From Candidatus Methylomirabilis sp. (GTDB taxonomy: Bacteria > Methylomirabilota > Methylomirabilia > Methylomirabilales > JACPAU01), in the NCBI GenBank assembly GCA_036000645.1, contig DASYVA010000150.1:1-40160 (forward strand): DNA of 40,160 nucleotides, read 5' to 3'. The notes under the pieces are model-generated. The model saw only the letters and a program-made list of their open reading frames with translations. It did not search any database and was not told where the DNA came from. Of this stretch, positions 1 through 40,160 are shown in pieces (within the stretch, counting starts at the first letter, position 1; the number at the start of each line of letters is the position of its first letter). The position numbers were made by a program, and so were the translations under genes.

Positions 1-269
1 GTGATGGCATTGACGGCAACCCGGTCCCCCTCCCTGAATCCTGTGACCTCGCTGCCGAGCTTGGCGACGACGCCGACGGCCTCATGGCCCAGCGTAAGAT
101 CCTTGCGCTCCCCGATCGCCCCCGCCACCGTATGCGTATCCGACGTGCAGATGAGCGCCGCCGTGGTCTTCACGAGGGCATCGTTGGGACCCGGTTCGGG
201 AATCGGCTTCTCCACAATCCCCACTTCGCCCACACGCTTCATCACGAAGGCCTTCATGACTCGTGGCAT
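1..269 (-). CDS. Zinc-dependent medium-chain alcohol dehydrogenase, N-terminal part (runs off the left edge)
   Basis: Only the first 89 codons are present. The translation shows the N-terminal GroES-like fold of medium-chain dehydrogenases: an early VMKAFVM segment, the zinc-site stretch ICTSDTHT with the catalytic cysteine, then LGHEAVG with the zinc-ligand His and Glu, and EGDRVAV. The spacing CTSD-HT followed by GHEAVG resembles the NADP-dependent secondary-alcohol dehydrogenase branch (Thermoanaerobacter type), which interconverts alcohols with ketones or aldehydes in the cytoplasm; the exact substrate cannot be told. The ATG at 269 is chosen because GGAGGA lies 6-7 nt before it; a second ATG at 257 lacks such a site. 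A sigma-54-type promoter lies about 120 nt upstream. Confidence 0.85.
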   Translation of the reverse strand, partial: MPRVMKAFVMKRVGEVGIVEKPIPEPGPNDALVKTTAALICTSDTHTVAGAIGERKDLTLGHEAVGVVAKLGSEVTGFREGDRVAVNAI

Positions 270-388
270 CTCGCTTCCTCCTCCCCCACCTCCACTCTGA
301 CCGGGGTTGTGCTCCCCTTCGGCACCGGCAGCCGGAGGCTCCGCGTGCGGATACCCACCGGCTGCCCCTCCCTGGCTCGAGCCGAAGA

Positions 389-403
389 GCAACACGGATG
401 CCA
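389..403 (-). promoter_or_regulatory. Sigma-54-type -24/-12 promoter upstream of the alcohol dehydrogenase gene
   Basis: Read on the minus strand the site is TGGCATCCGTGTTGC, which has the invariant GG and GC dinucleotides of RpoN promoters at the correct spacing (TGGCA-N6-TTGC). Transcription would start near 377 and run into the dehydrogenase. Four other intergenic regions of the window carry almost the same element in the same orientation, which makes chance unlikely. The upstream activator-like dyad starts 52 nt from it. Confidence 0.7.
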
Positions 404-432
404 GCGCGTCGGCGCGGAAATTCCGGGCGTTA

Positions 433-452
433 CGGACCGCTCCCGCGGTCCG
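433..452. other. Perfect inverted repeat (8-bp stem, 4-nt loop) between the promoter and the dyads
   Basis: CGGACCGC and GCGGTCCG flank TCCC. It lies downstream of the SLC13 gene and between the -24/-12 element and the upstream dyads. There is no T tract on the minus strand after it, so a simple Rho-independent terminator is not supported; it may be a weak terminator of the preceding operon or another protein-binding site. Confidence 0.4.
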
Positions 453-454
453 GG

Positions 455-472
455 TGGGGCACCGCTGCCCCG
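455..472. promoter_or_regulatory. Dyad TGGGGCA-N4-TGCCCCG, candidate activator site
   Basis: TGGGGCACCGCTGCCCCG is a near-perfect palindrome and matches the dyads found upstream of the other sigma-54-type promoters here. A shorter dyad, TGGGACGCTCCCA, follows at 475-487, so the site may be double. Its near edge is 52 nt from the -24 element, the same distance as at 8219. Enhancer-binding activators of the NtrC family normally bind such upstream sites; the protein is unknown. Confidence 0.5.
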
Positions 473-609
473 GTTGGGACGCTCCCACCCCTTTCGGGCA
501 CTGCGGCCGCACGCCTCGAGGCCGGTGAGGCTCCGGGAGGGGAACCGATCGGCGCGGTCCGGATGGCGATGGCGACGTGGGAAGGAAAGGACGGAGGCCA
601 GGGTGCCGG

Positions 610-2154
610 CTACAGGACCCCGAAGAGAGGGCAGATGACCCGTAGGCCGACCCAGATGAGGACGGCACCGCTCACGTCGAGCCAGATGCCCGACCGGATC
701 ATCTCCCTGAGGGGGACGAGGCCCGAGCCGTAGACGATCGCGTTCGGCGGGGTCGAGACCGGCAGCATGAAGCCGAAGCTCGCGCCGAGGGCCGCGCCCA
801 CCGCCGGGGGGATCGGACTGACCCCGCTGCTCTCGGCGACCGCGATCATCACCGGGATGACCATGCTCGCCGACGCGGTGTTCGAGGAGGCCTCCGAGAG
901 GACCACGGCCGTCCCGATGGCGACGGCCGTCAAGGCCCAGAGGCTTTCGGCCCCCGAGATCCGGATCAGCCCCTTCCCGACACTCTCGGCGAGCCCCGTG
1001 TCGAACATGAGCCGGCCAAGGGCGAGGCCGCCACCGAACAACAGGATCGTCCCCCAATCGATCCGGGCGGCCTGCCCCCACGTGAGGGTGAACTCCCCCC
1101 GGCGCAGATCGGTCGGAAGCATGAAGAGAAGAACCGCCCCCAGCAGCGCAACCCCCGCCTCCGGCAGGTGCGTCTCGAAGAAGCGGGGGATCGGCGCCTC
1201 CGGGGAGGAGAACAGCGCGACCGCTCCCGGCAGCATCCAGAGGAGACAGACCAGGAGGAAGACGCAGGCGACGTTGATCTCCGCGCGGCTCCACCCTCCC
1301 AGGCGCCGGCGCTCCTCGGCCACGTACCGGGAGAGGTCGGTCCCGGCCCCGCCCGCCTCCCCATACAGGCGCCGCAGGACCACCCAGCAGAGGAGGAGCA
1401 TCAGGGCCGCGAGCGGCATGGTGAGAACCACCCAGTCGAAGAAGGAGAGATGGCGGTCGGTCAGGTTCCGGATCATGGCGAGGGCGATCAGGTTCGGCGG
1501 CGACCCGACCGGGATGCCGACGGCGACGGAGGACGACCAGGTGAGCATCAGCAGGAAGCCGATCGGGAACCGGCTCCGCACCGGATCGCCGACCGCCCCG
1601 AGGCCCCGGAGGATGCCGACCCCGACGGGCAGCATCATCGCCGTCGTCGCCGTGTTGCTCACCCACAGCGACACCGACCAGGTGACCACCCCGATCGTGG
1701 CCAGGAGGCGCCCCGGCGTGCGGGTCGCCCAGGGGTAGCGCAGCAACGCGAACGCGAGGCGCCGGTCGAGGCCGCTCCCGTGCATCGCCTCGGCGAGGAT
1801 GAAGCTCCCGATGAACAGGAAAAGGATCGGATCCCCGTACGCGGCCAGCACGGTCCGCGCCGGGGCGATGCCGGCGGCGATGGAGAGGACCGAGGCGAGG
1901 ATGGCGGTCACCGCGACGGGCACGGCCTCGGTGACCCAGTACACGATCGCCCAGGCGAAGACCGCCGCCAGGAGATGGGCCTCCCGGCTGAGGCCTGCCA
2001 GCGGCCAGAGCAACACAAGGAGGAATGCGACCGGCCCCGCCAGGATCCCGAAGTAGCGCTTGCGCAGCTCAAAGCGGCCCCCGGTCGTGGGACCCTCCCC
2101 CTGCACCGGCCCCGCTGGCTCCGCTGCCGGCCCGTCATCCACCGGCCCGCTCAC
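610..2154 (-). CDS. SLC13/DASS-family sodium:anion symporter
   Basis: A membrane protein of about 514 residues with many hydrophobic helices. It carries the DASS-family repeats: SNTATTAMMLPV followed by GIPVGSPPNLIA in the first half and SEASSNTASASMVIPV followed by LPVSTPPNAIV in the second, the paired SNT and PPN hairpins that bind Na+ and substrate. The family imports di- and tricarboxylates or sulfate; the substrate cannot be assigned. The reading frame stays open far upstream, through the oxidase gene, but membrane-protein similarity begins only near 2090. I chose GTG at 2154, whose GTGA overlaps the stop of the oxidase subunit; GTG at 2157 is equally possible. It is the last gene of the operon that starts at 8063. 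Confidence 0.88.
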   Translation of the reverse strand: MSGPVDDGPAAEPAGPVQGEGPTTGGRFELRKRYFGILAGPVAFLLVLLWPLAGLSREAHLLAAVFAWAIVYWVTEAVPVAVTAILASVLSIAAGIAPARTVLAAYGDPILFLFIGSFILAEAMHGSGLDRRLAFALLRYPWATRTPGRLLATIGVVTWSVSLWVSNTATTAMMLPVGVGILRGLGAVGDPVRSRFPIGFLLMLTWSSSVAVGIPVGSPPNLIALAMIRNLTDRHLSFFDWVVLTMPLAALMLLLCWVVLRRLYGEAGGAGTDLSRYVAEERRRLGGWSRAEINVACVFLLVCLLWMLPGAVALFSSPEAPIPRFFETHLPEAGVALLGAVLLFMLPTDLRRGEFTLTWGQAARIDWGTILLFGGGLALGRLMFDTGLAESVGKGLIRISGAESLWALTAVAIGTAVVLSEASSNTASASMVIPVMIAVAESSGVSPIPPAVGAALGASFGFMLPVSTPPNAIVYGSGLVPLREMIRSGIWLDVSGAVLIWVGLRVICPLFGVL

Positions 2155-3779
2155 CACACCCGGAAGCCCGGCGTGGTGAGCGGCGTCGCGGCCACCAGGC
2201 GGACGAGCACGGGGCCGTAGGCGATCGCGATGAGCAGTGCGGCGAGGGCGAGCCACGGGCGCCACCGGTCGAGGATCGCCGGCGCATGCTCCGGGCCGGA
2301 GAGCGCCTCCGCGAACGCGGGCATGGCGGGCGCCGGCTCGCGCGAGGCCACGAGCGTCAGCGCGAGGTTGAGGAAGTACAGCAGGGCGCTCACGAAGAGG
2401 ATGGTCCCGCCGATCCCCACCAGGGGGAGCACCGCTTTCCACTCGGGCTGCAGATAGGGGGCGGCGCCGAGCATGGTGCGGCGCGGGGCCCCCATCAGCC
2501 CGAGGCGGTGCAGGGCGTTGGAGAAAACCACCATGCCGCCGAACCAGAGCCACGCCTGGGCCAGGGCCAGCCGCCGGCTCCAGAGGGCGCGGCCGCACAG
2601 GACCGGGACCAGCCAGTAGGTGATGCCCATGAAGGTCAAGGTGACGGCGGTGCCCACCGTCAGGTGGAGGTGCCCCGGGATCCAGGCGGTGTTGTGCACG
2701 ACCAGGTTGACGTTGAAGGAGGCGTTGATGAGCCCGCCCACGCCGCCGAAGGTGAAGAGCAGCATCGCCAGGACCTGCGCCGCCAGCGAGGGGTCGCCCC
2801 AGGGGAGCTTCCCGAACCAGGCGACCCAGCCCTTCCCGCCCCGCGCCCGCGCGCCGCTCTCCAGGGACGCCACCACGTTGAAGAAGGTGAGGAGACTCGG
2901 GAAGAAGACCACGAAGGTGAGGAAGGCGTGGAGAAGCTTCCACCCCTGGTGGATGCCCGGGTCCGTGAACTGGTGGTGGAAGCCGAGCGGCGTCGAGAGG
3001 ACGAGGAACAGGATGAACGACACCCGGGCCAGCGGGTCGCTGAAGAGGCGGCCCCCCGCCTGCCGCGGGACGAGCGTGTACCACGAGACGTAGGCCGGGA
3101 GCAGCCAGAAGTAGACGATCGGGTGCCCGGTGAACCAGAAGAGGACCCGCGCCAAGAGCGCGTCGGTCCCGCCGAGGAGCCCCAGGGACCACGGGATCAA
3201 CATGAAAGCCATCTCGGCCGCCAACCCCAGGGAGGCGATCGTCCACATGGCAAAGGTCACCAGCGACATGAAGGCCGCCAGGGGAGTCCGCGTCCCGGGG
3301 TTTTTCGCCCGCCAGGCCCGGTAGGTGAGGACCAGGTTCAGGGTGACCAACCAGGTGCCGACGACGACCACCGTCAGCCCGACGTAGAAAGCCCAGTGGG
3401 CCCGCATGGGGGGGTAGAAGGTGAAGAGGACCGTTGCCGCGTTCCCCACCAGGGGGACCGCGGCGAGGACGAGCCCCCCGGTCATGAGCCAGAAAGTTGC
3501 CCAGGCGAGCGGCCGGCCCACCAGGGGCATCCCGAGCGCCCGGGCGGTCATAAACGGCAGGAACCCGCAGATGAAGAAGGTCGTCCAGACCAGGACGTTC
3601 AGGACCCCGTGGAGGCTCAGGCCGTGGTAGTAGGACTGGATGACCGGCGCGAGCCGGGGATAGAGGTCGAGGCCGGCGTGCTCGAGGGCCTGAAACAGCC
3701 CGGTCACCACGCCGCCGAACAGGGCGACGAGCGCGACGGCCAGGTAGGCCCCCGCCAGGCGGTTGTCAGAGGTCATCAT
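2151..3779 (-). CDS. cbaA: ba3-type (B-family) cytochrome c oxidase subunit I
   Basis: A 542-residue heme-copper oxidase catalytic subunit with 12-13 membrane helices. It holds the low-spin heme and binuclear centre ligands of the family: His in YYHGLSLHGVL (52, 57), GHPIVYFW (His219 and the cross-linked Tyr223), GFHHQ (268-269) and PGHLHLTVG (His370, His372). The overall pattern is that of Thermus-like ba3 enzymes, which reduce oxygen with high affinity and take electrons from cytochrome c. It follows genes for subunits IIa and II, as in other ba3 operons. Two adjacent ATGs (3779, 3776) are possible; the GGAG suits 3776 slightly better. Confidence 0.95.
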   Translation of the reverse strand: MMTSDNRLAGAYLAVALVALFGGVVTGLFQALEHAGLDLYPRLAPVIQSYYHGLSLHGVLNVLVWTTFFICGFLPFMTARALGMPLVGRPLAWATFWLMTGGLVLAAVPLVGNAATVLFTFYPPMRAHWAFYVGLTVVVVGTWLVTLNLVLTYRAWRAKNPGTRTPLAAFMSLVTFAMWTIASLGLAAEMAFMLIPWSLGLLGGTDALLARVLFWFTGHPIVYFWLLPAYVSWYTLVPRQAGGRLFSDPLARVSFILFLVLSTPLGFHHQFTDPGIHQGWKLLHAFLTFVVFFPSLLTFFNVVASLESGARARGGKGWVAWFGKLPWGDPSLAAQVLAMLLFTFGGVGGLINASFNVNLVVHNTAWIPGHLHLTVGTAVTLTFMGITYWLVPVLCGRALWSRRLALAQAWLWFGGMVVFSNALHRLGLMGAPRRTMLGAAPYLQPEWKAVLPLVGIGGTILFVSALLYFLNLALTLVASREPAPAMPAFAEALSGPEHAPAILDRWRPWLALAALLIAIAYGPVLVRLVAATPLTTPGFRVW

Positions 3780-3804
3780 GGCTCCGCTCCGTCCGCCCGC
3801 GGCC

Positions 3805-4293
3805 TCACGACCGCGGCTCGACGACGACCTTGCCCCACATGGTGTGATGGGCGATCCCGCAGTACTCGTGGCAGAGGAACGGGTACTCCCCAGGCCGGGT
3901 GAAGCGGGCCGTGACCCGGGACACCTGGCCGGGGAGGAGCATCACGTTGACATTGGCCCGGGGGATGAAGAGCCCGTGCACCACGTCCCGGCTCGTCGCC
4001 ACGAAGGTGACCGTGGAGCCGGCGGGCACACGGATTTCGCTGGGCGCGAAGGACCAGATGCCGGCCACCATTCGGACCTCGTACCGCCCGGGCGCGACCT
4101 CCACGACCCCCGGTTGGTCGAAGGGGGCCGTGGTGGCGAGTTGCGCCGGCTCCACCCGCCCCTCCTCCCCGGGGACGTGGATCCCCGCGCCAAAGGCCGT
4201 CACGATGAGCGCGGCGAGCATCCCGACCGGAATGGCGATGCTCGGCAAGATCCAGGCGAGCTCGTACAGGTAGACGGTGCCCGGACGTCTCAT
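3805..4293 (-). CDS. cbaB: ba3-type cytochrome c oxidase subunit II (CuA subunit)
   Basis: A 162-residue protein with one N-terminal membrane helix (about 10-37) and a periplasmic cupredoxin domain. The CuA site is complete: His106, then CHEYCGIAHHTM with Cys141, Glu143, Cys145, His149 and Met152. The single helix and short length fit B-type oxidases rather than the two-helix A-type subunit II. It would accept electrons from a periplasmic c-type cytochrome and pass them to subunit I. GTG at 4296 immediately precedes the chosen ATG and could also serve. The stop lies 25 nt before subunit I. Confidence 0.94.
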   Translation of the reverse strand: MRRPGTVYLYELAWILPSIAIPVGMLAALIVTAFGAGIHVPGEEGRVEPAQLATTAPFDQPGVVEVAPGRYEVRMVAGIWSFAPSEIRVPAGSTVTFVATSRDVVHGLFIPRANVNVMLLPGQVSRVTARFTRPGEYPFLCHEYCGIAHHTMWGKVVVEPRS

Positions 4294-4299
4294 CACCCC

Positions 4300-4407
4300 T
4301 CACCCCCCCCAGAGCCGGAGATACGCGTTGAGCCAGAGCCCCGCGAGCAGCAGCAGGTAGATCAGCATGAAGAGCAGGGCACCCTTGGGATGCTCGTTCT
4401 CCTCCAT
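4300..4407 (-). CDS. cbaD: ba3-type oxidase subunit IIa (single-helix small subunit)
   Basis: A 35-codon gene giving MEENEHPKGALLFML, then a single hydrophobic helix and a short basic/aromatic tail. Thermus ba3 subunit IIa is a 34-residue one-helix protein that starts MEEKPKGAL, so the N-terminal MEE-PKGAL match, the size and the location directly before subunit II all agree. In B-type oxidases IIa supplies the helix that subunit II lacks. The ATG at 4407 follows a GGGAGGAGCGGTC sequence. A gene this small is easily missed. Confidence rests on position and motif, since the tail is too short for firm homology. Confidence 0.85.
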   Translation of the reverse strand: MEENEHPKGALLFMLIYLLLLAGLWLNAYLRLWGG

Positions 4408-4443
4408 GACCGCTCCTCCCGGCGGCCCCGCCGGTCGCCCCCG

Positions 4444-4872
4444 CTAGTCGGCGCCGCGACCGCCGAGCAGCCGCACGATCTCCTCGGCGTGGTCGGTCTC
4501 GTCGGAAAGGATCTCCTCCAGCCGGACCTTCAGGCCGATCTCCCCCGCGGCCTCGGCCTGGCCGGCCCGCTCGGTGTAACTTTTGATCGCCTGTCGCTCC
4601 AGCTCCAGGTCGTGCTTCAGCATCGCCGTCGGGTCCTTCAGCTCCTTGAAGGGGGCCGGCTTGACCGCCGGCGTCCCCCCCAGGGCCACGATCTTGTCCG
4701 CCAGGAAGAGGGCGTGGTTCACCTCGTCGGTGACCTCCGCCTTCACGAACTCCCGGACCTCGTGCCCCGCCAGGCCGACGGCCATGGCCGCCTGCTGGAT
4801 GTACCGGCAGACCGTCCCCAGCTCGTCCGCCAGGTCCCGGTTCAGTCCCTCGAGCAGCTTCGTCTTGTCCAT
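4444..4872 (-). CDS. Ferritin-like four-helix di-iron protein (bacterioferritin/Dps-like)
   Basis: 142 residues, almost entirely helical. Carboxylate and histidine ligands sit at ferritin-like spacing: Glu17 in the first helix, E50-x2-H53, Glu92 in LELERQAI and E125-x2-H128. This suggests a di-iron site for iron storage, peroxide reduction or a related oxidase activity. There is no obvious heme-ligand Met of classical bacterioferritin, so a rubrerythrin- or Dps-like member without rubredoxin domain is possible. It has a strong Shine-Dalgarno (GGAGGAGATC). It lies between the ABC exporter genes and the ba3 oxidase genes in one co-directional run, so iron or oxidative-stress protection may accompany oxidase expression. 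Confidence 0.8.
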   Translation of the reverse strand: MDKTKLLEGLNRDLADELGTVCRYIQQAAMAVGLAGHEVREFVKAEVTDEVNHALFLADKIVALGGTPAVKPAPFKELKDPTAMLKHDLELERQAIKSYTERAGQAEAAGEIGLKVRLEEILSDETDHAEEIVRLLGGRGAD

Positions 4873-4897
4873 GATCTCCTCCCTCCCTTGCCCGGGT

Positions 4898-5581
4898 TCA
4901 CCGGCCAGCGGTAATCCGGCCGTCGATCATGTGGTACACGCGGTCAAACCCCTCGATCATCCGCTCGTCGTGGGTCACGACGATCACCGCAGCCCGGCGC
5001 TCCCGTCCCAGCCGCCGCAGCAACTCCATTACCGCCGTGCCTCGCTCCGTATCCAGGGAGGCGGTCGGCTCGTCCGCGAGGAGCACCGCCGGGTCGTTGA
5101 CCACAGCGCGGGCGACGGCCAGCCGCTGCTGTTCCCCGCCGGACAGGGTGGCGGGGTGAATGTCGGCCCGGTGGCCGAGGCCCAGGCGCTCCAGCAGCTC
5201 TCGCGCCCGCCGGACCGCCTCGCGCGCTGGCACGCCGTTCAGGGAGAGGACCAGGGCCACGTTCTCCACGGCCGTGAGAAAGGGAATCAGATTGTAGGCC
5301 TGGAAGATGATCCCCATCCGCTCCCGCCGTAGGCGCCGGTCGTCGGTGAGGACCCGCTGGTCGTCGTAGACCGGATTCCCGGCGATGGTGATGTGCCCCC
5401 GGGTCGGCGGGTCGATCAGCGAGATCGCCCGGAGCAGGGTCGTTTTCCCGGATCCACTGGGCCCCATCAGGGCCACCAGCTCCCCCGGCTCGACAGCGAT
5501 GCTGGCGTCCCGGAGCGCAATGACCTCGGTCTCCCTCCGGCCGAAGACCTTCGTGAGGCCGTCCGCGACGATCGCCGGCAT
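4898..5581 (-). CDS. ABC transporter ATP-binding protein (MacB/LolD type)
   Basis: 227 residues with a complete nucleotide-binding domain: Walker [10 protein letters not shown] near residue 40, Q-loop in [11 protein letters not shown], signature LSGGEQQR, Walker B VLLADEP followed by TASLD, and the switch histidine in VVTHD. The [13 protein letters not shown] stretch is typical of the LolD/MacB/FtsE branch, which power FtsX-fold permeases. The ATG at 5581 overlaps the permease stop in TGATG; GTG at 5584 is an alternative. With the permease and adaptor genes it forms a three-gene exporter or periplasmic mechanotransmission complex. Confidence 0.92.
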
Positions 5582-6777
5582 CACGCGCCCCCGCCCAGGG
5601 CTGTGGTCGGGTCCACGCTCAGGGCTCGGCGGATCCCGAGCACGCTCGCGAGGACGCAGATCCCCACCACGATCCCCAGCAGGATGTACTGATCGAACGG
5701 CAAGATGGCGACGCGCCGGGGGAAGTAGTCGGCGGCGAGCCCGATGAGGATCGCCCCCAGCCCGAACCCCAGCAGGCCCAGCGTGAGGGACTCCTGAAGG
5801 ATGAGGCTGCCGATCTTCCAGTCCGGGGCTCCGATGACCTTGAGGGTGGCGATGTCCCGGGTCTTCTCCATCGTCATCGTGTAGATAATGAGCGCGATGA
5901 TGACGGTCGAGACCGCCAGCAGGATGATCCGGAAGAGCAGGATCTGCTGGCGCGCCCGCTCGATGACGCTCTTGGCCAGCACCTCCTCCTGCTCCGCCGT
6001 GGTCATGGCCCGGTAGTGATTCCAGCGCTCGATCCGCTGCGTCACCTCCCCCGGGTCAGCCCAGGGCTCCAGCCGCACCAGGATGGCGTTGGCCAGATGG
6101 GTGTCCTGGAGGATCGGCGCGAGCGCCGGGGCGGGGACCGTGGCGAGGGCCGGCACCGCATGAAGGTCCGCCTCCAGCCGGGCCCGGTCGTTCCGGATGG
6201 CCTCGTCGGCCTTCAGGAACTGGATTTCCTGGGCATCCTGAAGCGAGACAAAGGCAGCGGGGTCGCCCGCGTTCGACACGATCCCTTCGGTCAGGCCGAC
6301 GACGGTCAACGTCATCCGGCCGATCTCGATCTCGGTCCCCAGCGGGATGCCGGCCTTCCGGTCAATCAGCATCTCGTACCGGCTGCGGACGATCGGCCGG
6401 CCGGCCACCACCGCGGGGGGCGCTCCCAGGCCCCCGGGCCGGTGGCCGACGAGCTGCACCCGGAACAGCTTCGGCCCCACCCGGAGCTGGAGCGACTGGA
6501 AGGCGATCGGGCTGGCCTCCCGAACGCCGGGAACAGCGCGGATGATCCGGTAGACGTCCTCCGGGATGCGCGAGGTCTCAGCGAAGGGGCCATTGGTGTC
6601 CTTCTGGACAACCCACAGATCGGCACCCGGGGTCCGCACGATGCTGAGCGCGTCCTCCACCATCCCTCGGTAGATACCACCCATCGCCATGACGGTGGCC
6701 AGCAGGAGGCCAAGGCCGAGCGCGGTCAGGAGGAAGCGGCCCAGGCGGTATTGGATGTCCCGGATGGCAAGGTTCAC
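5581..6777 (-). CDS. FtsX/MacB-type ABC transporter permease (DevC-like)
   Basis: About 398 residues with the MacB/FtsX layout: a first membrane helix (about 14-35), a periplasmic domain of some 230 residues, then three helices near the C-terminus including the stretch with [14 protein letters not shown], the coupling segment conserved in FtsX-fold permeases. The frame is open 140 nt further upstream, but GTG at 6777 is preferred because its GTGA overlaps the adaptor stop and the sequence from there begins with a normal cytosolic lead NLAIRDI. The substrate is unknown; three-gene DevBCA/MacAB-like units export lipids, glycolipids, peptides or toxins. Confidence 0.88.
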
Positions 6778-8063
6778 GGCCGCTCCCCCGCTCCGGCCGT
6801 TCTCCCGTCCCGCGAGGTCGCCACGACGCGCCGCCCCTCGTTCGCCGGGTCGGCCAGGCGGCCGGGCGCGACCACGACCTGCTCGCCCGGGTGGAACCCC
6901 TCCACCACCTCGATCCACCCGGCCGGGTCGGCCACCCCTAGCCGCGCCGCCCGGAAGCGGAGGCGGCCATCCACAACCGTCCAGGCGCCGGGCCCATCGG
7001 GCGTCCGCACGAGGGCGGCCAGGGGGAGGGCCACCACCCGTCTCGTGGCCCCGGGCCGGATCGTGGCCTCGGCCTGCTCCCCGAGGATCAGCCGCGGCGG
7101 CCGCTCCTCGAAGGTCAGATCCACCGCCAGCTGCTCGGTGACCCGGTCACTTTCGCGCCGGATCCTCGCGATGCGGCCGCGGAGCGTCCGGCCGGCCAGG
7201 GAGCGGAGCGCGATCTCCGCGGGATCGCCGACGGCGATGCCGCCAGTTTCCCGCTCGTCCACGTTCACGGTCACCCAGGCCGTGCGCGGGTCAGCGATCT
7301 TGAGGATGGGGGTCCCGGGATTCACTGTGGCGCCCGGTTCCAGGTCCCGGCTGACCACATACCCGTCGAGGGGACTGACGACCACAGTGTCGGCCTGCCG
7401 TGCCCGGGCCGTGGCCAGCGCCGCCTCCGCGGCCCGGATGTCGTGCTCCACCATATCGAGGGCAGCCTGGAGCACCGCCACCTCCGCGACGGCCGCCTCG
7501 CGCTGGGCCTCCGCGTTCTTCAGCTCATCGGCAGCGGCGGCGGCCTCCGTGACCCGGGCGTCCATGTCCGCCCGCGCCACCCCACCCTCCGCGTGGAGCT
7601 GGCGCCAGCGCTCCGCGTTAACGCGAGCCAGGGACTCGGTCGCCCGAACGCGGGAGACGGCCGCCGCGGCCGCCTCCAGGGCCGCTCGGGCCTTCCGCAA
7701 CGCAGCCTCCTGGGCGGCGACGCCGAGGCGCGCCCGCCGGAGGGTCGCCTCCGCCTGCTCGACCTGGGCGACGTGCTCCGCATCTTGCAGGCGGGCCAGA
7801 ACTTGGCCGGGCCGCACCGTGTCCCCCTGGTCAACCAGGACGGCCACGACCCGCCCGGTGATCTTCGCCCCGACCTGGACGACGACCTTCGCCTCGACCG
7901 TCCCCACGCCCTGGACCGCCGGAGCGATCTCACGGAGGGCCACTTCCGCCACGGTGACCGGTGTCGGGCGGAGCAGGAAGAGCGCCCCGGCGCCGGCCAG
8001 GGCCACGAGCCCTCCGGCCAGCAGGAGCCCCTTCACGATCCGTCGCAGCCGCCGCCGATCCAT
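6774..8063 (-). CDS. HlyD/MacA-family periplasmic adaptor (membrane fusion) protein
   Basis: 429 residues: an N-terminal membrane anchor (10-28), a biotinyl-lipoyl half around 60-94 containing GAKITGRV and GDTVRPGQVLARL, a long Ala/Glu/Arg-rich coiled-coil hairpin (about 95-215), the second lipoyl half with SPLDGYV, and a beta-barrel/membrane-proximal part. Such adaptors link an inner-membrane ABC permease to an outer-membrane channel. It is the first gene of the operon that continues through the ATPase, ferritin, ba3 oxidase and SLC13 genes. The start has GGAGGGAAGCAT before ATG, and a sigma-54-type promoter lies about 90 nt upstream. Confidence 0.9.
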   Translation of the reverse strand: MDRRRLRRIVKGLLLAGGLVALAGAGALFLLRPTPVTVAEVALREIAPAVQGVGTVEAKVVVQVGAKITGRVVAVLVDQGDTVRPGQVLARLQDAEHVAQVEQAEATLRRARLGVAAQEAALRKARAALEAAAAAVSRVRATESLARVNAERWRQLHAEGGVARADMDARVTEAAAAADELKNAEAQREAAVAEVAVLQAALDMVEHDIRAAEAALATARARQADTVVVSPLDGYVVSRDLEPGATVNPGTPILKIADPRTAWVTVNVDERETGGIAVGDPAEIALRSLAGRTLRGRIARIRRESDRVTEQLAVDLTFEERPPRLILGEQAEATIRPGATRRVVALPLAALVRTPDGPGAWTVVDGRLRFRAARLGVADPAGWIEVVEGFHPGEQVVVAPGRLADPANEGRRVVATSRDGRTAGAGERP

Positions 8064-8152
8064 ATGCTTCCCTCCGGTCCCTCCACCTGGCTCACCCCGG
8101 TAAGGTCACGCACGGGCGGATGCGAGGAGGCAGGGCCCGCCGGGGTCGGAGA

Positions 8153-8167
8153 GCAACCGGGATGCCA
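8153..8167 (-). promoter_or_regulatory. Sigma-54-type -24/-12 promoter of the exporter/ferritin/ba3 oxidase operon
   Basis: The minus strand reads TGGCATCCCGGTTGC, 13 of 15 positions identical to the promoter at 389-403. Spacing of GG and GC is correct. The predicted start near 8141 leaves a leader of about 78 nt before the adaptor ATG. If active, it places the high-affinity oxidase genes under RpoN control. Confidence 0.7.
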
Positions 8168-8218
8168 GCGCGGCGCCATGAGAATTCAGCCGGTTAGGAA
8201 GAGCCCGCGCGCCCGCGC

Positions 8219-8236
8219 TGGGACACGGGCGCCCCG
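8219..8236. promoter_or_regulatory. Dyad TGGGACA-N4-CGCCCCG, candidate activator site
   Basis: TGGGACACGGGCGCCCCG matches the left half of the recurring dyad exactly and the right half less well. A second degenerate copy begins at 8239 (TGGGACCCCCTGGCCCC). The near edge is 52 nt from the -24 element, exactly as in the 455-472 site. Confidence 0.45.
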
Positions 8237-8358
8237 GGTGGGACCCCCTGGCCCCTGCCGTCGGGGCACCCCTGTGGTGGCCCCTCGCCAGGACCCGGGA
8301 CCGAGCGGCTCCGCCCAGATCGGAACGCGGGCCGGCCAGGCCAAGGGCGCGGATGCGG

Positions 8359-8493
8359 CTACTTGCGGAACGTCACTCGCCGCACGACCCGGTGGACGGC
8401 AAACTCCTCCCCCGGCCGGTGCTGGTAGGTGAGGGTGGGCCGGTTCCCTCCACCGTCAGGACAGCATGGCCCTGGCGACCGCTCCTGCGCAAC
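8359..8493 (-). pseudogene. Open 44-codon stretch after the second YeeE stop, possible gene remnant
   Basis: Directly after the YeeE-type stop, and in the same frame, 44 sense codons run to a TAG. The later part has the G/C third-position bias of real genes here and reads like protein (NRPTLTYQHRPGEEFAVHRV). It contains a Cys-Cys pair (codons 10-11) but no usable start codon. I see three explanations: the tail of a decayed or frameshifted gene, an extension of the YeeE protein through a further TGA, or chance. I favour a remnant. The rest of the 8237-8358 spacer shows nothing coding. Confidence 0.25.
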
Positions 8494-9048
8494 TCACACC
8501 CCCTTCCGGTCGAGCCAGAGGAGAAACCCCCCACCGAGGATGCCCAGGGGGAGGATCACCGTCCAGTGATTCACCCCCGCGAGCGCCGGAAAGGTCAGCT
8601 TCCCGTAGGCGCCGACCGTGACCAGGTTCCCCTGGATGAGGGGGTAGACTTCTGAATAGAGCCCGGCGCCCAGGAGGATCCCCAGGATGCCCCGGAACAA
8701 CCCGTCCATGCGCCCTTCCCCGAAGGCGCCGGCGCAGGTGCCGGGTCAGAACCCGAGGAGGAGCATCCCGACGCCGAAGATGAGGCCCCCGAGGATGTTC
8801 GCGCCGAGGAGGATCGGCTTGATGTGCAGGCGCACGAGCCCCAGGTCGTAGAGCAGGTAGACCCCCACCATCCCCGCCAGGATGCCCCCGATCATCACCT
8901 TGAGGACGGTCAGGTCGGTGAGGCGGAAGAAGGCCACGATCTTCTGGTACTTGGTCACCTGCCCCTTCTGCAGGATGAACCCGAAGAGGATCCCGGTGCC
9001 GAGCCCCAGGAGAAGCCGGGCCGTGCCCGTGATCTCCAGTGGTCCCAT
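8494..9048 (-). CDS. YeeE/YedE-family transporter, second half, selenocysteine at codon 101
   Basis: A 184-residue membrane protein if TGA at 8746-8748 is read as Sec. The first 100 codons (MGPLEITGTARLLLGL ... FGVGMLLLGF) and the following 84 codons (PGTCAGAFGEGRMDGLF ... LLWLDRKGV) are in one frame and together cover the family motif G(Y/F)CPGT, with the TGA in place of the conserved Cys. A second Cys follows at 105. YeeE/YedE proteins move thiosulfate or another sulfur (perhaps selenium) species, with essential cysteines in the path. A hairpin lies 16 nt after the TGA. Start: GGAGGGCATAGCC before ATG. The partner half-transporter lies immediately upstream. Confidence 0.85.
8710..8729 (-). 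promoter_or_regulatory. Candidate bacterial SECIS hairpin for the second YeeE gene
   Basis: On the minus strand GCGCCTT pairs with AAGGGCGC (one bulged G) around a CGGGG loop. It starts 16 nt after the in-frame TGA. Bacterial SECIS elements lie within the coding sequence just behind the UGA and present G-rich apical loops to SelB. No fold calculation was done. Confidence 0.5.
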
Positions 9049-9050
9049 GG

Positions 9051-9572
9051 CTATGCCCTCCGGAAGATGAGCCGCCCCGCGATGATCCCGGAGACCATCA
9101 TGGCGGCGAGGAAGATCCAGCTACTCACCGCGAGCTGCAGGCCCCCACTGAGCCCGTGCCCGCTCGTTCAGCCGTCTGCCAGCCGGGCGCCGAAGCCGAC
9201 GAGTACCCCACCGAGAATTCCCAGCGTCCACCGGCGCGCCGGGCTCGTCCCGAACCGGTTCACCCAGACCTCCGGGAGCTGCGTGCTGAACGTGACCGCC
9301 CGCTGGCTCAGGCGGGCGGCCAGGTAGGCCCCGATCGGAATCCCAAGGACCAGCATGAACTGCCAGTCCACGATTGGTTTGACCATCTGCCAGTAGGGGT
9401 TCGCCGCCACGTGGGCAGGCGCGGCGATCCCCACCACCATCCCCGCGGCCCGGGAGAACGTAGTCGAAACGGAGAGGTAGTAGTCGGCCGTATAGAAGGC
9501 GGCCGTGTTGAGCAGCCCGAGCAGCAGGCCCGTCTGCCACCAGGGCCACTCCTGTTTTCGCAACCAGGCCAT
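9051..9572 (-). CDS. YeeE/YedE-family transporter, first half, selenocysteine at codon 135
   Basis: A 173-residue membrane protein when TGA at 9168-9170 is read through. The sequence before it ends GGVLVGFGARLADG, and after it continues TSGHGLSGGLQLAVSSW and a final membrane helix to TAG at 9051. Family members have GCTSGHGISGG here, so the TGA replaces the signature cysteine itself. The first 134 residues contain three hydrophobic segments and the YWQMVKP region typical of the family. I chose ATG at 9572, preceded by GGAGGGAGAAG; GTG at 9587 overlaps the upstream stop. The gene starts 12 nt after the disulfide oxidoreductase and ends 2 nt before the second YeeE gene, so the pair is surely co-expressed. 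Confidence 0.88.
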
Positions 9573-9583
9573 CTTCTCCCTCC

Positions 9584-10237
9584 TCACTGAGAGTTGTGTG
9601 ACCGGCCCGCACCCTCCAGCACGCGGGCCAGATAGGCCTCCTCAGGCAGGGCGCCGTCGATGAACCCGGCCTCGTTCACCACCGTCCTGGGGACGCCCCG
9701 CACGCCGTACCGTTGCACGAGATGGGGGAACTCCGTGGCCTCCACCATGTCGGCCCGGATCAGGTCGCTCTCCAGCGCAAAGGCGTGCGCCAGCCGCACC
9801 GCGGCCGGGCAGTAGGGTCAGGTGGGAGTCACGAAGACCTGGAGGTGCAGGGGCCGGTCGAGGGTCCGGAGCCGCTCGATCGTGGCCGGGCTCAACGCCG
9901 ACTTCCCACGGGAGACGGCCAGGATGTCCTCCAGCAGCGTGGCGAACTCGTACCCCGCGGGCAGCCCGTAGAAGCGGATGCCGTAGTCCTTCACCCCCGC
10001 GACCACCGTCGCCGGGATCTTGTCGATCTGGTACTGGGAGACCTGCTGCTTGTCGAGCTGAAAGTTGTAGACCTCGAGGGAGAGCTTCTCCGACAGCCCG
10101 CTCAGTTCCTGGAGGAGCTGCCCCGTCTCCCGGCAGGTCGGGCACTCCAGCTCCTGGGTGAAGTTCACCAGCTTGACGGGGCCCTCCATTTGCTTCAGAC
10201 GATCCTGAATCCCCCGCCGATCCCGCTCCGACAGCAT
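9584..10237 (-). CDS. Glutaredoxin-like protein disulfide oxidoreductase, selenocysteine at codon 140 (UPYC)
   Basis: 217 residues in two thioredoxin folds, like archaeal PDO proteins. The N-terminal unit has CPTC (Cys32, Cys35). In the C-terminal unit, QVFVTPT is followed by TGA (9818-9820) and then PYCPAAVRLAHAFA; homologs have CPYC, so TGA replaces the attacking cysteine, giving UPYC. The frame continues with the cis-proline segment GVRGVPRTVVN and ends with TGA at 9584. The enzyme would reduce, oxidise or relay thiols, polysulfides or selenols in the cytoplasm. Its place between OsmC and the YeeE pair points to handling the imported sulfur species. Confidence 0.88.
9793..9805 (-). promoter_or_regulatory. 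Candidate bacterial SECIS hairpin for the disulfide oxidoreductase
   Basis: GCCGC and GCGGC form a perfect 5-bp stem around a GGT loop, starting 12 nt after the in-frame TGA. The short distance and a loop beginning with G fit bacterial SECIS elements, but such short GC stems are also common in GC-rich DNA. Confidence 0.45.
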
Positions 10238-10258
10238 GACCTCCTGCTCCCTCGCCGC

Positions 10259-10696
10259 TTAGGCCGAGGCGGGCTGCACGTCGATCCTCACCTCGATTCC
10301 GTGCCGCACGCTCTGCGTCACCACGCAAAACTCCTCGAAGAGCTCCATACAGCGGCCCATCCGGTCCCGATCCTCCGGGGCGACCTCGGGCTGGATCTTC
10401 ACCTCGATCCCGCCAATCCGGAGCCGCCCCTGCGGGTTCCGCAGGAAAGACGCCTGAACGGTGGTCCGCATCCCCATCACGGGGATCCGGGCCTTGCGGA
10501 GGCAGAAGAGCGCGCTGGCGCTGAGACAGTTCCCCACCGCCGCCGCCAGGATCCTGGAGGCATTCGGACCGTGGTCCTCCCCCAGCGGAGGCGGCTCATC
10601 CATGAGCAGGGAGGGGATCCCGGGCTGGTGGAAGTCTACCCGAAACTCGTAGCCTTTCTCAAGCTCAAGGGTGAGCGTAAAGCCCTTCTCCTCCAT
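10259..10696 (-). CDS. OsmC/Ohr-family protein
   Basis: 145 residues with the two conserved cysteines of the family: Cys57 in AVGNCLSAS and Cys124 in EEFCVVTQSVR. OsmC/Ohr proteins are cytoplasmic thiol peroxidases acting on organic hydroperoxides; some members of this subgroup are linked to sulfur metabolism. Two further cysteines (65, 116) are present. It has a GGAGGAGGACGCG Shine-Dalgarno region, starts 17 nt after DUF302 and ends 21 nt before the disulfide oxidoreductase, so its partner reductant may be that selenoprotein. This link is inference. Confidence 0.9.
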   Translation of the reverse strand: MEEKGFTLTLELEKGYEFRVDFHQPGIPSLLMDEPPPLGEDHGPNASRILAAAVGNCLSASALFCLRKARIPVMGMRTTVQASFLRNPQGRLRIGGIEVKIQPEVAPEDRDRMGRCMELFEEFCVVTQSVRHGIEVRIDVQPASA

Positions 10697-10713
10697 CGCG
10701 TCCTCCTCCCCGC

Positions 10714-11097
10714 CTACTTTGCCTCATCGATCATTTTGATGGTTTCGCGCTCCACCTCCTCAGCGACGCCCTTCAGGGCTTCGCTGCCGGGGAAGAGGGC
10801 CAGGAGGGCGGTAGGCCGGACCATGCCGATTTTCGTCTTGCCCTTCTCCCGGTACACGGAAATCCGGCAAGGGAGCGCCATGTTCACGCCCATGTTTCGC
10901 GTGAGGACCTCCATCGCCCGCTGAGGATTACACACCTCGAGGATCTTGCAGGCGTTCGGGAAATCAACCCCTTTGTCCTTCAGCGTCTGCTGAAGGTTGT
11001 GCACGTGGAGAACCCCGAACTTGTTCCGCTTCACCGCCGCCTCGAGGTCCCGTGCCGCCGTGTCCACATCCTTGCTTGTCTCGACCACGTACAGCAT
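10714..11097 (-). CDS. DUF302-domain protein
   Basis: 127 residues matching the DUF302 family by its LYVVETSKDVDTAARDLEAAV start, the GVLHVHNLQQTL strand-helix and the CKILEVCNPQRA segment with two cysteines, followed by LPCRISVY. The function of DUF302 is not established; the domain often occurs beside sulfur-oxidation or thiol genes. It is the first gene of the five-gene thiol/YeeE operon, with AGGAGGCCATA before ATG. The 196-nt spacer upstream (11098-11293) shows no sigma-54-type element and no clear promoter by eye. Confidence 0.85.
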   Translation of the reverse strand: MLYVVETSKDVDTAARDLEAAVKRNKFGVLHVHNLQQTLKDKGVDFPNACKILEVCNPQRAMEVLTRNMGVNMALPCRISVYREKGKTKIGMVRPTALLALFPGSEALKGVAEEVERETIKMIDEAK

Positions 11098-11293
11098 TAT
11101 GGCCTCCTGCAGTTACGGTCTCGCGGTCCGCTAGCCAGCAGAACGCCTACCACCACCAGGATCGCCACCCGTCGTTTCACGCCCTCCGTGCGGGTTTACC
11201 GCAATCGCACGACACAAGCTCGCACCTGCTCTCCACCATGCTCGCCTCTCTGGCGCTGCGGGATTGGGAATCATCGCGTCTTCTCCGCCACCT

Positions 11294-12058
11294 TCACGGT
11301 TCGCTCCTTGTGGCAGCAGCATGCGGTGTTTCCGACACAGGCCCGAGGAAGCGGTTCCGTCGCCAGGTGACGTGTTCGTACATGCTCGACCAATAGAGTC
11401 CAAACGTAAAGGCGAACATCAGTTCTTCCAGGGGCACGCCCCACGCCAGGAACCCCGAGACCGCCTTCAGGTTCCAGACCGCCGCGACGTAGCCCGGGAA
11501 CGCGAGGTTGAAGAAGGCGAAGACGATGAAGTAGAGGAGGAAGAACAACACCCCGCTCACGACCATCTTGAGCCAGAGATCGGGCCGGCAGTAGAGGGTC
11601 GCGAGGAACCCGCCCACCAGGCCGATCGCCGCCGCATAGATCGGGTTGAGACTCGTGAGCGCCGCGAGGATCACGAACAGCGCAGGGGCCGAGAGAATGG
11701 CGAGCACGTGATACCGGTGCCGGGGATGGCCTCGCTCGTGGGCCATGCTCTCGGACGGTGCCACCCGGAAGAGGACGTTATAGGCGGCAAACGCGATCCC
11801 CCCGATGGCGAAGGAGAAGAGCAGGCTCTCCAGGTCGAATCCCGTCCTTCGGGCCAGGTCCCAGAGCGTCGGCGGGTTCCAGTACTCGGGGACGAAGAGC
11901 GGCTCGGTCAGCCCGAGAAACATGGTCCCGAGGCTGACCCGGACCATCTCCTGGCGGATGTTGGTTCTGAGCGCATAGAGGATGAGCCAGACGGCGACGA
12001 GCGCTGAGCTCAGGGCGAGATAAGCATAGAACGATTCGGCCAACGGCTCGCCACTCAT
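11294..12058 (-). CDS. Lycopene cyclase domain-like integral membrane protein
   Basis: 254 residues with about seven membrane helices. The segment GVPLEELMFAFTFGLYWSSMYEH near residue 215 resembles the P-x-E(E)-x-x-F motif of CrtYcd/CarR-type lycopene cyclase domains, where the glutamates act in carotenoid ring closure. Those domains usually come as two short repeats; this single longer protein has an unusual extended N-terminal half, and no other carotenoid gene is visible, so it may do something else. ATG at 12058 follows GGAGGGGACCCT. It stands alone, with non-coding spacers on both sides. Confidence 0.6.
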   Translation of the reverse strand: MSGEPLAESFYAYLALSSALVAVWLILYALRTNIRQEMVRVSLGTMFLGLTEPLFVPEYWNPPTLWDLARRTGFDLESLLFSFAIGGIAFAAYNVLFRVAPSESMAHERGHPRHRYHVLAILSAPALFVILAALTSLNPIYAAAIGLVGGFLATLYCRPDLWLKMVVSGVLFFLLYFIVFAFFNLAFPGYVAAVWNLKAVSGFLAWGVPLEELMFAFTFGLYWSSMYEHVTWRRNRFLGPVSETPHAAATRSEP

Positions 12059-12229
12059 AGGGTCCCCTCCGCCCCGATTCGGCGCACCATGACTTCGACG
12101 GCTCCCTTCGGGCTTTCTCCTCCCGCATCATCGTAGCGGCGGCTGCGGGAGGGCGCCTTCGCGGTCCCTTGCGGAAGCTTGCTGCTGCAGGAAACGCAGA
12201 CGATCCGGAAGTCGGAGCATCGCCTCGCT

Positions 12230-12404
12230 CTACTCCTGGAGGTAGGCGCGGGGAGCCAAATCCCGCCGCCGGGAGTGGTCCTGTCCGAGGTTGACGAAGG
12301 CGGATCCAAGCTCCTCAGACAGAAGGGGATCCTCTCCTGAACCCTGGCCACCCCTTGGGCTCTTCCTCCTCCAGCGAGATCCGGCAGACCAGCCCCCTTA
12401 TCAC
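12230..12404 (-). pseudogene. Possible frameshifted small gene in the 12059-12432 spacer
   Basis: From GTG at 12404, preceded by GAGGAGGAAGGG, a frame reads about 29 codons with protein-like content (GLVCRISLEEEEPKGW) and then stops. From the same region a second frame, offset by one base, reads DPLLSEELGSAFVNLGQDHS and ends PRAYLQE-TAG at 12230, with clear G/C third-position bias. Joined by a one-base shift they would give a roughly 60-residue acidic protein. This could be a decayed gene, a sequencing error or programmed frameshift; I do not recognise the product. The remainder of this 374-nt spacer shows nothing. Confidence 0.25.
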
Positions 12405-12432
12405 GGCGGGCCCTTCCTCCTCGGAACCTTGG

Positions 12433-12693
12433 TCATGCACACCGCCGGAGGACGAAGTTGTAGATGGGCACAAAGATGAGCCCCGTGTAGGCACCGTAAA
12501 GGAAGCTCTCCCCGAGGCCCAGCAGGAAGCTCCCGACGCTCAGCCACCCGAAGCCGGGGAGCACCATCTCCAGAAGCTGAGCTGCATGGAATTCCTTGGG
12601 AACCAGCAGTCCGTACACCACGCAGCTCACGAAGATCGCGGCGGCGAAGAGCCCGAACGACCACATCATCAGTTTCCAGTTGAGCGGATGCAT
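12433..12693 (-). CDS. Small integral membrane protein, DUF5676-like
   Basis: 86 residues with two or three membrane helices. The FGLFAAAIF start, the middle GWLSVGSFLLGLGESFLYG and the end TGLIFVPIYNFV resemble DUF5676 proteins, which are small membrane proteins of unknown function often found with copper or heavy-metal genes. ATG at 12693 has GGGAGGGTGAGGTC before it. It lies at the downstream end of the small-protein set (YHS, SHOCT, Met-rich), consistent with metal handling. Confidence 0.65.
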   Translation of the reverse strand: MHPLNWKLMMWSFGLFAAAIFVSCVVYGLLVPKEFHAAQLLEMVLPGFGWLSVGSFLLGLGESFLYGAYTGLIFVPIYNFVLRRCA

Positions 12694-12854
12694 GACCTCA
12701 CCCTCCCCGTCTGACCGTCCAGTGCTGGTGTCTGCCCCTTCCCAACCGGTTGTAGCAATTGGCTCATCACCGCTCCCTCGGGCCGGCCGCAACCACGCAA
12801 TGAGGCCGGCCCGGCCGGGAAGGCGGTCCCGCGTCGCCCCGCACTACAGCCGCC

Positions 12855-13283
12855 CTACTTCTTCTCTGGCTGGGGCGCCCCCATCATCTCCGCCATGCGC
12901 TTCTGCATCTCGGCCATCTGCTGCATCATCTGGGACATCTGCCCCATCATCTGCTGCTGCCCGCCTCCCCCTGGGCCCGTGCCGCCCATCATGCCCTGCA
13001 TCCCGCTCATCATCCCGCTCATCTGGCCCATGAGCTCGCCCATCCGCTTCATCTGCTCCGGGGCCATCTGGCCGCCCTGCATCATCTCCGCCATCTGCTG
13101 CATCATGCCCTGCATCTGCTGCATCATCCCCTGCATCTGCATCATGGGGCCGCCGCCAGGGCCCATCCCGCCGCGCGTCCCCGGCCCCATTTCCCGACCC
13201 GGACTCACCTGGGCCAGCGCAAACACCGGGGCCACCGCCAGCGCCGCCACCACCGCGACAATCACCGTCTTCCGAACGTTCAT
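12855..13283 (-). CDS. Secreted methionine-rich, metal (probably copper) binding protein
   Basis: 142 residues: a signal peptide (1-25, cut after ALA), then a low-complexity body with repeated MQGMM, MQQM, MAEMM and GQM units separated by Gly and Gln. Roughly a quarter of the mature chain is methionine. Met-rich repeats like MxxM and MMxxM bind Cu(I) in periplasmic copper proteins, so copper buffering or delivery is likely; a structural coiled coil is the alternative. It has the start signal AGGAGAACGAAG-ATG. Its neighbours (YHS, SHOCT, DUF2933) are typical companions in copper regions. The repeats make assembly errors possible. Confidence 0.8.
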   Translation of the reverse strand: MNVRKTVIVAVVAALAVAPVFALAQVSPGREMGPGTRGGMGPGGGPMMQMQGMMQQMQGMMQQMAEMMQGGQMAPEQMKRMGELMGQMSGMMSGMQGMMGGTGPGGGGQQQMMGQMSQMMQQMAEMQKRMAEMMGAPQPEKK

Positions 13284-13307
13284 CTTCGTTCTCCTCTCGG
13301 TAGGGGA

Positions 13308-13634
13308 TTAGCTCAGATCCCGCTTCTTTGCCTCAAACTCGTCCTTATTCACCTCGCCGCGCGCGTACCGCTGGCGGAGGATATCGAGCGCCGAATCGGA
13401 CCGCGACCCCTTCCCCTGGCTCACCAGCCAGCGGATGCCGAGCACGACCCCCACGATCACCAACCCCCAGAACGCCAGCATGACCAGCATCATCCCGATC
13501 CCCCAGGCGCCCCACATCCACCCCATCGGGTGTCCCCCCCACCACCACTCGTAGGGCCGCTCCTGGGCCAATGCCGTCCCGGGGGCGAACCACGCCGCCA
13601 CAAAAACCATCACCCGCTGCCTGATTCCTGCCAT
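13308..13634 (-). CDS. SHOCT-domain membrane protein
   Basis: 108 residues: an N-terminal signal-like segment ending in ALAQ, a His/Trp/Met-rich stretch (YEWWWGGHPMGWMWGAWG), a membrane helix (about 48-70) and a C-terminal SHOCT domain, LDILRQRYARGEVNKDEFEAKKRDL. SHOCT domains are short helical oligomerisation modules. The Trp/His/Met patch outside the membrane may bind metal. The frame is open upstream, but ATG at 13634 with GGGAGGGTGCG is the natural start, leaving 13 nt after the YHS gene. Confidence 0.85.
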   Translation of the reverse strand: MAGIRQRVMVFVAAWFAPGTALAQERPYEWWWGGHPMGWMWGAWGIGMMLVMLAFWGLVIVGVVLGIRWLVSQGKGSRSDSALDILRQRYARGEVNKDEFEAKKRDLS

Positions 13635-13647
13635 CGCACCCTCCCGC

Positions 13648-13794
13648 TCAGGCCTTAACGTACTTGGCCGGCGCCTTCTCAAAGGTCGCCTTGCAGGCCG
13701 CCGAGCAGAAATAGTAGGTCTTGCCACCGTAGACCGCTGTCGCTGCGGCCTTCTTCTCATCCACATTCATCCCGCAAACCAGATCCTTTGTCAT
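13648..13794 (-). CDS. YHS-domain small metal-binding protein
   Basis: A 48-residue gene: MTKDLVCGMNVDEKKA, then YGGKTYYFCSAACKATFEKAPAKYV. The C-G-M and FCS-x2-C motifs (Cys7, Cys30, Cys34) define YHS domains, found in copper ATPases and as free small proteins that bind heavy metals. ATG at 13794 has GGGAGGCCTATC before it. It lies in a row of small genes (DUF2933 before it, SHOCT after it). Confidence 0.9.
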   Translation of the reverse strand: MTKDLVCGMNVDEKKAAATAVYGGKTYYFCSAACKATFEKAPAKYVKA

Positions 13795-13885
13795 GATAGG
13801 CCTCCCGAGAACGGAGCCAGTTTCATGCTCCGGGTTACCGCCCCACGCTCAGCACCCACCCCCACTCCACTCCATGGGCTTCCTC

Positions 13886-14056
13886 TCAATGGCCCGAATG
13901 GACGGACTCCTTCCTCTCGTCCCGCTTGGCGGGCTCCTCATCGCGCCGCGAGCCGTGCCGATGGCCGCCACCGCACCCCATTCCGAACCGGTGCAAAGCG
14001 AAGAAAACAACGCCCAGGAGAATCCAGACCCCGTAGTTTCTGAAGAACTCTTCCAT
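13886..14056 (-). CDS. DUF2933-like small membrane protein
   Basis: 56 residues: a short start MEEFFRNYG, one membrane helix WILLGVVFFALHRF, then MGCGGGHRHGSRRDEEPAKR and an HSGH end. DUF2933 proteins have this one-helix, Gly/His-rich design and occur beside YHS, heavy-metal and copper genes. Histidines after the helix could bind metal. The function is not known. The region 14057-14143 before it contains nothing evident. Confidence 0.7.
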   Translation of the reverse strand: MEEFFRNYGVWILLGVVFFALHRFGMGCGGGHRHGSRRDEEPAKRDERKESVHSGH

Positions 14057-14143
14057 CGTAATTCCCCCTTCACGGGGACCTTTTCGACTCCCTGCGTTTC
14101 ATAGGAGACCACGGGTTTCGCCGGCTGCTGCCATCCGGCCGAC

Positions 14144-14803
14144 TCATCGCTCGCTCCAGCGGGGTTCAGCCGCGGGCCCGAGGCGGGGGACGAACATCGG
14201 CACCCGTTCCCGATACGTCCGGTACGCCTCACCGTACTGGGCTTCTGCCTCCCGCTCCTCGCGGCGCGCGAGGCGGGAGTAGACCGTGAGCAGGACCGGC
14301 CACGTCGCGACAGTGACGATCGTAGGCCACTGCACCAGCATGCCGACCGTGATCAGGAACAACCCGGCGTACTGGGGGTGGCGCACCCAGGCGTAGACGC
14401 CATCGGTAACAAGCTCCCCCCGGCCCTGGTGGATCCTCCGCCACCCGGCCCACATGAGGAGCAGCCCACCTCCCATGAGCGTGTTCGAGATGAAGTGGAT
14501 CAGAACCGACATCCAGGCCCCGCCCCCGAGCCAGGTGACCCAGAGGTGTCCCGAGGCGTGCGAGAAGGGGTTCAGCGCCGGGTAGCGGCTCCCGAGGAAC
14601 GCGGTCAGGAGGTAGATGGTGAGCGGGAACCCGTACATCTCCGTGAACAGCGCCACGACGAACGCGGTGAAGATCCCCAGGGAGCGCCACTCGCGCCGCT
14701 GGACCGGCGCCAGGAAGGACAGGGCCAACAGGACGAAGAGCGCTGCGTTCACAACCACCAGCGACCAGAAGCCGTAGCCGTAGGCGATGGCTTCGCCGTG
14801 CAT
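14144..14803 (-). CDS. Isoprenylcysteine/phospholipid methyltransferase-like membrane protein
   Basis: 219 residues with five or six membrane helices. The C-terminal part has the ICMT/PEMT pattern: VTDGVYAWVRHPQYAGLFLI (the RHP motif that contacts SAM), then LVQWPTIV and the final EEREAEAQYGEAYRTY with the conserved EE. Such enzymes methylate lipids, isoprenoid thiols or related substrates at the membrane; in bacteria the substrate is usually unknown. The N-terminal helices are extra relative to minimal family members. ATG at 14803 lies 13 nt after the stop of the preceding gene. Confidence 0.8.
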   Translation of the reverse strand: MHGEAIAYGYGFWSLVVVNAALFVLLALSFLAPVQRREWRSLGIFTAFVVALFTEMYGFPLTIYLLTAFLGSRYPALNPFSHASGHLWVTWLGGGAWMSVLIHFISNTLMGGGLLLMWAGWRRIHQGRGELVTDGVYAWVRHPQYAGLFLITVGMLVQWPTIVTVATWPVLLTVYSRLARREEREAEAQYGEAYRTYRERVPMFVPRLGPAAEPRWSER

Positions 14804-14816
14804 GGGACGGTCCCCC

Positions 14817-15233
14817 CTAGCGCGCGGGCGGCAGCTCCCAGGAGAAGCTGCGCTCCGCCACGCCGCCGACATTCTTGACAATAAGCCGGACCTCTCCCGC
14901 AGGCGCAAGGGATGGGAAGAGCAGGACGGCCTCTCGGTGGTGGCCGCTCCCGGTCGCCTGCTCGACGGCTGTCGGGGCAATGTCGGTGCCATCAGGCGTA
15001 CGCAGGACGACCGCCTCTTCGAACTTGATCCCGTCGAGAGGGACCGAGTGCGTGTCGAGCACGACCTTGGCCTTGACCGGAGCTCCTGCCTCCGCGGGCG
15101 CCGTCAGCGTGATGGCAACCGAGACGGGCCCCTGGCGGTCCTGTTTCGTCCACCCCTCCTCGGCCTCCGAACTCCCCGCCGTCCAGAGGGCTAGCATTAC
15201 CAAGGCGAGTTCTCTTCGAATCAATGCGCGCAC
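14817..15233 (-). CDS. Secreted hypothetical protein, beta-rich
   Basis: 138 residues beginning with a signal peptide (basic RALIRREL, hydrophobic core, cleavage near SSEAEEG). The mature part alternates short strands (VSVAITLTAPA, KAKVVLDTHSVPL, EVRLIVKNVGG) and looks like an immunoglobulin-like periplasmic domain. I do not recognise the family; similar small beta proteins accompany copper or methylamine-utilisation genes. GTG at 15233 is chosen because AAGGAG lies 7 nt before it. It is co-directional with the membrane gene upstream and the methyltransferase-like gene downstream. Confidence 0.7.
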   Translation of the reverse strand: MRALIRRELALVMLALWTAGSSEAEEGWTKQDRQGPVSVAITLTAPAEAGAPVKAKVVLDTHSVPLDGIKFEEAVVLRTPDGTDIAPTAVEQATGSGHHREAVLLFPSLAPAGEVRLIVKNVGGVAERSFSWELPPAR

Positions 15234-15312
15234 TATGAGACTCCTTACTTTACGCGGTCGTCCGCTGCATCCCCGCCAGACTCCAGGCGGGGCGCCCACG
15301 CAAGGGAGGGGA

Positions 15313-15558
15313 TCAGGCTTTGGGGGGTGGGGCGGGCAGATCCGGAAGATAGCGGTGGTAAGCTAGCACAAACCCGGGTCTGAAGCGGCCCGTCATGGCC
15401 AGCGGGATCGCGAGGAGAAAATTGCTCGCTGTGGCGAAGGAGGAGAGGCAAAGGTCCCCCGAGGCGATGTCATTCGCATCCAACAGGCAGATCCCCAGTC
15501 CCGCAGTCACTGCGACCGCGACGAGAGCCATCACCGGTCCGATCCTTCCTCGCGGCAT
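15313..15558 (-). CDS. Small membrane protein of unknown function
   Basis: 81 residues with two predicted helices: GPVMALVAVAVTAGLGICLL and, after DANDIASGDLCLSSF, a second one around NFLLAIPLAM. The end is Pro-rich. The frame remains open upstream but ATG at 15558 has GGAGGCTTTG directly before it. The predicted sigma-54 start at about 15573 leaves a leader of only some 15 nt, which fits this ATG and excludes the longer version. It is the first gene of the small-protein set. Confidence 0.65.
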   Translation of the reverse strand: MPRGRIGPVMALVAVAVTAGLGICLLDANDIASGDLCLSSFATASNFLLAIPLAMTGRFRPGFVLAYHRYLPDLPAPPPKA

Positions 15559-15584
15559 CAAAGCCTCCGTCCAGGCAAACCTAG

Positions 15585-15599
15585 GCAAGAATGCTGCCA
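15585..15599 (-). promoter_or_regulatory. Sigma-54-type -24/-12 promoter of the small-protein/metal set
   Basis: The minus strand reads TGGCAGCATTCTTGC: GG and GC at exact RpoN spacing, but with G instead of T at the sixth position compared with the other four. Expected start near 15573, just upstream of the Shine-Dalgarno for the 81-residue membrane protein. Confidence 0.65.
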
Positions 15600-15715
15600 G
15601 CCCTGCCCTTCGCCCCACCCCGCTCCAACTCGCTAAAAACACACTCCTTGAGATGGGAACAGGGGCCCGGGGGAAGCGACCGTGGCAGGACCACCTGGGG
15701 AAACACGGCACCACC

Positions 15716-15733
15716 TGGGACACTCCCGCCCCA
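15716..15733. promoter_or_regulatory. Dyad TGGGACA-N4-CGCCCCA, candidate activator site
   Basis: TGGGACACTCCCGCCCCA has perfect outer TGGG/CCCA arms. A related sequence, TGGGGAAACACGGCACCA, lies at 15696-15713. The dyad is 117 nt upstream of the -24 element. The rest of the 15559-15908 spacer shows no coding signal. Confidence 0.5.
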
Positions 15734-15908
15734 CCTGGGTGCACTCGGTGCTGCTGGTCACCTGCTTCTCCCACCAGGATAGCCCTCGGCAAACGGGTTC
15801 TGCCGGCATGCCACCCGGTGTCCACCGACTGGAGCTCCGGATGGCCACCCGGCCCGGACCCCCGGCGTTCGCTGGCTCCCGCGGGACCGAGAGGAACGGT
15901 CTTACAAA

Positions 15909-18635
15909 CTACCCGTCCCTGGCGAAAAGCGGCGGGACCTCGAAGGGCTTCGCCCGGACCCGGGCATCCACGATGGCGGCGCCCTTCGGGTGGATCCGGA
16001 TCGGGTTCAAATCCAGTTCGGCGACCTGGGGTAGATCATCGGCCAGCGCGCTCACCCGGAGCAGCGCGTCCTCCAGGGCCTGGATATCCCCCGGCGGCGC
16101 CCCCCGGAACCCGGTGAGGAGGGAGACCGTCTTCAGGCTCCGGATCATCTCCGACGCATCCTCCGACGTGAGGGGGGCGAGGCGGACCGACACGTCCCGG
16201 AGGAGCTCGACCAGGACGCCCCCCGCGCCACAGGCAACCACCGGACCGAACTGGGGATCGTGGACGACCCCCACGAGCATCTCCACCCCTTCCGGGACCA
16301 TCCGCTGGACCAGGAAGCCCGTCAGCGGGTGCCCCTTGGAGGCCAGAAGGGCCCCCATCCCCTCCGCAGCCCGCCGGACCTCCTCCGGGCCCTCGAGGTT
16401 GAGGCCGACGCCTCCGAGGTCGGTCTTGTGCACGAGCCCGGGGGCGATGGCCTTCAGCGCCACCTTCCCGCCGATCTCCCGTGCCGCCTCCCCCGCCTCC
16501 TCGGGAGTCCCCACGACGCGCTGGGGAACCGCGGGGAGCCCGTAGCAGCCAAGGAGTCCGGCCACCTCGTCCGGCGTGAGCCACCCCTCTCCGCGCTGCA
16601 GCGCCGCCGCCACGAGCGCCGCGGCCTCGTCGCGCCGGAGGCCTTCCAGGTGGGGCGGAGCGCTCGCGGGCCGCTCGCGCCACTCGCCGTACCGGGCGGC
16701 GCGGGCTAACGCGATGGCGGCCGCCTCGGGGAAGGCGTAGGACGGCACGCGCAGCTGCGCCGTCTGCAGGACCTCCGGGAACCCGCGCGCCGACATGAAG
16801 ACGGTCAGCACCGGCTTGCTGCCCCCGAGCGCCCCCATCGCGTCGAGGATCGCCCGGGCCGCGTCCTCCGCCCGGGTGGTGAGCGGCTGGATGAAGATGA
16901 CGATGAGCGCGTCCACGCTCGGGTCGGCAGCAACGATGCGCAACGTCTCCCCGTAGTGCTCGCCCGTCGCCGAGGCGATCATGTCCACGGGATTGCCCAC
17001 GCTCGCCTCCGGAGGCAGGAGGCGGCGGAGCCGGGCCTGGGTCTCCTCCTCGAGGACGGGGACCTCCAGCCCCTCCCCCTCGCAGGCGTCCGCGCACAGG
17101 ATCGCCGGCCCACCCGCGTTCGTGATGATGCCGACGCGGCGGCCCTTCGGCAGCGGCTGGTGCGCGAGGAGAGAGGCCACGTCGAACATCTCCTCCAGGG
17201 TGTCGGTCCGGATCACCCCGGCCTGCCGGAACAGGGCGTCCGCCGTGACGTCGGAGGCTGCGAGCAGCGCGCCCGTGTGGGAGGAGGTGGCCCGGACCCC
17301 GGCCGGCGAGCGGCCGCTCTTGACGGCGACGATCGGCTTCACCCGGGCCACGCGCCGGGCGATCCGGGAGAACTTCCGCGGGTTGCCGAAGGATTCGAGG
17401 TAGAGCAGGATCACATCGGTGCGGGGATCCGCCTCCCAGTAGCAGAGGAAGTCGTTGGCAGAGATGTCGGCCTTGTTCCCGACGGAGACGAAGGTGGAGA
17501 GCCCCAGGCCGAGCGCCCTGGCGTACTCCATGATCGCGAGCCCCAGGGCCCCGCTCTGGGACAGGAAGCCGACCCGGCCGGCCGGCGGCGCCTCCGGGGC
17601 AAAAGTCGCGTTGAGGCGGACGGCGGGATCGGTGTTCACGATCCCCAGGCAGTTCGGCCCGATGAGGCGCATCCCGGTCGCCCGGCAGAGCCGCACCAGT
17701 TCCGCCTGCCGCGCCCGTCCTTCCGCCCCCGTCTCCGCGAAGCCGGAGGAGATCACCACGAGCGCCCGGACCCCCTTCCGCCCGCACCCCTCCGCGGCCT
17801 GGAAGACCCGACCGGCCGGCACCGCGATGACCGCGAGGTCCACCGGTCCCGGGATCGCCTCCACGCTCGGATACGCGGGCACGCACTGCACGACCTCCGC
17901 GGCGGGGTTCACCGGATAGACGGGCCCCGCGAAACCGAAGCGGAGGAGGTTGTGGAAGAGCTCGCCCCCGATCGTCCCCCGCTGGCGCGACGCCCCGATT
18001 ACCGCGACGGCGCGGGGCGCGAAGAAGATCCTCAGCGCGCCCGCCGCGGCGATCCGGTCGCGCTGCTCGAAGTGCTCGCGCGCCTCCTCCGTCAGGGAGG
18101 TCGGGAAGGTGGCGTGCAGCCGTCCCTCGCCGGCCCGGACCTCGACGGGGAAGCCGGATTCCCGGAAGACATCGAGCATCCGGTGGTTCTCCGGGATCAT
18201 CTCCGCCTCGAAGATCCGGACCCCGTTCGCCCCGGCGGCCTCGGCCAGGTGACCGAGGAGGATGGTGCCCAGTCCCCGCCCCTGGTACTCGTCGGCGACG
18301 GCAAAGGCCACCTCGGCCCGATCCCCATCCTTTCCCACGTAGAGGGCATGGCCGACGATCCGCTCCTCCGGGCCGATCATGGCGACCAGCCCGAAGGTGC
18401 GCACGTAGTCCACGGCGACCTCCCGCTTCGCCTCCGCCGCGAGGAAGTAGTCGCTGGTGGCGGAGAAGAAGCGGAGGGCCCGCGAATCCCGAGACAGCCC
18501 GCGGAAGAAGGCCAGGAGGCGCTCCTCGTCGTCGGGGCGGATGGGCCGGACGTGGACGGTGGAGCCGTCGCGGAGGACCACGTCGGCCTCGCGGGAGGCG
18601 GGATAGGTCCGGCGGCCAGCGCCTGTCGCCGTCAC
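15909..18635 (-). CDS. GNAT acetyltransferase fused to NDP-forming acyl-CoA synthetase (Pat-like)
   Basis: 908 residues. N-terminal GNAT domain (about 18-185) with the acetyl-CoA loop DEYQGRGLGTILL; then a CoA-binding Rossmann domain (VAVIGASRQRGTIGG), CoA-ligase domains with the SSHTGAL histidine segment and SVGNKADI, and a C-terminal ATP-grasp part with GLVHKTDLGGVGLNL. Proteins built from these parts acetylate lysines of metabolic enzymes (Pat) or make acyl-CoA with ADP. In Salmonella Pat the GNAT domain is C-terminal; here it is N-terminal. The retained HTGA histidine suggests that synthetase activity may persist. GTG at 18635 follows AGGAG by 6 nt; the longer open frame upstream overlaps another gene and is rejected. 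Confidence 0.88.
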   Translation of the reverse strand: MTATGAGRRTYPASREADVVLRDGSTVHVRPIRPDDEERLLAFFRGLSRDSRALRFFSATSDYFLAAEAKREVAVDYVRTFGLVAMIGPEERIVGHALYVGKDGDRAEVAFAVADEYQGRGLGTILLGHLAEAAGANGVRIFEAEMIPENHRMLDVFRESGFPVEVRAGEGRLHATFPTSLTEEAREHFEQRDRIAAAGALRIFFAPRAVAVIGASRQRGTIGGELFHNLLRFGFAGPVYPVNPAAEVVQCVPAYPSVEAIPGPVDLAVIAVPAGRVFQAAEGCGRKGVRALVVISSGFAETGAEGRARQAELVRLCRATGMRLIGPNCLGIVNTDPAVRLNATFAPEAPPAGRVGFLSQSGALGLAIMEYARALGLGLSTFVSVGNKADISANDFLCYWEADPRTDVILLYLESFGNPRKFSRIARRVARVKPIVAVKSGRSPAGVRATSSHTGALLAASDVTADALFRQAGVIRTDTLEEMFDVASLLAHQPLPKGRRVGIITNAGGPAILCADACEGEGLEVPVLEEETQARLRRLLPPEASVGNPVDMIASATGEHYGETLRIVAADPSVDALIVIFIQPLTTRAEDAARAILDAMGALGGSKPVLTVFMSARGFPEVLQTAQLRVPSYAFPEAAAIALARAARYGEWRERPASAPPHLEGLRRDEAAALVAAALQRGEGWLTPDEVAGLLGCYGLPAVPQRVVGTPEEAGEAAREIGGKVALKAIAPGLVHKTDLGGVGLNLEGPEEVRRAAEGMGALLASKGHPLTGFLVQRMVPEGVEMLVGVVHDPQFGPVVACGAGGVLVELLRDVSVRLAPLTSEDASEMIRSLKTVSLLTGFRGAPPGDIQALEDALLRVSALADDLPQVAELDLNPIRIHPKGAAIVDARVRAKPFEVPPLFARDG

Positions 18636-18643
18636 GGTGGCTC

Positions 18644-20065
18644 CTACCAGAGGGCGTCGGGGAAGGTGCAGACCCCCGCATCCTTCCCGACCTGCTTGAC
18701 CATCCGGGGGGGCTGCCACGCTTCCCCCAGGATCCCGTCGTGGATGGCCCAGCTCCGCCCCCGCACGCTCCGCTCCGCCCCGGGCCGGCGAAATGGCGTG
18801 GAGCCGTCGAGGAGCGCGCACAGGGCGCCTCCCGGCTGGAATTCCCGGTGGATCCGCTCCATCTCCTCGCGCCCCGCCGCGTAGCCGAAGCCGTAGCGCT
18901 CGTACAGGATGGCATTGTGGTAAAACATCGCGTGCAGGAACACGCGGTCACCGCCCATCCAGGCGGCGAACTCCTCCACCAACCGGACGGCCTCGCGGAG
19001 CAGGCGCAGCCCCCGTCGCGTCTGCCCGGGCGCGAGCCCCGCCTGCATCGCCCGAAACTCCTCGGGGACATTCCGTCCCGCGGTCCCCAGGCGGTTCTCC
19101 CGCCCCTCCGGGTCGCGGTCGACGTCGAAGCGCTCCGCCCGCGGGTCGCCGATGACGACGAAGGCCAGCTCGAGGTTCCGGAACGCCGACGCCTGGAGCT
19201 TCAGGAGGAAACAGAGGTCCCGGTCCTCCGGCCGGCTCCGGACCCCGACCCAGACCATCTCCTGGTCCGGCGGACAGTCGAACTCCACCAGGCGGTTGCC
19301 GGCGCCGTCGGTGAGGGTGCGGGGATCGATGGCGAAGGTGGCGAGGATCGCGTCGGGGATGAGCCGCCGGTAGATCGCCTCCCGCTCCTCGCGGGGACGC
19401 CGGTTGATCTCCACCAGGGAGCGGGGCCCGACTCCCTCCAGGGAGGCCCCGAACTGCCGGAGGCGTTCCCGCTCCACCCGCGCCCCGACCCGAACCAGGA
19501 ACAGACTTGCGGGGTCATGGCTGAGCCCGGGCTCAAGCGAAACGGGATACTCGGCGAAGCCCGCTCGCCGGAAGAGAGAGAGGAGCATCCGCCGGTAGCC
19601 GCTCTTCGACCGTCCGCTGCCCAGCGTGTCCCACTCTTCGGGGTCCAGCGAAGCCAGCAGGATCCGCTCGTCCCAGTGCGGGCCGAGGGCCGTCCTGAGC
19701 AGGGCCGCGCCGATCCCGTTCCCGCGCCGGGGACGCGCGACCTCCAGAGCCGCCACCTCGTACAGCCCGGGGAGCGCCCGCCGGCCCCATCGGCTCTGCG
19801 GGTGGGGGAGGCTGAAGAACACGAACCCGATGATCTCCTCTCCGCTGACGGCGACCGTCAGTTCCCCCCCTGCCGTCCGTGCCATCCCGACCAGGGTCGC
19901 CCGGACCGCCTCGGGATCGCAGCCGAAGTCCTTTCCCAGCCCCTCGGCGATGCGGAGCCGCGCCAGAGCCTCCGGGGAGGGCCCACCCTGATACCGGACG
20001 TCCGGGGACTGCCCGGCGTCCTCCGTCACCACCTTGACGACCTCACCGCTCTTCGGCCGCCTCAT
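18644..20065 (-). CDS. GNAT-family protein with a large C-terminal extension
   Basis: About 473 residues. The N-terminal half holds a GNAT domain: ELTVAVSGEEIIGFVFF, YEVAALEVARPRRGNGIGAALL (motif RRGNGIG for acetyl-CoA) and a following helix. The second half is unfamiliar; its end, HAMFYHNAILYERYGFGYAAG, again resembles the GNAT C-terminal segment, so a degenerate second GNAT domain is possible. The frame is open to 20125, but the predicted sigma-54 transcript starts near 20126, which disfavors the first codons; ATG at 20113 and ATG at 20065 remain. I chose 20065 with modest certainty. It precedes the Pat-like gene by 8 nt, so the two probably act together in acetylation control. Confidence 0.75.
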   Translation of the reverse strand: MRRPKSGEVVKVVTEDAGQSPDVRYQGGPSPEALARLRIAEGLGKDFGCDPEAVRATLVGMARTAGGELTVAVSGEEIIGFVFFSLPHPQSRWGRRALPGLYEVAALEVARPRRGNGIGAALLRTALGPHWDERILLASLDPEEWDTLGSGRSKSGYRRMLLSLFRRAGFAEYPVSLEPGLSHDPASLFLVRVGARVERERLRQFGASLEGVGPRSLVEINRRPREEREAIYRRLIPDAILATFAIDPRTLTDGAGNRLVEFDCPPDQEMVWVGVRSRPEDRDLCFLLKLQASAFRNLELAFVVIGDPRAERFDVDRDPEGRENRLGTAGRNVPEEFRAMQAGLAPGQTRRGLRLLREAVRLVEEFAAWMGGDRVFLHAMFYHNAILYERYGFGYAAGREEMERIHREFQPGGALCALLDGSTPFRRPGAERSVRGRSWAIHDGILGEAWQPPRMVKQVGKDAGVCTFPDALW

Positions 20066-20137
20066 GATCCGGGTACCTGGCAGCGGAAATCCCTCCCCGC
20101 GCACCCCGCCCATGGCTCGCGACAACCCGGGTGCCGG

Positions 20138-20152
20138 GCAAGGAGGATGCCA
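20138..20152 (-). promoter_or_regulatory. Sigma-54-type -24/-12 promoter of the two acetyltransferase genes
   Basis: The minus strand reads TGGCATCCTCCTTGC, with exact RpoN spacing. Predicted start near 20126. It shares TGGCATCC with three of the other promoters. Confidence 0.7.
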
Positions 20153-20249
20153 CCGGGAGCGAAGTCACCGCTCCGGCGGCAAGCCCTGGATTCTCCAGCC
20201 AAGACGGCTCAGGGGAAGGGAGATGGGGGCTGGACTTCCCCTTGGAGAG

Positions 20250-20267
20250 CGGGACACGCCTGCCCCA
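20250..20267. promoter_or_regulatory. Dyad CGGGACA-N4-TGCCCCA, candidate activator site (proximal copy)
   Basis: CGGGACACGCCTGCCCCA differs only at its first base from the distal copy at 20342-20359. It lies 98 nt from the -24 element. Two near-identical 18-bp sites about 90 nt apart in an otherwise empty spacer suggest a cooperative binding pair. Confidence 0.55.
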
Positions 20268-20341
20268 GAAGGGAGAGAGTCCTGGACGATCAGGTCAATG
20301 GAAACCGACCAACATCTCGACGGGGACGCCCGCCGGCAAAC

Positions 20342-20359
20342 TGGGACACGCCTGCCCCA
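20342..20359. promoter_or_regulatory. Dyad TGGGACA-N4-TGCCCCA, candidate activator site (distal copy)
   Basis: TGGGACACGCCTGCCCCA is the best match to the shared palindrome: both outer arms TGGG/CCCA and inner CA/TG are kept. The remaining part of the 20153-20420 spacer shows no reading frame that I would support. Confidence 0.6.
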
Positions 20360-20420
20360 GGGATCGTGGGTGCCCCAGGCCCTGTCCGCCGGGGCGTCGG
20401 GAGCCGATGCTGATCCTCCC

Positions 20421-20921
20421 TCACTTTCCCTTCCGCTGCAAGTTCCGAAGATAGTTCACCACGTCCCACCGCTCGCGCGGCGCGAGGGCCTCGCCCTGTG
20501 CCGGCATCAGGGCCCCGCCGTCCCGGATCGTGGCATAGATGAACCCGTCGGGCCGCTGCCGGAACAGCTCCAGCGTGAGGTCGGGCGGGGGGACAAACTT
20601 CGCCGCGACCGGCCCCCCGCCCTTGGCATCGGGCCCATGACAGAGGGCGCAGTAAACGAGAAAGAGGCGCTTGCCGTTCTCGAGGGAGGCCGGCGTCGGC
20701 TCCACCGGATTGCGCAGCCGCTCCCCGGCCCTCACCCGGTCCATCCGCGGCTCCTGGCCCTGCCTCGGGACCGTCCCCGGCGGCGGCAGCAGCGGCGCCT
20801 CCTGGGGCCGGACTGAGGGCTGCTTGTCCATATCGTCGCTCCACGGCCAGCCGTGGGCGAGGCTCACCCCGAGCACCAGGAGCCCCGCGGCCCCGGCCAG
20901 GACCCGCGCGAGCGTCCTCAC
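20421..20921 (-). CDS. actE: Alternative complex III subunit E, membrane-linked monoheme cytochrome c
   Basis: 166 residues: an N-terminal hydrophobic signal or anchor (RTLARVLAGAAGLLVLGVSLA), then a Pro-rich stretch and one class I cytochrome c domain with CALCH at about residue 100 and a distal Met in GGALMPAQ. ActE carries electrons out of alternative complex III towards periplasmic cytochromes or an oxidase. GTG at 20921 is preceded by GGGAGATTCC. It is the last gene of the ACIII operon; its order after actF differs from the Rhodothermus order, where E precedes F. Confidence 0.88.
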   Translation of the reverse strand: MRTLARVLAGAAGLLVLGVSLAHGWPWSDDMDKQPSVRPQEAPLLPPPGTVPRQGQEPRMDRVRAGERLRNPVEPTPASLENGKRLFLVYCALCHGPDAKGGGPVAAKFVPPPDLTLELFRQRPDGFIYATIRDGGALMPAQGEALAPRERWDVVNYLRNLQRKGK

Positions 20922-20938
20922 GGAATCTCCCTTCTGCC

Positions 20939-22207
20939 TCACGGGTGGGGCGCCTCCGGCCCCGGCGCGGGGACCAGGGGGAAGTGCCGCAGGAAGAACT
21001 CGTAGCTCAGCCCCGCGGCCCCCAGGAAGCCGACCGTCACGGCCGCCTCGAGCCACCCGAACGGGACCGTCTCGTGGTGCCAGAGCGAGGGGACGACCAG
21101 CACGTACCGCTCGAGCCACAGGCCGGCGGCGACCAGCGCGCCCACGGCCAGCATGATCCCCGGGACGCGCTTGGCCCCCCGGCTCAGGAAGATGACGAAC
21201 GGGACGAGCAGTGTGGCGGCCAGCACAGCCCAGCTGAGGGGCGCCCAGGGCCTCTCCCAGAGGCGAACGACCACGAAGTGGGTCTCCTCCGGCAGGTTCC
21301 CGTACCAGATGACGATATACTGGGACCAGAGCATGGCCGCGTACGTGAGGGTGAACCCGAACAGGAGCTTGCCCAGGTCGGCGAACTGGCTGGGAGTGAT
21401 GGCGGTGAGCCCGATGGTCCAGCGGGCAAGCGCCGCCACTACGGCGAGCCCGGCCAGCCCGAGGTAGAACGTGCTGATGAAGAAATAGCCGCCGAAGAGC
21501 GAGGAATACCAGAAGGGGTCCAGGGCCATGATCAGGTCGAACGCCATGAAGCTGTAGGTGATCGGGTAGGCGAGCAGCACCCCGGCCGCCACGACGTCCA
21601 TGCCCCGCCGGCCCCGCTGCCGCTCCACCTCCTCCCCGTGCCACTCCTGGGCCAGCCAGTCGTAAGGCCACCGCCGGGGCAGCAGGCCCCGCTCCACGGC
21701 GCCCCCGACCTCGGGGCGGAGCGCGTAGTAGACGAAGAGCAGGCTGAGGACCGTCATCGACCCGAGGCCGAGGAGCCCCCGGACGAAGATGAAGCGGGGA
21801 TCGAACCAGGCCCCCCGTTGCGGGTTGATCTCCCGGACCGGGTCGAGAAAGACCTCCAGGCCGAAGTAGAGCGGCAGGAAGAGCACGAGGCTTACCGGAA
21901 GGAAGGCCGCCATCCCCTCGGCCAGGCGCCGGATCGCGGCCCCCCACCGGGCGCCCACCACATGGTAGATCGCCGCAAACACCACCGCGCCCTGGGCCAG
22001 CCCACTCCAGAAGAGGAAATTGACCAGGTAGATCTGCCAGGCTCGCCCCGCGTCCACGAACAGGCCGCCGACGCACGCTCCCCCGCCGAGCGCCACCCCG
22101 CCCCACAGCGCCGCCACCAGGGAGCGGGGAACCGGGCGCGGCAGGCCCCCGCCCGCCCCGGGGTCCCGTGCGACGAGCGTTCTCCCTTCGGTTGCGGCGT
22201 GCGCCAC
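20939..22207 (-). CDS. actF: Alternative complex III subunit F, quinol-oxidising membrane subunit (NrfD-like)
   Basis: 422 residues with about ten membrane helices in the NrfD-like arrangement. Recognisable parts are GRAWQIYLVNFLFWSGLAQG at the start, FDLIMALDPFWYSSLFGGYFF in the middle and LWSQYIVIWYGNLPEET, all characteristic of the ActF family. With ActC it forms the membrane core that oxidises quinol. GTG at 22207 follows AGAGGTAGCC, the end of actD. The longer open frame upstream is spurious. Confidence 0.9.
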   Translation of the reverse strand: MAHAATEGRTLVARDPGAGGGLPRPVPRSLVAALWGGVALGGGACVGGLFVDAGRAWQIYLVNFLFWSGLAQGAVVFAAIYHVVGARWGAAIRRLAEGMAAFLPVSLVLFLPLYFGLEVFLDPVREINPQRGAWFDPRFIFVRGLLGLGSMTVLSLLFVYYALRPEVGGAVERGLLPRRWPYDWLAQEWHGEEVERQRGRRGMDVVAAGVLLAYPITYSFMAFDLIMALDPFWYSSLFGGYFFISTFYLGLAGLAVVAALARWTIGLTAITPSQFADLGKLLFGFTLTYAAMLWSQYIVIWYGNLPEETHFVVVRLWERPWAPLSWAVLAATLLVPFVIFLSRGAKRVPGIMLAVGALVAAGLWLERYVLVVPSLWHHETVPFGWLEAAVTVGFLGAAGLSYEFFLRHFPLVPAPGPEAPHP

Positions 22208-22209
22208 GG

Positions 22210-22725
22210 CTACCTCTGCGCCCGGTGCACGTCCTCTGCCCCCGCACCCCGGAGCAGAGAGCTCACCGCGTCGAAATCCTTCTCCTCGCAGCGGACCCAC
22301 AGGCCGAACCGATCCTCCGAGAAGCGGGGATCGTAGGCCGGGAGAATGTGCACGCGCGGCAACCGGGCGTTCAGGAGCATCCCCCCGAGCGTGAGGAGGC
22401 CCCCGAAGAGGATCGTCAGCTCGAAAACGATGATGAGAAACGGGGGGATCGAGACGATGGGCTTCCCGCCGGTGATGAGCGGGTAATGGAGGGAGGTGGC
22501 GATGGTCAGGACGAGGCCGGTGATGGCTCCCAGCACGCAGCCGACGAGGGTGAAGAACCGCACGGGACTGGGCGCCTTGGCCAGCGCCTCGTCAATGGCG
22601 TGGTGCGGGACCGGCGAGAGGGCCGCCAGGTCGCGGTGCCCCGCGCCCCGCAACAGCGCGATGGCCTCGAGCAGGCTGTCCAGGTAAAGAAACGTCCCCA
22701 CGAGTCCTGGCGGACGCCGGGTCAC
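22210..22725 (-). CDS. actD: Alternative complex III subunit D (DUF3341)
   Basis: 171 residues with the DUF3341 layout: a cytoplasmic N-terminal part (LVGTFLYLDSLLEAIALLRGAG), two membrane helices around TLVGCVLGAITGLVLTIATS and FLIIVFELTILFGGLLTLGG, and a C-terminal LPAYDPRFSEDRFGLWVRC region. ActD is a peripheral scaffold of the complex on the membrane. The start is GTG, one base after the actC stop codon. Confidence 0.9.
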   Translation of the reverse strand: MTRRPPGLVGTFLYLDSLLEAIALLRGAGHRDLAALSPVPHHAIDEALAKAPSPVRFFTLVGCVLGAITGLVLTIATSLHYPLITGGKPIVSIPPFLIIVFELTILFGGLLTLGGMLLNARLPRVHILPAYDPRFSEDRFGLWVRCEEKDFDAVSSLLRGAGAEDVHRAQR

Positions 22726-22726
22726 G

Positions 22727-24052
22727 CTACGCCTCCCCCTGCGCGGCTCGCACCGGCGGCGGCAACTCCTCCTTCACCTCCACCATGGAGACGACGGGGA
22801 GGAGCTTGGCAAAGAGGAGGAACCAGAGGAAAAACCAGGCGAAGCTCCCCACCGTGATGCTGATATCCACCCAGGTGGGGATGAACAGCCCCCACGAGTA
22901 CGGGTCGTACTCGTGGGCCAGCCCGGTCACGATGATCACGAACCGCTCGCACCACATCCCGATGTTGATCAGAATCGCGATGCCGAAGAGCCACGGGGTG
23001 CTGGTCCGGATGCGCTTGACGAAGAAGAGGAGGGGGACCAGCGAGTTGAACAGGATCATGATCCAGAAGGGAATCGCGTACTCGCCGGTCACCTGGTAGA
23101 GGAAGCGCTGCCACTCGGGAACGTTGTTGCTGTACCAGGCGATGTAGGACTCGACAACGTAGGCGTAGCCCACGATGAGGCCGGTGAGGATGATGAGCTT
23201 GGCCAGGTTCTCGAGATGGGTCTGCGTGAGATAGGCGTCGAGGCGGAAGATCCGCCGGAGCGGGATCAGGAGGGTGATCACCATGGCCAGCCCCGAGTGG
23301 ATCGCCCCCGCGACGAAGTACGGGGCGAAGATCGTGCTGTGCCAGCCGGGAACGATGGACTGGGCGAAGTCCCAGGAGACGACGCTGTGGACCGAAATGA
23401 CCAGGGGCGTCGCCAGCGCCGCCAGGAACAGGTAGGCCGCCTTGTAGTGGCGCCACTGCCGGTCGGTCCCCTGCCAGCCCTGGGCGAGGAAGCCGTAGAT
23501 CCGGCGCCGCCACCCCGTGGTCCGGTTGCGGACGACGGCCAGGTCGGGAACCAGGCCGGTGAAGAAGAAGAGGACGCTGATGATCATGTAGGTCATCACC
23601 GCGAAGACGTCCCAGACGAGCGGCGAGCGGAAGTTGACCCACAGGCCGCCCACCTGGGGGTAGGGCAGGAGCCAGTAGAAGAACCAGGGCCGCCCCAGGT
23701 GGATCAGGGGGAACAGGCCGGCGGTGAAGAGCGCGAAGACCGTCACCGCCTCGGCCGTCCGGTAGATGCTGGCCCGCCACCGGACCCGGAAGAGGTAGAG
23801 GACGGCCGAGATCAGGGTCCCGGAGTGGGCGATCCCCACCCAGAACACGAAGTTGGTGATATCCATGGCCCACATGACCGGGTGGTTCAGTCCCCAGACT
23901 CCGAGGCCGCGCTCGACCGTGTACCGCCAGGCGTAGATCCCCCAGGCCAGGACCAGGAGGTTCACCAGGAAGACGGCGTAGTACCGCCACCCGGGCGCCT
24001 CCATGGCCCGGAGGATGTCCTGATCTACCTGGCTGTAGGTGAGTCGCGCCAC
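22727..24052 (-). CDS. actC: Alternative complex III subunit C (NrfD/PsrC-like quinol-oxidising subunit)
   Basis: 441 residues with ten membrane helices. Family signatures are [35 protein letters not shown]-like sequence at about 55-90, [57 protein letters not shown] and [12 protein letters not shown]-type regions (quoted in part). ActC binds quinol at the periplasmic side and passes electrons to the iron-sulfur clusters of ActB. The start is GTG immediately before the actB stop. Confidence 0.93.
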   Translation of the reverse strand: [441 protein letters not shown]

Positions 24053-26971
24053 CTAGCCCTCCAGCGCCCCCGGGACGATCTTCTTCAGGTAGGTGATGGC
24101 CGGCTGGGTGTTCAGGTGCTCGAGGACCCGATACCGCCGCGGATCCCGGGCCCGCCTGGAGACCTCGCTCGCCTCATCCTTCAGGTCGCCGAAGATGATC
24201 GCCCGCGTGGGGCAGGCCTGGGCGCAGGCGGGGACGATCTCCCCGTCCCGGACCGGCCGCCCCTCCGCCTTGGCCGCCCGCTTGCCACCCTCGATCCGCT
24301 GGACGCAGAAGGTGCACTTCTCCATCACGCCCATCGTGCGGACCGTCACGTCCGGGTTGAGCTGGAGATGGAGCGGCTCGGGCCAGGCCGCGGGGAACCA
24401 GTTGAACCGGCGGACCTTGTAGGGACAGTTGTTGGAGCAGTACTTGGTGCCGACGCACCGGTTGTAGACCTGGACGTTCAGGCCGTCCGGGTTGTGGTAG
24501 GTGGCGTAGACCGGACAGACCGGCTCGCAGGGGGCGCTGTCGCAGTGCTGGCAGAGCATGGGGAGGAAGCGGTGCTCGGGCCGGTCCCGCCCCCCCTCGT
24601 CCACGCGCTCGATCCGGATCCAGGACATCTCCCGCCCCCGGCCGACCTGCTCCTTCCCCACGATCGGGATGTTGTTCTCGGCGTAGCAGGCCACGACGCA
24701 GCCGCCGCAGCCGATGCACGCGTTGAGGTCGATGGCCATCCCCCAGCGGTGCCGGGGATGGGGGTGCTCGGGGTAGATCTGGAGCAGGTGCGGCCGCTCT
24801 CCCGGCAGCCGCCCGCCCTGGAGCGCGGCCAGGGAGACGCTCTGGACGATCTCGCGGTCGTGGGGCCTGTCGCTCCCCGCCACCGAGACGAGGGGATGCC
24901 GCCTCCCCGTCGGCCGCGCGGTCACCCGGGTCGCGACCCAGGGGAGACCCCCCGAGACCGCCTCGGGCTCGGGGGATAGCAGCGGGATCGGATTGGCGCC
25001 CCGGCCCGCCGCATAGCGCCCGAAGACCGTGTGCCCCTGCCCGACCGGGACCGCGACCGTTCCGGGGCGCACCCCGCCGGAGAGGTGGGCCGGCAACTCC
25101 ACTCGGCCGGCGGGGGACTCGAGCCGGAGCACATCCCCCTCCGCCACCCCCAGGCGCCGGGCATCCTCGGGGTGGACCTCCACCCAGTTGTCCCAGACGA
25201 TCTGGGTGAGCGGGTCCGGGAGCTCCTGAAGCCAGGGGCGGTTCGCCATCCGCCCGTCGTAGAAGGCGGCGGAGGGGTAGGGGATCAGGGTGAAGCCCTC
25301 GCCCTCCCCCGGGAGGGCCGGAACCTCGAAGCGGACCCGGACGGCCTCCGGGCTGAGCCGGACGGGCCGCGCCGCCGCGGGAGTGAAGAGCCCGCCCCGC
25401 TGCAGCGCGGCGGCCCAGAAGGTCTCGAAGTCCTCCGCGGGCCGCAGCCGCCGGTGCACGTCCCGCCACTGCTCTCGCAGGTACGCGGCGAAGTCCTCCC
25501 ACGGGAACGCCTTCGCCCTCCCGGAGCGCCTCGCCACCGACAGCAGGACATCGCCTAGCGCCCGCGTGTCGTACAGGGGCCGCATGACCGGCTGCTGGAG
25601 ACTGCGGACGCCATCCCAGGGCTCGTCGTCGCCCCAGGCCTCGAGAAAGGTATGGTCCGGCAGGACCAGGTGGGCCGCGGTCGCCGTCTCATCGGGGAAG
25701 GAGGCGAAGCTCACGACCAAGGGGACTTTCCGGAGCGCCTCCTCGAAGCGCGCCCCCTCCGGGAGGGTGAAGAGGGGGTTGACCCCGGCCAGGAGGAGCA
25801 GGGAGATCCTCCCGGCCTCCATGGCCAGGAGGAGGTCCCGCATCTCCCGGTAGGTGGAGGCCCGCCCCGCCGCAGCCGTCGGCCCAAAGCGGACCGTCTG
25901 GCCGAAGTTGCCGACCGCGTAATTGAGAAGGTGAACCGCCAGACAGGTCGCCGTTCCGCTCCCACCCCGGCCGTCCGCCAGGGCCAGGCTCGGGCGCCGC
26001 CGCGCGAAGGCGCGGGCCAGCACGCGGACCTTATCCCCCGAGATGCCCGCCCGCTCCGCGACCGCCTCCGGGGGGAAGGGGGCCGCGAACCGCCGCAGCG
26101 CGTCCTCTTCCCCGCCAGGGAGGCGAGGTGCCAGGCGCTCGGCGAGGATCGTGTGGAGCATCCCGAGGGCGAGGAGGCCCTCCGTCCCCGGGCGAACGGC
26201 GACCCACTCGTCGGCGCTGGCCCCCGTGAGGGAGAGGCGGGGGCCGATGTAGGCGAACCGCCCCATCCGGCCCTCCCGGTAGGCCCGCATGGCGGCGAAC
26301 TGGCGGGCGTGCTCCACGGGGGAGAGCCAGGTCTCCAGGAAGTCGGCGCCGAACGAGAGGACCACCCGCGCGGCCTCGAGGTCGTAGTAGGGGATCGCCT
26401 CGAGGCCGAAGGCGAGGCGGCTCGCGGTGCGGAGCGGCTCGTGGGCGATGGCCTCGTACCGGAGGCGCCGCCCGCCCACCGCCGCGAGCCAGGCCTCGAT
26501 GAGGCGGTCGAGGCTCCCCGTGAGGAGCGGGGTCACGAAGGAGATCCGGTCCCCGCGTCCCTTGAGCGCGGCGAGGTGCTCCGTCAGGAGCCCCTCCGCC
26601 TCGTCCCACGGGATCGCCTCCAGGGTGCCGTCTGCCTTCCGGCGGAGCGGCTGCCGGAACCGATCGGGGTTGTAGAGTCCCTGCAGACTCGCCTGGCCCC
26701 GAGCGCACAGGCCGCCCTGACTCACCGGATGGTCCGGGTTCCCCTCGACCTTGATCACGCGGCCGTCGACGGTCTTCGCCAGGATCCCGCATCCCGCCGG
26801 GCATTCCCGGCAGACGGTCGCGTACCAGGTGGCCTTCCCCGGCGCGATCTCCTCGGGCGGGATGAGGTAGGGGACGAGGGTCTCGGGGGGCTCCGCGCCG
26901 CAGCCCACCATGCCGGCCGCGGTTCCGCCGATGCCGACGATCTTGAGGAAGTCCCGCCGGTTGATCTCCAT
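24053..26971 (-). CDS. actB: Alternative complex III subunit B, molybdopterin-oxidoreductase-like and ferredoxin-like fusion
   Basis: 972 residues. A Tat signal (RRDFLKIVGIGG) leads into a molybdopterin-oxidoreductase-like domain (about 45-690), with CRECPAGCG and a fourth Cys in GGLCARGQ at its start. The C-terminal ferredoxin-like domain has CIGCGGCVVAC, CQHCDSAPCEPVCP, CVGTKYCSNNCP and CTFCVQR with a distant CAQACP, giving four Fe-S clusters. In ACIII this subunit carries electrons from quinol to the heme subunits and needs no molybdenum. The four N-terminal cysteines could hold an extra cluster. It follows actA by 10 nt. Confidence 0.93.
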   Translation of the reverse strand: MEINRRDFLKIVGIGGTAAGMVGCGAEPPETLVPYLIPPEEIAPGKATWYATVCRECPAGCGILAKTVDGRVIKVEGNPDHPVSQGGLCARGQASLQGLYNPDRFRQPLRRKADGTLEAIPWDEAEGLLTEHLAALKGRGDRISFVTPLLTGSLDRLIEAWLAAVGGRRLRYEAIAHEPLRTASRLAFGLEAIPYYDLEAARVVLSFGADFLETWLSPVEHARQFAAMRAYREGRMGRFAYIGPRLSLTGASADEWVAVRPGTEGLLALGMLHTILAERLAPRLPGGEEDALRRFAAPFPPEAVAERAGISGDKVRVLARAFARRRPSLALADGRGGSGTATCLAVHLLNYAVGNFGQTVRFGPTAAAGRASTYREMRDLLLAMEAGRISLLLLAGVNPLFTLPEGARFEEALRKVPLVVSFASFPDETATAAHLVLPDHTFLEAWGDDEPWDGVRSLQQPVMRPLYDTRALGDVLLSVARRSGRAKAFPWEDFAAYLREQWRDVHRRLRPAEDFETFWAAALQRGGLFTPAAARPVRLSPEAVRVRFEVPALPGEGEGFTLIPYPSAAFYDGRMANRPWLQELPDPLTQIVWDNWVEVHPEDARRLGVAEGDVLRLESPAGRVELPAHLSGGVRPGTVAVPVGQGHTVFGRYAAGRGANPIPLLSPEPEAVSGGLPWVATRVTARPTGRRHPLVSVAGSDRPHDREIVQSVSLAALQGGRLPGERPHLLQIYPEHPHPRHRWGMAIDLNACIGCGGCVVACYAENNIPIVGKEQVGRGREMSWIRIERVDEGGRDRPEHRFLPMLCQHCDSAPCEPVCPVYATYHNPDGLNVQVYNRCVGTKYCSNNCPYKVRRFNWFPAAWPEPLHLQLNPDVTVRTMGVMEKCTFCVQRIEGGKRAAKAEGRPVRDGEIVPACAQACPTRAIIFGDLKDEASEVSRRARDPRRYRVLEHLNTQPAITYLKKIVPGALEG

Positions 26972-26981
26972 CCCCCTCCCC

Positions 26982-27482
26982 CTAGCGGTGGCAGACGACG
27001 CAGTCGATGCTGACGGCCCGCTCCCGGTGGCAGCCCACGCAGGTGTCCATGGTCAGGGTCGCGAGGCGCGGGAGGCGCTCCAACGTTTCGACGGCGCCGT
27101 GACAGGTCTGGCACTCGAGCTCCGCCCGCACGTGGGGCCAGTGCTCGAAGTAGACGAAGTCGGGCAGCCAGGTCACCTTCGTCCAGGGGATCGGCTCCTG
27201 GCGCTCCCAGTACCCGGCCAGCTTCTGCACTTCGGGGCGAGCGGCCGCCGTGATCTTGTGACAGCCCACGCAGCGCTGGACCGACGGGATGCCGGCGACC
27301 GCCGCGGTCCGGGCGTGGACGTGGCAGTACAGGCAGGCGATCCGGTTGTCTCCCGCGTGGAGTTTGTGGCTGAAGGCGACGGGCTGTTCGGGGGCGGACG
27401 GCGGGCCGAGCGAGAGGGCCAGGGCACCCCCTCCGACAAGGGCGATCAGGAGGACCGCTGCCGCTGCTAGCCCGCTCCGCAT
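26982..27482 (-). CDS. actA: Alternative complex III subunit A, pentaheme cytochrome c
   Basis: 166 residues: N-terminal signal/anchor helix (4-26) and five heme motifs, CLYCH, CVGCH, CQTCH, CVGCH and CVVCH. ActA of characterised ACIII is a pentaheme subunit with the same role, moving electrons from ActB towards ActE. The HKLHAGDNRIACLYCHVHA start is typical. Oddly, no Shine-Dalgarno precedes ATG at 27482; the opposite strand shows GGAGGTGATC there instead, so initiation may depend on coupling with the cytochrome gene 17 nt upstream. Confidence 0.92.
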   Translation of the reverse strand: MRSGLAAAAVLLIALVGGGALALSLGPPSAPEQPVAFSHKLHAGDNRIACLYCHVHARTAAVAGIPSVQRCVGCHKITAAARPEVQKLAGYWERQEPIPWTKVTWLPDFVYFEHWPHVRAELECQTCHGAVETLERLPRLATLTMDTCVGCHRERAVSIDCVVCHR

Positions 27483-27498
27483 CGGAGGTGATCGATAG

Positions 27499-27894
27499 CT
27501 ATTGAGTGGGCTTGTAGGGAGGAACGGCCAGGGTCCGGATGTAGGCGATGACGTTCCAGATGTCCTGGTCTTTCAACTGGCTCGACCAGGGGGGCATGAG
27601 GGGCGACTTCCCCACGCTGGCCCCGCCCCCCTTGATGATATCGAACAGGTATTGATCCTTCAGGGCATTCATGTACTTCCCGTCGGCATGATTGCGGGGC
27701 CTGGGCGAGAGGGCGGCGGCGGCCGGGCCATCCCCCTTCCCGGTGGGCCCGTGGCAGGATGAGCAGAGGAGATCGTAGCGCTGCTTCCCCGCCTTCGGAT
27801 CACCCTTCTGCTGGGCAAAGCCTCGGAGCGGCGTCAGGACCAGGATGAGGACGGACAGGAAGACCGTGCACCCGACGAACCTGGCTCCTCTCAT
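27499..27894 (-). CDS. Secreted monoheme cytochrome c
   Basis: 131 residues with a signal peptide ending near GFAQQ and a class I cytochrome domain: CSSCH at about residue 44, then GPTGKGDGP and a distal Met in SPLMPPWSSQL, ending QDIWNVIAYIRTLA. It probably shuttles electrons in the periplasm between the porin-cytochrome pair upstream and ACIII downstream. ATG at 27894 follows GAGGAGGCACGGGA. The longer open frame upstream lacks similarity. Confidence 0.9.
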   Translation of the reverse strand: MRGARFVGCTVFLSVLILVLTPLRGFAQQKGDPKAGKQRYDLLCSSCHGPTGKGDGPAAAALSPRPRNHADGKYMNALKDQYLFDIIKGGGASVGKSPLMPPWSSQLKDQDIWNVIAYIRTLAVPPYKPTQ

Positions 27895-27973
27895 TCCCGT
27901 GCCTCCTCTCTCGCTTGGGCGCGTGCCCGGCGACCCCCTTCTTATACCGCATCCCTGGACGGACGGGAAGAGC

Positions 27974-28001
27974 AGAATATGAAGGGGGCGGGACAGATCA
28001 A
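27974..28001 (-). promoter_or_regulatory. Possible sigma-70-type promoter upstream of the cytochrome c/ACIII genes
   Basis: On the minus strand TTGATC and TATTCT are separated by 16 nt in the 134-nt spacer behind the barrel gene. A second AT-rich stretch (GGTATAAGA) follows near 27943. It could give the ACIII part of the operon its own transcript; it is weak evidence in a single sequence. Confidence 0.3.
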
Positions 28002-28028
28002 CGGCGGCGTTCCGGGCGGGGGCCGGCA

Positions 28029-30344
28029 CTAGAAGCGATAAATGAGGCTGAGGGCAATGACGTGGGCGACGTAGTCGTCCACCCGGTCGCCCAGGAAGAC
28101 ATCGAGGGAGGGAGAAACCGTTCCGGCTGCGTTGACGTTCGAGTTGGTCATGAAGGGGTCAAGGTCGTCCGTCTTGAAATTGGACAGGTTGAAGTGCTCG
28201 AAGCGGTACTCGGCCTTCACCGTCAGGTTCTTCACGATGTGATATCGGAGAGCCGCGATGAAGGTCTGGAGGGTGTCCTTGATGTCCGGCCAGTCGACGG
28301 CATTGCCGCCATCCGGTGCGGCCGTCGTGCCGGGGACTCCCGTGGCCCCGGTCTTCGCCTTGGCGATCTCGAGGACATAGGAGAGGCTCGCATCCAGGCG
28401 GTCCGGGATGAGGAGGATGTCCGCCCCGACCCCGGCCGTGTGGACCTGCTCCTCCGAGGTGCTCGACCAGTCGTTCAGCGAGCTGTCCACGGCCACTCCA
28501 CCGGAGACAGGCCGCCACCGGGAGTCTTGCTTGAACTGGATGTTCTCGAAGGTGTACCAGGCCGAGAGTGCGAGCCGCTCGAGGGGGCGGTAGCCGATAT
28601 CGGTCCCGACGCTCCACCGCTCGTCTTCGGTCAGGCCGAGGGTGGTGTCATCGTAGTCCGTCAGGCCGTAGCCGCCGGTGAAGGCCAGGGTAAGGTCGTC
28701 CCGCGGGCTGAACTGGGCCAGGAGGTCCACCTGATTCCGAATCCGGTCGGCCTCGTCGAACTTGCGGAGGAGGGTGGACTGCCCCGTGGTAACGGAGGTG
28801 GAGAAATCCGCCTCGTCGATGATGGTGTGCGCCAAGTGGGCGAAGGTATTGTAGTCGGTGCCGCGCCGGATGCCGAACCGGTAGCCGGCCCTCAGCAACG
28901 CAGAGGCCACCGGCTTGTAGTCGATGGCAGCCTTCCAGGTATGCTCATCCGTCCGGATGACCTCGCGATGGTCACTCCGGTCCCACCGTTCCCACTCGTA
29001 GCCCAGCTTGAGCGTGGCAGGACGGGCGAGCCGGTAGGAAGCATCCAGGCTGGCGTTGTGCGTGCGGTGGTCCATCGGCGTGTTCCCGCGGTCCTCATCC
29101 GAAAGGCTTTGGTCATTCACCACATGCCCGTCGAAGATCAGAAGAGGGATGTTGCTGTCGTAGTCATAGAAGCGGTAGCGGGCGGTCAGGCTCAGGTCCC
29201 GCAGGGGACGGCCTGTCAGGACCAGGTTCGCGAGCAGGGTCCGCACTTCGCCATCAAGGCCACTCGCTGGGAGGGCCAGCGAAGCACCCGCATTACCTGT
29301 GGGGATGTTTGCATTGATCGTATGGGGGACGAAGGGGTCGTTCTGAAACCGCATCCCGTAGGAGAAGGTGCCTGCGAAGCGCGCCGGGAAGTCCACAGGG
29401 AGCGTGACCGCGCCCGAGAGGCGGATGGTGTGGGCAGAGTTATCCGGCGCCAGGTCCGTCCGACCTCGCCCAGGGGTACTCGTTCCGCCGGCACCACTGG
29501 CGGTGAACGCCCCATCCGTCAACTGCAAGGGGTTGTCTATCGCTACCGTGTCCAGATCATTTTCGTAGAAGGAGCCGGTGTAGTCGAGCCGGAGGCTCCA
29601 GGTGTCCCGCGCCACCTGGATCCCCCCGGTCACTTCGTGCGTCCGCTCGTCGATCGGGGCGGCGACGTTGGCGAAGTTGCCCCCCGGACTGGCGAACCCC
29701 ATTCCAAAGGGGCGGGTCCCCTCCTTCTGTTGGACCCAGTAGCTGGTATCGACCTCCAGGTCGGCCAGCGGCCGGTAGAAGAACCCGATTCGGCCGGTCT
29801 GGAGTCGGAAGCGGAGGGGGACGGCGGTCGCCCCGCTCAAGGCGCTCTGGAGGGCCGCGCTCTTCAGAGCGCTCGTCCCCAGCCCTTGAATGGTGCTCTG
29901 TGTGGCGTCGGGGAAGTCCAGGGCCCCGCCCCCCTGGTCGCTATAGAGGGTCCGCGCGGTGTTGCTGAAGACGTGGACGAGCTCGTCGAACTCTAGCTCC
30001 AGCCGGTACCGGCCGTAGCGGCCGCTCGCGACCTCGTAGTGCTGGTCCCGCTCGGCGATGTCGGTGGCTGAGCCCTCGAAGTAGTACTTCCCTTCCTTCC
30101 CCTCCAGGAGGAGCCGGGCGTTCCCGAAGACCCCCGGCCGCTGCTCCCGGTACTCCTCGTACTTGGAGGACCCAAAGGCGCTGGAGCCCTCGGGGACGAA
30201 GCGGCCCCCCACCTCGACCTCGCCCGTCGCGGTAACAACCCCGAGATCGACCTGAGCCGAGGCCACGGACGGGATGGTCAGCAGTACCCCTAGGGCTCCC
30301 GCCAGGCTGGCAACTCCGGGAAACCGCATCCCTCTCGCCCCCAT
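28029..30344 (-). CDS. MtrB/PioB-family outer-membrane beta-barrel
   Basis: 771 residues: signal peptide (to about 31, ending ASA), an opening GEVEVGGRFVPEGSSAFGSSKYEEY typical of the MtrB family (quoted up to 20 at a time: VTATGEVEVGG, FGSSKYEEYREQ), then alternating strands with aromatic girdles and a C-terminal Phe in HVIALSLIYRF. No cysteine occurs in the whole protein, so the CxxC of Shewanella MtrB is missing. MtrB barrels enclose a decaheme cytochrome (MtrA) and let electrons cross the outer membrane in iron reduction or oxidation. The decaheme gene lies 14 nt upstream. ATG at 30329 is an alternative start. Confidence 0.88.
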   Translation of the reverse strand: MGARGMRFPGVASLAGALGVLLTIPSVASAQVDLGVVTATGEVEVGGRFVPEGSSAFGSSKYEEYREQRPGVFGNARLLLEGKEGKYYFEGSATDIAERDQHYEVASGRYGRYRLELEFDELVHVFSNTARTLYSDQGGGALDFPDATQSTIQGLGTSALKSAALQSALSGATAVPLRFRLQTGRIGFFYRPLADLEVDTSYWVQQKEGTRPFGMGFASPGGNFANVAAPIDERTHEVTGGIQVARDTWSLRLDYTGSFYENDLDTVAIDNPLQLTDGAFTASGAGGTSTPGRGRTDLAPDNSAHTIRLSGAVTLPVDFPARFAGTFSYGMRFQNDPFVPHTINANIPTGNAGASLALPASGLDGEVRTLLANLVLTGRPLRDLSLTARYRFYDYDSNIPLLIFDGHVVNDQSLSDEDRGNTPMDHRTHNASLDASYRLARPATLKLGYEWERWDRSDHREVIRTDEHTWKAAIDYKPVASALLRAGYRFGIRRGTDYNTFAHLAHTIIDEADFSTSVTTGQSTLLRKFDEADRIRNQVDLLAQFSPRDDLTLAFTGGYGLTDYDDTTLGLTEDERWSVGTDIGYRPLERLALSAWYTFENIQFKQDSRWRPVSGGVAVDSSLNDWSSTSEEQVHTAGVGADILLIPDRLDASLSYVLEIAKAKTGATGVPGTTAAPDGGNAVDWPDIKDTLQTFIAALRYHIVKNLTVKAEYRFEHFNLSNFKTDDLDPFMTNSNVNAAGTVSPSLDVFLGDRVDDYVAHVIALSLIYRF

Positions 30345-30358
30345 CTCCCGCTCCCTCC

Positions 30359-31282
30359 TCAACGCGTGAAGGCGAAGCCGGACGGATGGTTGGAACCGTG
30401 GATGTTCTGGTGGCACTGGAGGCACGCCCGGCCGATCACGAACTTGTTGGTCGGGAGCCGTGCCTCGGTCGGGTGGCGGCTCTCCACGTGGCACTGCTGG
30501 CAGACCCGCGGCGGGGAGAGCTTCAGCATCTTGTCCCGGACCCCCCCGTGCGGGTCGTGGCAGTTCATGCAGTTTTCAGCGACCGGAGCATGCTCCCAAA
30601 GGAACGGGCCCCGCTTGTCGGCGTGGCACCGGTAGCAGTTGTCGTTGGGAGAGTCCACCGGCAGCAGGGCCTTGCTTACGGTCCCGTGCGGGTTGTGGCA
30701 GGAGGTGCAGGTCATCTTCCCCTCCCGCAGGGGCATGTGGGCGTTCCGGAAGGTCTGGGAGCGGCGGGTCAGGTGGCACTGGGCGCAGGTGTCGATCTCG
30801 CTCGCCTTGGCCAGGAGGGCCTTCTCGGAGGTGCGCTGCATCACCTGATGGCACGAGGTGCAGCCCACGTCCCGCCCTTCGTGCGGGCTCCCCTGCCAGT
30901 AGAGCCGCTTCCCCTTCTCGTGGCAGGTGAGGCAGACGGCGTTTTCCTTTTCGACGGCCTCGGCCGTCTCCCGCCGGAACGTGGTCAGGCCGCCCACTCC
31001 CTTCCCGCCCCCGGCCTCCACGTGCGCCTTCCCGGGCCCGTGGCAGGCCTCGCAGCCCCGCAGCATGAGGGGCGTGCGGGCATTCTGCTCGGTAAAGACC
31101 TTCGCGTGCATGGTCTTGGCGAACGCGTCCTTGAGGGGCTCATGGCAGGTGAGGCAGGTGTCGGAGCCGACGTACCCGTTCGGGGCCTGAGGCTGGGCTG
31201 CGGCAACAGACGGCAAGGAGAGGAACAGCAGACCGAGGAGGAGCAGCGAGGCCCGGAGACCGGGCGGGGGCGCCTCTCTCAT
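30359..31282 (-). CDS. Decaheme c-type cytochrome, DmsE/MtrA family
   Basis: 307 residues with a signal peptide (to about AAAQ) and exactly ten CxxCH motifs: CLTCH, CEACH, CLTCH, CTSCH, CAQCH, CTSCH, CYRCH, CMNCH, CQQCH and CLQCH. The order and the GYVGSDTCLTCHEPLKDAF and NIHGSNHPSG segments match DmsE/MtrA proteins, which sit inside an MtrB barrel as a heme wire. The partner barrel follows directly. No surface decaheme protein (MtrC type) is seen here. ATG at 31282 has GGAGGA 6 nt before it. A sigma-54-type promoter lies 135 nt upstream. Confidence 0.93.
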   Translation of the reverse strand: MREAPPPGLRASLLLLGLLFLSLPSVAAAQPQAPNGYVGSDTCLTCHEPLKDAFAKTMHAKVFTEQNARTPLMLRGCEACHGPGKAHVEAGGGKGVGGLTTFRRETAEAVEKENAVCLTCHEKGKRLYWQGSPHEGRDVGCTSCHQVMQRTSEKALLAKASEIDTCAQCHLTRRSQTFRNAHMPLREGKMTCTSCHNPHGTVSKALLPVDSPNDNCYRCHADKRGPFLWEHAPVAENCMNCHDPHGGVRDKMLKLSPPRVCQQCHVESRHPTEARLPTNKFVIGRACLQCHQNIHGSNHPSGFAFTR

Positions 31283-31416
31283 CGGCACTCCTCCAGCTGG
31301 TTGGTCAGGGGTAGGGAGCCCCTATACCATCGGTCCCTGCGGGCAGTCAACTGCTTTCCTGCCGGTTCCCCGCTTGGTCGTCAGCCGCCGGGCGGCGGTT
31401 GTGGCCGGCGGGGAGA

Positions 31417-31431
31417 GCACGTAGGATGCCA
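31417..31431 (-). promoter_or_regulatory. Sigma-54-type -24/-12 promoter of the porin-cytochrome/ACIII operon
   Basis: The minus strand reads TGGCATCCTACGTGC; the -24 half equals the other sites and the -12 half has GTGC in place of TTGC, still with the needed GC. Predicted start near 31405. It could drive all nine genes down to actE. Confidence 0.6.
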
Positions 31432-31530
31432 GGCTGCAGCCCTTTTGTCCCCGACGCCGCAACCCACGAATTGCCAAGCGATTCGCGGGCGCCCACACGG
31501 ATCTGTAGCCGCGCCCCGAAGCATCCGGCC

Positions 31531-31548
31531 TGAGGCATACCTGCCCCA
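31531..31548. promoter_or_regulatory. Dyad TGAGGCA-N4-TGCCCCA, candidate activator site
   Basis: TGAGGCATACCTGCCCCA keeps the right half of the shared palindrome and most of the left. A lone half site TGGGGCA lies at 31603-31609. It is 100 nt upstream of the -24 element. The rest of the 31283-31675 spacer shows no gene. Confidence 0.5.
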
Positions 31549-31675
31549 CCGTTTTTCTCTAACACCGCGGCGCCGCTTGCCTCCGGGGAATCCACCGCAG
31601 AGTGGGGCAGGGCAACCACAGCGGGGCGTCAACGCCCCAACATCCTCGCGGCGGACCTTCCCTCGGGGCGAGGGC

Positions 31676-32527
31676 TCATCGTTGCTGGCTGGGGCCGAAC
31701 CGCGAGATTTCGGCCAGCCGGTCGAGGGAGAGGACCCCCTCGTAGCGCTGGCCCGCGATGATCCAGGTGGGGTACAGCCGGATGCCAAGGCGCGCGCACA
31801 GCTCGGGCCGGGCGCGCGGCCCTCTGGGGTCGCACTCGATGTACGGTAGGAAATCCGCCGCGGGCCCGAACCGGGCCTTCTGCTCCCCGCACGCGGGTCA
31901 CCAGTAGGCGCCGTACATGACGGCTCCGCTGTCAGTAAGGTGCCGGGCAAGGACCTGCGGATACCCGCCGGCCTCCCGCGGGCCGCCCAGCGCGAACCCG
32001 CCGGCGCCGAGGCCAACCGTCGCCAGGGCGGTAACCGCCGCGAGCGCGAAGAGCCGGGTCGGGCCCAGGGGCGGCCGCCGCTCGGTCGGGGCCGGGCGAC
32101 GCACGAGAACCACGGCGAGCAGCGCAACCGCGATGCCGGCCGAGAGGAGACAGGAGGCGCAGAGGGCGCCGATCAAGAAGACTTGGAGCGCCGTAAGCAG
32201 TGCGGAGAAGGAAACCCCCCCCACGGCCAGGAGGAAGGCGGCGAGCCACCGTCGCGCGTCCAGCCCGAGAAGCGCGAGTGTCCCGACCGCCGCGTAGAGC
32301 ATGGCGCCCCAGAGCGCGGTCGGCAGCCCGAGGAAGACGGCATACCGGCTCGCCTGGACGGCTTCGCAGCCGCTGCCGGCCACGCAGAAGGGGGCGCTGC
32401 CGGCTGCGAGCTTGGCGACGGTGAGGGAGCCCGCCAACAGAAGCCCGGCGGCCGAGAGTCCGACGAGCACCCAGTCGGGCCGGGGATTCTCGGATCGCGA
32501 GCGGGGCGCTCTTCTTCCCCTGCTCAT
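31676..32527 (-). CDS. VKOR-thioredoxin fusion, selenocysteine at codon 210 (UPAC)
   Basis: 283 residues when TGA at 31898-31900 is read through. The first part is a vitamin K epoxide reductase domain of four or five helices with loop cysteines 48 and 54 and active-site CASC (Cys123, Cys126). The thioredoxin-like part begins GAVMYGAYW, then TGA, then PACGEQKARFG and ends with PTWIIAGQRYEGVLSLDRL and TGA at 31676. Homologs have YWCPHC, so TGA replaces the attacking Cys. VKOR fusions oxidise thiols in the periplasm using quinone; here it would control cysteines of the many cytochromes encoded beside it. ATG overlaps the upstream stop (ATGA). Confidence 0.9.
31863..31877 (-). promoter_or_regulatory. 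Candidate bacterial SECIS hairpin for the VKOR gene
   Basis: GGCCCG and CGGGCC form a perfect 6-bp stem around GTT, starting 20 nt after the in-frame TGA. A smaller stem (CCCGC-GT-GCGGG) lies directly behind the TGA at 31886-31897. Either or both could position SelB. Confidence 0.5.
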
Positions 32528-33873
32528 CGCCGCCCCGCCTGCGCGACCGCCTCCTCGGCCTTCCGGCGCGACGCCTCGAGGAGCGCCGCGGCGGCCGCGG
32601 GGTTGTGGACCCCCCGGCCCCCCCGCACGAGGGCGAGCGCCTCCCGAGCCTCCCGCGCCAGCGCCTCGGCCTCCGGGACCCGGCGGCCGGCCCGGCGCGC
32701 AGCCCCGACCGCCGCGTCGGCACGCTTGAGAGTATCGCCTGCCCCGGCCGCCTCCCGATCGAGCCCGCTCGTCCACTCCCGGAGGAACTCGAGGTAGGCG
32801 ACGTCGTGGCAGGCGACACACTTGGTGCCGACCGCCCGGCGCGAGTGCCGCTGCGTGAAGTCGTGGCACCCCGTGCAGGAGACGGCGGCGGCCATGCTGT
32901 TCGGCTCGACCTTCACCAGGGCCGTCTGCGTCTCCCCCCGGTAGAAGGCGCTCTGGAGGCGATGACACGCCTCGCAGCGATCGTTCTGGGGATTGTGGTG
33001 GCAGCCGGTGCAGGTGGCGGCCGTGGCGGTGACGGCCTTGTGGACCTCCGGGGAGTGGCAGGCAGTGCAGACCGCGCCGAACTCGGTCACGTGCCGGGCG
33101 TGGGGCACCCTCTGTTTCCCGAAGGCGACCGTCTCGGGGAGCCTGACCCCCGCCCGCTCATGGCAGAGCACCGCGCAGTAGCCGCCCCGGACGAGCGCGT
33201 CCTCGGTCCGGGCCGGCGATGCGCCCAGCAGGGCGAATGCCTCGTCGAGCCACCCGTTGGCGACCTTGAGGAGATCCGCGGCGTAGAAGACGTTGTGCAC
33301 GCCCCGGCCGAGCGCCACGAACTCGACGTTGAAGGCGGCGTCCGCGACCAGCCGCTCCGCGCGCGCCCGCTTCGGCTCCTTCGGATCGGCCTTGACGAGG
33401 GCGGCGCGCGCGCCCTCGAGCTTCGGGGCAAGCACTTCCCGCATCCGGGTCAGGGTCTGCTGCCATCGCTCGAGCATGCCGCGGTACCGCTCCCCGTGGC
33501 AGCCGAGGCAGGCCTGCTCGCTCGGCCGGAAGGTCTGCCCGACGATCCCGGCCCGGCTCCCCGGCTCCTTGGGCACGATGTGGCAGGCCACGCACTCCAC
33601 GCGCACCTGGAACATGTGGCTCGGGATCATGGGGGTCCCTCGCCCCCCCATCCCCAGGTACATGAGGAGGACCCCCCGGTGTTTGCCCTCGTGGCAGTTG
33701 CCGCATGGGAGCTCGCCCGCCCGGTGGGGGGTCGGCGAGGGCGGGGGCTCGGCCGGCGCGGGGGGCCGCAGGGAGGGCCGGGGACCCTGGGCCAGCAGGA
33801 CGGGAGGGCCGGACCGGGCGAGGACCCCAGCCATGAGGCCGCCCACCGCGAGGAGCAGCAGCGACCGCCTCAC
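32524..33873 (-). CDS. Nine-heme periplasmic cytochrome c (eight CxxCH and one CX3CH)
   Basis: 449 residues with a signal peptide (RRSLLLLAVGGLMAGVLA) and a Pro-rich linker. Canonical heme motifs are CGNCH, CVACH, CLGCH, CTACH, CTGCH, CEACH, CTGCH and CVACH; a ninth, CAVLCH, has three residues between the cysteines. The middle of the protein (about 115-230) is a heme-free helical insert, and the C-terminal 90 residues are Ala/Arg/Glu-rich helix. I know no exact family. GTG at 33873 overlaps the upstream stop in GTGA. It likely takes electrons from the NapC-like protein encoded just before. Confidence 0.8.
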   Translation of the reverse strand: MRRSLLLLAVGGLMAGVLARSGPPVLLAQGPRPSLRPPAPAEPPPSPTPHRAGELPCGNCHEGKHRGVLLMYLGMGGRGTPMIPSHMFQVRVECVACHIVPKEPGSRAGIVGQTFRPSEQACLGCHGERYRGMLERWQQTLTRMREVLAPKLEGARAALVKADPKEPKRARAERLVADAAFNVEFVALGRGVHNVFYAADLLKVANGWLDEAFALLGASPARTEDALVRGGYCAVLCHERAGVRLPETVAFGKQRVPHARHVTEFGAVCTACHSPEVHKAVTATAATCTGCHHNPQNDRCEACHRLQSAFYRGETQTALVKVEPNSMAAAVSCTGCHDFTQRHSRRAVGTKCVACHDVAYLEFLREWTSGLDREAAGAGDTLKRADAAVGAARRAGRRVPEAEALAREAREALALVRGGRGVHNPAAAAALLEASRRKAEEAVAQAGRR

Positions 33874-34784
33874 CGGGCCGTGACCTCCCCCCGCAGGGCG
33901 CCGCCCGGGCCAGCCGAGGCCACGGGAATCCCGATCGGCGGCGGAAGCTGGTGCCGGATCTCGGTATGGCACCGCGCGCACTCGATGTTGTGCCCGGCCA
34001 CGTGGAAGTCGTGGAGGAAGGGCGTGTCGCCGTAACGGTCGAGCTTCTCCGGCTGATTGTGGCAGGTAAAGCAGCGCTCCCGTGGCGCTTCCCCCTCCCC
34101 CTGGATGACGTTCAGGTGGCACTTCTGGCAGGCGACACCGCGGCGGACCATCTCCTCGTGGCTGAACCGGACCGAGCCGACCAGGATCTCCCCCTTCGGC
34201 GGTTGGTGGCACCCGGTGCAGCCCGCGATCGGGCTCAGCTCCCGCCCGACCTTCATTCCTTTGAAGTGGCAGAGGAAGCAGGTGGACTCAGTAACCTCGA
34301 TGTGGGTCCCCACGACAATCTGCGAGTGGCAGCTCGTGCAGCGGAGCTGCCGGCCCCGCCGGACCTCCTCGAGGTGCGGGCGGTGGTCGAAGATGATGCC
34401 GCGCTTGTAGACGACTTTCCCTTCGAGGAGGCGCTGCGAGTGGCAGCCCGAGCGGAGGCAGCTCGCGTCCTCCACCTCGGCAAAGGGCTTGGAGCTGTAG
34501 GTCTGCGTGGCCCACTTTGCCACCTGGGCCAGAGCCTGGTACTTGACCCAGAGGGAGTCGCGGAAGCCGGGCGGGTAGTGGCACTCCACGCAGGTCACCG
34601 CATTGTGCTTGGAGGTCTTCCAGGCCGCCACGTAGGGCTTCATGATGTGGCAGGAGTTGCAGAGGAGGGGGCTTGTGCTCACATGGTAGAGGCCGGCCAG
34701 GGCAACGCTCCCCAGCGCCAGGAGGGCCGCCGCGACGATCAGCAGGAGGCGTCTGCGGTGGCGGGCGGGCAGCCGGTCGGTCAC
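33870..34784 (-). CDS. NapC/NirT-like nine-heme membrane cytochrome c (one CX4CH)
   Basis: 304 residues with one N-terminal membrane helix (about 12-33) after a basic lead, and then CNSCHIMKPYVAAWKTSKH, the opening of NapC/NrfH quinol dehydrogenases. Heme motifs: CNSCH, CVECH, CLRSGCH (four residues between cysteines), CTSCH, CFLCH, CTGCH, CQKCH, CFTCH and CARCH. NapC proteins have four hemes, so this is an extended form. It could oxidise or reduce the quinone pool and pass electrons to soluble multiheme proteins. GTG at 34784 overlaps the stop before it. Confidence 0.85.
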   Translation of the reverse strand: MTDRLPARHRRRLLLIVAAALLALGSVALAGLYHVSTSPLLCNSCHIMKPYVAAWKTSKHNAVTCVECHYPPGFRDSLWVKYQALAQVAKWATQTYSSKPFAEVEDASCLRSGCHSQRLLEGKVVYKRGIIFDHRPHLEEVRRGRQLRCTSCHSQIVVGTHIEVTESTCFLCHFKGMKVGRELSPIAGCTGCHQPPKGEILVGSVRFSHEEMVRRGVACQKCHLNVIQGEGEAPRERCFTCHNQPEKLDRYGDTPFLHDFHVAGHNIECARCHTEIRHQLPPPIGIPVASAGPGGALRGEVTAR

Positions 34785-36934
34785 CGGGCCTCCTCCCCCG
34801 AAGCGCCACCCCCCACTTCCCGTGCCCCCCCCGCCCGCAGGATCTCCTCCAGCTCGGCGGGATGCTCCCTGGCCATCTGCTCCCCGGTGAGCGTCCCCGA
34901 GAGCCAGACCCGGCTCATCGGGTAGACGTCGGGCCGGAAGATGACGCTGTAGAAGTGCCAGACCAGGATCGCGAGGGTCGCCAGCCAGGCCTCGTAATAG
35001 TGGATAACGGTGGCGAGGTCAATGCTCCAGAGGGGCCAGCGCCTGAGGACCACGGTCTGGAACCACATGATGACGCCGGTGGCGGCCATCACGGCCGTGC
35101 CCCAGACGACCGCCCAGTACTCGAGCTTCTCCACGTAGCTGAACCGGTGGAAACGGGGCCTCTCCGCGCATAACCCGAGGTTGAAGGCCACAAGCCCCCA
35201 CGCCTCCCGCAGGTCCCGCCACCGGGGGCGCATGGCTCGGAGCTGGGTGCGACCCCGCCGCGTGCCAAGGAGGTAAACCAGGTGGTAGAGGCCCCCCGCC
35301 ATCAGCACCACGCCCGCGATGCGGTGGGCCCAGGAGCGGATGGCGTACCCCCCCTCGATCCAGACCAGAGGCCGGGCCCACCAGGCCTCCGGAAACTTCA
35401 GGGCGAAGCCGGTGAGGACCAAGACGAGGAACGCGGTGAGGAGGACGCCGTGCTGAATCCGCTCGCCCACGGTCAGGCGCGTGAAGAGCCGCCGCGCCAC
35501 CTCGACGGGCACGGGAGGCTCGGTCCCCTCCCCTCGCACGTCCGCGCGCCAGCGCTCGCGGAGGCGCGTTAGGAAGTCCAGCCCGTTGTGCAGGCTCATC
35601 CCCCCGATGGTGACCAGGATGATCCCGAGGTAGATCCGGCGCACGAGGGCTACCCAGGGGTGCTCCCCGAACCCCGGTCCGACGTGAATCCGCGCGCTCG
35701 CAAGCTGCACGCCGGCCCCCGGGTGGCACTGGCCGCAGGTCCCGGCGAGGTTCGCCGGGTGAATCGTGGAGCGGGGATCGGAGGAGGGAAAGATGTTGTG
35801 CGTCCCATGGCAGCTCGCGCAGTTCGCCACCACGGGCGACCCCCCCCGCACGGCCAGGCCGTGGAAGCTGTCGAAGAACGTCCCGGCCCGCCGCGCCGCC
35901 AGACCGAACTCCTCGATCACCGGGGTCGCCTTATGGCACGCCGCGCAGGTCGTGGAGACCGCGAGGGGCGCGACGGGCGACCCGGGGGCGCGGGTGGCGG
36001 TGATCCCGTGCTCGCCGTGGCAGTCGGTGCAGCTCGGCGCTGCGAAGATCCCCCGGGAGACCGCCTCCCCGTGCACGCTGGTCCGGAACTGGGCGGCTTC
36101 ATCCGTGTGGCAGTGGCTGCAGGTCACCGGCACGTTGCGCTTGAAGATGGTCGAGGCCGGATCGGCCGCCCGGAGGATTTCGTGTCCGCCGTGACAGTCG
36201 GTGCAGGTGGCGGCCTTCAGGTTTCCCTGCTCCCGGATGGCCCGGCCGTGGACGCTCTGCTCGAAGAGCGCCACGACCCGCGGCCGGGCGATCCGCTCCT
36301 CCCGGATCACCTTCGGATCGGCGTGGCAGATGGCGCACGTCTCATGGATGCGGCTCCGGTGGGTGGGCGAGGCCGGGTCCCGGCGGGATTTCACGGCGTG
36401 GGCCGTGTGGCAGGTGGCGCAGGTGGGCAGGGTCCGCTTCCCGTCTCCCCGGGCGGTCGCGTGGATGCTGGCCGCGACGGCCGTCGCGGCGCGCCGGTGG
36501 CAGGTCGCGCAGATCGCGCTGCCGTCCGCGGCCGCCGGCCGGATCTGATGGCTGCCGTGGCAGGCGACGCAGGCGCCGCTCGCGCCCCCGCCCCCGAGCC
36601 TGGCGTGCACGCTCCCCGGCACCTCCTCGTGGGGCTGTGCGTGGCAGGTCTCGCAGCGAACGGGCGGCAACTGCGCCTCGTGGGGGGCCGTGGCCGTCGC
36701 ATGGCAGGCCGCGCATTCGAGCCGGCCGTGCGCGGAGATCCGGAGCGCTCCCTGATCCACGAAGACCGACGCGGACTGCCCGCGCGCCGGCGCCTCTCGC
36801 TTGAGGTCCCGGTCCGCGTGGCAGCCCAGGCACTCCTCTGCGGCGGGCGGGGGTTGAGCCCGGGCCTCTGCGCCCGCCACGAGCAGGGCCAGGAGCGCCA
36901 GGAGGAAGACTCTCTTCGTCAGGGCTTGTGGCAC
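34781..36934 (-). CDS. Thirteen-heme cytochrome c fused to a cytochrome b561-like membrane domain
   Basis: About 717 residues. A signal peptide (RVFLLALLALLVAGAEA) precedes roughly 440 residues with thirteen CxxCH motifs (from CLGCH to CGQCH), many followed by GxH or SxH distal histidines. The C-terminal 270 residues form a five-helix cytochrome b561/formate-dehydrogenase-gamma-like domain with histidines in ISLHNGLDF-like (GGMSLHNGLDF), GERIQHGVLL, SWAHRIAGV and LYHLVYL. Such a fusion could exchange electrons between quinone and a long heme chain within one polypeptide. GTG at 36934 is inferred: it lies inside the end of the c7 gene and gives a proper signal peptide. Confidence 0.85.
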   Translation of the reverse strand: MPQALTKRVFLLALLALLVAGAEARAQPPPAAEECLGCHADRDLKREAPARGQSASVFVDQGALRISAHGRLECAACHATATAPHEAQLPPVRCETCHAQPHEEVPGSVHARLGGGGASGACVACHGSHQIRPAAADGSAICATCHRRAATAVAASIHATARGDGKRTLPTCATCHTAHAVKSRRDPASPTHRSRIHETCAICHADPKVIREERIARPRVVALFEQSVHGRAIREQGNLKAATCTDCHGGHEILRAADPASTIFKRNVPVTCSHCHTDEAAQFRTSVHGEAVSRGIFAAPSCTDCHGEHGITATRAPGSPVAPLAVSTTCAACHKATPVIEEFGLAARRAGTFFDSFHGLAVRGGSPVVANCASCHGTHNIFPSSDPRSTIHPANLAGTCGQCHPGAGVQLASARIHVGPGFGEHPWVALVRRIYLGIILVTIGGMSLHNGLDFLTRLRERWRADVRGEGTEPPVPVEVARRLFTRLTVGERIQHGVLLTAFLVLVLTGFALKFPEAWWARPLVWIEGGYAIRSWAHRIAGVVLMAGGLYHLVYLLGTRRGRTQLRAMRPRWRDLREAWGLVAFNLGLCAERPRFHRFSYVEKLEYWAVVWGTAVMAATGVIMWFQTVVLRRWPLWSIDLATVIHYYEAWLATLAILVWHFYSVIFRPDVYPMSRVWLSGTLTGEQMAREHPAELEEILRAGGAREVGGGASGEEAR

Positions 36935-37272
36935 CTGTCGCAGGCGTCGATCGGGAAGACGACGGTCCCCGCGATCTGCTTCTTGCCGTCGTGGCAGGCC
37001 CCGCAGAATTTCCCCTCCTGGAGCGCCGCGAGCGTGATCGTCCCGGACTGGCCGCGCTTCATCTTGAAGACCTTCACATGGCACTCCGTGCACTTCTCCA
37101 CCTTCGCCCGGTGTTTCTCATGGCTGAAGGTGACCGGAGCCGGGCTGTCCTTGCCCTTCTCGAAGGTGAAGTCCGGGGGAACCTTGACCTGGGCGGCGCC
37201 CGGGGAGAAGGCCAGGAGCCCCATCCCGAACCCGACGGCAAGCGCGAGAACCCCGAAGCGCATGCACCGCAC
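36919..37272 (-). CDS. c7-type triheme periplasmic cytochrome
   Basis: 117 residues: signal peptide ending near GAAQ, then VTFSHEKHRAKVEKCTECH, CGACH and CDRCHKP at the very end. The SHxxH element before the first heme and three-heme count match cytochrome c7/c3-like proteins that carry electrons in the periplasm. GTG at 37272 is chosen since GGAGG lies 8 nt before it; ATG at 37263 is possible but poorly spaced. It overlaps the next gene by 16 nt. Confidence 0.88.
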   Translation of the reverse strand: MRCMRFGVLALAVGFGMGLLAFSPGAAQVKVPPDFTFEKGKDSPAPVTFSHEKHRAKVEKCTECHVKVFKMKRGQSGTITLAALQEGKFCGACHDGKKQIAGTVVFPIDACDRCHKP

Positions 37273-37295
37273 AGTCGGCTCCTCCCTCTTGGGGG

Positions 37296-37931
37296 TTACT
37301 GGGGTGACGCCGCGCTGGCGCTCCGGAGGAACCCGAGGAGGTTCCCCATCTCGTCGCGGGAAAAGCGCGGATAGAGCACGCCCCGCTCGGCCGCCACCGC
37401 CGCCATGCGCGGGGTGTGGGTCCACATCGTGGCGGCCCACGCCGCCGCCGAGGCGTAGTCGGCCCGGCGCGCGGCCAGGTCCGGGCCGATCTGGCCCCCC
37501 TCGCCCCGGAGACTGTGGCACTTGAGACAGCCCTTCCGGACCAGCACCACCTGGCCTTTCAGGGGATCCGGTGGGGGATCCCGGGCAGGCGCAGCCTGCA
37601 GATACGCCATCAGGTCGGCCATTTCCGCAACGCTCATCTGCGGCCACGGGGCCGCCTCCCGCCTGAACGCCGTGAACATCGCCGGGACGTGATTCCACAT
37701 CCGGCCCGCCAGCTCGAGCGCCCCCTGCGGCTTGCGGAGGTCCTCAAGGGCTGGCCCGGCCCCCGGATGGTCGCGGGGAAGGTGGCAGGCGGCGCACCAC
37801 TTGCTCGCGAAGAGGGTGCGGCCGCGCGCGGCGTTCCCTGGCGGCTCGGCGGGGCCCTGCGCGCCCGCCCCCGGCGGGACACAGAGCCCCGCACCGAGCA
37901 GGAGGGCCACGAGCGGTCGGACCGGCTTCAC
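37296..37931 (-). CDS. Diheme c-type cytochrome (bc-complex-associated)
   Basis: 211 residues with a signal peptide and two class I-type domains, each with one heme: CAACH at about 47 and CLKCH at about 134. Possible Met ligands lie in APWPQMS and later in the second domain. Start GTG overlaps the cytochrome b stop (GTGA). By position it serves as the cytochrome c1 substitute of the b/Rieske complex, since no classical c1 gene is seen. Confidence 0.88.
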
Positions 37932-39025
37932 CTGGTCGCGCTCGCAGTGTAGCCGAGATACGTCAACGCAACCATGTACAGGATGAGGGCGATCCCGATC
38001 CCCGTGAAGAGGCGGGAGGGCTCCCCCCGCGCCGTCCGCCGGTCCAGGAACGGGATGAGCAACAGGAACAGCCCGCCCACCCCGAACCCCAGGACGCCGA
38101 CGATCTCTCCTTCGATGCCCAGGATCCTGGCCGGCAGGTACTTCAGGGTCTGGAACATGAACATGAAGTACCACTCGGGCTTGATCCCGACCGGGGCCGA
38201 GGCGAACGGGTCGGCCTTCTGGCCCAGCTCGGCAGGGAGGTAGGCGGCCAGGGCCGCCAGCGCGGCCAGGGCCGAGAGCCACCCCACCAGGTCCCGCAGG
38301 AGGAAGTTGGGGAAGAAGGGCATCGTGCCCCTGATCCCTGCCCGGCGTTCCACGGCCGGCGGAACGCTCATCCCATGCTTCTGGACCAGGAAGAGGTGGA
38401 GCCCCAGCAGCAGGGCCGCCACCGCCGGCAAGACCGCCACGTGGATCCCGTAGAAGCGCGTCAGGGTAGCCCCGGTGACCTCGTCCCCCCCCCGGAGCAG
38501 CCGCCGGAGGAACGGTCCGATCCCCGGGACGACCCCCGTGATTTCGGTCCCCACCTTCGTCGCGAAGTACGCGAGCTCGTTCCACGGCAGCAGGTAGCCC
38601 GTGAAGCCGAAGCCCATGGCGATGGCCATGAGGGCGATGCCCGAGAGCCAGGTGACCTCGCGCGGCGGCCGATACGCCTTGAGGAGCAGCACGCTGAAGA
38701 GGTGGAGGAAGATGGTGAAGATCATGAGGTTGGCCGCCCAGGAGTGGATCGACCGGATCAGCCAGCCGAACTCCACCTCCGCCATCAGGAACTGGACGGA
38801 CTCGTACGCCTCCTCCGCGCTGGGGCGGTAGTAGAAGAGCAGGAGAATCCCGGTCGCCACCTGGACCAGGAAGAGGAAGAGGGTCATCCCCCCCAGGTAG
38901 TACCAGACCGTGTGCCGGTGGACCGGGACTTCCTTCTTCTTGGCGAGCTTCTCCAGGCCGGCCAGGCCGATCCGCTCGTCGAGCCACAGCCACAGCCTGC
39001 CGTGCCCCTTGTCGAGGGTTCCCAT
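37928..39025 (-). CDS. Cytochrome b of a bc-type quinol:cytochrome c oxidoreductase
   Basis: 365 residues. The N-terminal b6-like part has the two histidine pairs of the b hemes (about [12 protein letters not shown] and FLHLFSV, then [10 protein letters not shown] and LLGLHLFLV) and GYLLPWNE. The quinol-oxidation loop motif PEWY appears in [19 protein letters not shown], followed by further helices, so the b6 and subunit IV parts are fused. It works with the Rieske protein encoded upstream. ATG at 39025 gives a normal N-terminus; AGGGAAGG lies upstream. Confidence 0.94.
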
Positions 39026-39164
39026 CTCTAGGCCTTCCCTCCGGGTCGAGACGCGAGCATGGCAAGGCTCGAGGGAGGAGCCGACCGGAGGCATACGCAA
39101 TTGTTTGAGGATCGGCGACGACTGAGAACGCAGCCAGGCGAAGCGTATCGGGCCGGAGGCATCC
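39026..39164. other. 139-nt spacer inside the bc operon, no gene
   Basis: This is the only sizeable gap in an otherwise overlapping gene row. It contains GCCTCCGGCCCGATACGC and, some 60 nt later, TATGCCTCCGGTCGGCTCC on the minus strand, a weak direct repeat, plus a locally less GC-rich stretch (CAAACAATTGCG). No sigma-54-type element or good coding frame is visible. It may hold an internal promoter, processing site or short intergenic repeat. Confidence 0.4.
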
Positions 39165-39620
39165 TCAGGCGCCCTTGCTCACCACGATCTGGTTTCCCCG
39201 CGCGTTCACGACAAAGGCGTCGAGGGGCCGGGGGGGAGGCCCGGCGATGTTCCTGCCGGTCAGGTCGAAGTGACCGTTGTGGCAGGCGCACCAGATGTGG
39301 CTGAGGTCCGGGCGGTACTGCACCGTGCAGTTCAGGTGGGTGCAAACGGCGGAGAACGCGCGGAGCTCCCCGGCCGGCGTCCGGACCAGGATCCCGGGGC
39401 GGTTCCCGAACTTGAAGATCTGCCCCGTGTTCGGCTTCACGTCCTCAGGCTTGATCGGCAGCGTCACCGTGCCCGCCGCGGACTCGCCGACCGCGGGGGG
39501 GATCAGGTAGCGGCCGACGGGGTACAGGACCGAGAGCAGGAACGCCCCGGCGCTCGTGCCGAGGAACCAGTTGAGGAATCCCCTCCGGGTCTCCCCCGAA
39601 TGCCGCACCGCCTCAGCCAT
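39165..39620 (-). CDS. Rieske iron-sulfur protein of the bc-type complex
   Basis: 151 residues: twin-arginine-like start [20 protein letters not shown] with an anchor helix, then a Rieske domain with CTHLNC and CACHNGHFD, giving the Cys-His/Cys-His ligands of the 2Fe-2S cluster and the stabilising cysteines. The GPPPRPLD proline loop follows. It takes the first electron from quinol. ATG at 39620 overlaps the preceding stop by 8 nt. Confidence 0.94.
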
Positions 39621-40160
39621 CCCCTCCCCCTTCCCGAGCCCCCCCGCCCCGGGCGAGGGCGCGGCGATCCACCTGCCGGATCTTGAGCACGAGGCCCACG
39701 ATGAGGGCCAGGATGACCCCCAGTGAGACCGCGAGCCCCTTGCGGCGGAACTGGAGCTCCTCGAGCGCCCGCACCCCGCGGGCGTAGGCCTTCGCGCTGA
39801 TCGCGAGCCCCGCCTCCGCCTCCTGCTTCACCGCCTCGACCGTGAAGGCATGGACGGCCGCGCGCGCCTTGACCAGGGCATCCGTGGCGCCCTTCAGCTC
39901 GAACTGGGCCTGGCTGACCTCCATCCCGGCGTGCTCGGCCTGCAGCAGGATCGTGCGGGCCTTGTCGGTCTCGCCTCGGAGGCCGTCAATCAGCGCCCGC
40001 ATATCGGCAGCGCCCTTCCCGCCCTTGTCCCCGGCGGCGTGGCAGGCGGCACACACGGCCCCCTCCCCCAGCCCCAACATCTCGTCGCTCGCCTCCTTGA
40101 TCTCATGGTTCTCATGACAGGTCGCGCACCCGGGGGCCCCCAGCTGGGTGAAGACCTTGG
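39613..40160 (-). CDS. Multiheme cytochrome c with C-terminal membrane anchor (5' end beyond the window)
   Basis: 182 codons are visible, open to the right edge. Two heme motifs are seen, CATCH and CAACH, then a helical segment of about 90 residues with heptad-like Ala/Leu/Glu content and a single membrane helix (LAVSLGVILALIVGLVL) followed by KIRQVDRRALARGGG. More hemes are expected before the edge. It probably belongs to the b/Rieske complex as its electron acceptor subunit. The internal ATG at 40080 is not the start, because the first heme motif lies upstream of it in the same frame. Confidence 0.85.
   Translation of the reverse strand, partial: KVFTQLGAPGCATCHENHEIKEASDEMLGLGEGAVCAACHAAGDKGGKGAADMRALIDGLRGETDKARTILLQAEHAGMEVSQAQFELKGATDALVKARAAVHAFTVEAVKQEAEAGLAISAKAYARGVRALEELQFRRKGLAVSLGVILALIVGLVLKIRQVDRRALARGGGAREGGGDG

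Follow-up and report, generated by a model that had tools for sequence, protein, structure and literature searches.

The gene at 8494-9048 on the minus strand of the 40,160-nucleotide stretch of DNA analyzed here (the window) encodes half of a YeeE-type transporter and contains an in-frame TGA, which raises the question whether it is a broken gene or a gene in which UGA is read as selenocysteine (Sec). Most characterized selenoproteins are thioredoxin-fold redox proteins, and Sec at the transport cysteine of a membrane channel is represented only by a predicted, uncharacterized class (PMC13188914). We conclude that the gene is not a broken gene, and its internal TGA (8746-8748) very probably encodes Sec, as judged from the genome, the homologs and the coding pattern described below.

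Organization of the locus

The reading frame of this gene (half B) starts with the ATG at 9046-9048, has its last codon at 8497 and ends with a TGA stop codon at 8494-8496. It contains a single internal TGA, at 8746-8748, giving the translation LLLGF-U-PGTCAGAFGEGRMDGL. In a standard listing of open reading frames half B ends at this TGA and is 100 aa long, so annotation that stops at TGA truncates the protein. The features of half B and the neighboring genes, all on the minus strand, are as follows:

8497-9048 (minus): half B, 184 aa, the N-terminal YeeE half (PmpB type), predicted Sec101; PF04143 profile positions 11-149, aligned with StTsuA 4-118
8746-8748 (minus): TGA read as selenocysteine 101, at the position of StTsuA Cys91 (8j4c alignment)
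8710-8729 (minus): bSECIS-like half-B hairpin, GGG loop at a distance of 24 nt from the TGA
9054-9572 (minus): half A, 173 aa, the C-terminal YeeE half (PmpA type), predicted Sec135; PF04143 positions 171-309, StTsuA 238-331
9168-9170 (minus): TGA read as selenocysteine 135 (DGUTSGHG), at the position of StTsuA Cys293
9138-9156 (minus): bSECIS-like half-A hairpin, stem of 7 bp, AGUGG loop at a distance of 18 nt from the TGA
9587-10237 (minus): protein disulfide oxidoreductase (PDO_seleno_TRX, TIGR02187), 217 aa with predicted Sec140 in UPYC
9818-9820 (minus): TGA read as selenocysteine 140, motif TPTUPYCP
9786-9811 (minus): bSECIS-like oxidoreductase hairpin, loop GGU 17 nt after the TGA
10259-10696 (minus): OsmC-family protein (PF02566), internal TGA absent
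10714-11097 (minus): DUF302 protein (PF03625), first gene in the run

Half B (read from P0002) scores 43.6 bits and half A 87.2 bits against PF04143 (Sulf_transp), both above the gathering cut-off of 27. Half A and the oxidoreductase gene each also contain one internal TGA. The oxidoreductase scores 277.3 bits against TIGR02187 (cut-off 185), and its TPTUPYCP is aligned opposite TPTCPYCP of 1a8l, which places UxxC at the C-terminal active site. Within this class Sec forms are common, with a TGA in most homologs, and the sole notable difference of the window gene is that it shares its run with two further predicted selenoproteins. In the large-genome family f7 the Sec form of the oxidoreductase is near-universal.

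Three consecutive genes (oxidoreductase, half A, half B) thus carry one in-frame TGA each, all on conserved Cys codons. The naive chance of such a placement is approximately 1/184 x 1/173 x 1/217 = 1.4e-7. The preliminary description of this locus had noted a TGA at the conserved cysteine of the G[FY]C-PGT motif and had argued that two conserved cysteines replaced by TGA exceed chance. The TGA is indeed present and in frame, and the second point is borne out by the single TGA per gene, each on a family Cys codon, with which the homologs agree.

Selenocysteine machinery and conservation of the UGA site

The preliminary description had also proposed a search for the Sec machinery. The genome of the window (2.67 Mb, 97% complete, a draft assembly of 239 contigs) was found to contain a tRNA-Sec with anticodon UCA (76.7 bits) as well as SelA (575 bits), SelB (399 bits) and SelD (353 bits). 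SelD (L018 1476-2515) is itself predicted to be Sec-encoded, with one TGA at the canonical site, reading GUASKLG. The true stop codons of the oxidoreductase gene and of half B are TGA, so UGA retains its stop meaning elsewhere. Wholesale reassignment of UGA was rejected. A frame (L016 7813-8442, minus strand) overlaps and adjoins the tRNA-Sec gene (7856-7946). Judged by eye, its translation, with LRVRELRTQRW and HCLRDTFITR, resembles the C-terminal region of a tyrosine recombinase, which suggests that a mobile element was once inserted at selC.

A half-B homolog was present in 61 of the 148 related genomes. The 125 rows aligned at the half-B site contain TGA (29 rows; 25 distinct downstream sequences, including that of the window) or Cys (96 rows) and nothing else, and the TGA rows come from about two dozen assemblies of several families. 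At the half-A site, TGA was found in eight rows (five distinct sequences) and Cys in the other 100. Every in-frame TGA within the aligned regions of the homologs lies on the site codon, and none was found elsewhere in these regions. SelA was detected in 22 of the 25 genomes with a site TGA (search among the relatives, with the window's own genome counted), the other three being assemblies that are 70-85% complete; it is also present in the genome of locus L084 (JAJONK010000610.1).

The distribution of Sec over the two sites varies. Both halves carry the predicted Sec in the window, G025, L084 and G087; half B only in the pairs of G046, family f7, G027 and G142. In G004 half A has Sec and the contig ends before the half-B site. 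TsuA-like proteins encoded by a single gene (G003, G007, G012, G015, G021 and others) have GGU at the Cys91 position, with the Cys293 position occupied by Cys; their Sec loci (L065, L066, L068-L070, L072-L076) show the motifs GGUTTG and GGU[GA]SG. These proteins are a separate predicted gain of Sec at the same Cys91 site. Mapped onto a tree built from 72 half-B sequences, the Cys/Sec label requires five changes, at least four of them on well-supported branches, indicating that the exchange happened repeatedly. In the clade of the window, unlike in most homologs, a Cys stands at position i+4 after Sec (UPGTC; window 8746-8734, minus strand), and a Se-S bond between Sec101 and this Cys is conceivable.

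The homologs likewise encode the two halves in separate neighboring genes, with A preceding B, and the half-protein state is therefore normal. Loci with GYU were also considered as single full-length genes; this was rejected, as they are A-B pairs in different frames. The two separate halves recognized in the preliminary description stand, and its idea that a gene had been split falls, this being the usual PmpA/PmpB state (PMC11582611). Such separate-gene homologs had been named beforehand as a finding that would refute the description; they remove only the split event and leave the Sec claim untouched.

The part of half B downstream of the TGA still evolves as coding sequence. Compared with G025, the window shows 16/9/44 changes at codon positions 1/2/3 upstream of the TGA and 19/10/48 downstream of it; compared with G046, the figures are 17/10/41 and 19/13/42. 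The bias toward codon position 3 thus continues past the TGA, which argues that the downstream part remains under protein-level constraint. In the homolog comparison the translated sequence of half B is 74-77% identical over its full length. The codon comparison of half A with G004 was left out because of a one-codon gap.

Bacterial SECIS elements (bSECIS) are described as stems located 16-37 nt past the UGA, with a G among the first positions of the loop (PMC13188914). The half-B hairpin falls inside these limits and is conserved in position: GCGCCTTC-GGG-GAAGGGCGC (20 nt, 8729-8710) begins 16 nt past the TGA and forms a contiguous stem followed by a bulge and further pairs. A stem with a GGN loop at the same offset occurs in all five UPGT-type Sec half-proteins (5, 7, 7, 9, and 7 contiguous pairs), and in G087 the hairpin is retained with different stem letters. 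At least five contiguous pairs at this offset were found in only 2 of the 96 Cys homologs (Fisher test, Sec versus Cys, 2.7e-7, a value that overstates independence because four of the five Sec sequences are close relatives). The half-A hairpin is kept in G025 and G004, and its fold is lost in the Cys ortholog of G046. Synonymous recodings were as stable as the native hairpin in 5.7% (half B), 16% (half A) and 0.7% (oxidoreductase) of cases, so by this measure each hairpin is no more than mildly unusual. Hairpin stability as stand-alone proof was rejected, since similar hairpins arise in GC-rich coding DNA; for this reason, and with 5.7% of recodings equally stable, the half-B hairpin by itself is weak evidence. 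The hairpin reported in the preliminary description is thus present and fits the bSECIS model, with a stability that is unremarkable.

Two other explanations for the in-frame TGA were weighed against Sec. A recent nonsense mutation, a pseudogene or a sequencing or assembly error might be suspected in a draft assembly of this kind, but the same codon is TGA in independent assemblies of several families and coding constraint persists beyond it, which makes this explanation extremely improbable. Alternatively, a suppressor tRNA could insert cysteine or another standard amino acid at UGA without selenium. Natural recoding of UGA to Cys via SelC-like tRNAs is known in other systems, and the site alternates with Cys only. 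The genome, however, has complete SelA, SelB and SelD together with a high-scoring tRNA-Sec, and in SelD and the oxidoreductase, both from established selenoprotein families, the TGA stands at the site known for each family; we regard decoding by a suppressor tRNA as very unlikely. These comparisons strongly support the reading of UGA as Sec in the upstream oxidoreductase and at each of the two conserved cysteines of the transporter, and the claim of the preliminary description that Sec occupies two cysteines of two partner proteins agrees with the Sec machinery, the Cys/TGA-only column, the constraint past the TGA and the position-conserved hairpin.

Relation to the YeeE/YedE, PmpA/PmpB and TsuA families

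The PmpA/PmpB system (PF04143) likewise consists of two adjacent short membrane genes with one YeeE half and one conserved cysteine site each; PmpB corresponds to the N-terminal half of YeeE and PmpA to the C-terminal half, and both cysteines are indispensable in TsuA (PMC11582611). The same arrangement was found in the window, with adjacent genes, one per half, and sites at the TsuA Cys91 and Cys293 positions. PmpA and PmpB are approximately 130 aa long, compared to 184 and 173 aa for halves B and A, and both sites are predicted to be Sec here.

TsuA/YeeE (StTsuA, from S. thermophila; PDB 6LEO, 8J4C, 8K1R) is homologous across both halves, and in the alignment U101 corresponds to Cys91 and U135 to Cys293. 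TsuA is a single chain with nine helices and three cysteines, whereas the window system consists of two chains. The third, cytoplasmic-side cysteine of StTsuA (Cys22) is without equivalent here, its place being taken by Thr32. The two halves score 47 and 37.3 bits against the TsuA equivalog model NF052577, which has a cut-off of 400. Cys91 and Cys293 are consecutive cysteines that lie 8.6 A apart in StTsuA (PMC11073785). The suggestion in the preliminary description that Sec is used at both ends of the transport path is not upheld by the alignment, which places the two sites at these neighboring pore cysteines. AlphaFold models of each half, built from shallow alignments, had pLDDT values of 58-60, too poor to confirm a pore.

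Two reviews (PMC9312934; PMC13188914) include YeeE/YedE proteins among the selenoproteins. The latter gives a selenoprotein of the YeeE/YedE thiosulfate transporter family with one Sec in the motif GUxSG (WP_012471001.1) and cites Zhang 2008 and Peng 2016; the main text of these two papers and of deep-Sep contains no text on a Sec-containing YeeE protein. The listed protein belongs to the same Pfam family and has Sec at a conserved transporter cysteine. By motif comparison only, GUTSG of half A and GGU[GA]SG of the single-gene proteins fit GUxSG, and G[FY]UPG[TS] of half B does not. The part of the literature covered contained no account of Sec in G[FY]UPG[TS] and none of a pair in which each half has Sec. 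What appears to be new is the use of Sec at the cysteine of the PmpB-type half and in the two subunits together; the class itself is already known, and this is not a new kind of system. A Methylomirabilota metagenome-assembled genome with 63 predicted selenoprotein genes has been described (PMC13188914), so Sec-rich members of this phylum are known. The window probably comes from the same phylum, as particulate methane monooxygenase occurs in one family of its order.

Transport function and gene context

We consider it highly likely that half B is an intact selenoprotein gene for a PmpB-type transporter half with Sec at the Cys91 position, which together with its Sec-containing partner half would form a joint channel for chalcogen transport. 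SelA, SelB, tRNA-Sec and SelD of the genome would insert Sec at the UGA via the hairpin just past the codon. Halves A and B would assemble into a single heterodimeric channel, and by homology its two Sec residues would be neighbors on the substrate path, approximately where Cys293 and Cys91 stand in StTsuA. The incoming substrate may be a sulfane-sulfur species (thiosulfate, persulfide or zero-valent sulfur) or its selenium counterpart. Compared with thiolates, selenolates are more acidic and are stronger nucleophiles. In the channel they would hold the substrate and pass it on, speeding capture and hand-over, and the UxxC protein disulfide oxidoreductase, with the OsmC and DUF302 proteins, would then reduce or accept the delivered chalcogen.

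Two other roles were considered for the pair. The Sec-containing halves could serve selenium import, as YedE-like proteins might, rather than sulfur import. The genome needs selenium, YedE proteins have been associated with selenium metabolism (PMC9312934), and selenium transport in Methanococcus maripaludis with a YedE-like protein (PMC11582611). On the other hand, the scores against the YedE selenium transporter models (TIGR04112, NF033796) are far below their cut-offs (24.9 versus 200; 24.7 and 35.5 versus 350), and among the annotated neighbors sel genes are absent and thiol-redox genes are found instead; selenium import is therefore a rather unlikely alternative. A role of the Sec residues as metal or metalloid ligands or as a membrane redox sensor, outside transport, appears more unlikely still, as both sites coincide by alignment with the transport cysteines of TsuA and no mercury or arsenic genes were recognized among the neighbors scanned. 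Whether it handles sulfur or selenium, the transporter of the window probably uses selenium at both conserved sites, as predicted from its sequence.

Within the preferred reading of a chalcogen transporter, a more specific mechanism can be put forward tentatively, although we doubt it at present: the two pore-adjacent Sec residues of the heterodimer might act as a diselenocysteine relay, carrying the chalcogen as a covalent selenopersulfide (or Se-Se) intermediate and handing it to the Sec disulfide oxidoreductase of the same run. If true, membrane transport would be carried out by selenium chemistry, beyond a transporter that merely contains Sec. The natural Cys/Cys, Cys/Sec and Sec/Sec versions of the split transporter in related genomes make it possible to ask directly what advantage selenium has over sulfur in a transport path.

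Among the genes around the Sec pairs, OsmC lies directly upstream of the Sec pair in G056, the Sec-containing oxidoreductase lies close downstream of the pair in G060, and both recur as neighbors beside Sec pairs of other families. A pyridine-nucleotide disulfide reductase with a rhodanese domain was found near the G025 pair. This context fits thiol/sulfur redox and is supporting evidence. The gene neighborhood varies among relatives, however, which counts against the preferred explanation, and no TusA/YeeD-like gene was recognized beside the pair. Elsewhere in the window, 20421-39065 on the minus strand is an extracellular-electron-transfer-like region, with an MtrB/PioB outer-membrane porin (28029-30494), cytochrome c7-type multihaem proteins (26982-27482 and 34781-37093, minus strand), a molybdopterin oxidoreductase with 4Fe-4S domains (24053-26971, minus strand) and cytochrome c proteins.

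Follow-up and report, generated by a model that had tools for sequence, protein, structure and literature searches.

A putative selenocysteine-containing VKOR-thioredoxin fusion in the phylum Methylomirabilota

On the minus strand of the window, by which we mean the whole 40,160-nt stretch of DNA analysed here, lies a frame that would encode a VKOR membrane domain followed by a thioredoxin-like domain, and that is crossed by one in-frame TGA where a cysteine homologue of known structure carries the first residue of its active site. The locus raises the question of whether this codon ends the protein or is read as selenocysteine (Sec), and what a Sec-bearing VKOR might do. The sole in-frame TGA is read in the minus-strand translation as MYGAYW-TGA-PACGEQKARFG. 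The preliminary description of this DNA had the coordinates and letters of the UPAC-encoding gene right, and the strand, which it left unnamed, is minus. The gene starts on the stop of its upstream neighbour (ATGA overlap at 32527-32524) and its own stop is again UGA, so that UGA is not globally reassigned. A standard gene caller would cut members of this family at residue 209, or miss their start. The features of the gene are as follows.

31676-32527, minus strand: Sec-VKOR-Trx gene, 283 residues, ATG at 32527-32525, stop TGA at 31678-31676, translated with TGA as U
31898-31900, minus strand: candidate Sec codon TGA, residue 210, first position of UPAC, aligned to the first Cys of the CPHC of 4nv2
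32108-32473, minus strand: VKOR domain, residues 19-140 (PF07884, E 1.6e-21 to 7.5e-21)
32366-32386, minus strand: VKOR loop cysteines C48 and C54, invariant in 13/13 aligned sequences
32150-32161, minus strand: VKOR CxxC, C123 and C126, invariant in 13/13 aligned sequences
31697-31966, minus strand: thioredoxin-like domain, about residues 188-277 (3kp8: Z 16.6; phmmer E 5.9e-25)

Domain architecture of the fusion protein

That the gene encodes a VKOR-thioredoxin fusion, as first described, is borne out by Pfam, by sequence matches in the PDB and by the predicted fold alike. The window protein scores 75.1 bits against PF07884 (cut-off 27.5), and its best PDB sequence matches are the Synechococcus VKOR-thioredoxin entries 4nv2 and 3kp9 (E about 4e-36). 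In NCBIfam only VKOR-only models responded to the window protein, all of them under their cut-offs. Excerpts from PMC4555120 give the VKOR signature as two loop cysteines, a CxxC and a conserved serine, and all of these are present and invariant among the 13 aligned sequences (C48, C54, S60, C123 and C126), as are C213, C232 and C244, with position 210 being either Cys or Sec. When the protein is aligned with the known VKOR-Trx fusions, a comparison the preliminary description had called for, UPAC falls on the CPHC of 4nv2 and residue 210 on its first active-site cysteine. The Synechococcus homologue (3kp9, 4nv2, 4nv5, 4nv6) thus has the same two-domain order, but carries Cys (CPHC) where the present family would carry Sec (UPAC).

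An AlphaFold2 model (13 sequences, mean pLDDT 83.9, with Cys in place of Sec) predicts helices at residues 19-40, 70-87, 91-119, 124-142 and 156-180, with the thioredoxin-like domain following the fifth. Foldseek placed Synechococcus VKOR chains at the top of its list and VIA-align ranked 4nv2 first (Z 23.0, 36% identity over 248 aligned residues), with a whole-chain rmsd of 11.5, which indicates that the two domains are turned differently from those of 4nv2. Taken singly, each domain superposes on a known structure: the thioredoxin-like part matches 3kp8 with Z 16.6 over 93 residues (rmsd 2.7), and for the VKOR part human VKOR gives Z 15.5 over 132 residues (rmsd 1.8). In VKOR fusions the thioredoxin domain lies on the periplasmic side. 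The five-helix model is consistent with the earlier proposal that this one does too, but the facing itself we infer from the VKOR fusion family.

The TGA codon across the phylum and beyond

With the window protein as query and stops read through, we screened 95 genomes from its phylum. Matches were obtained in 38, comprising 21 TGA forms (the window included), three full-length Cys forms and 14 VKOR-only or partial sequences that were left unclassified. All 21 TGA forms have exactly one in-frame TGA, always at position 1 of the thioredoxin motif, which reads UPAC in 20 and UPVC in one, and the 20 outside the window share 50-65% protein identity with the window protein. The three full-length homologues (L107, L025 and L026) have CPHC, with Cys at the Sec position, such that an in-frame TGA is aligned to a homologous Cys in several organisms. 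The other three genomes of the window's own genus (63, 95 and 64% complete) gave no match to the window protein. A tree of 30 rows built by a quick method, which did not include the short Sec row L108, places all 20 full-length Sec rows on one side of a branch whose SH-aLRT is only 80.

A reading in which the TGA is a true stop, leaving a 209-residue VKOR without a thioredoxin domain and a remainder that is decaying or separate, would follow from the standard code, but we regard it as highly improbable. In the TGA-bearing homologues both protein similarity and a third-position-weighted pattern of substitution persist past the codon, so that the 73 downstream codons are conserved with a coding pattern in 21 genomes, and PTW, C232 and C244 are invariant within them. 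An assembly or sequencing error for TGC or TGT, conceivable in that the window genome is a draft of 239 contigs, is next to impossible given that 21 separate genomes, from several genera and families, have this codon. On this sequence record the TGA is not a local error; it recurs in separate genomes across several genera and families, and because both its position and the offset of the downstream element described below are kept in 21 of 21 homologues, the recurrence exceeds chance.

The machinery for reading such a codon, whose absence would have spoken against Sec, is present in full in the window genome (96.84% complete), where we found tRNA-Sec (76.7 bits, anticodon TCA), SelB (399 bits), SelA (482 bits) and SelD (353 bits). 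The selD gene has one in-frame TGA of its own (L126, G000:C136:7836-8756), so that the selenophosphate synthetase, too, is probably a selenoprotein. A tRNA-Sec scored above cut-off in 18 of the 21 Sec-VKOR genomes and none reached threshold in G080, G038 and G064 (81, 95 and 95% complete), where it may be missing from the assembled sequence or may count against decoding in those organisms. The genome of the CPHC form L107 (G040), of the same class, also has tRNA-Sec, and no multiheme genes lie within 6 kb of that locus. The proposal of Sec at the thioredoxin active site has thus held up across 21 genomes, alongside Sec machinery and a conserved SECIS-like element, and on these sequence grounds Sec is almost certainly inserted at residue 210.

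Beyond the phylum, surveys covered three phyla and 50 genome-contig loci, together a minority of the Sec-using phyla, and yielded Cys forms wherever a full-length fusion was read. In the phylum of a Gammaproteobacteria locus (G095), six of 398 genomes matched, with one full VKOR-Trx that has Cys and five weak matches. In that of a Dehalococcoidia locus (G096), 130 of 400 matched, and the four loci examined comprised two full-length Cys forms and two VKOR-only forms with a TGA behind the domain. In that of an ANGP1 locus (G097), 31 of 43 matched and all 15 loci examined have Cys; one locus from this survey (L156) has a TGA in front of the domain. Of the 50 genome-contig loci, 39 fit the motif pattern, all with Cys, and 11 lacked it, in a scan that favours Cys forms because its seeds contained Cys; 43 of the 50 were dropped from the tree by a length and motif filter.

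A SECIS-like hairpin downstream of the codon

The perfect 6-bp hairpin that the preliminary description had placed 20 nt after the TGA is there, and it holds the longest stretch of the codon alignment in which no nucleotide varies:

31863-31877, minus strand: bSECIS-like hairpin GGCCCG-GUU-CGGGCC, loop at 31871-31869, at the same offset in 21/21
31865-31878, minus strand: 14-nt run AGGCCCGGTTCGGG, invariant in 20/20 full-length Sec sequences

The next longest invariant run after AGGCCCGGTTCGGG is of 8 nt (TGGTGACC, around the TGA) and the third of 5 nt. The element GGCCCG-GUU-CGGGYC starts 20 nt after the TGA in all 21 sequences, with a single change within it, C to U, that keeps the pair as G-U. 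The published bSECIS rules, as excerpted from PMC13188914, ask for a loop of 3-9 nt located 16-37 nt from the UGA with a G in its first two positions, and a stem of 4-16 bp with an energy of at most -7.5 kcal/mol. All 21 sequences satisfy them, with a spacing of 26 nt, the loop GUU, a 6-bp stem and an energy of -10.3 or -7.6 kcal/mol, and so the bSECIS prediction once proposed as a check comes out in favour, though the fold energy of any single sequence is unremarkable. In four stretches, 141, 98, 97 and 29 of 200 shuffles folded at least as well (z-scores 0.55, 0.06, 0.04 and -1.00), and folding energy was rejected as SECIS evidence. Sequence this rich in GC often forms a generic bSECIS-like stem. 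Among synonymous recodings some loose bSECIS-like 6-bp stem appeared in about 34% and the exact element in 3%. The loose rule also admits one Cys homologue, L107, but not L025 or L026, and the exact element is absent from all three. Because the loose rule passes too often, the SECIS argument rests on invariance across genomes. Among conserved codons, 5 of 7 inside the element are codon-invariant versus 2 of 63 outside (Fisher p 3.5e-5, a descriptive value that is overstated because the sequences are related). An Rfam scan of the window returned no matches.

Gene neighbourhood and proposed function

The genes that flank the fusion on the same strand are rich in multiheme cytochromes:

33870-34784, minus strand: multiheme cytochrome, 8 CxxCH, NapC/NirT-type N terminus (CxxCH count and profile scan)
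32524-34212, minus strand: upstream multiheme cytochrome gene, 8 CxxCH, Cytochrome_C7, overlapping the VKOR start
30359-31288, minus strand: downstream decaheme-type cytochrome, 10 CxxCH (CxxCH count and profile scan)
28029-30494, minus strand: MtrB/PioB outer-membrane porin (PF11854, E 5.4e-123)

The gene had been placed at the end of a cytochrome operon, which proved incorrect, in that, after some 390 bp, the same strand continues with the 10-CxxCH gene and the MtrB/PioB porin. From 39620 to 20421, also on the minus strand, we noted a long respiratory run with Rieske, cytochrome b, multiheme cytochrome and MtrB/PioB genes, together with proteins resembling alternative complex III, the names being given mostly by reading; L112 and L114 share some of its stretch from Rieske to MtrB.

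Multiheme neighbours were defined as frames with four or more CxxCH motifs lying no further than 6 kb away, a distance longer than the available flank on at least one side in many loci. We found such genes at 14 of the 21 Sec loci and none at six (four of genus g16, along with L099 and L100). The contig of L023 is too short to call, having 184 bp upstream, and its end looks by eye like the last part of the cytochrome that lies upstream in the window. None of the three Cys loci had multiheme genes beside them, nor did 18 control stretches (186,160 bp) picked by contig number from ten Sec-VKOR genomes. In five loci (the window, L112, L113, L114 and L124) the VKOR-Trx gene comes directly after a homologue of the octaheme-type gene at 32524-34212. 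In L117 and L125, both of genus g16, a rhodanese-type gene adjoins in place of cytochromes. The next gene of L117, on the same strand (L117:9048-10718), has four rhodanese stretches by profile scan, and the neighbour in L125 (L125:7040-8668) is similar in appearance.

We propose, and consider quite likely, that the protein is a clade-wide selenoprotein, a periplasmic disulfide oxidase coupled to quinone in which Sec is the thioredoxin nucleophile. SelA, SelB, SelD and tRNA-Sec would read the UGA as selenocysteine, directed by the hairpin 20 nt downstream, to give a membrane VKOR domain of four core helices and a fifth, fused to a periplasm-facing thioredoxin-like domain with the active site U-P-A-C. 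The Sec-Cys pair would accept electrons from dithiols of exported proteins, Sec210 being the nucleophile that meets client thiols, and would hand them to C48/C54, next to C123/C126 and finally to a quinone; Sec might make thiol exchange faster or more easily reversed. According to excerpts of PMC4555120, VKOR and DsbB enzymes pass electrons from oxidative folding through thioredoxin-like oxidoreductases on to quinones. Because this direction is established for the VKOR/DsbB family, we infer by analogy that electron flow from thiols with quinone as acceptor is probable here. The route from thiols through a thioredoxin-fold domain and membrane cysteines to quinone is shared with the DsbB/DsbA pair described in the same excerpts, but the window protein is a single fused chain with a VKOR fold and Sec, and we do not claim it as a DsbB member.

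As for what it would oxidize, the likely clients are exported cysteine-rich proteins encoded nearby, chief among them, in most members, the multiheme cytochromes that belong to the porin-cytochrome cluster. That cytochromes are the main clients is plausible, if slightly short of an even prospect. The 14 of 21 cytochrome neighbourhoods fit, without proving, a link to cytochrome biogenesis, and the earlier suggestion that the protein tunes thiol state for heme attachment finds multiheme genes near those 14 on its side but must contend with the six loci that lack them; heme attachment would be one possible service of the protein, with a less than even chance. A broader role in sulfur or selenium redox chemistry, unlinked to cytochromes, would suit the four-rhodanese gene directly following in L117 and the look-alike neighbour in L125, but is unlikely given that most members adjoin multiheme genes. 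We find it quite unlikely that the protein is instead a reductase or thiol keeper, holding the CxxCH cysteines of apocytochromes reduced for heme attachment. Multiheme genes at 14 of 21 loci, and a gene start that overlaps the stop of an octaheme-type gene, would agree with such a role, but VKOR flow from thiols to quinone in oxidative folding (excerpts of PMC4555120) runs in the opposite direction, and six loci have no cytochrome neighbours. Returning to the disulfide oxidase, a more daring form of the proposal is an oxidative folding station that depends on selenium and is reserved for porin-multiheme-cytochrome conduits. Its Sec-bearing thioredoxin would deal with the abundant CxxCH thiols of cytochromes bound for export, and their electrons would pass via VKOR to the quinone pool. 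Although speculative and in our view doubtful, such a station would mean that selenium supply sets the amount of extracellular electron-transfer machinery these bacteria can build.

Table 1 of PMC13188914 (2026) lists 119 prokaryotic selenoprotein families, and although numerous UxxC thioredoxin folds are included, as well as multiheme and MtrB/PioB selenoproteins, there is no VKOR family. Its UxxC members (thioredoxin, DsbA-like, DsbG-like and thiol-disulfide isomerase-like) likewise have Sec first in a thioredoxin-fold UxxC, but none is a VKOR or PF07884 protein, whereas the putative Sec domain of the window forms one chain with a quinone-linked membrane oxidase of its own. Neither VKOR nor vitamin K is mentioned in the main text of PMC13188914, PMC9312934 or PMC12013277. 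For papers whose full text pairs VKOR with selenocysteine, selenoprotein, Sec-containing or SECIS, titles and opening lines of abstracts disclosed no bacterial Sec-VKOR, a scope outside which falls the groundwater survey behind a Methylomirabilota MAG with 63 predicted selenoproteins (ref 66, as cited in excerpts of PMC13188914); that survey might already list the family. If confirmed, the protein would add a selenoprotein family and apparently be, within the literature searched, the first case of Sec in a quinone-linked membrane disulfide enzyme of the VKOR type, preserved across a phylum together with a nearly frozen SECIS element, and would make the use of Sec in an oxidative pathway testable.

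Two further genes on the minus strand of the window have an in-frame TGA. The one at 10237-9592 (TGA 9820-9818) encodes a protein disulfide oxidoreductase with UPYC that passes NCBIfam TIGR02187 (PDO_seleno_TRX; 277 bits, cut-off 185), a known selenoprotein family. The other, at 9048-8500 (TGA 8748-8746, LLLGF-U-PGTCAGA), encodes a YeeE/YedE-like sulfur transport protein (PF04143, 43.5 bits) that resembles the YeeE/YedE selenoprotein row of PMC13188914.
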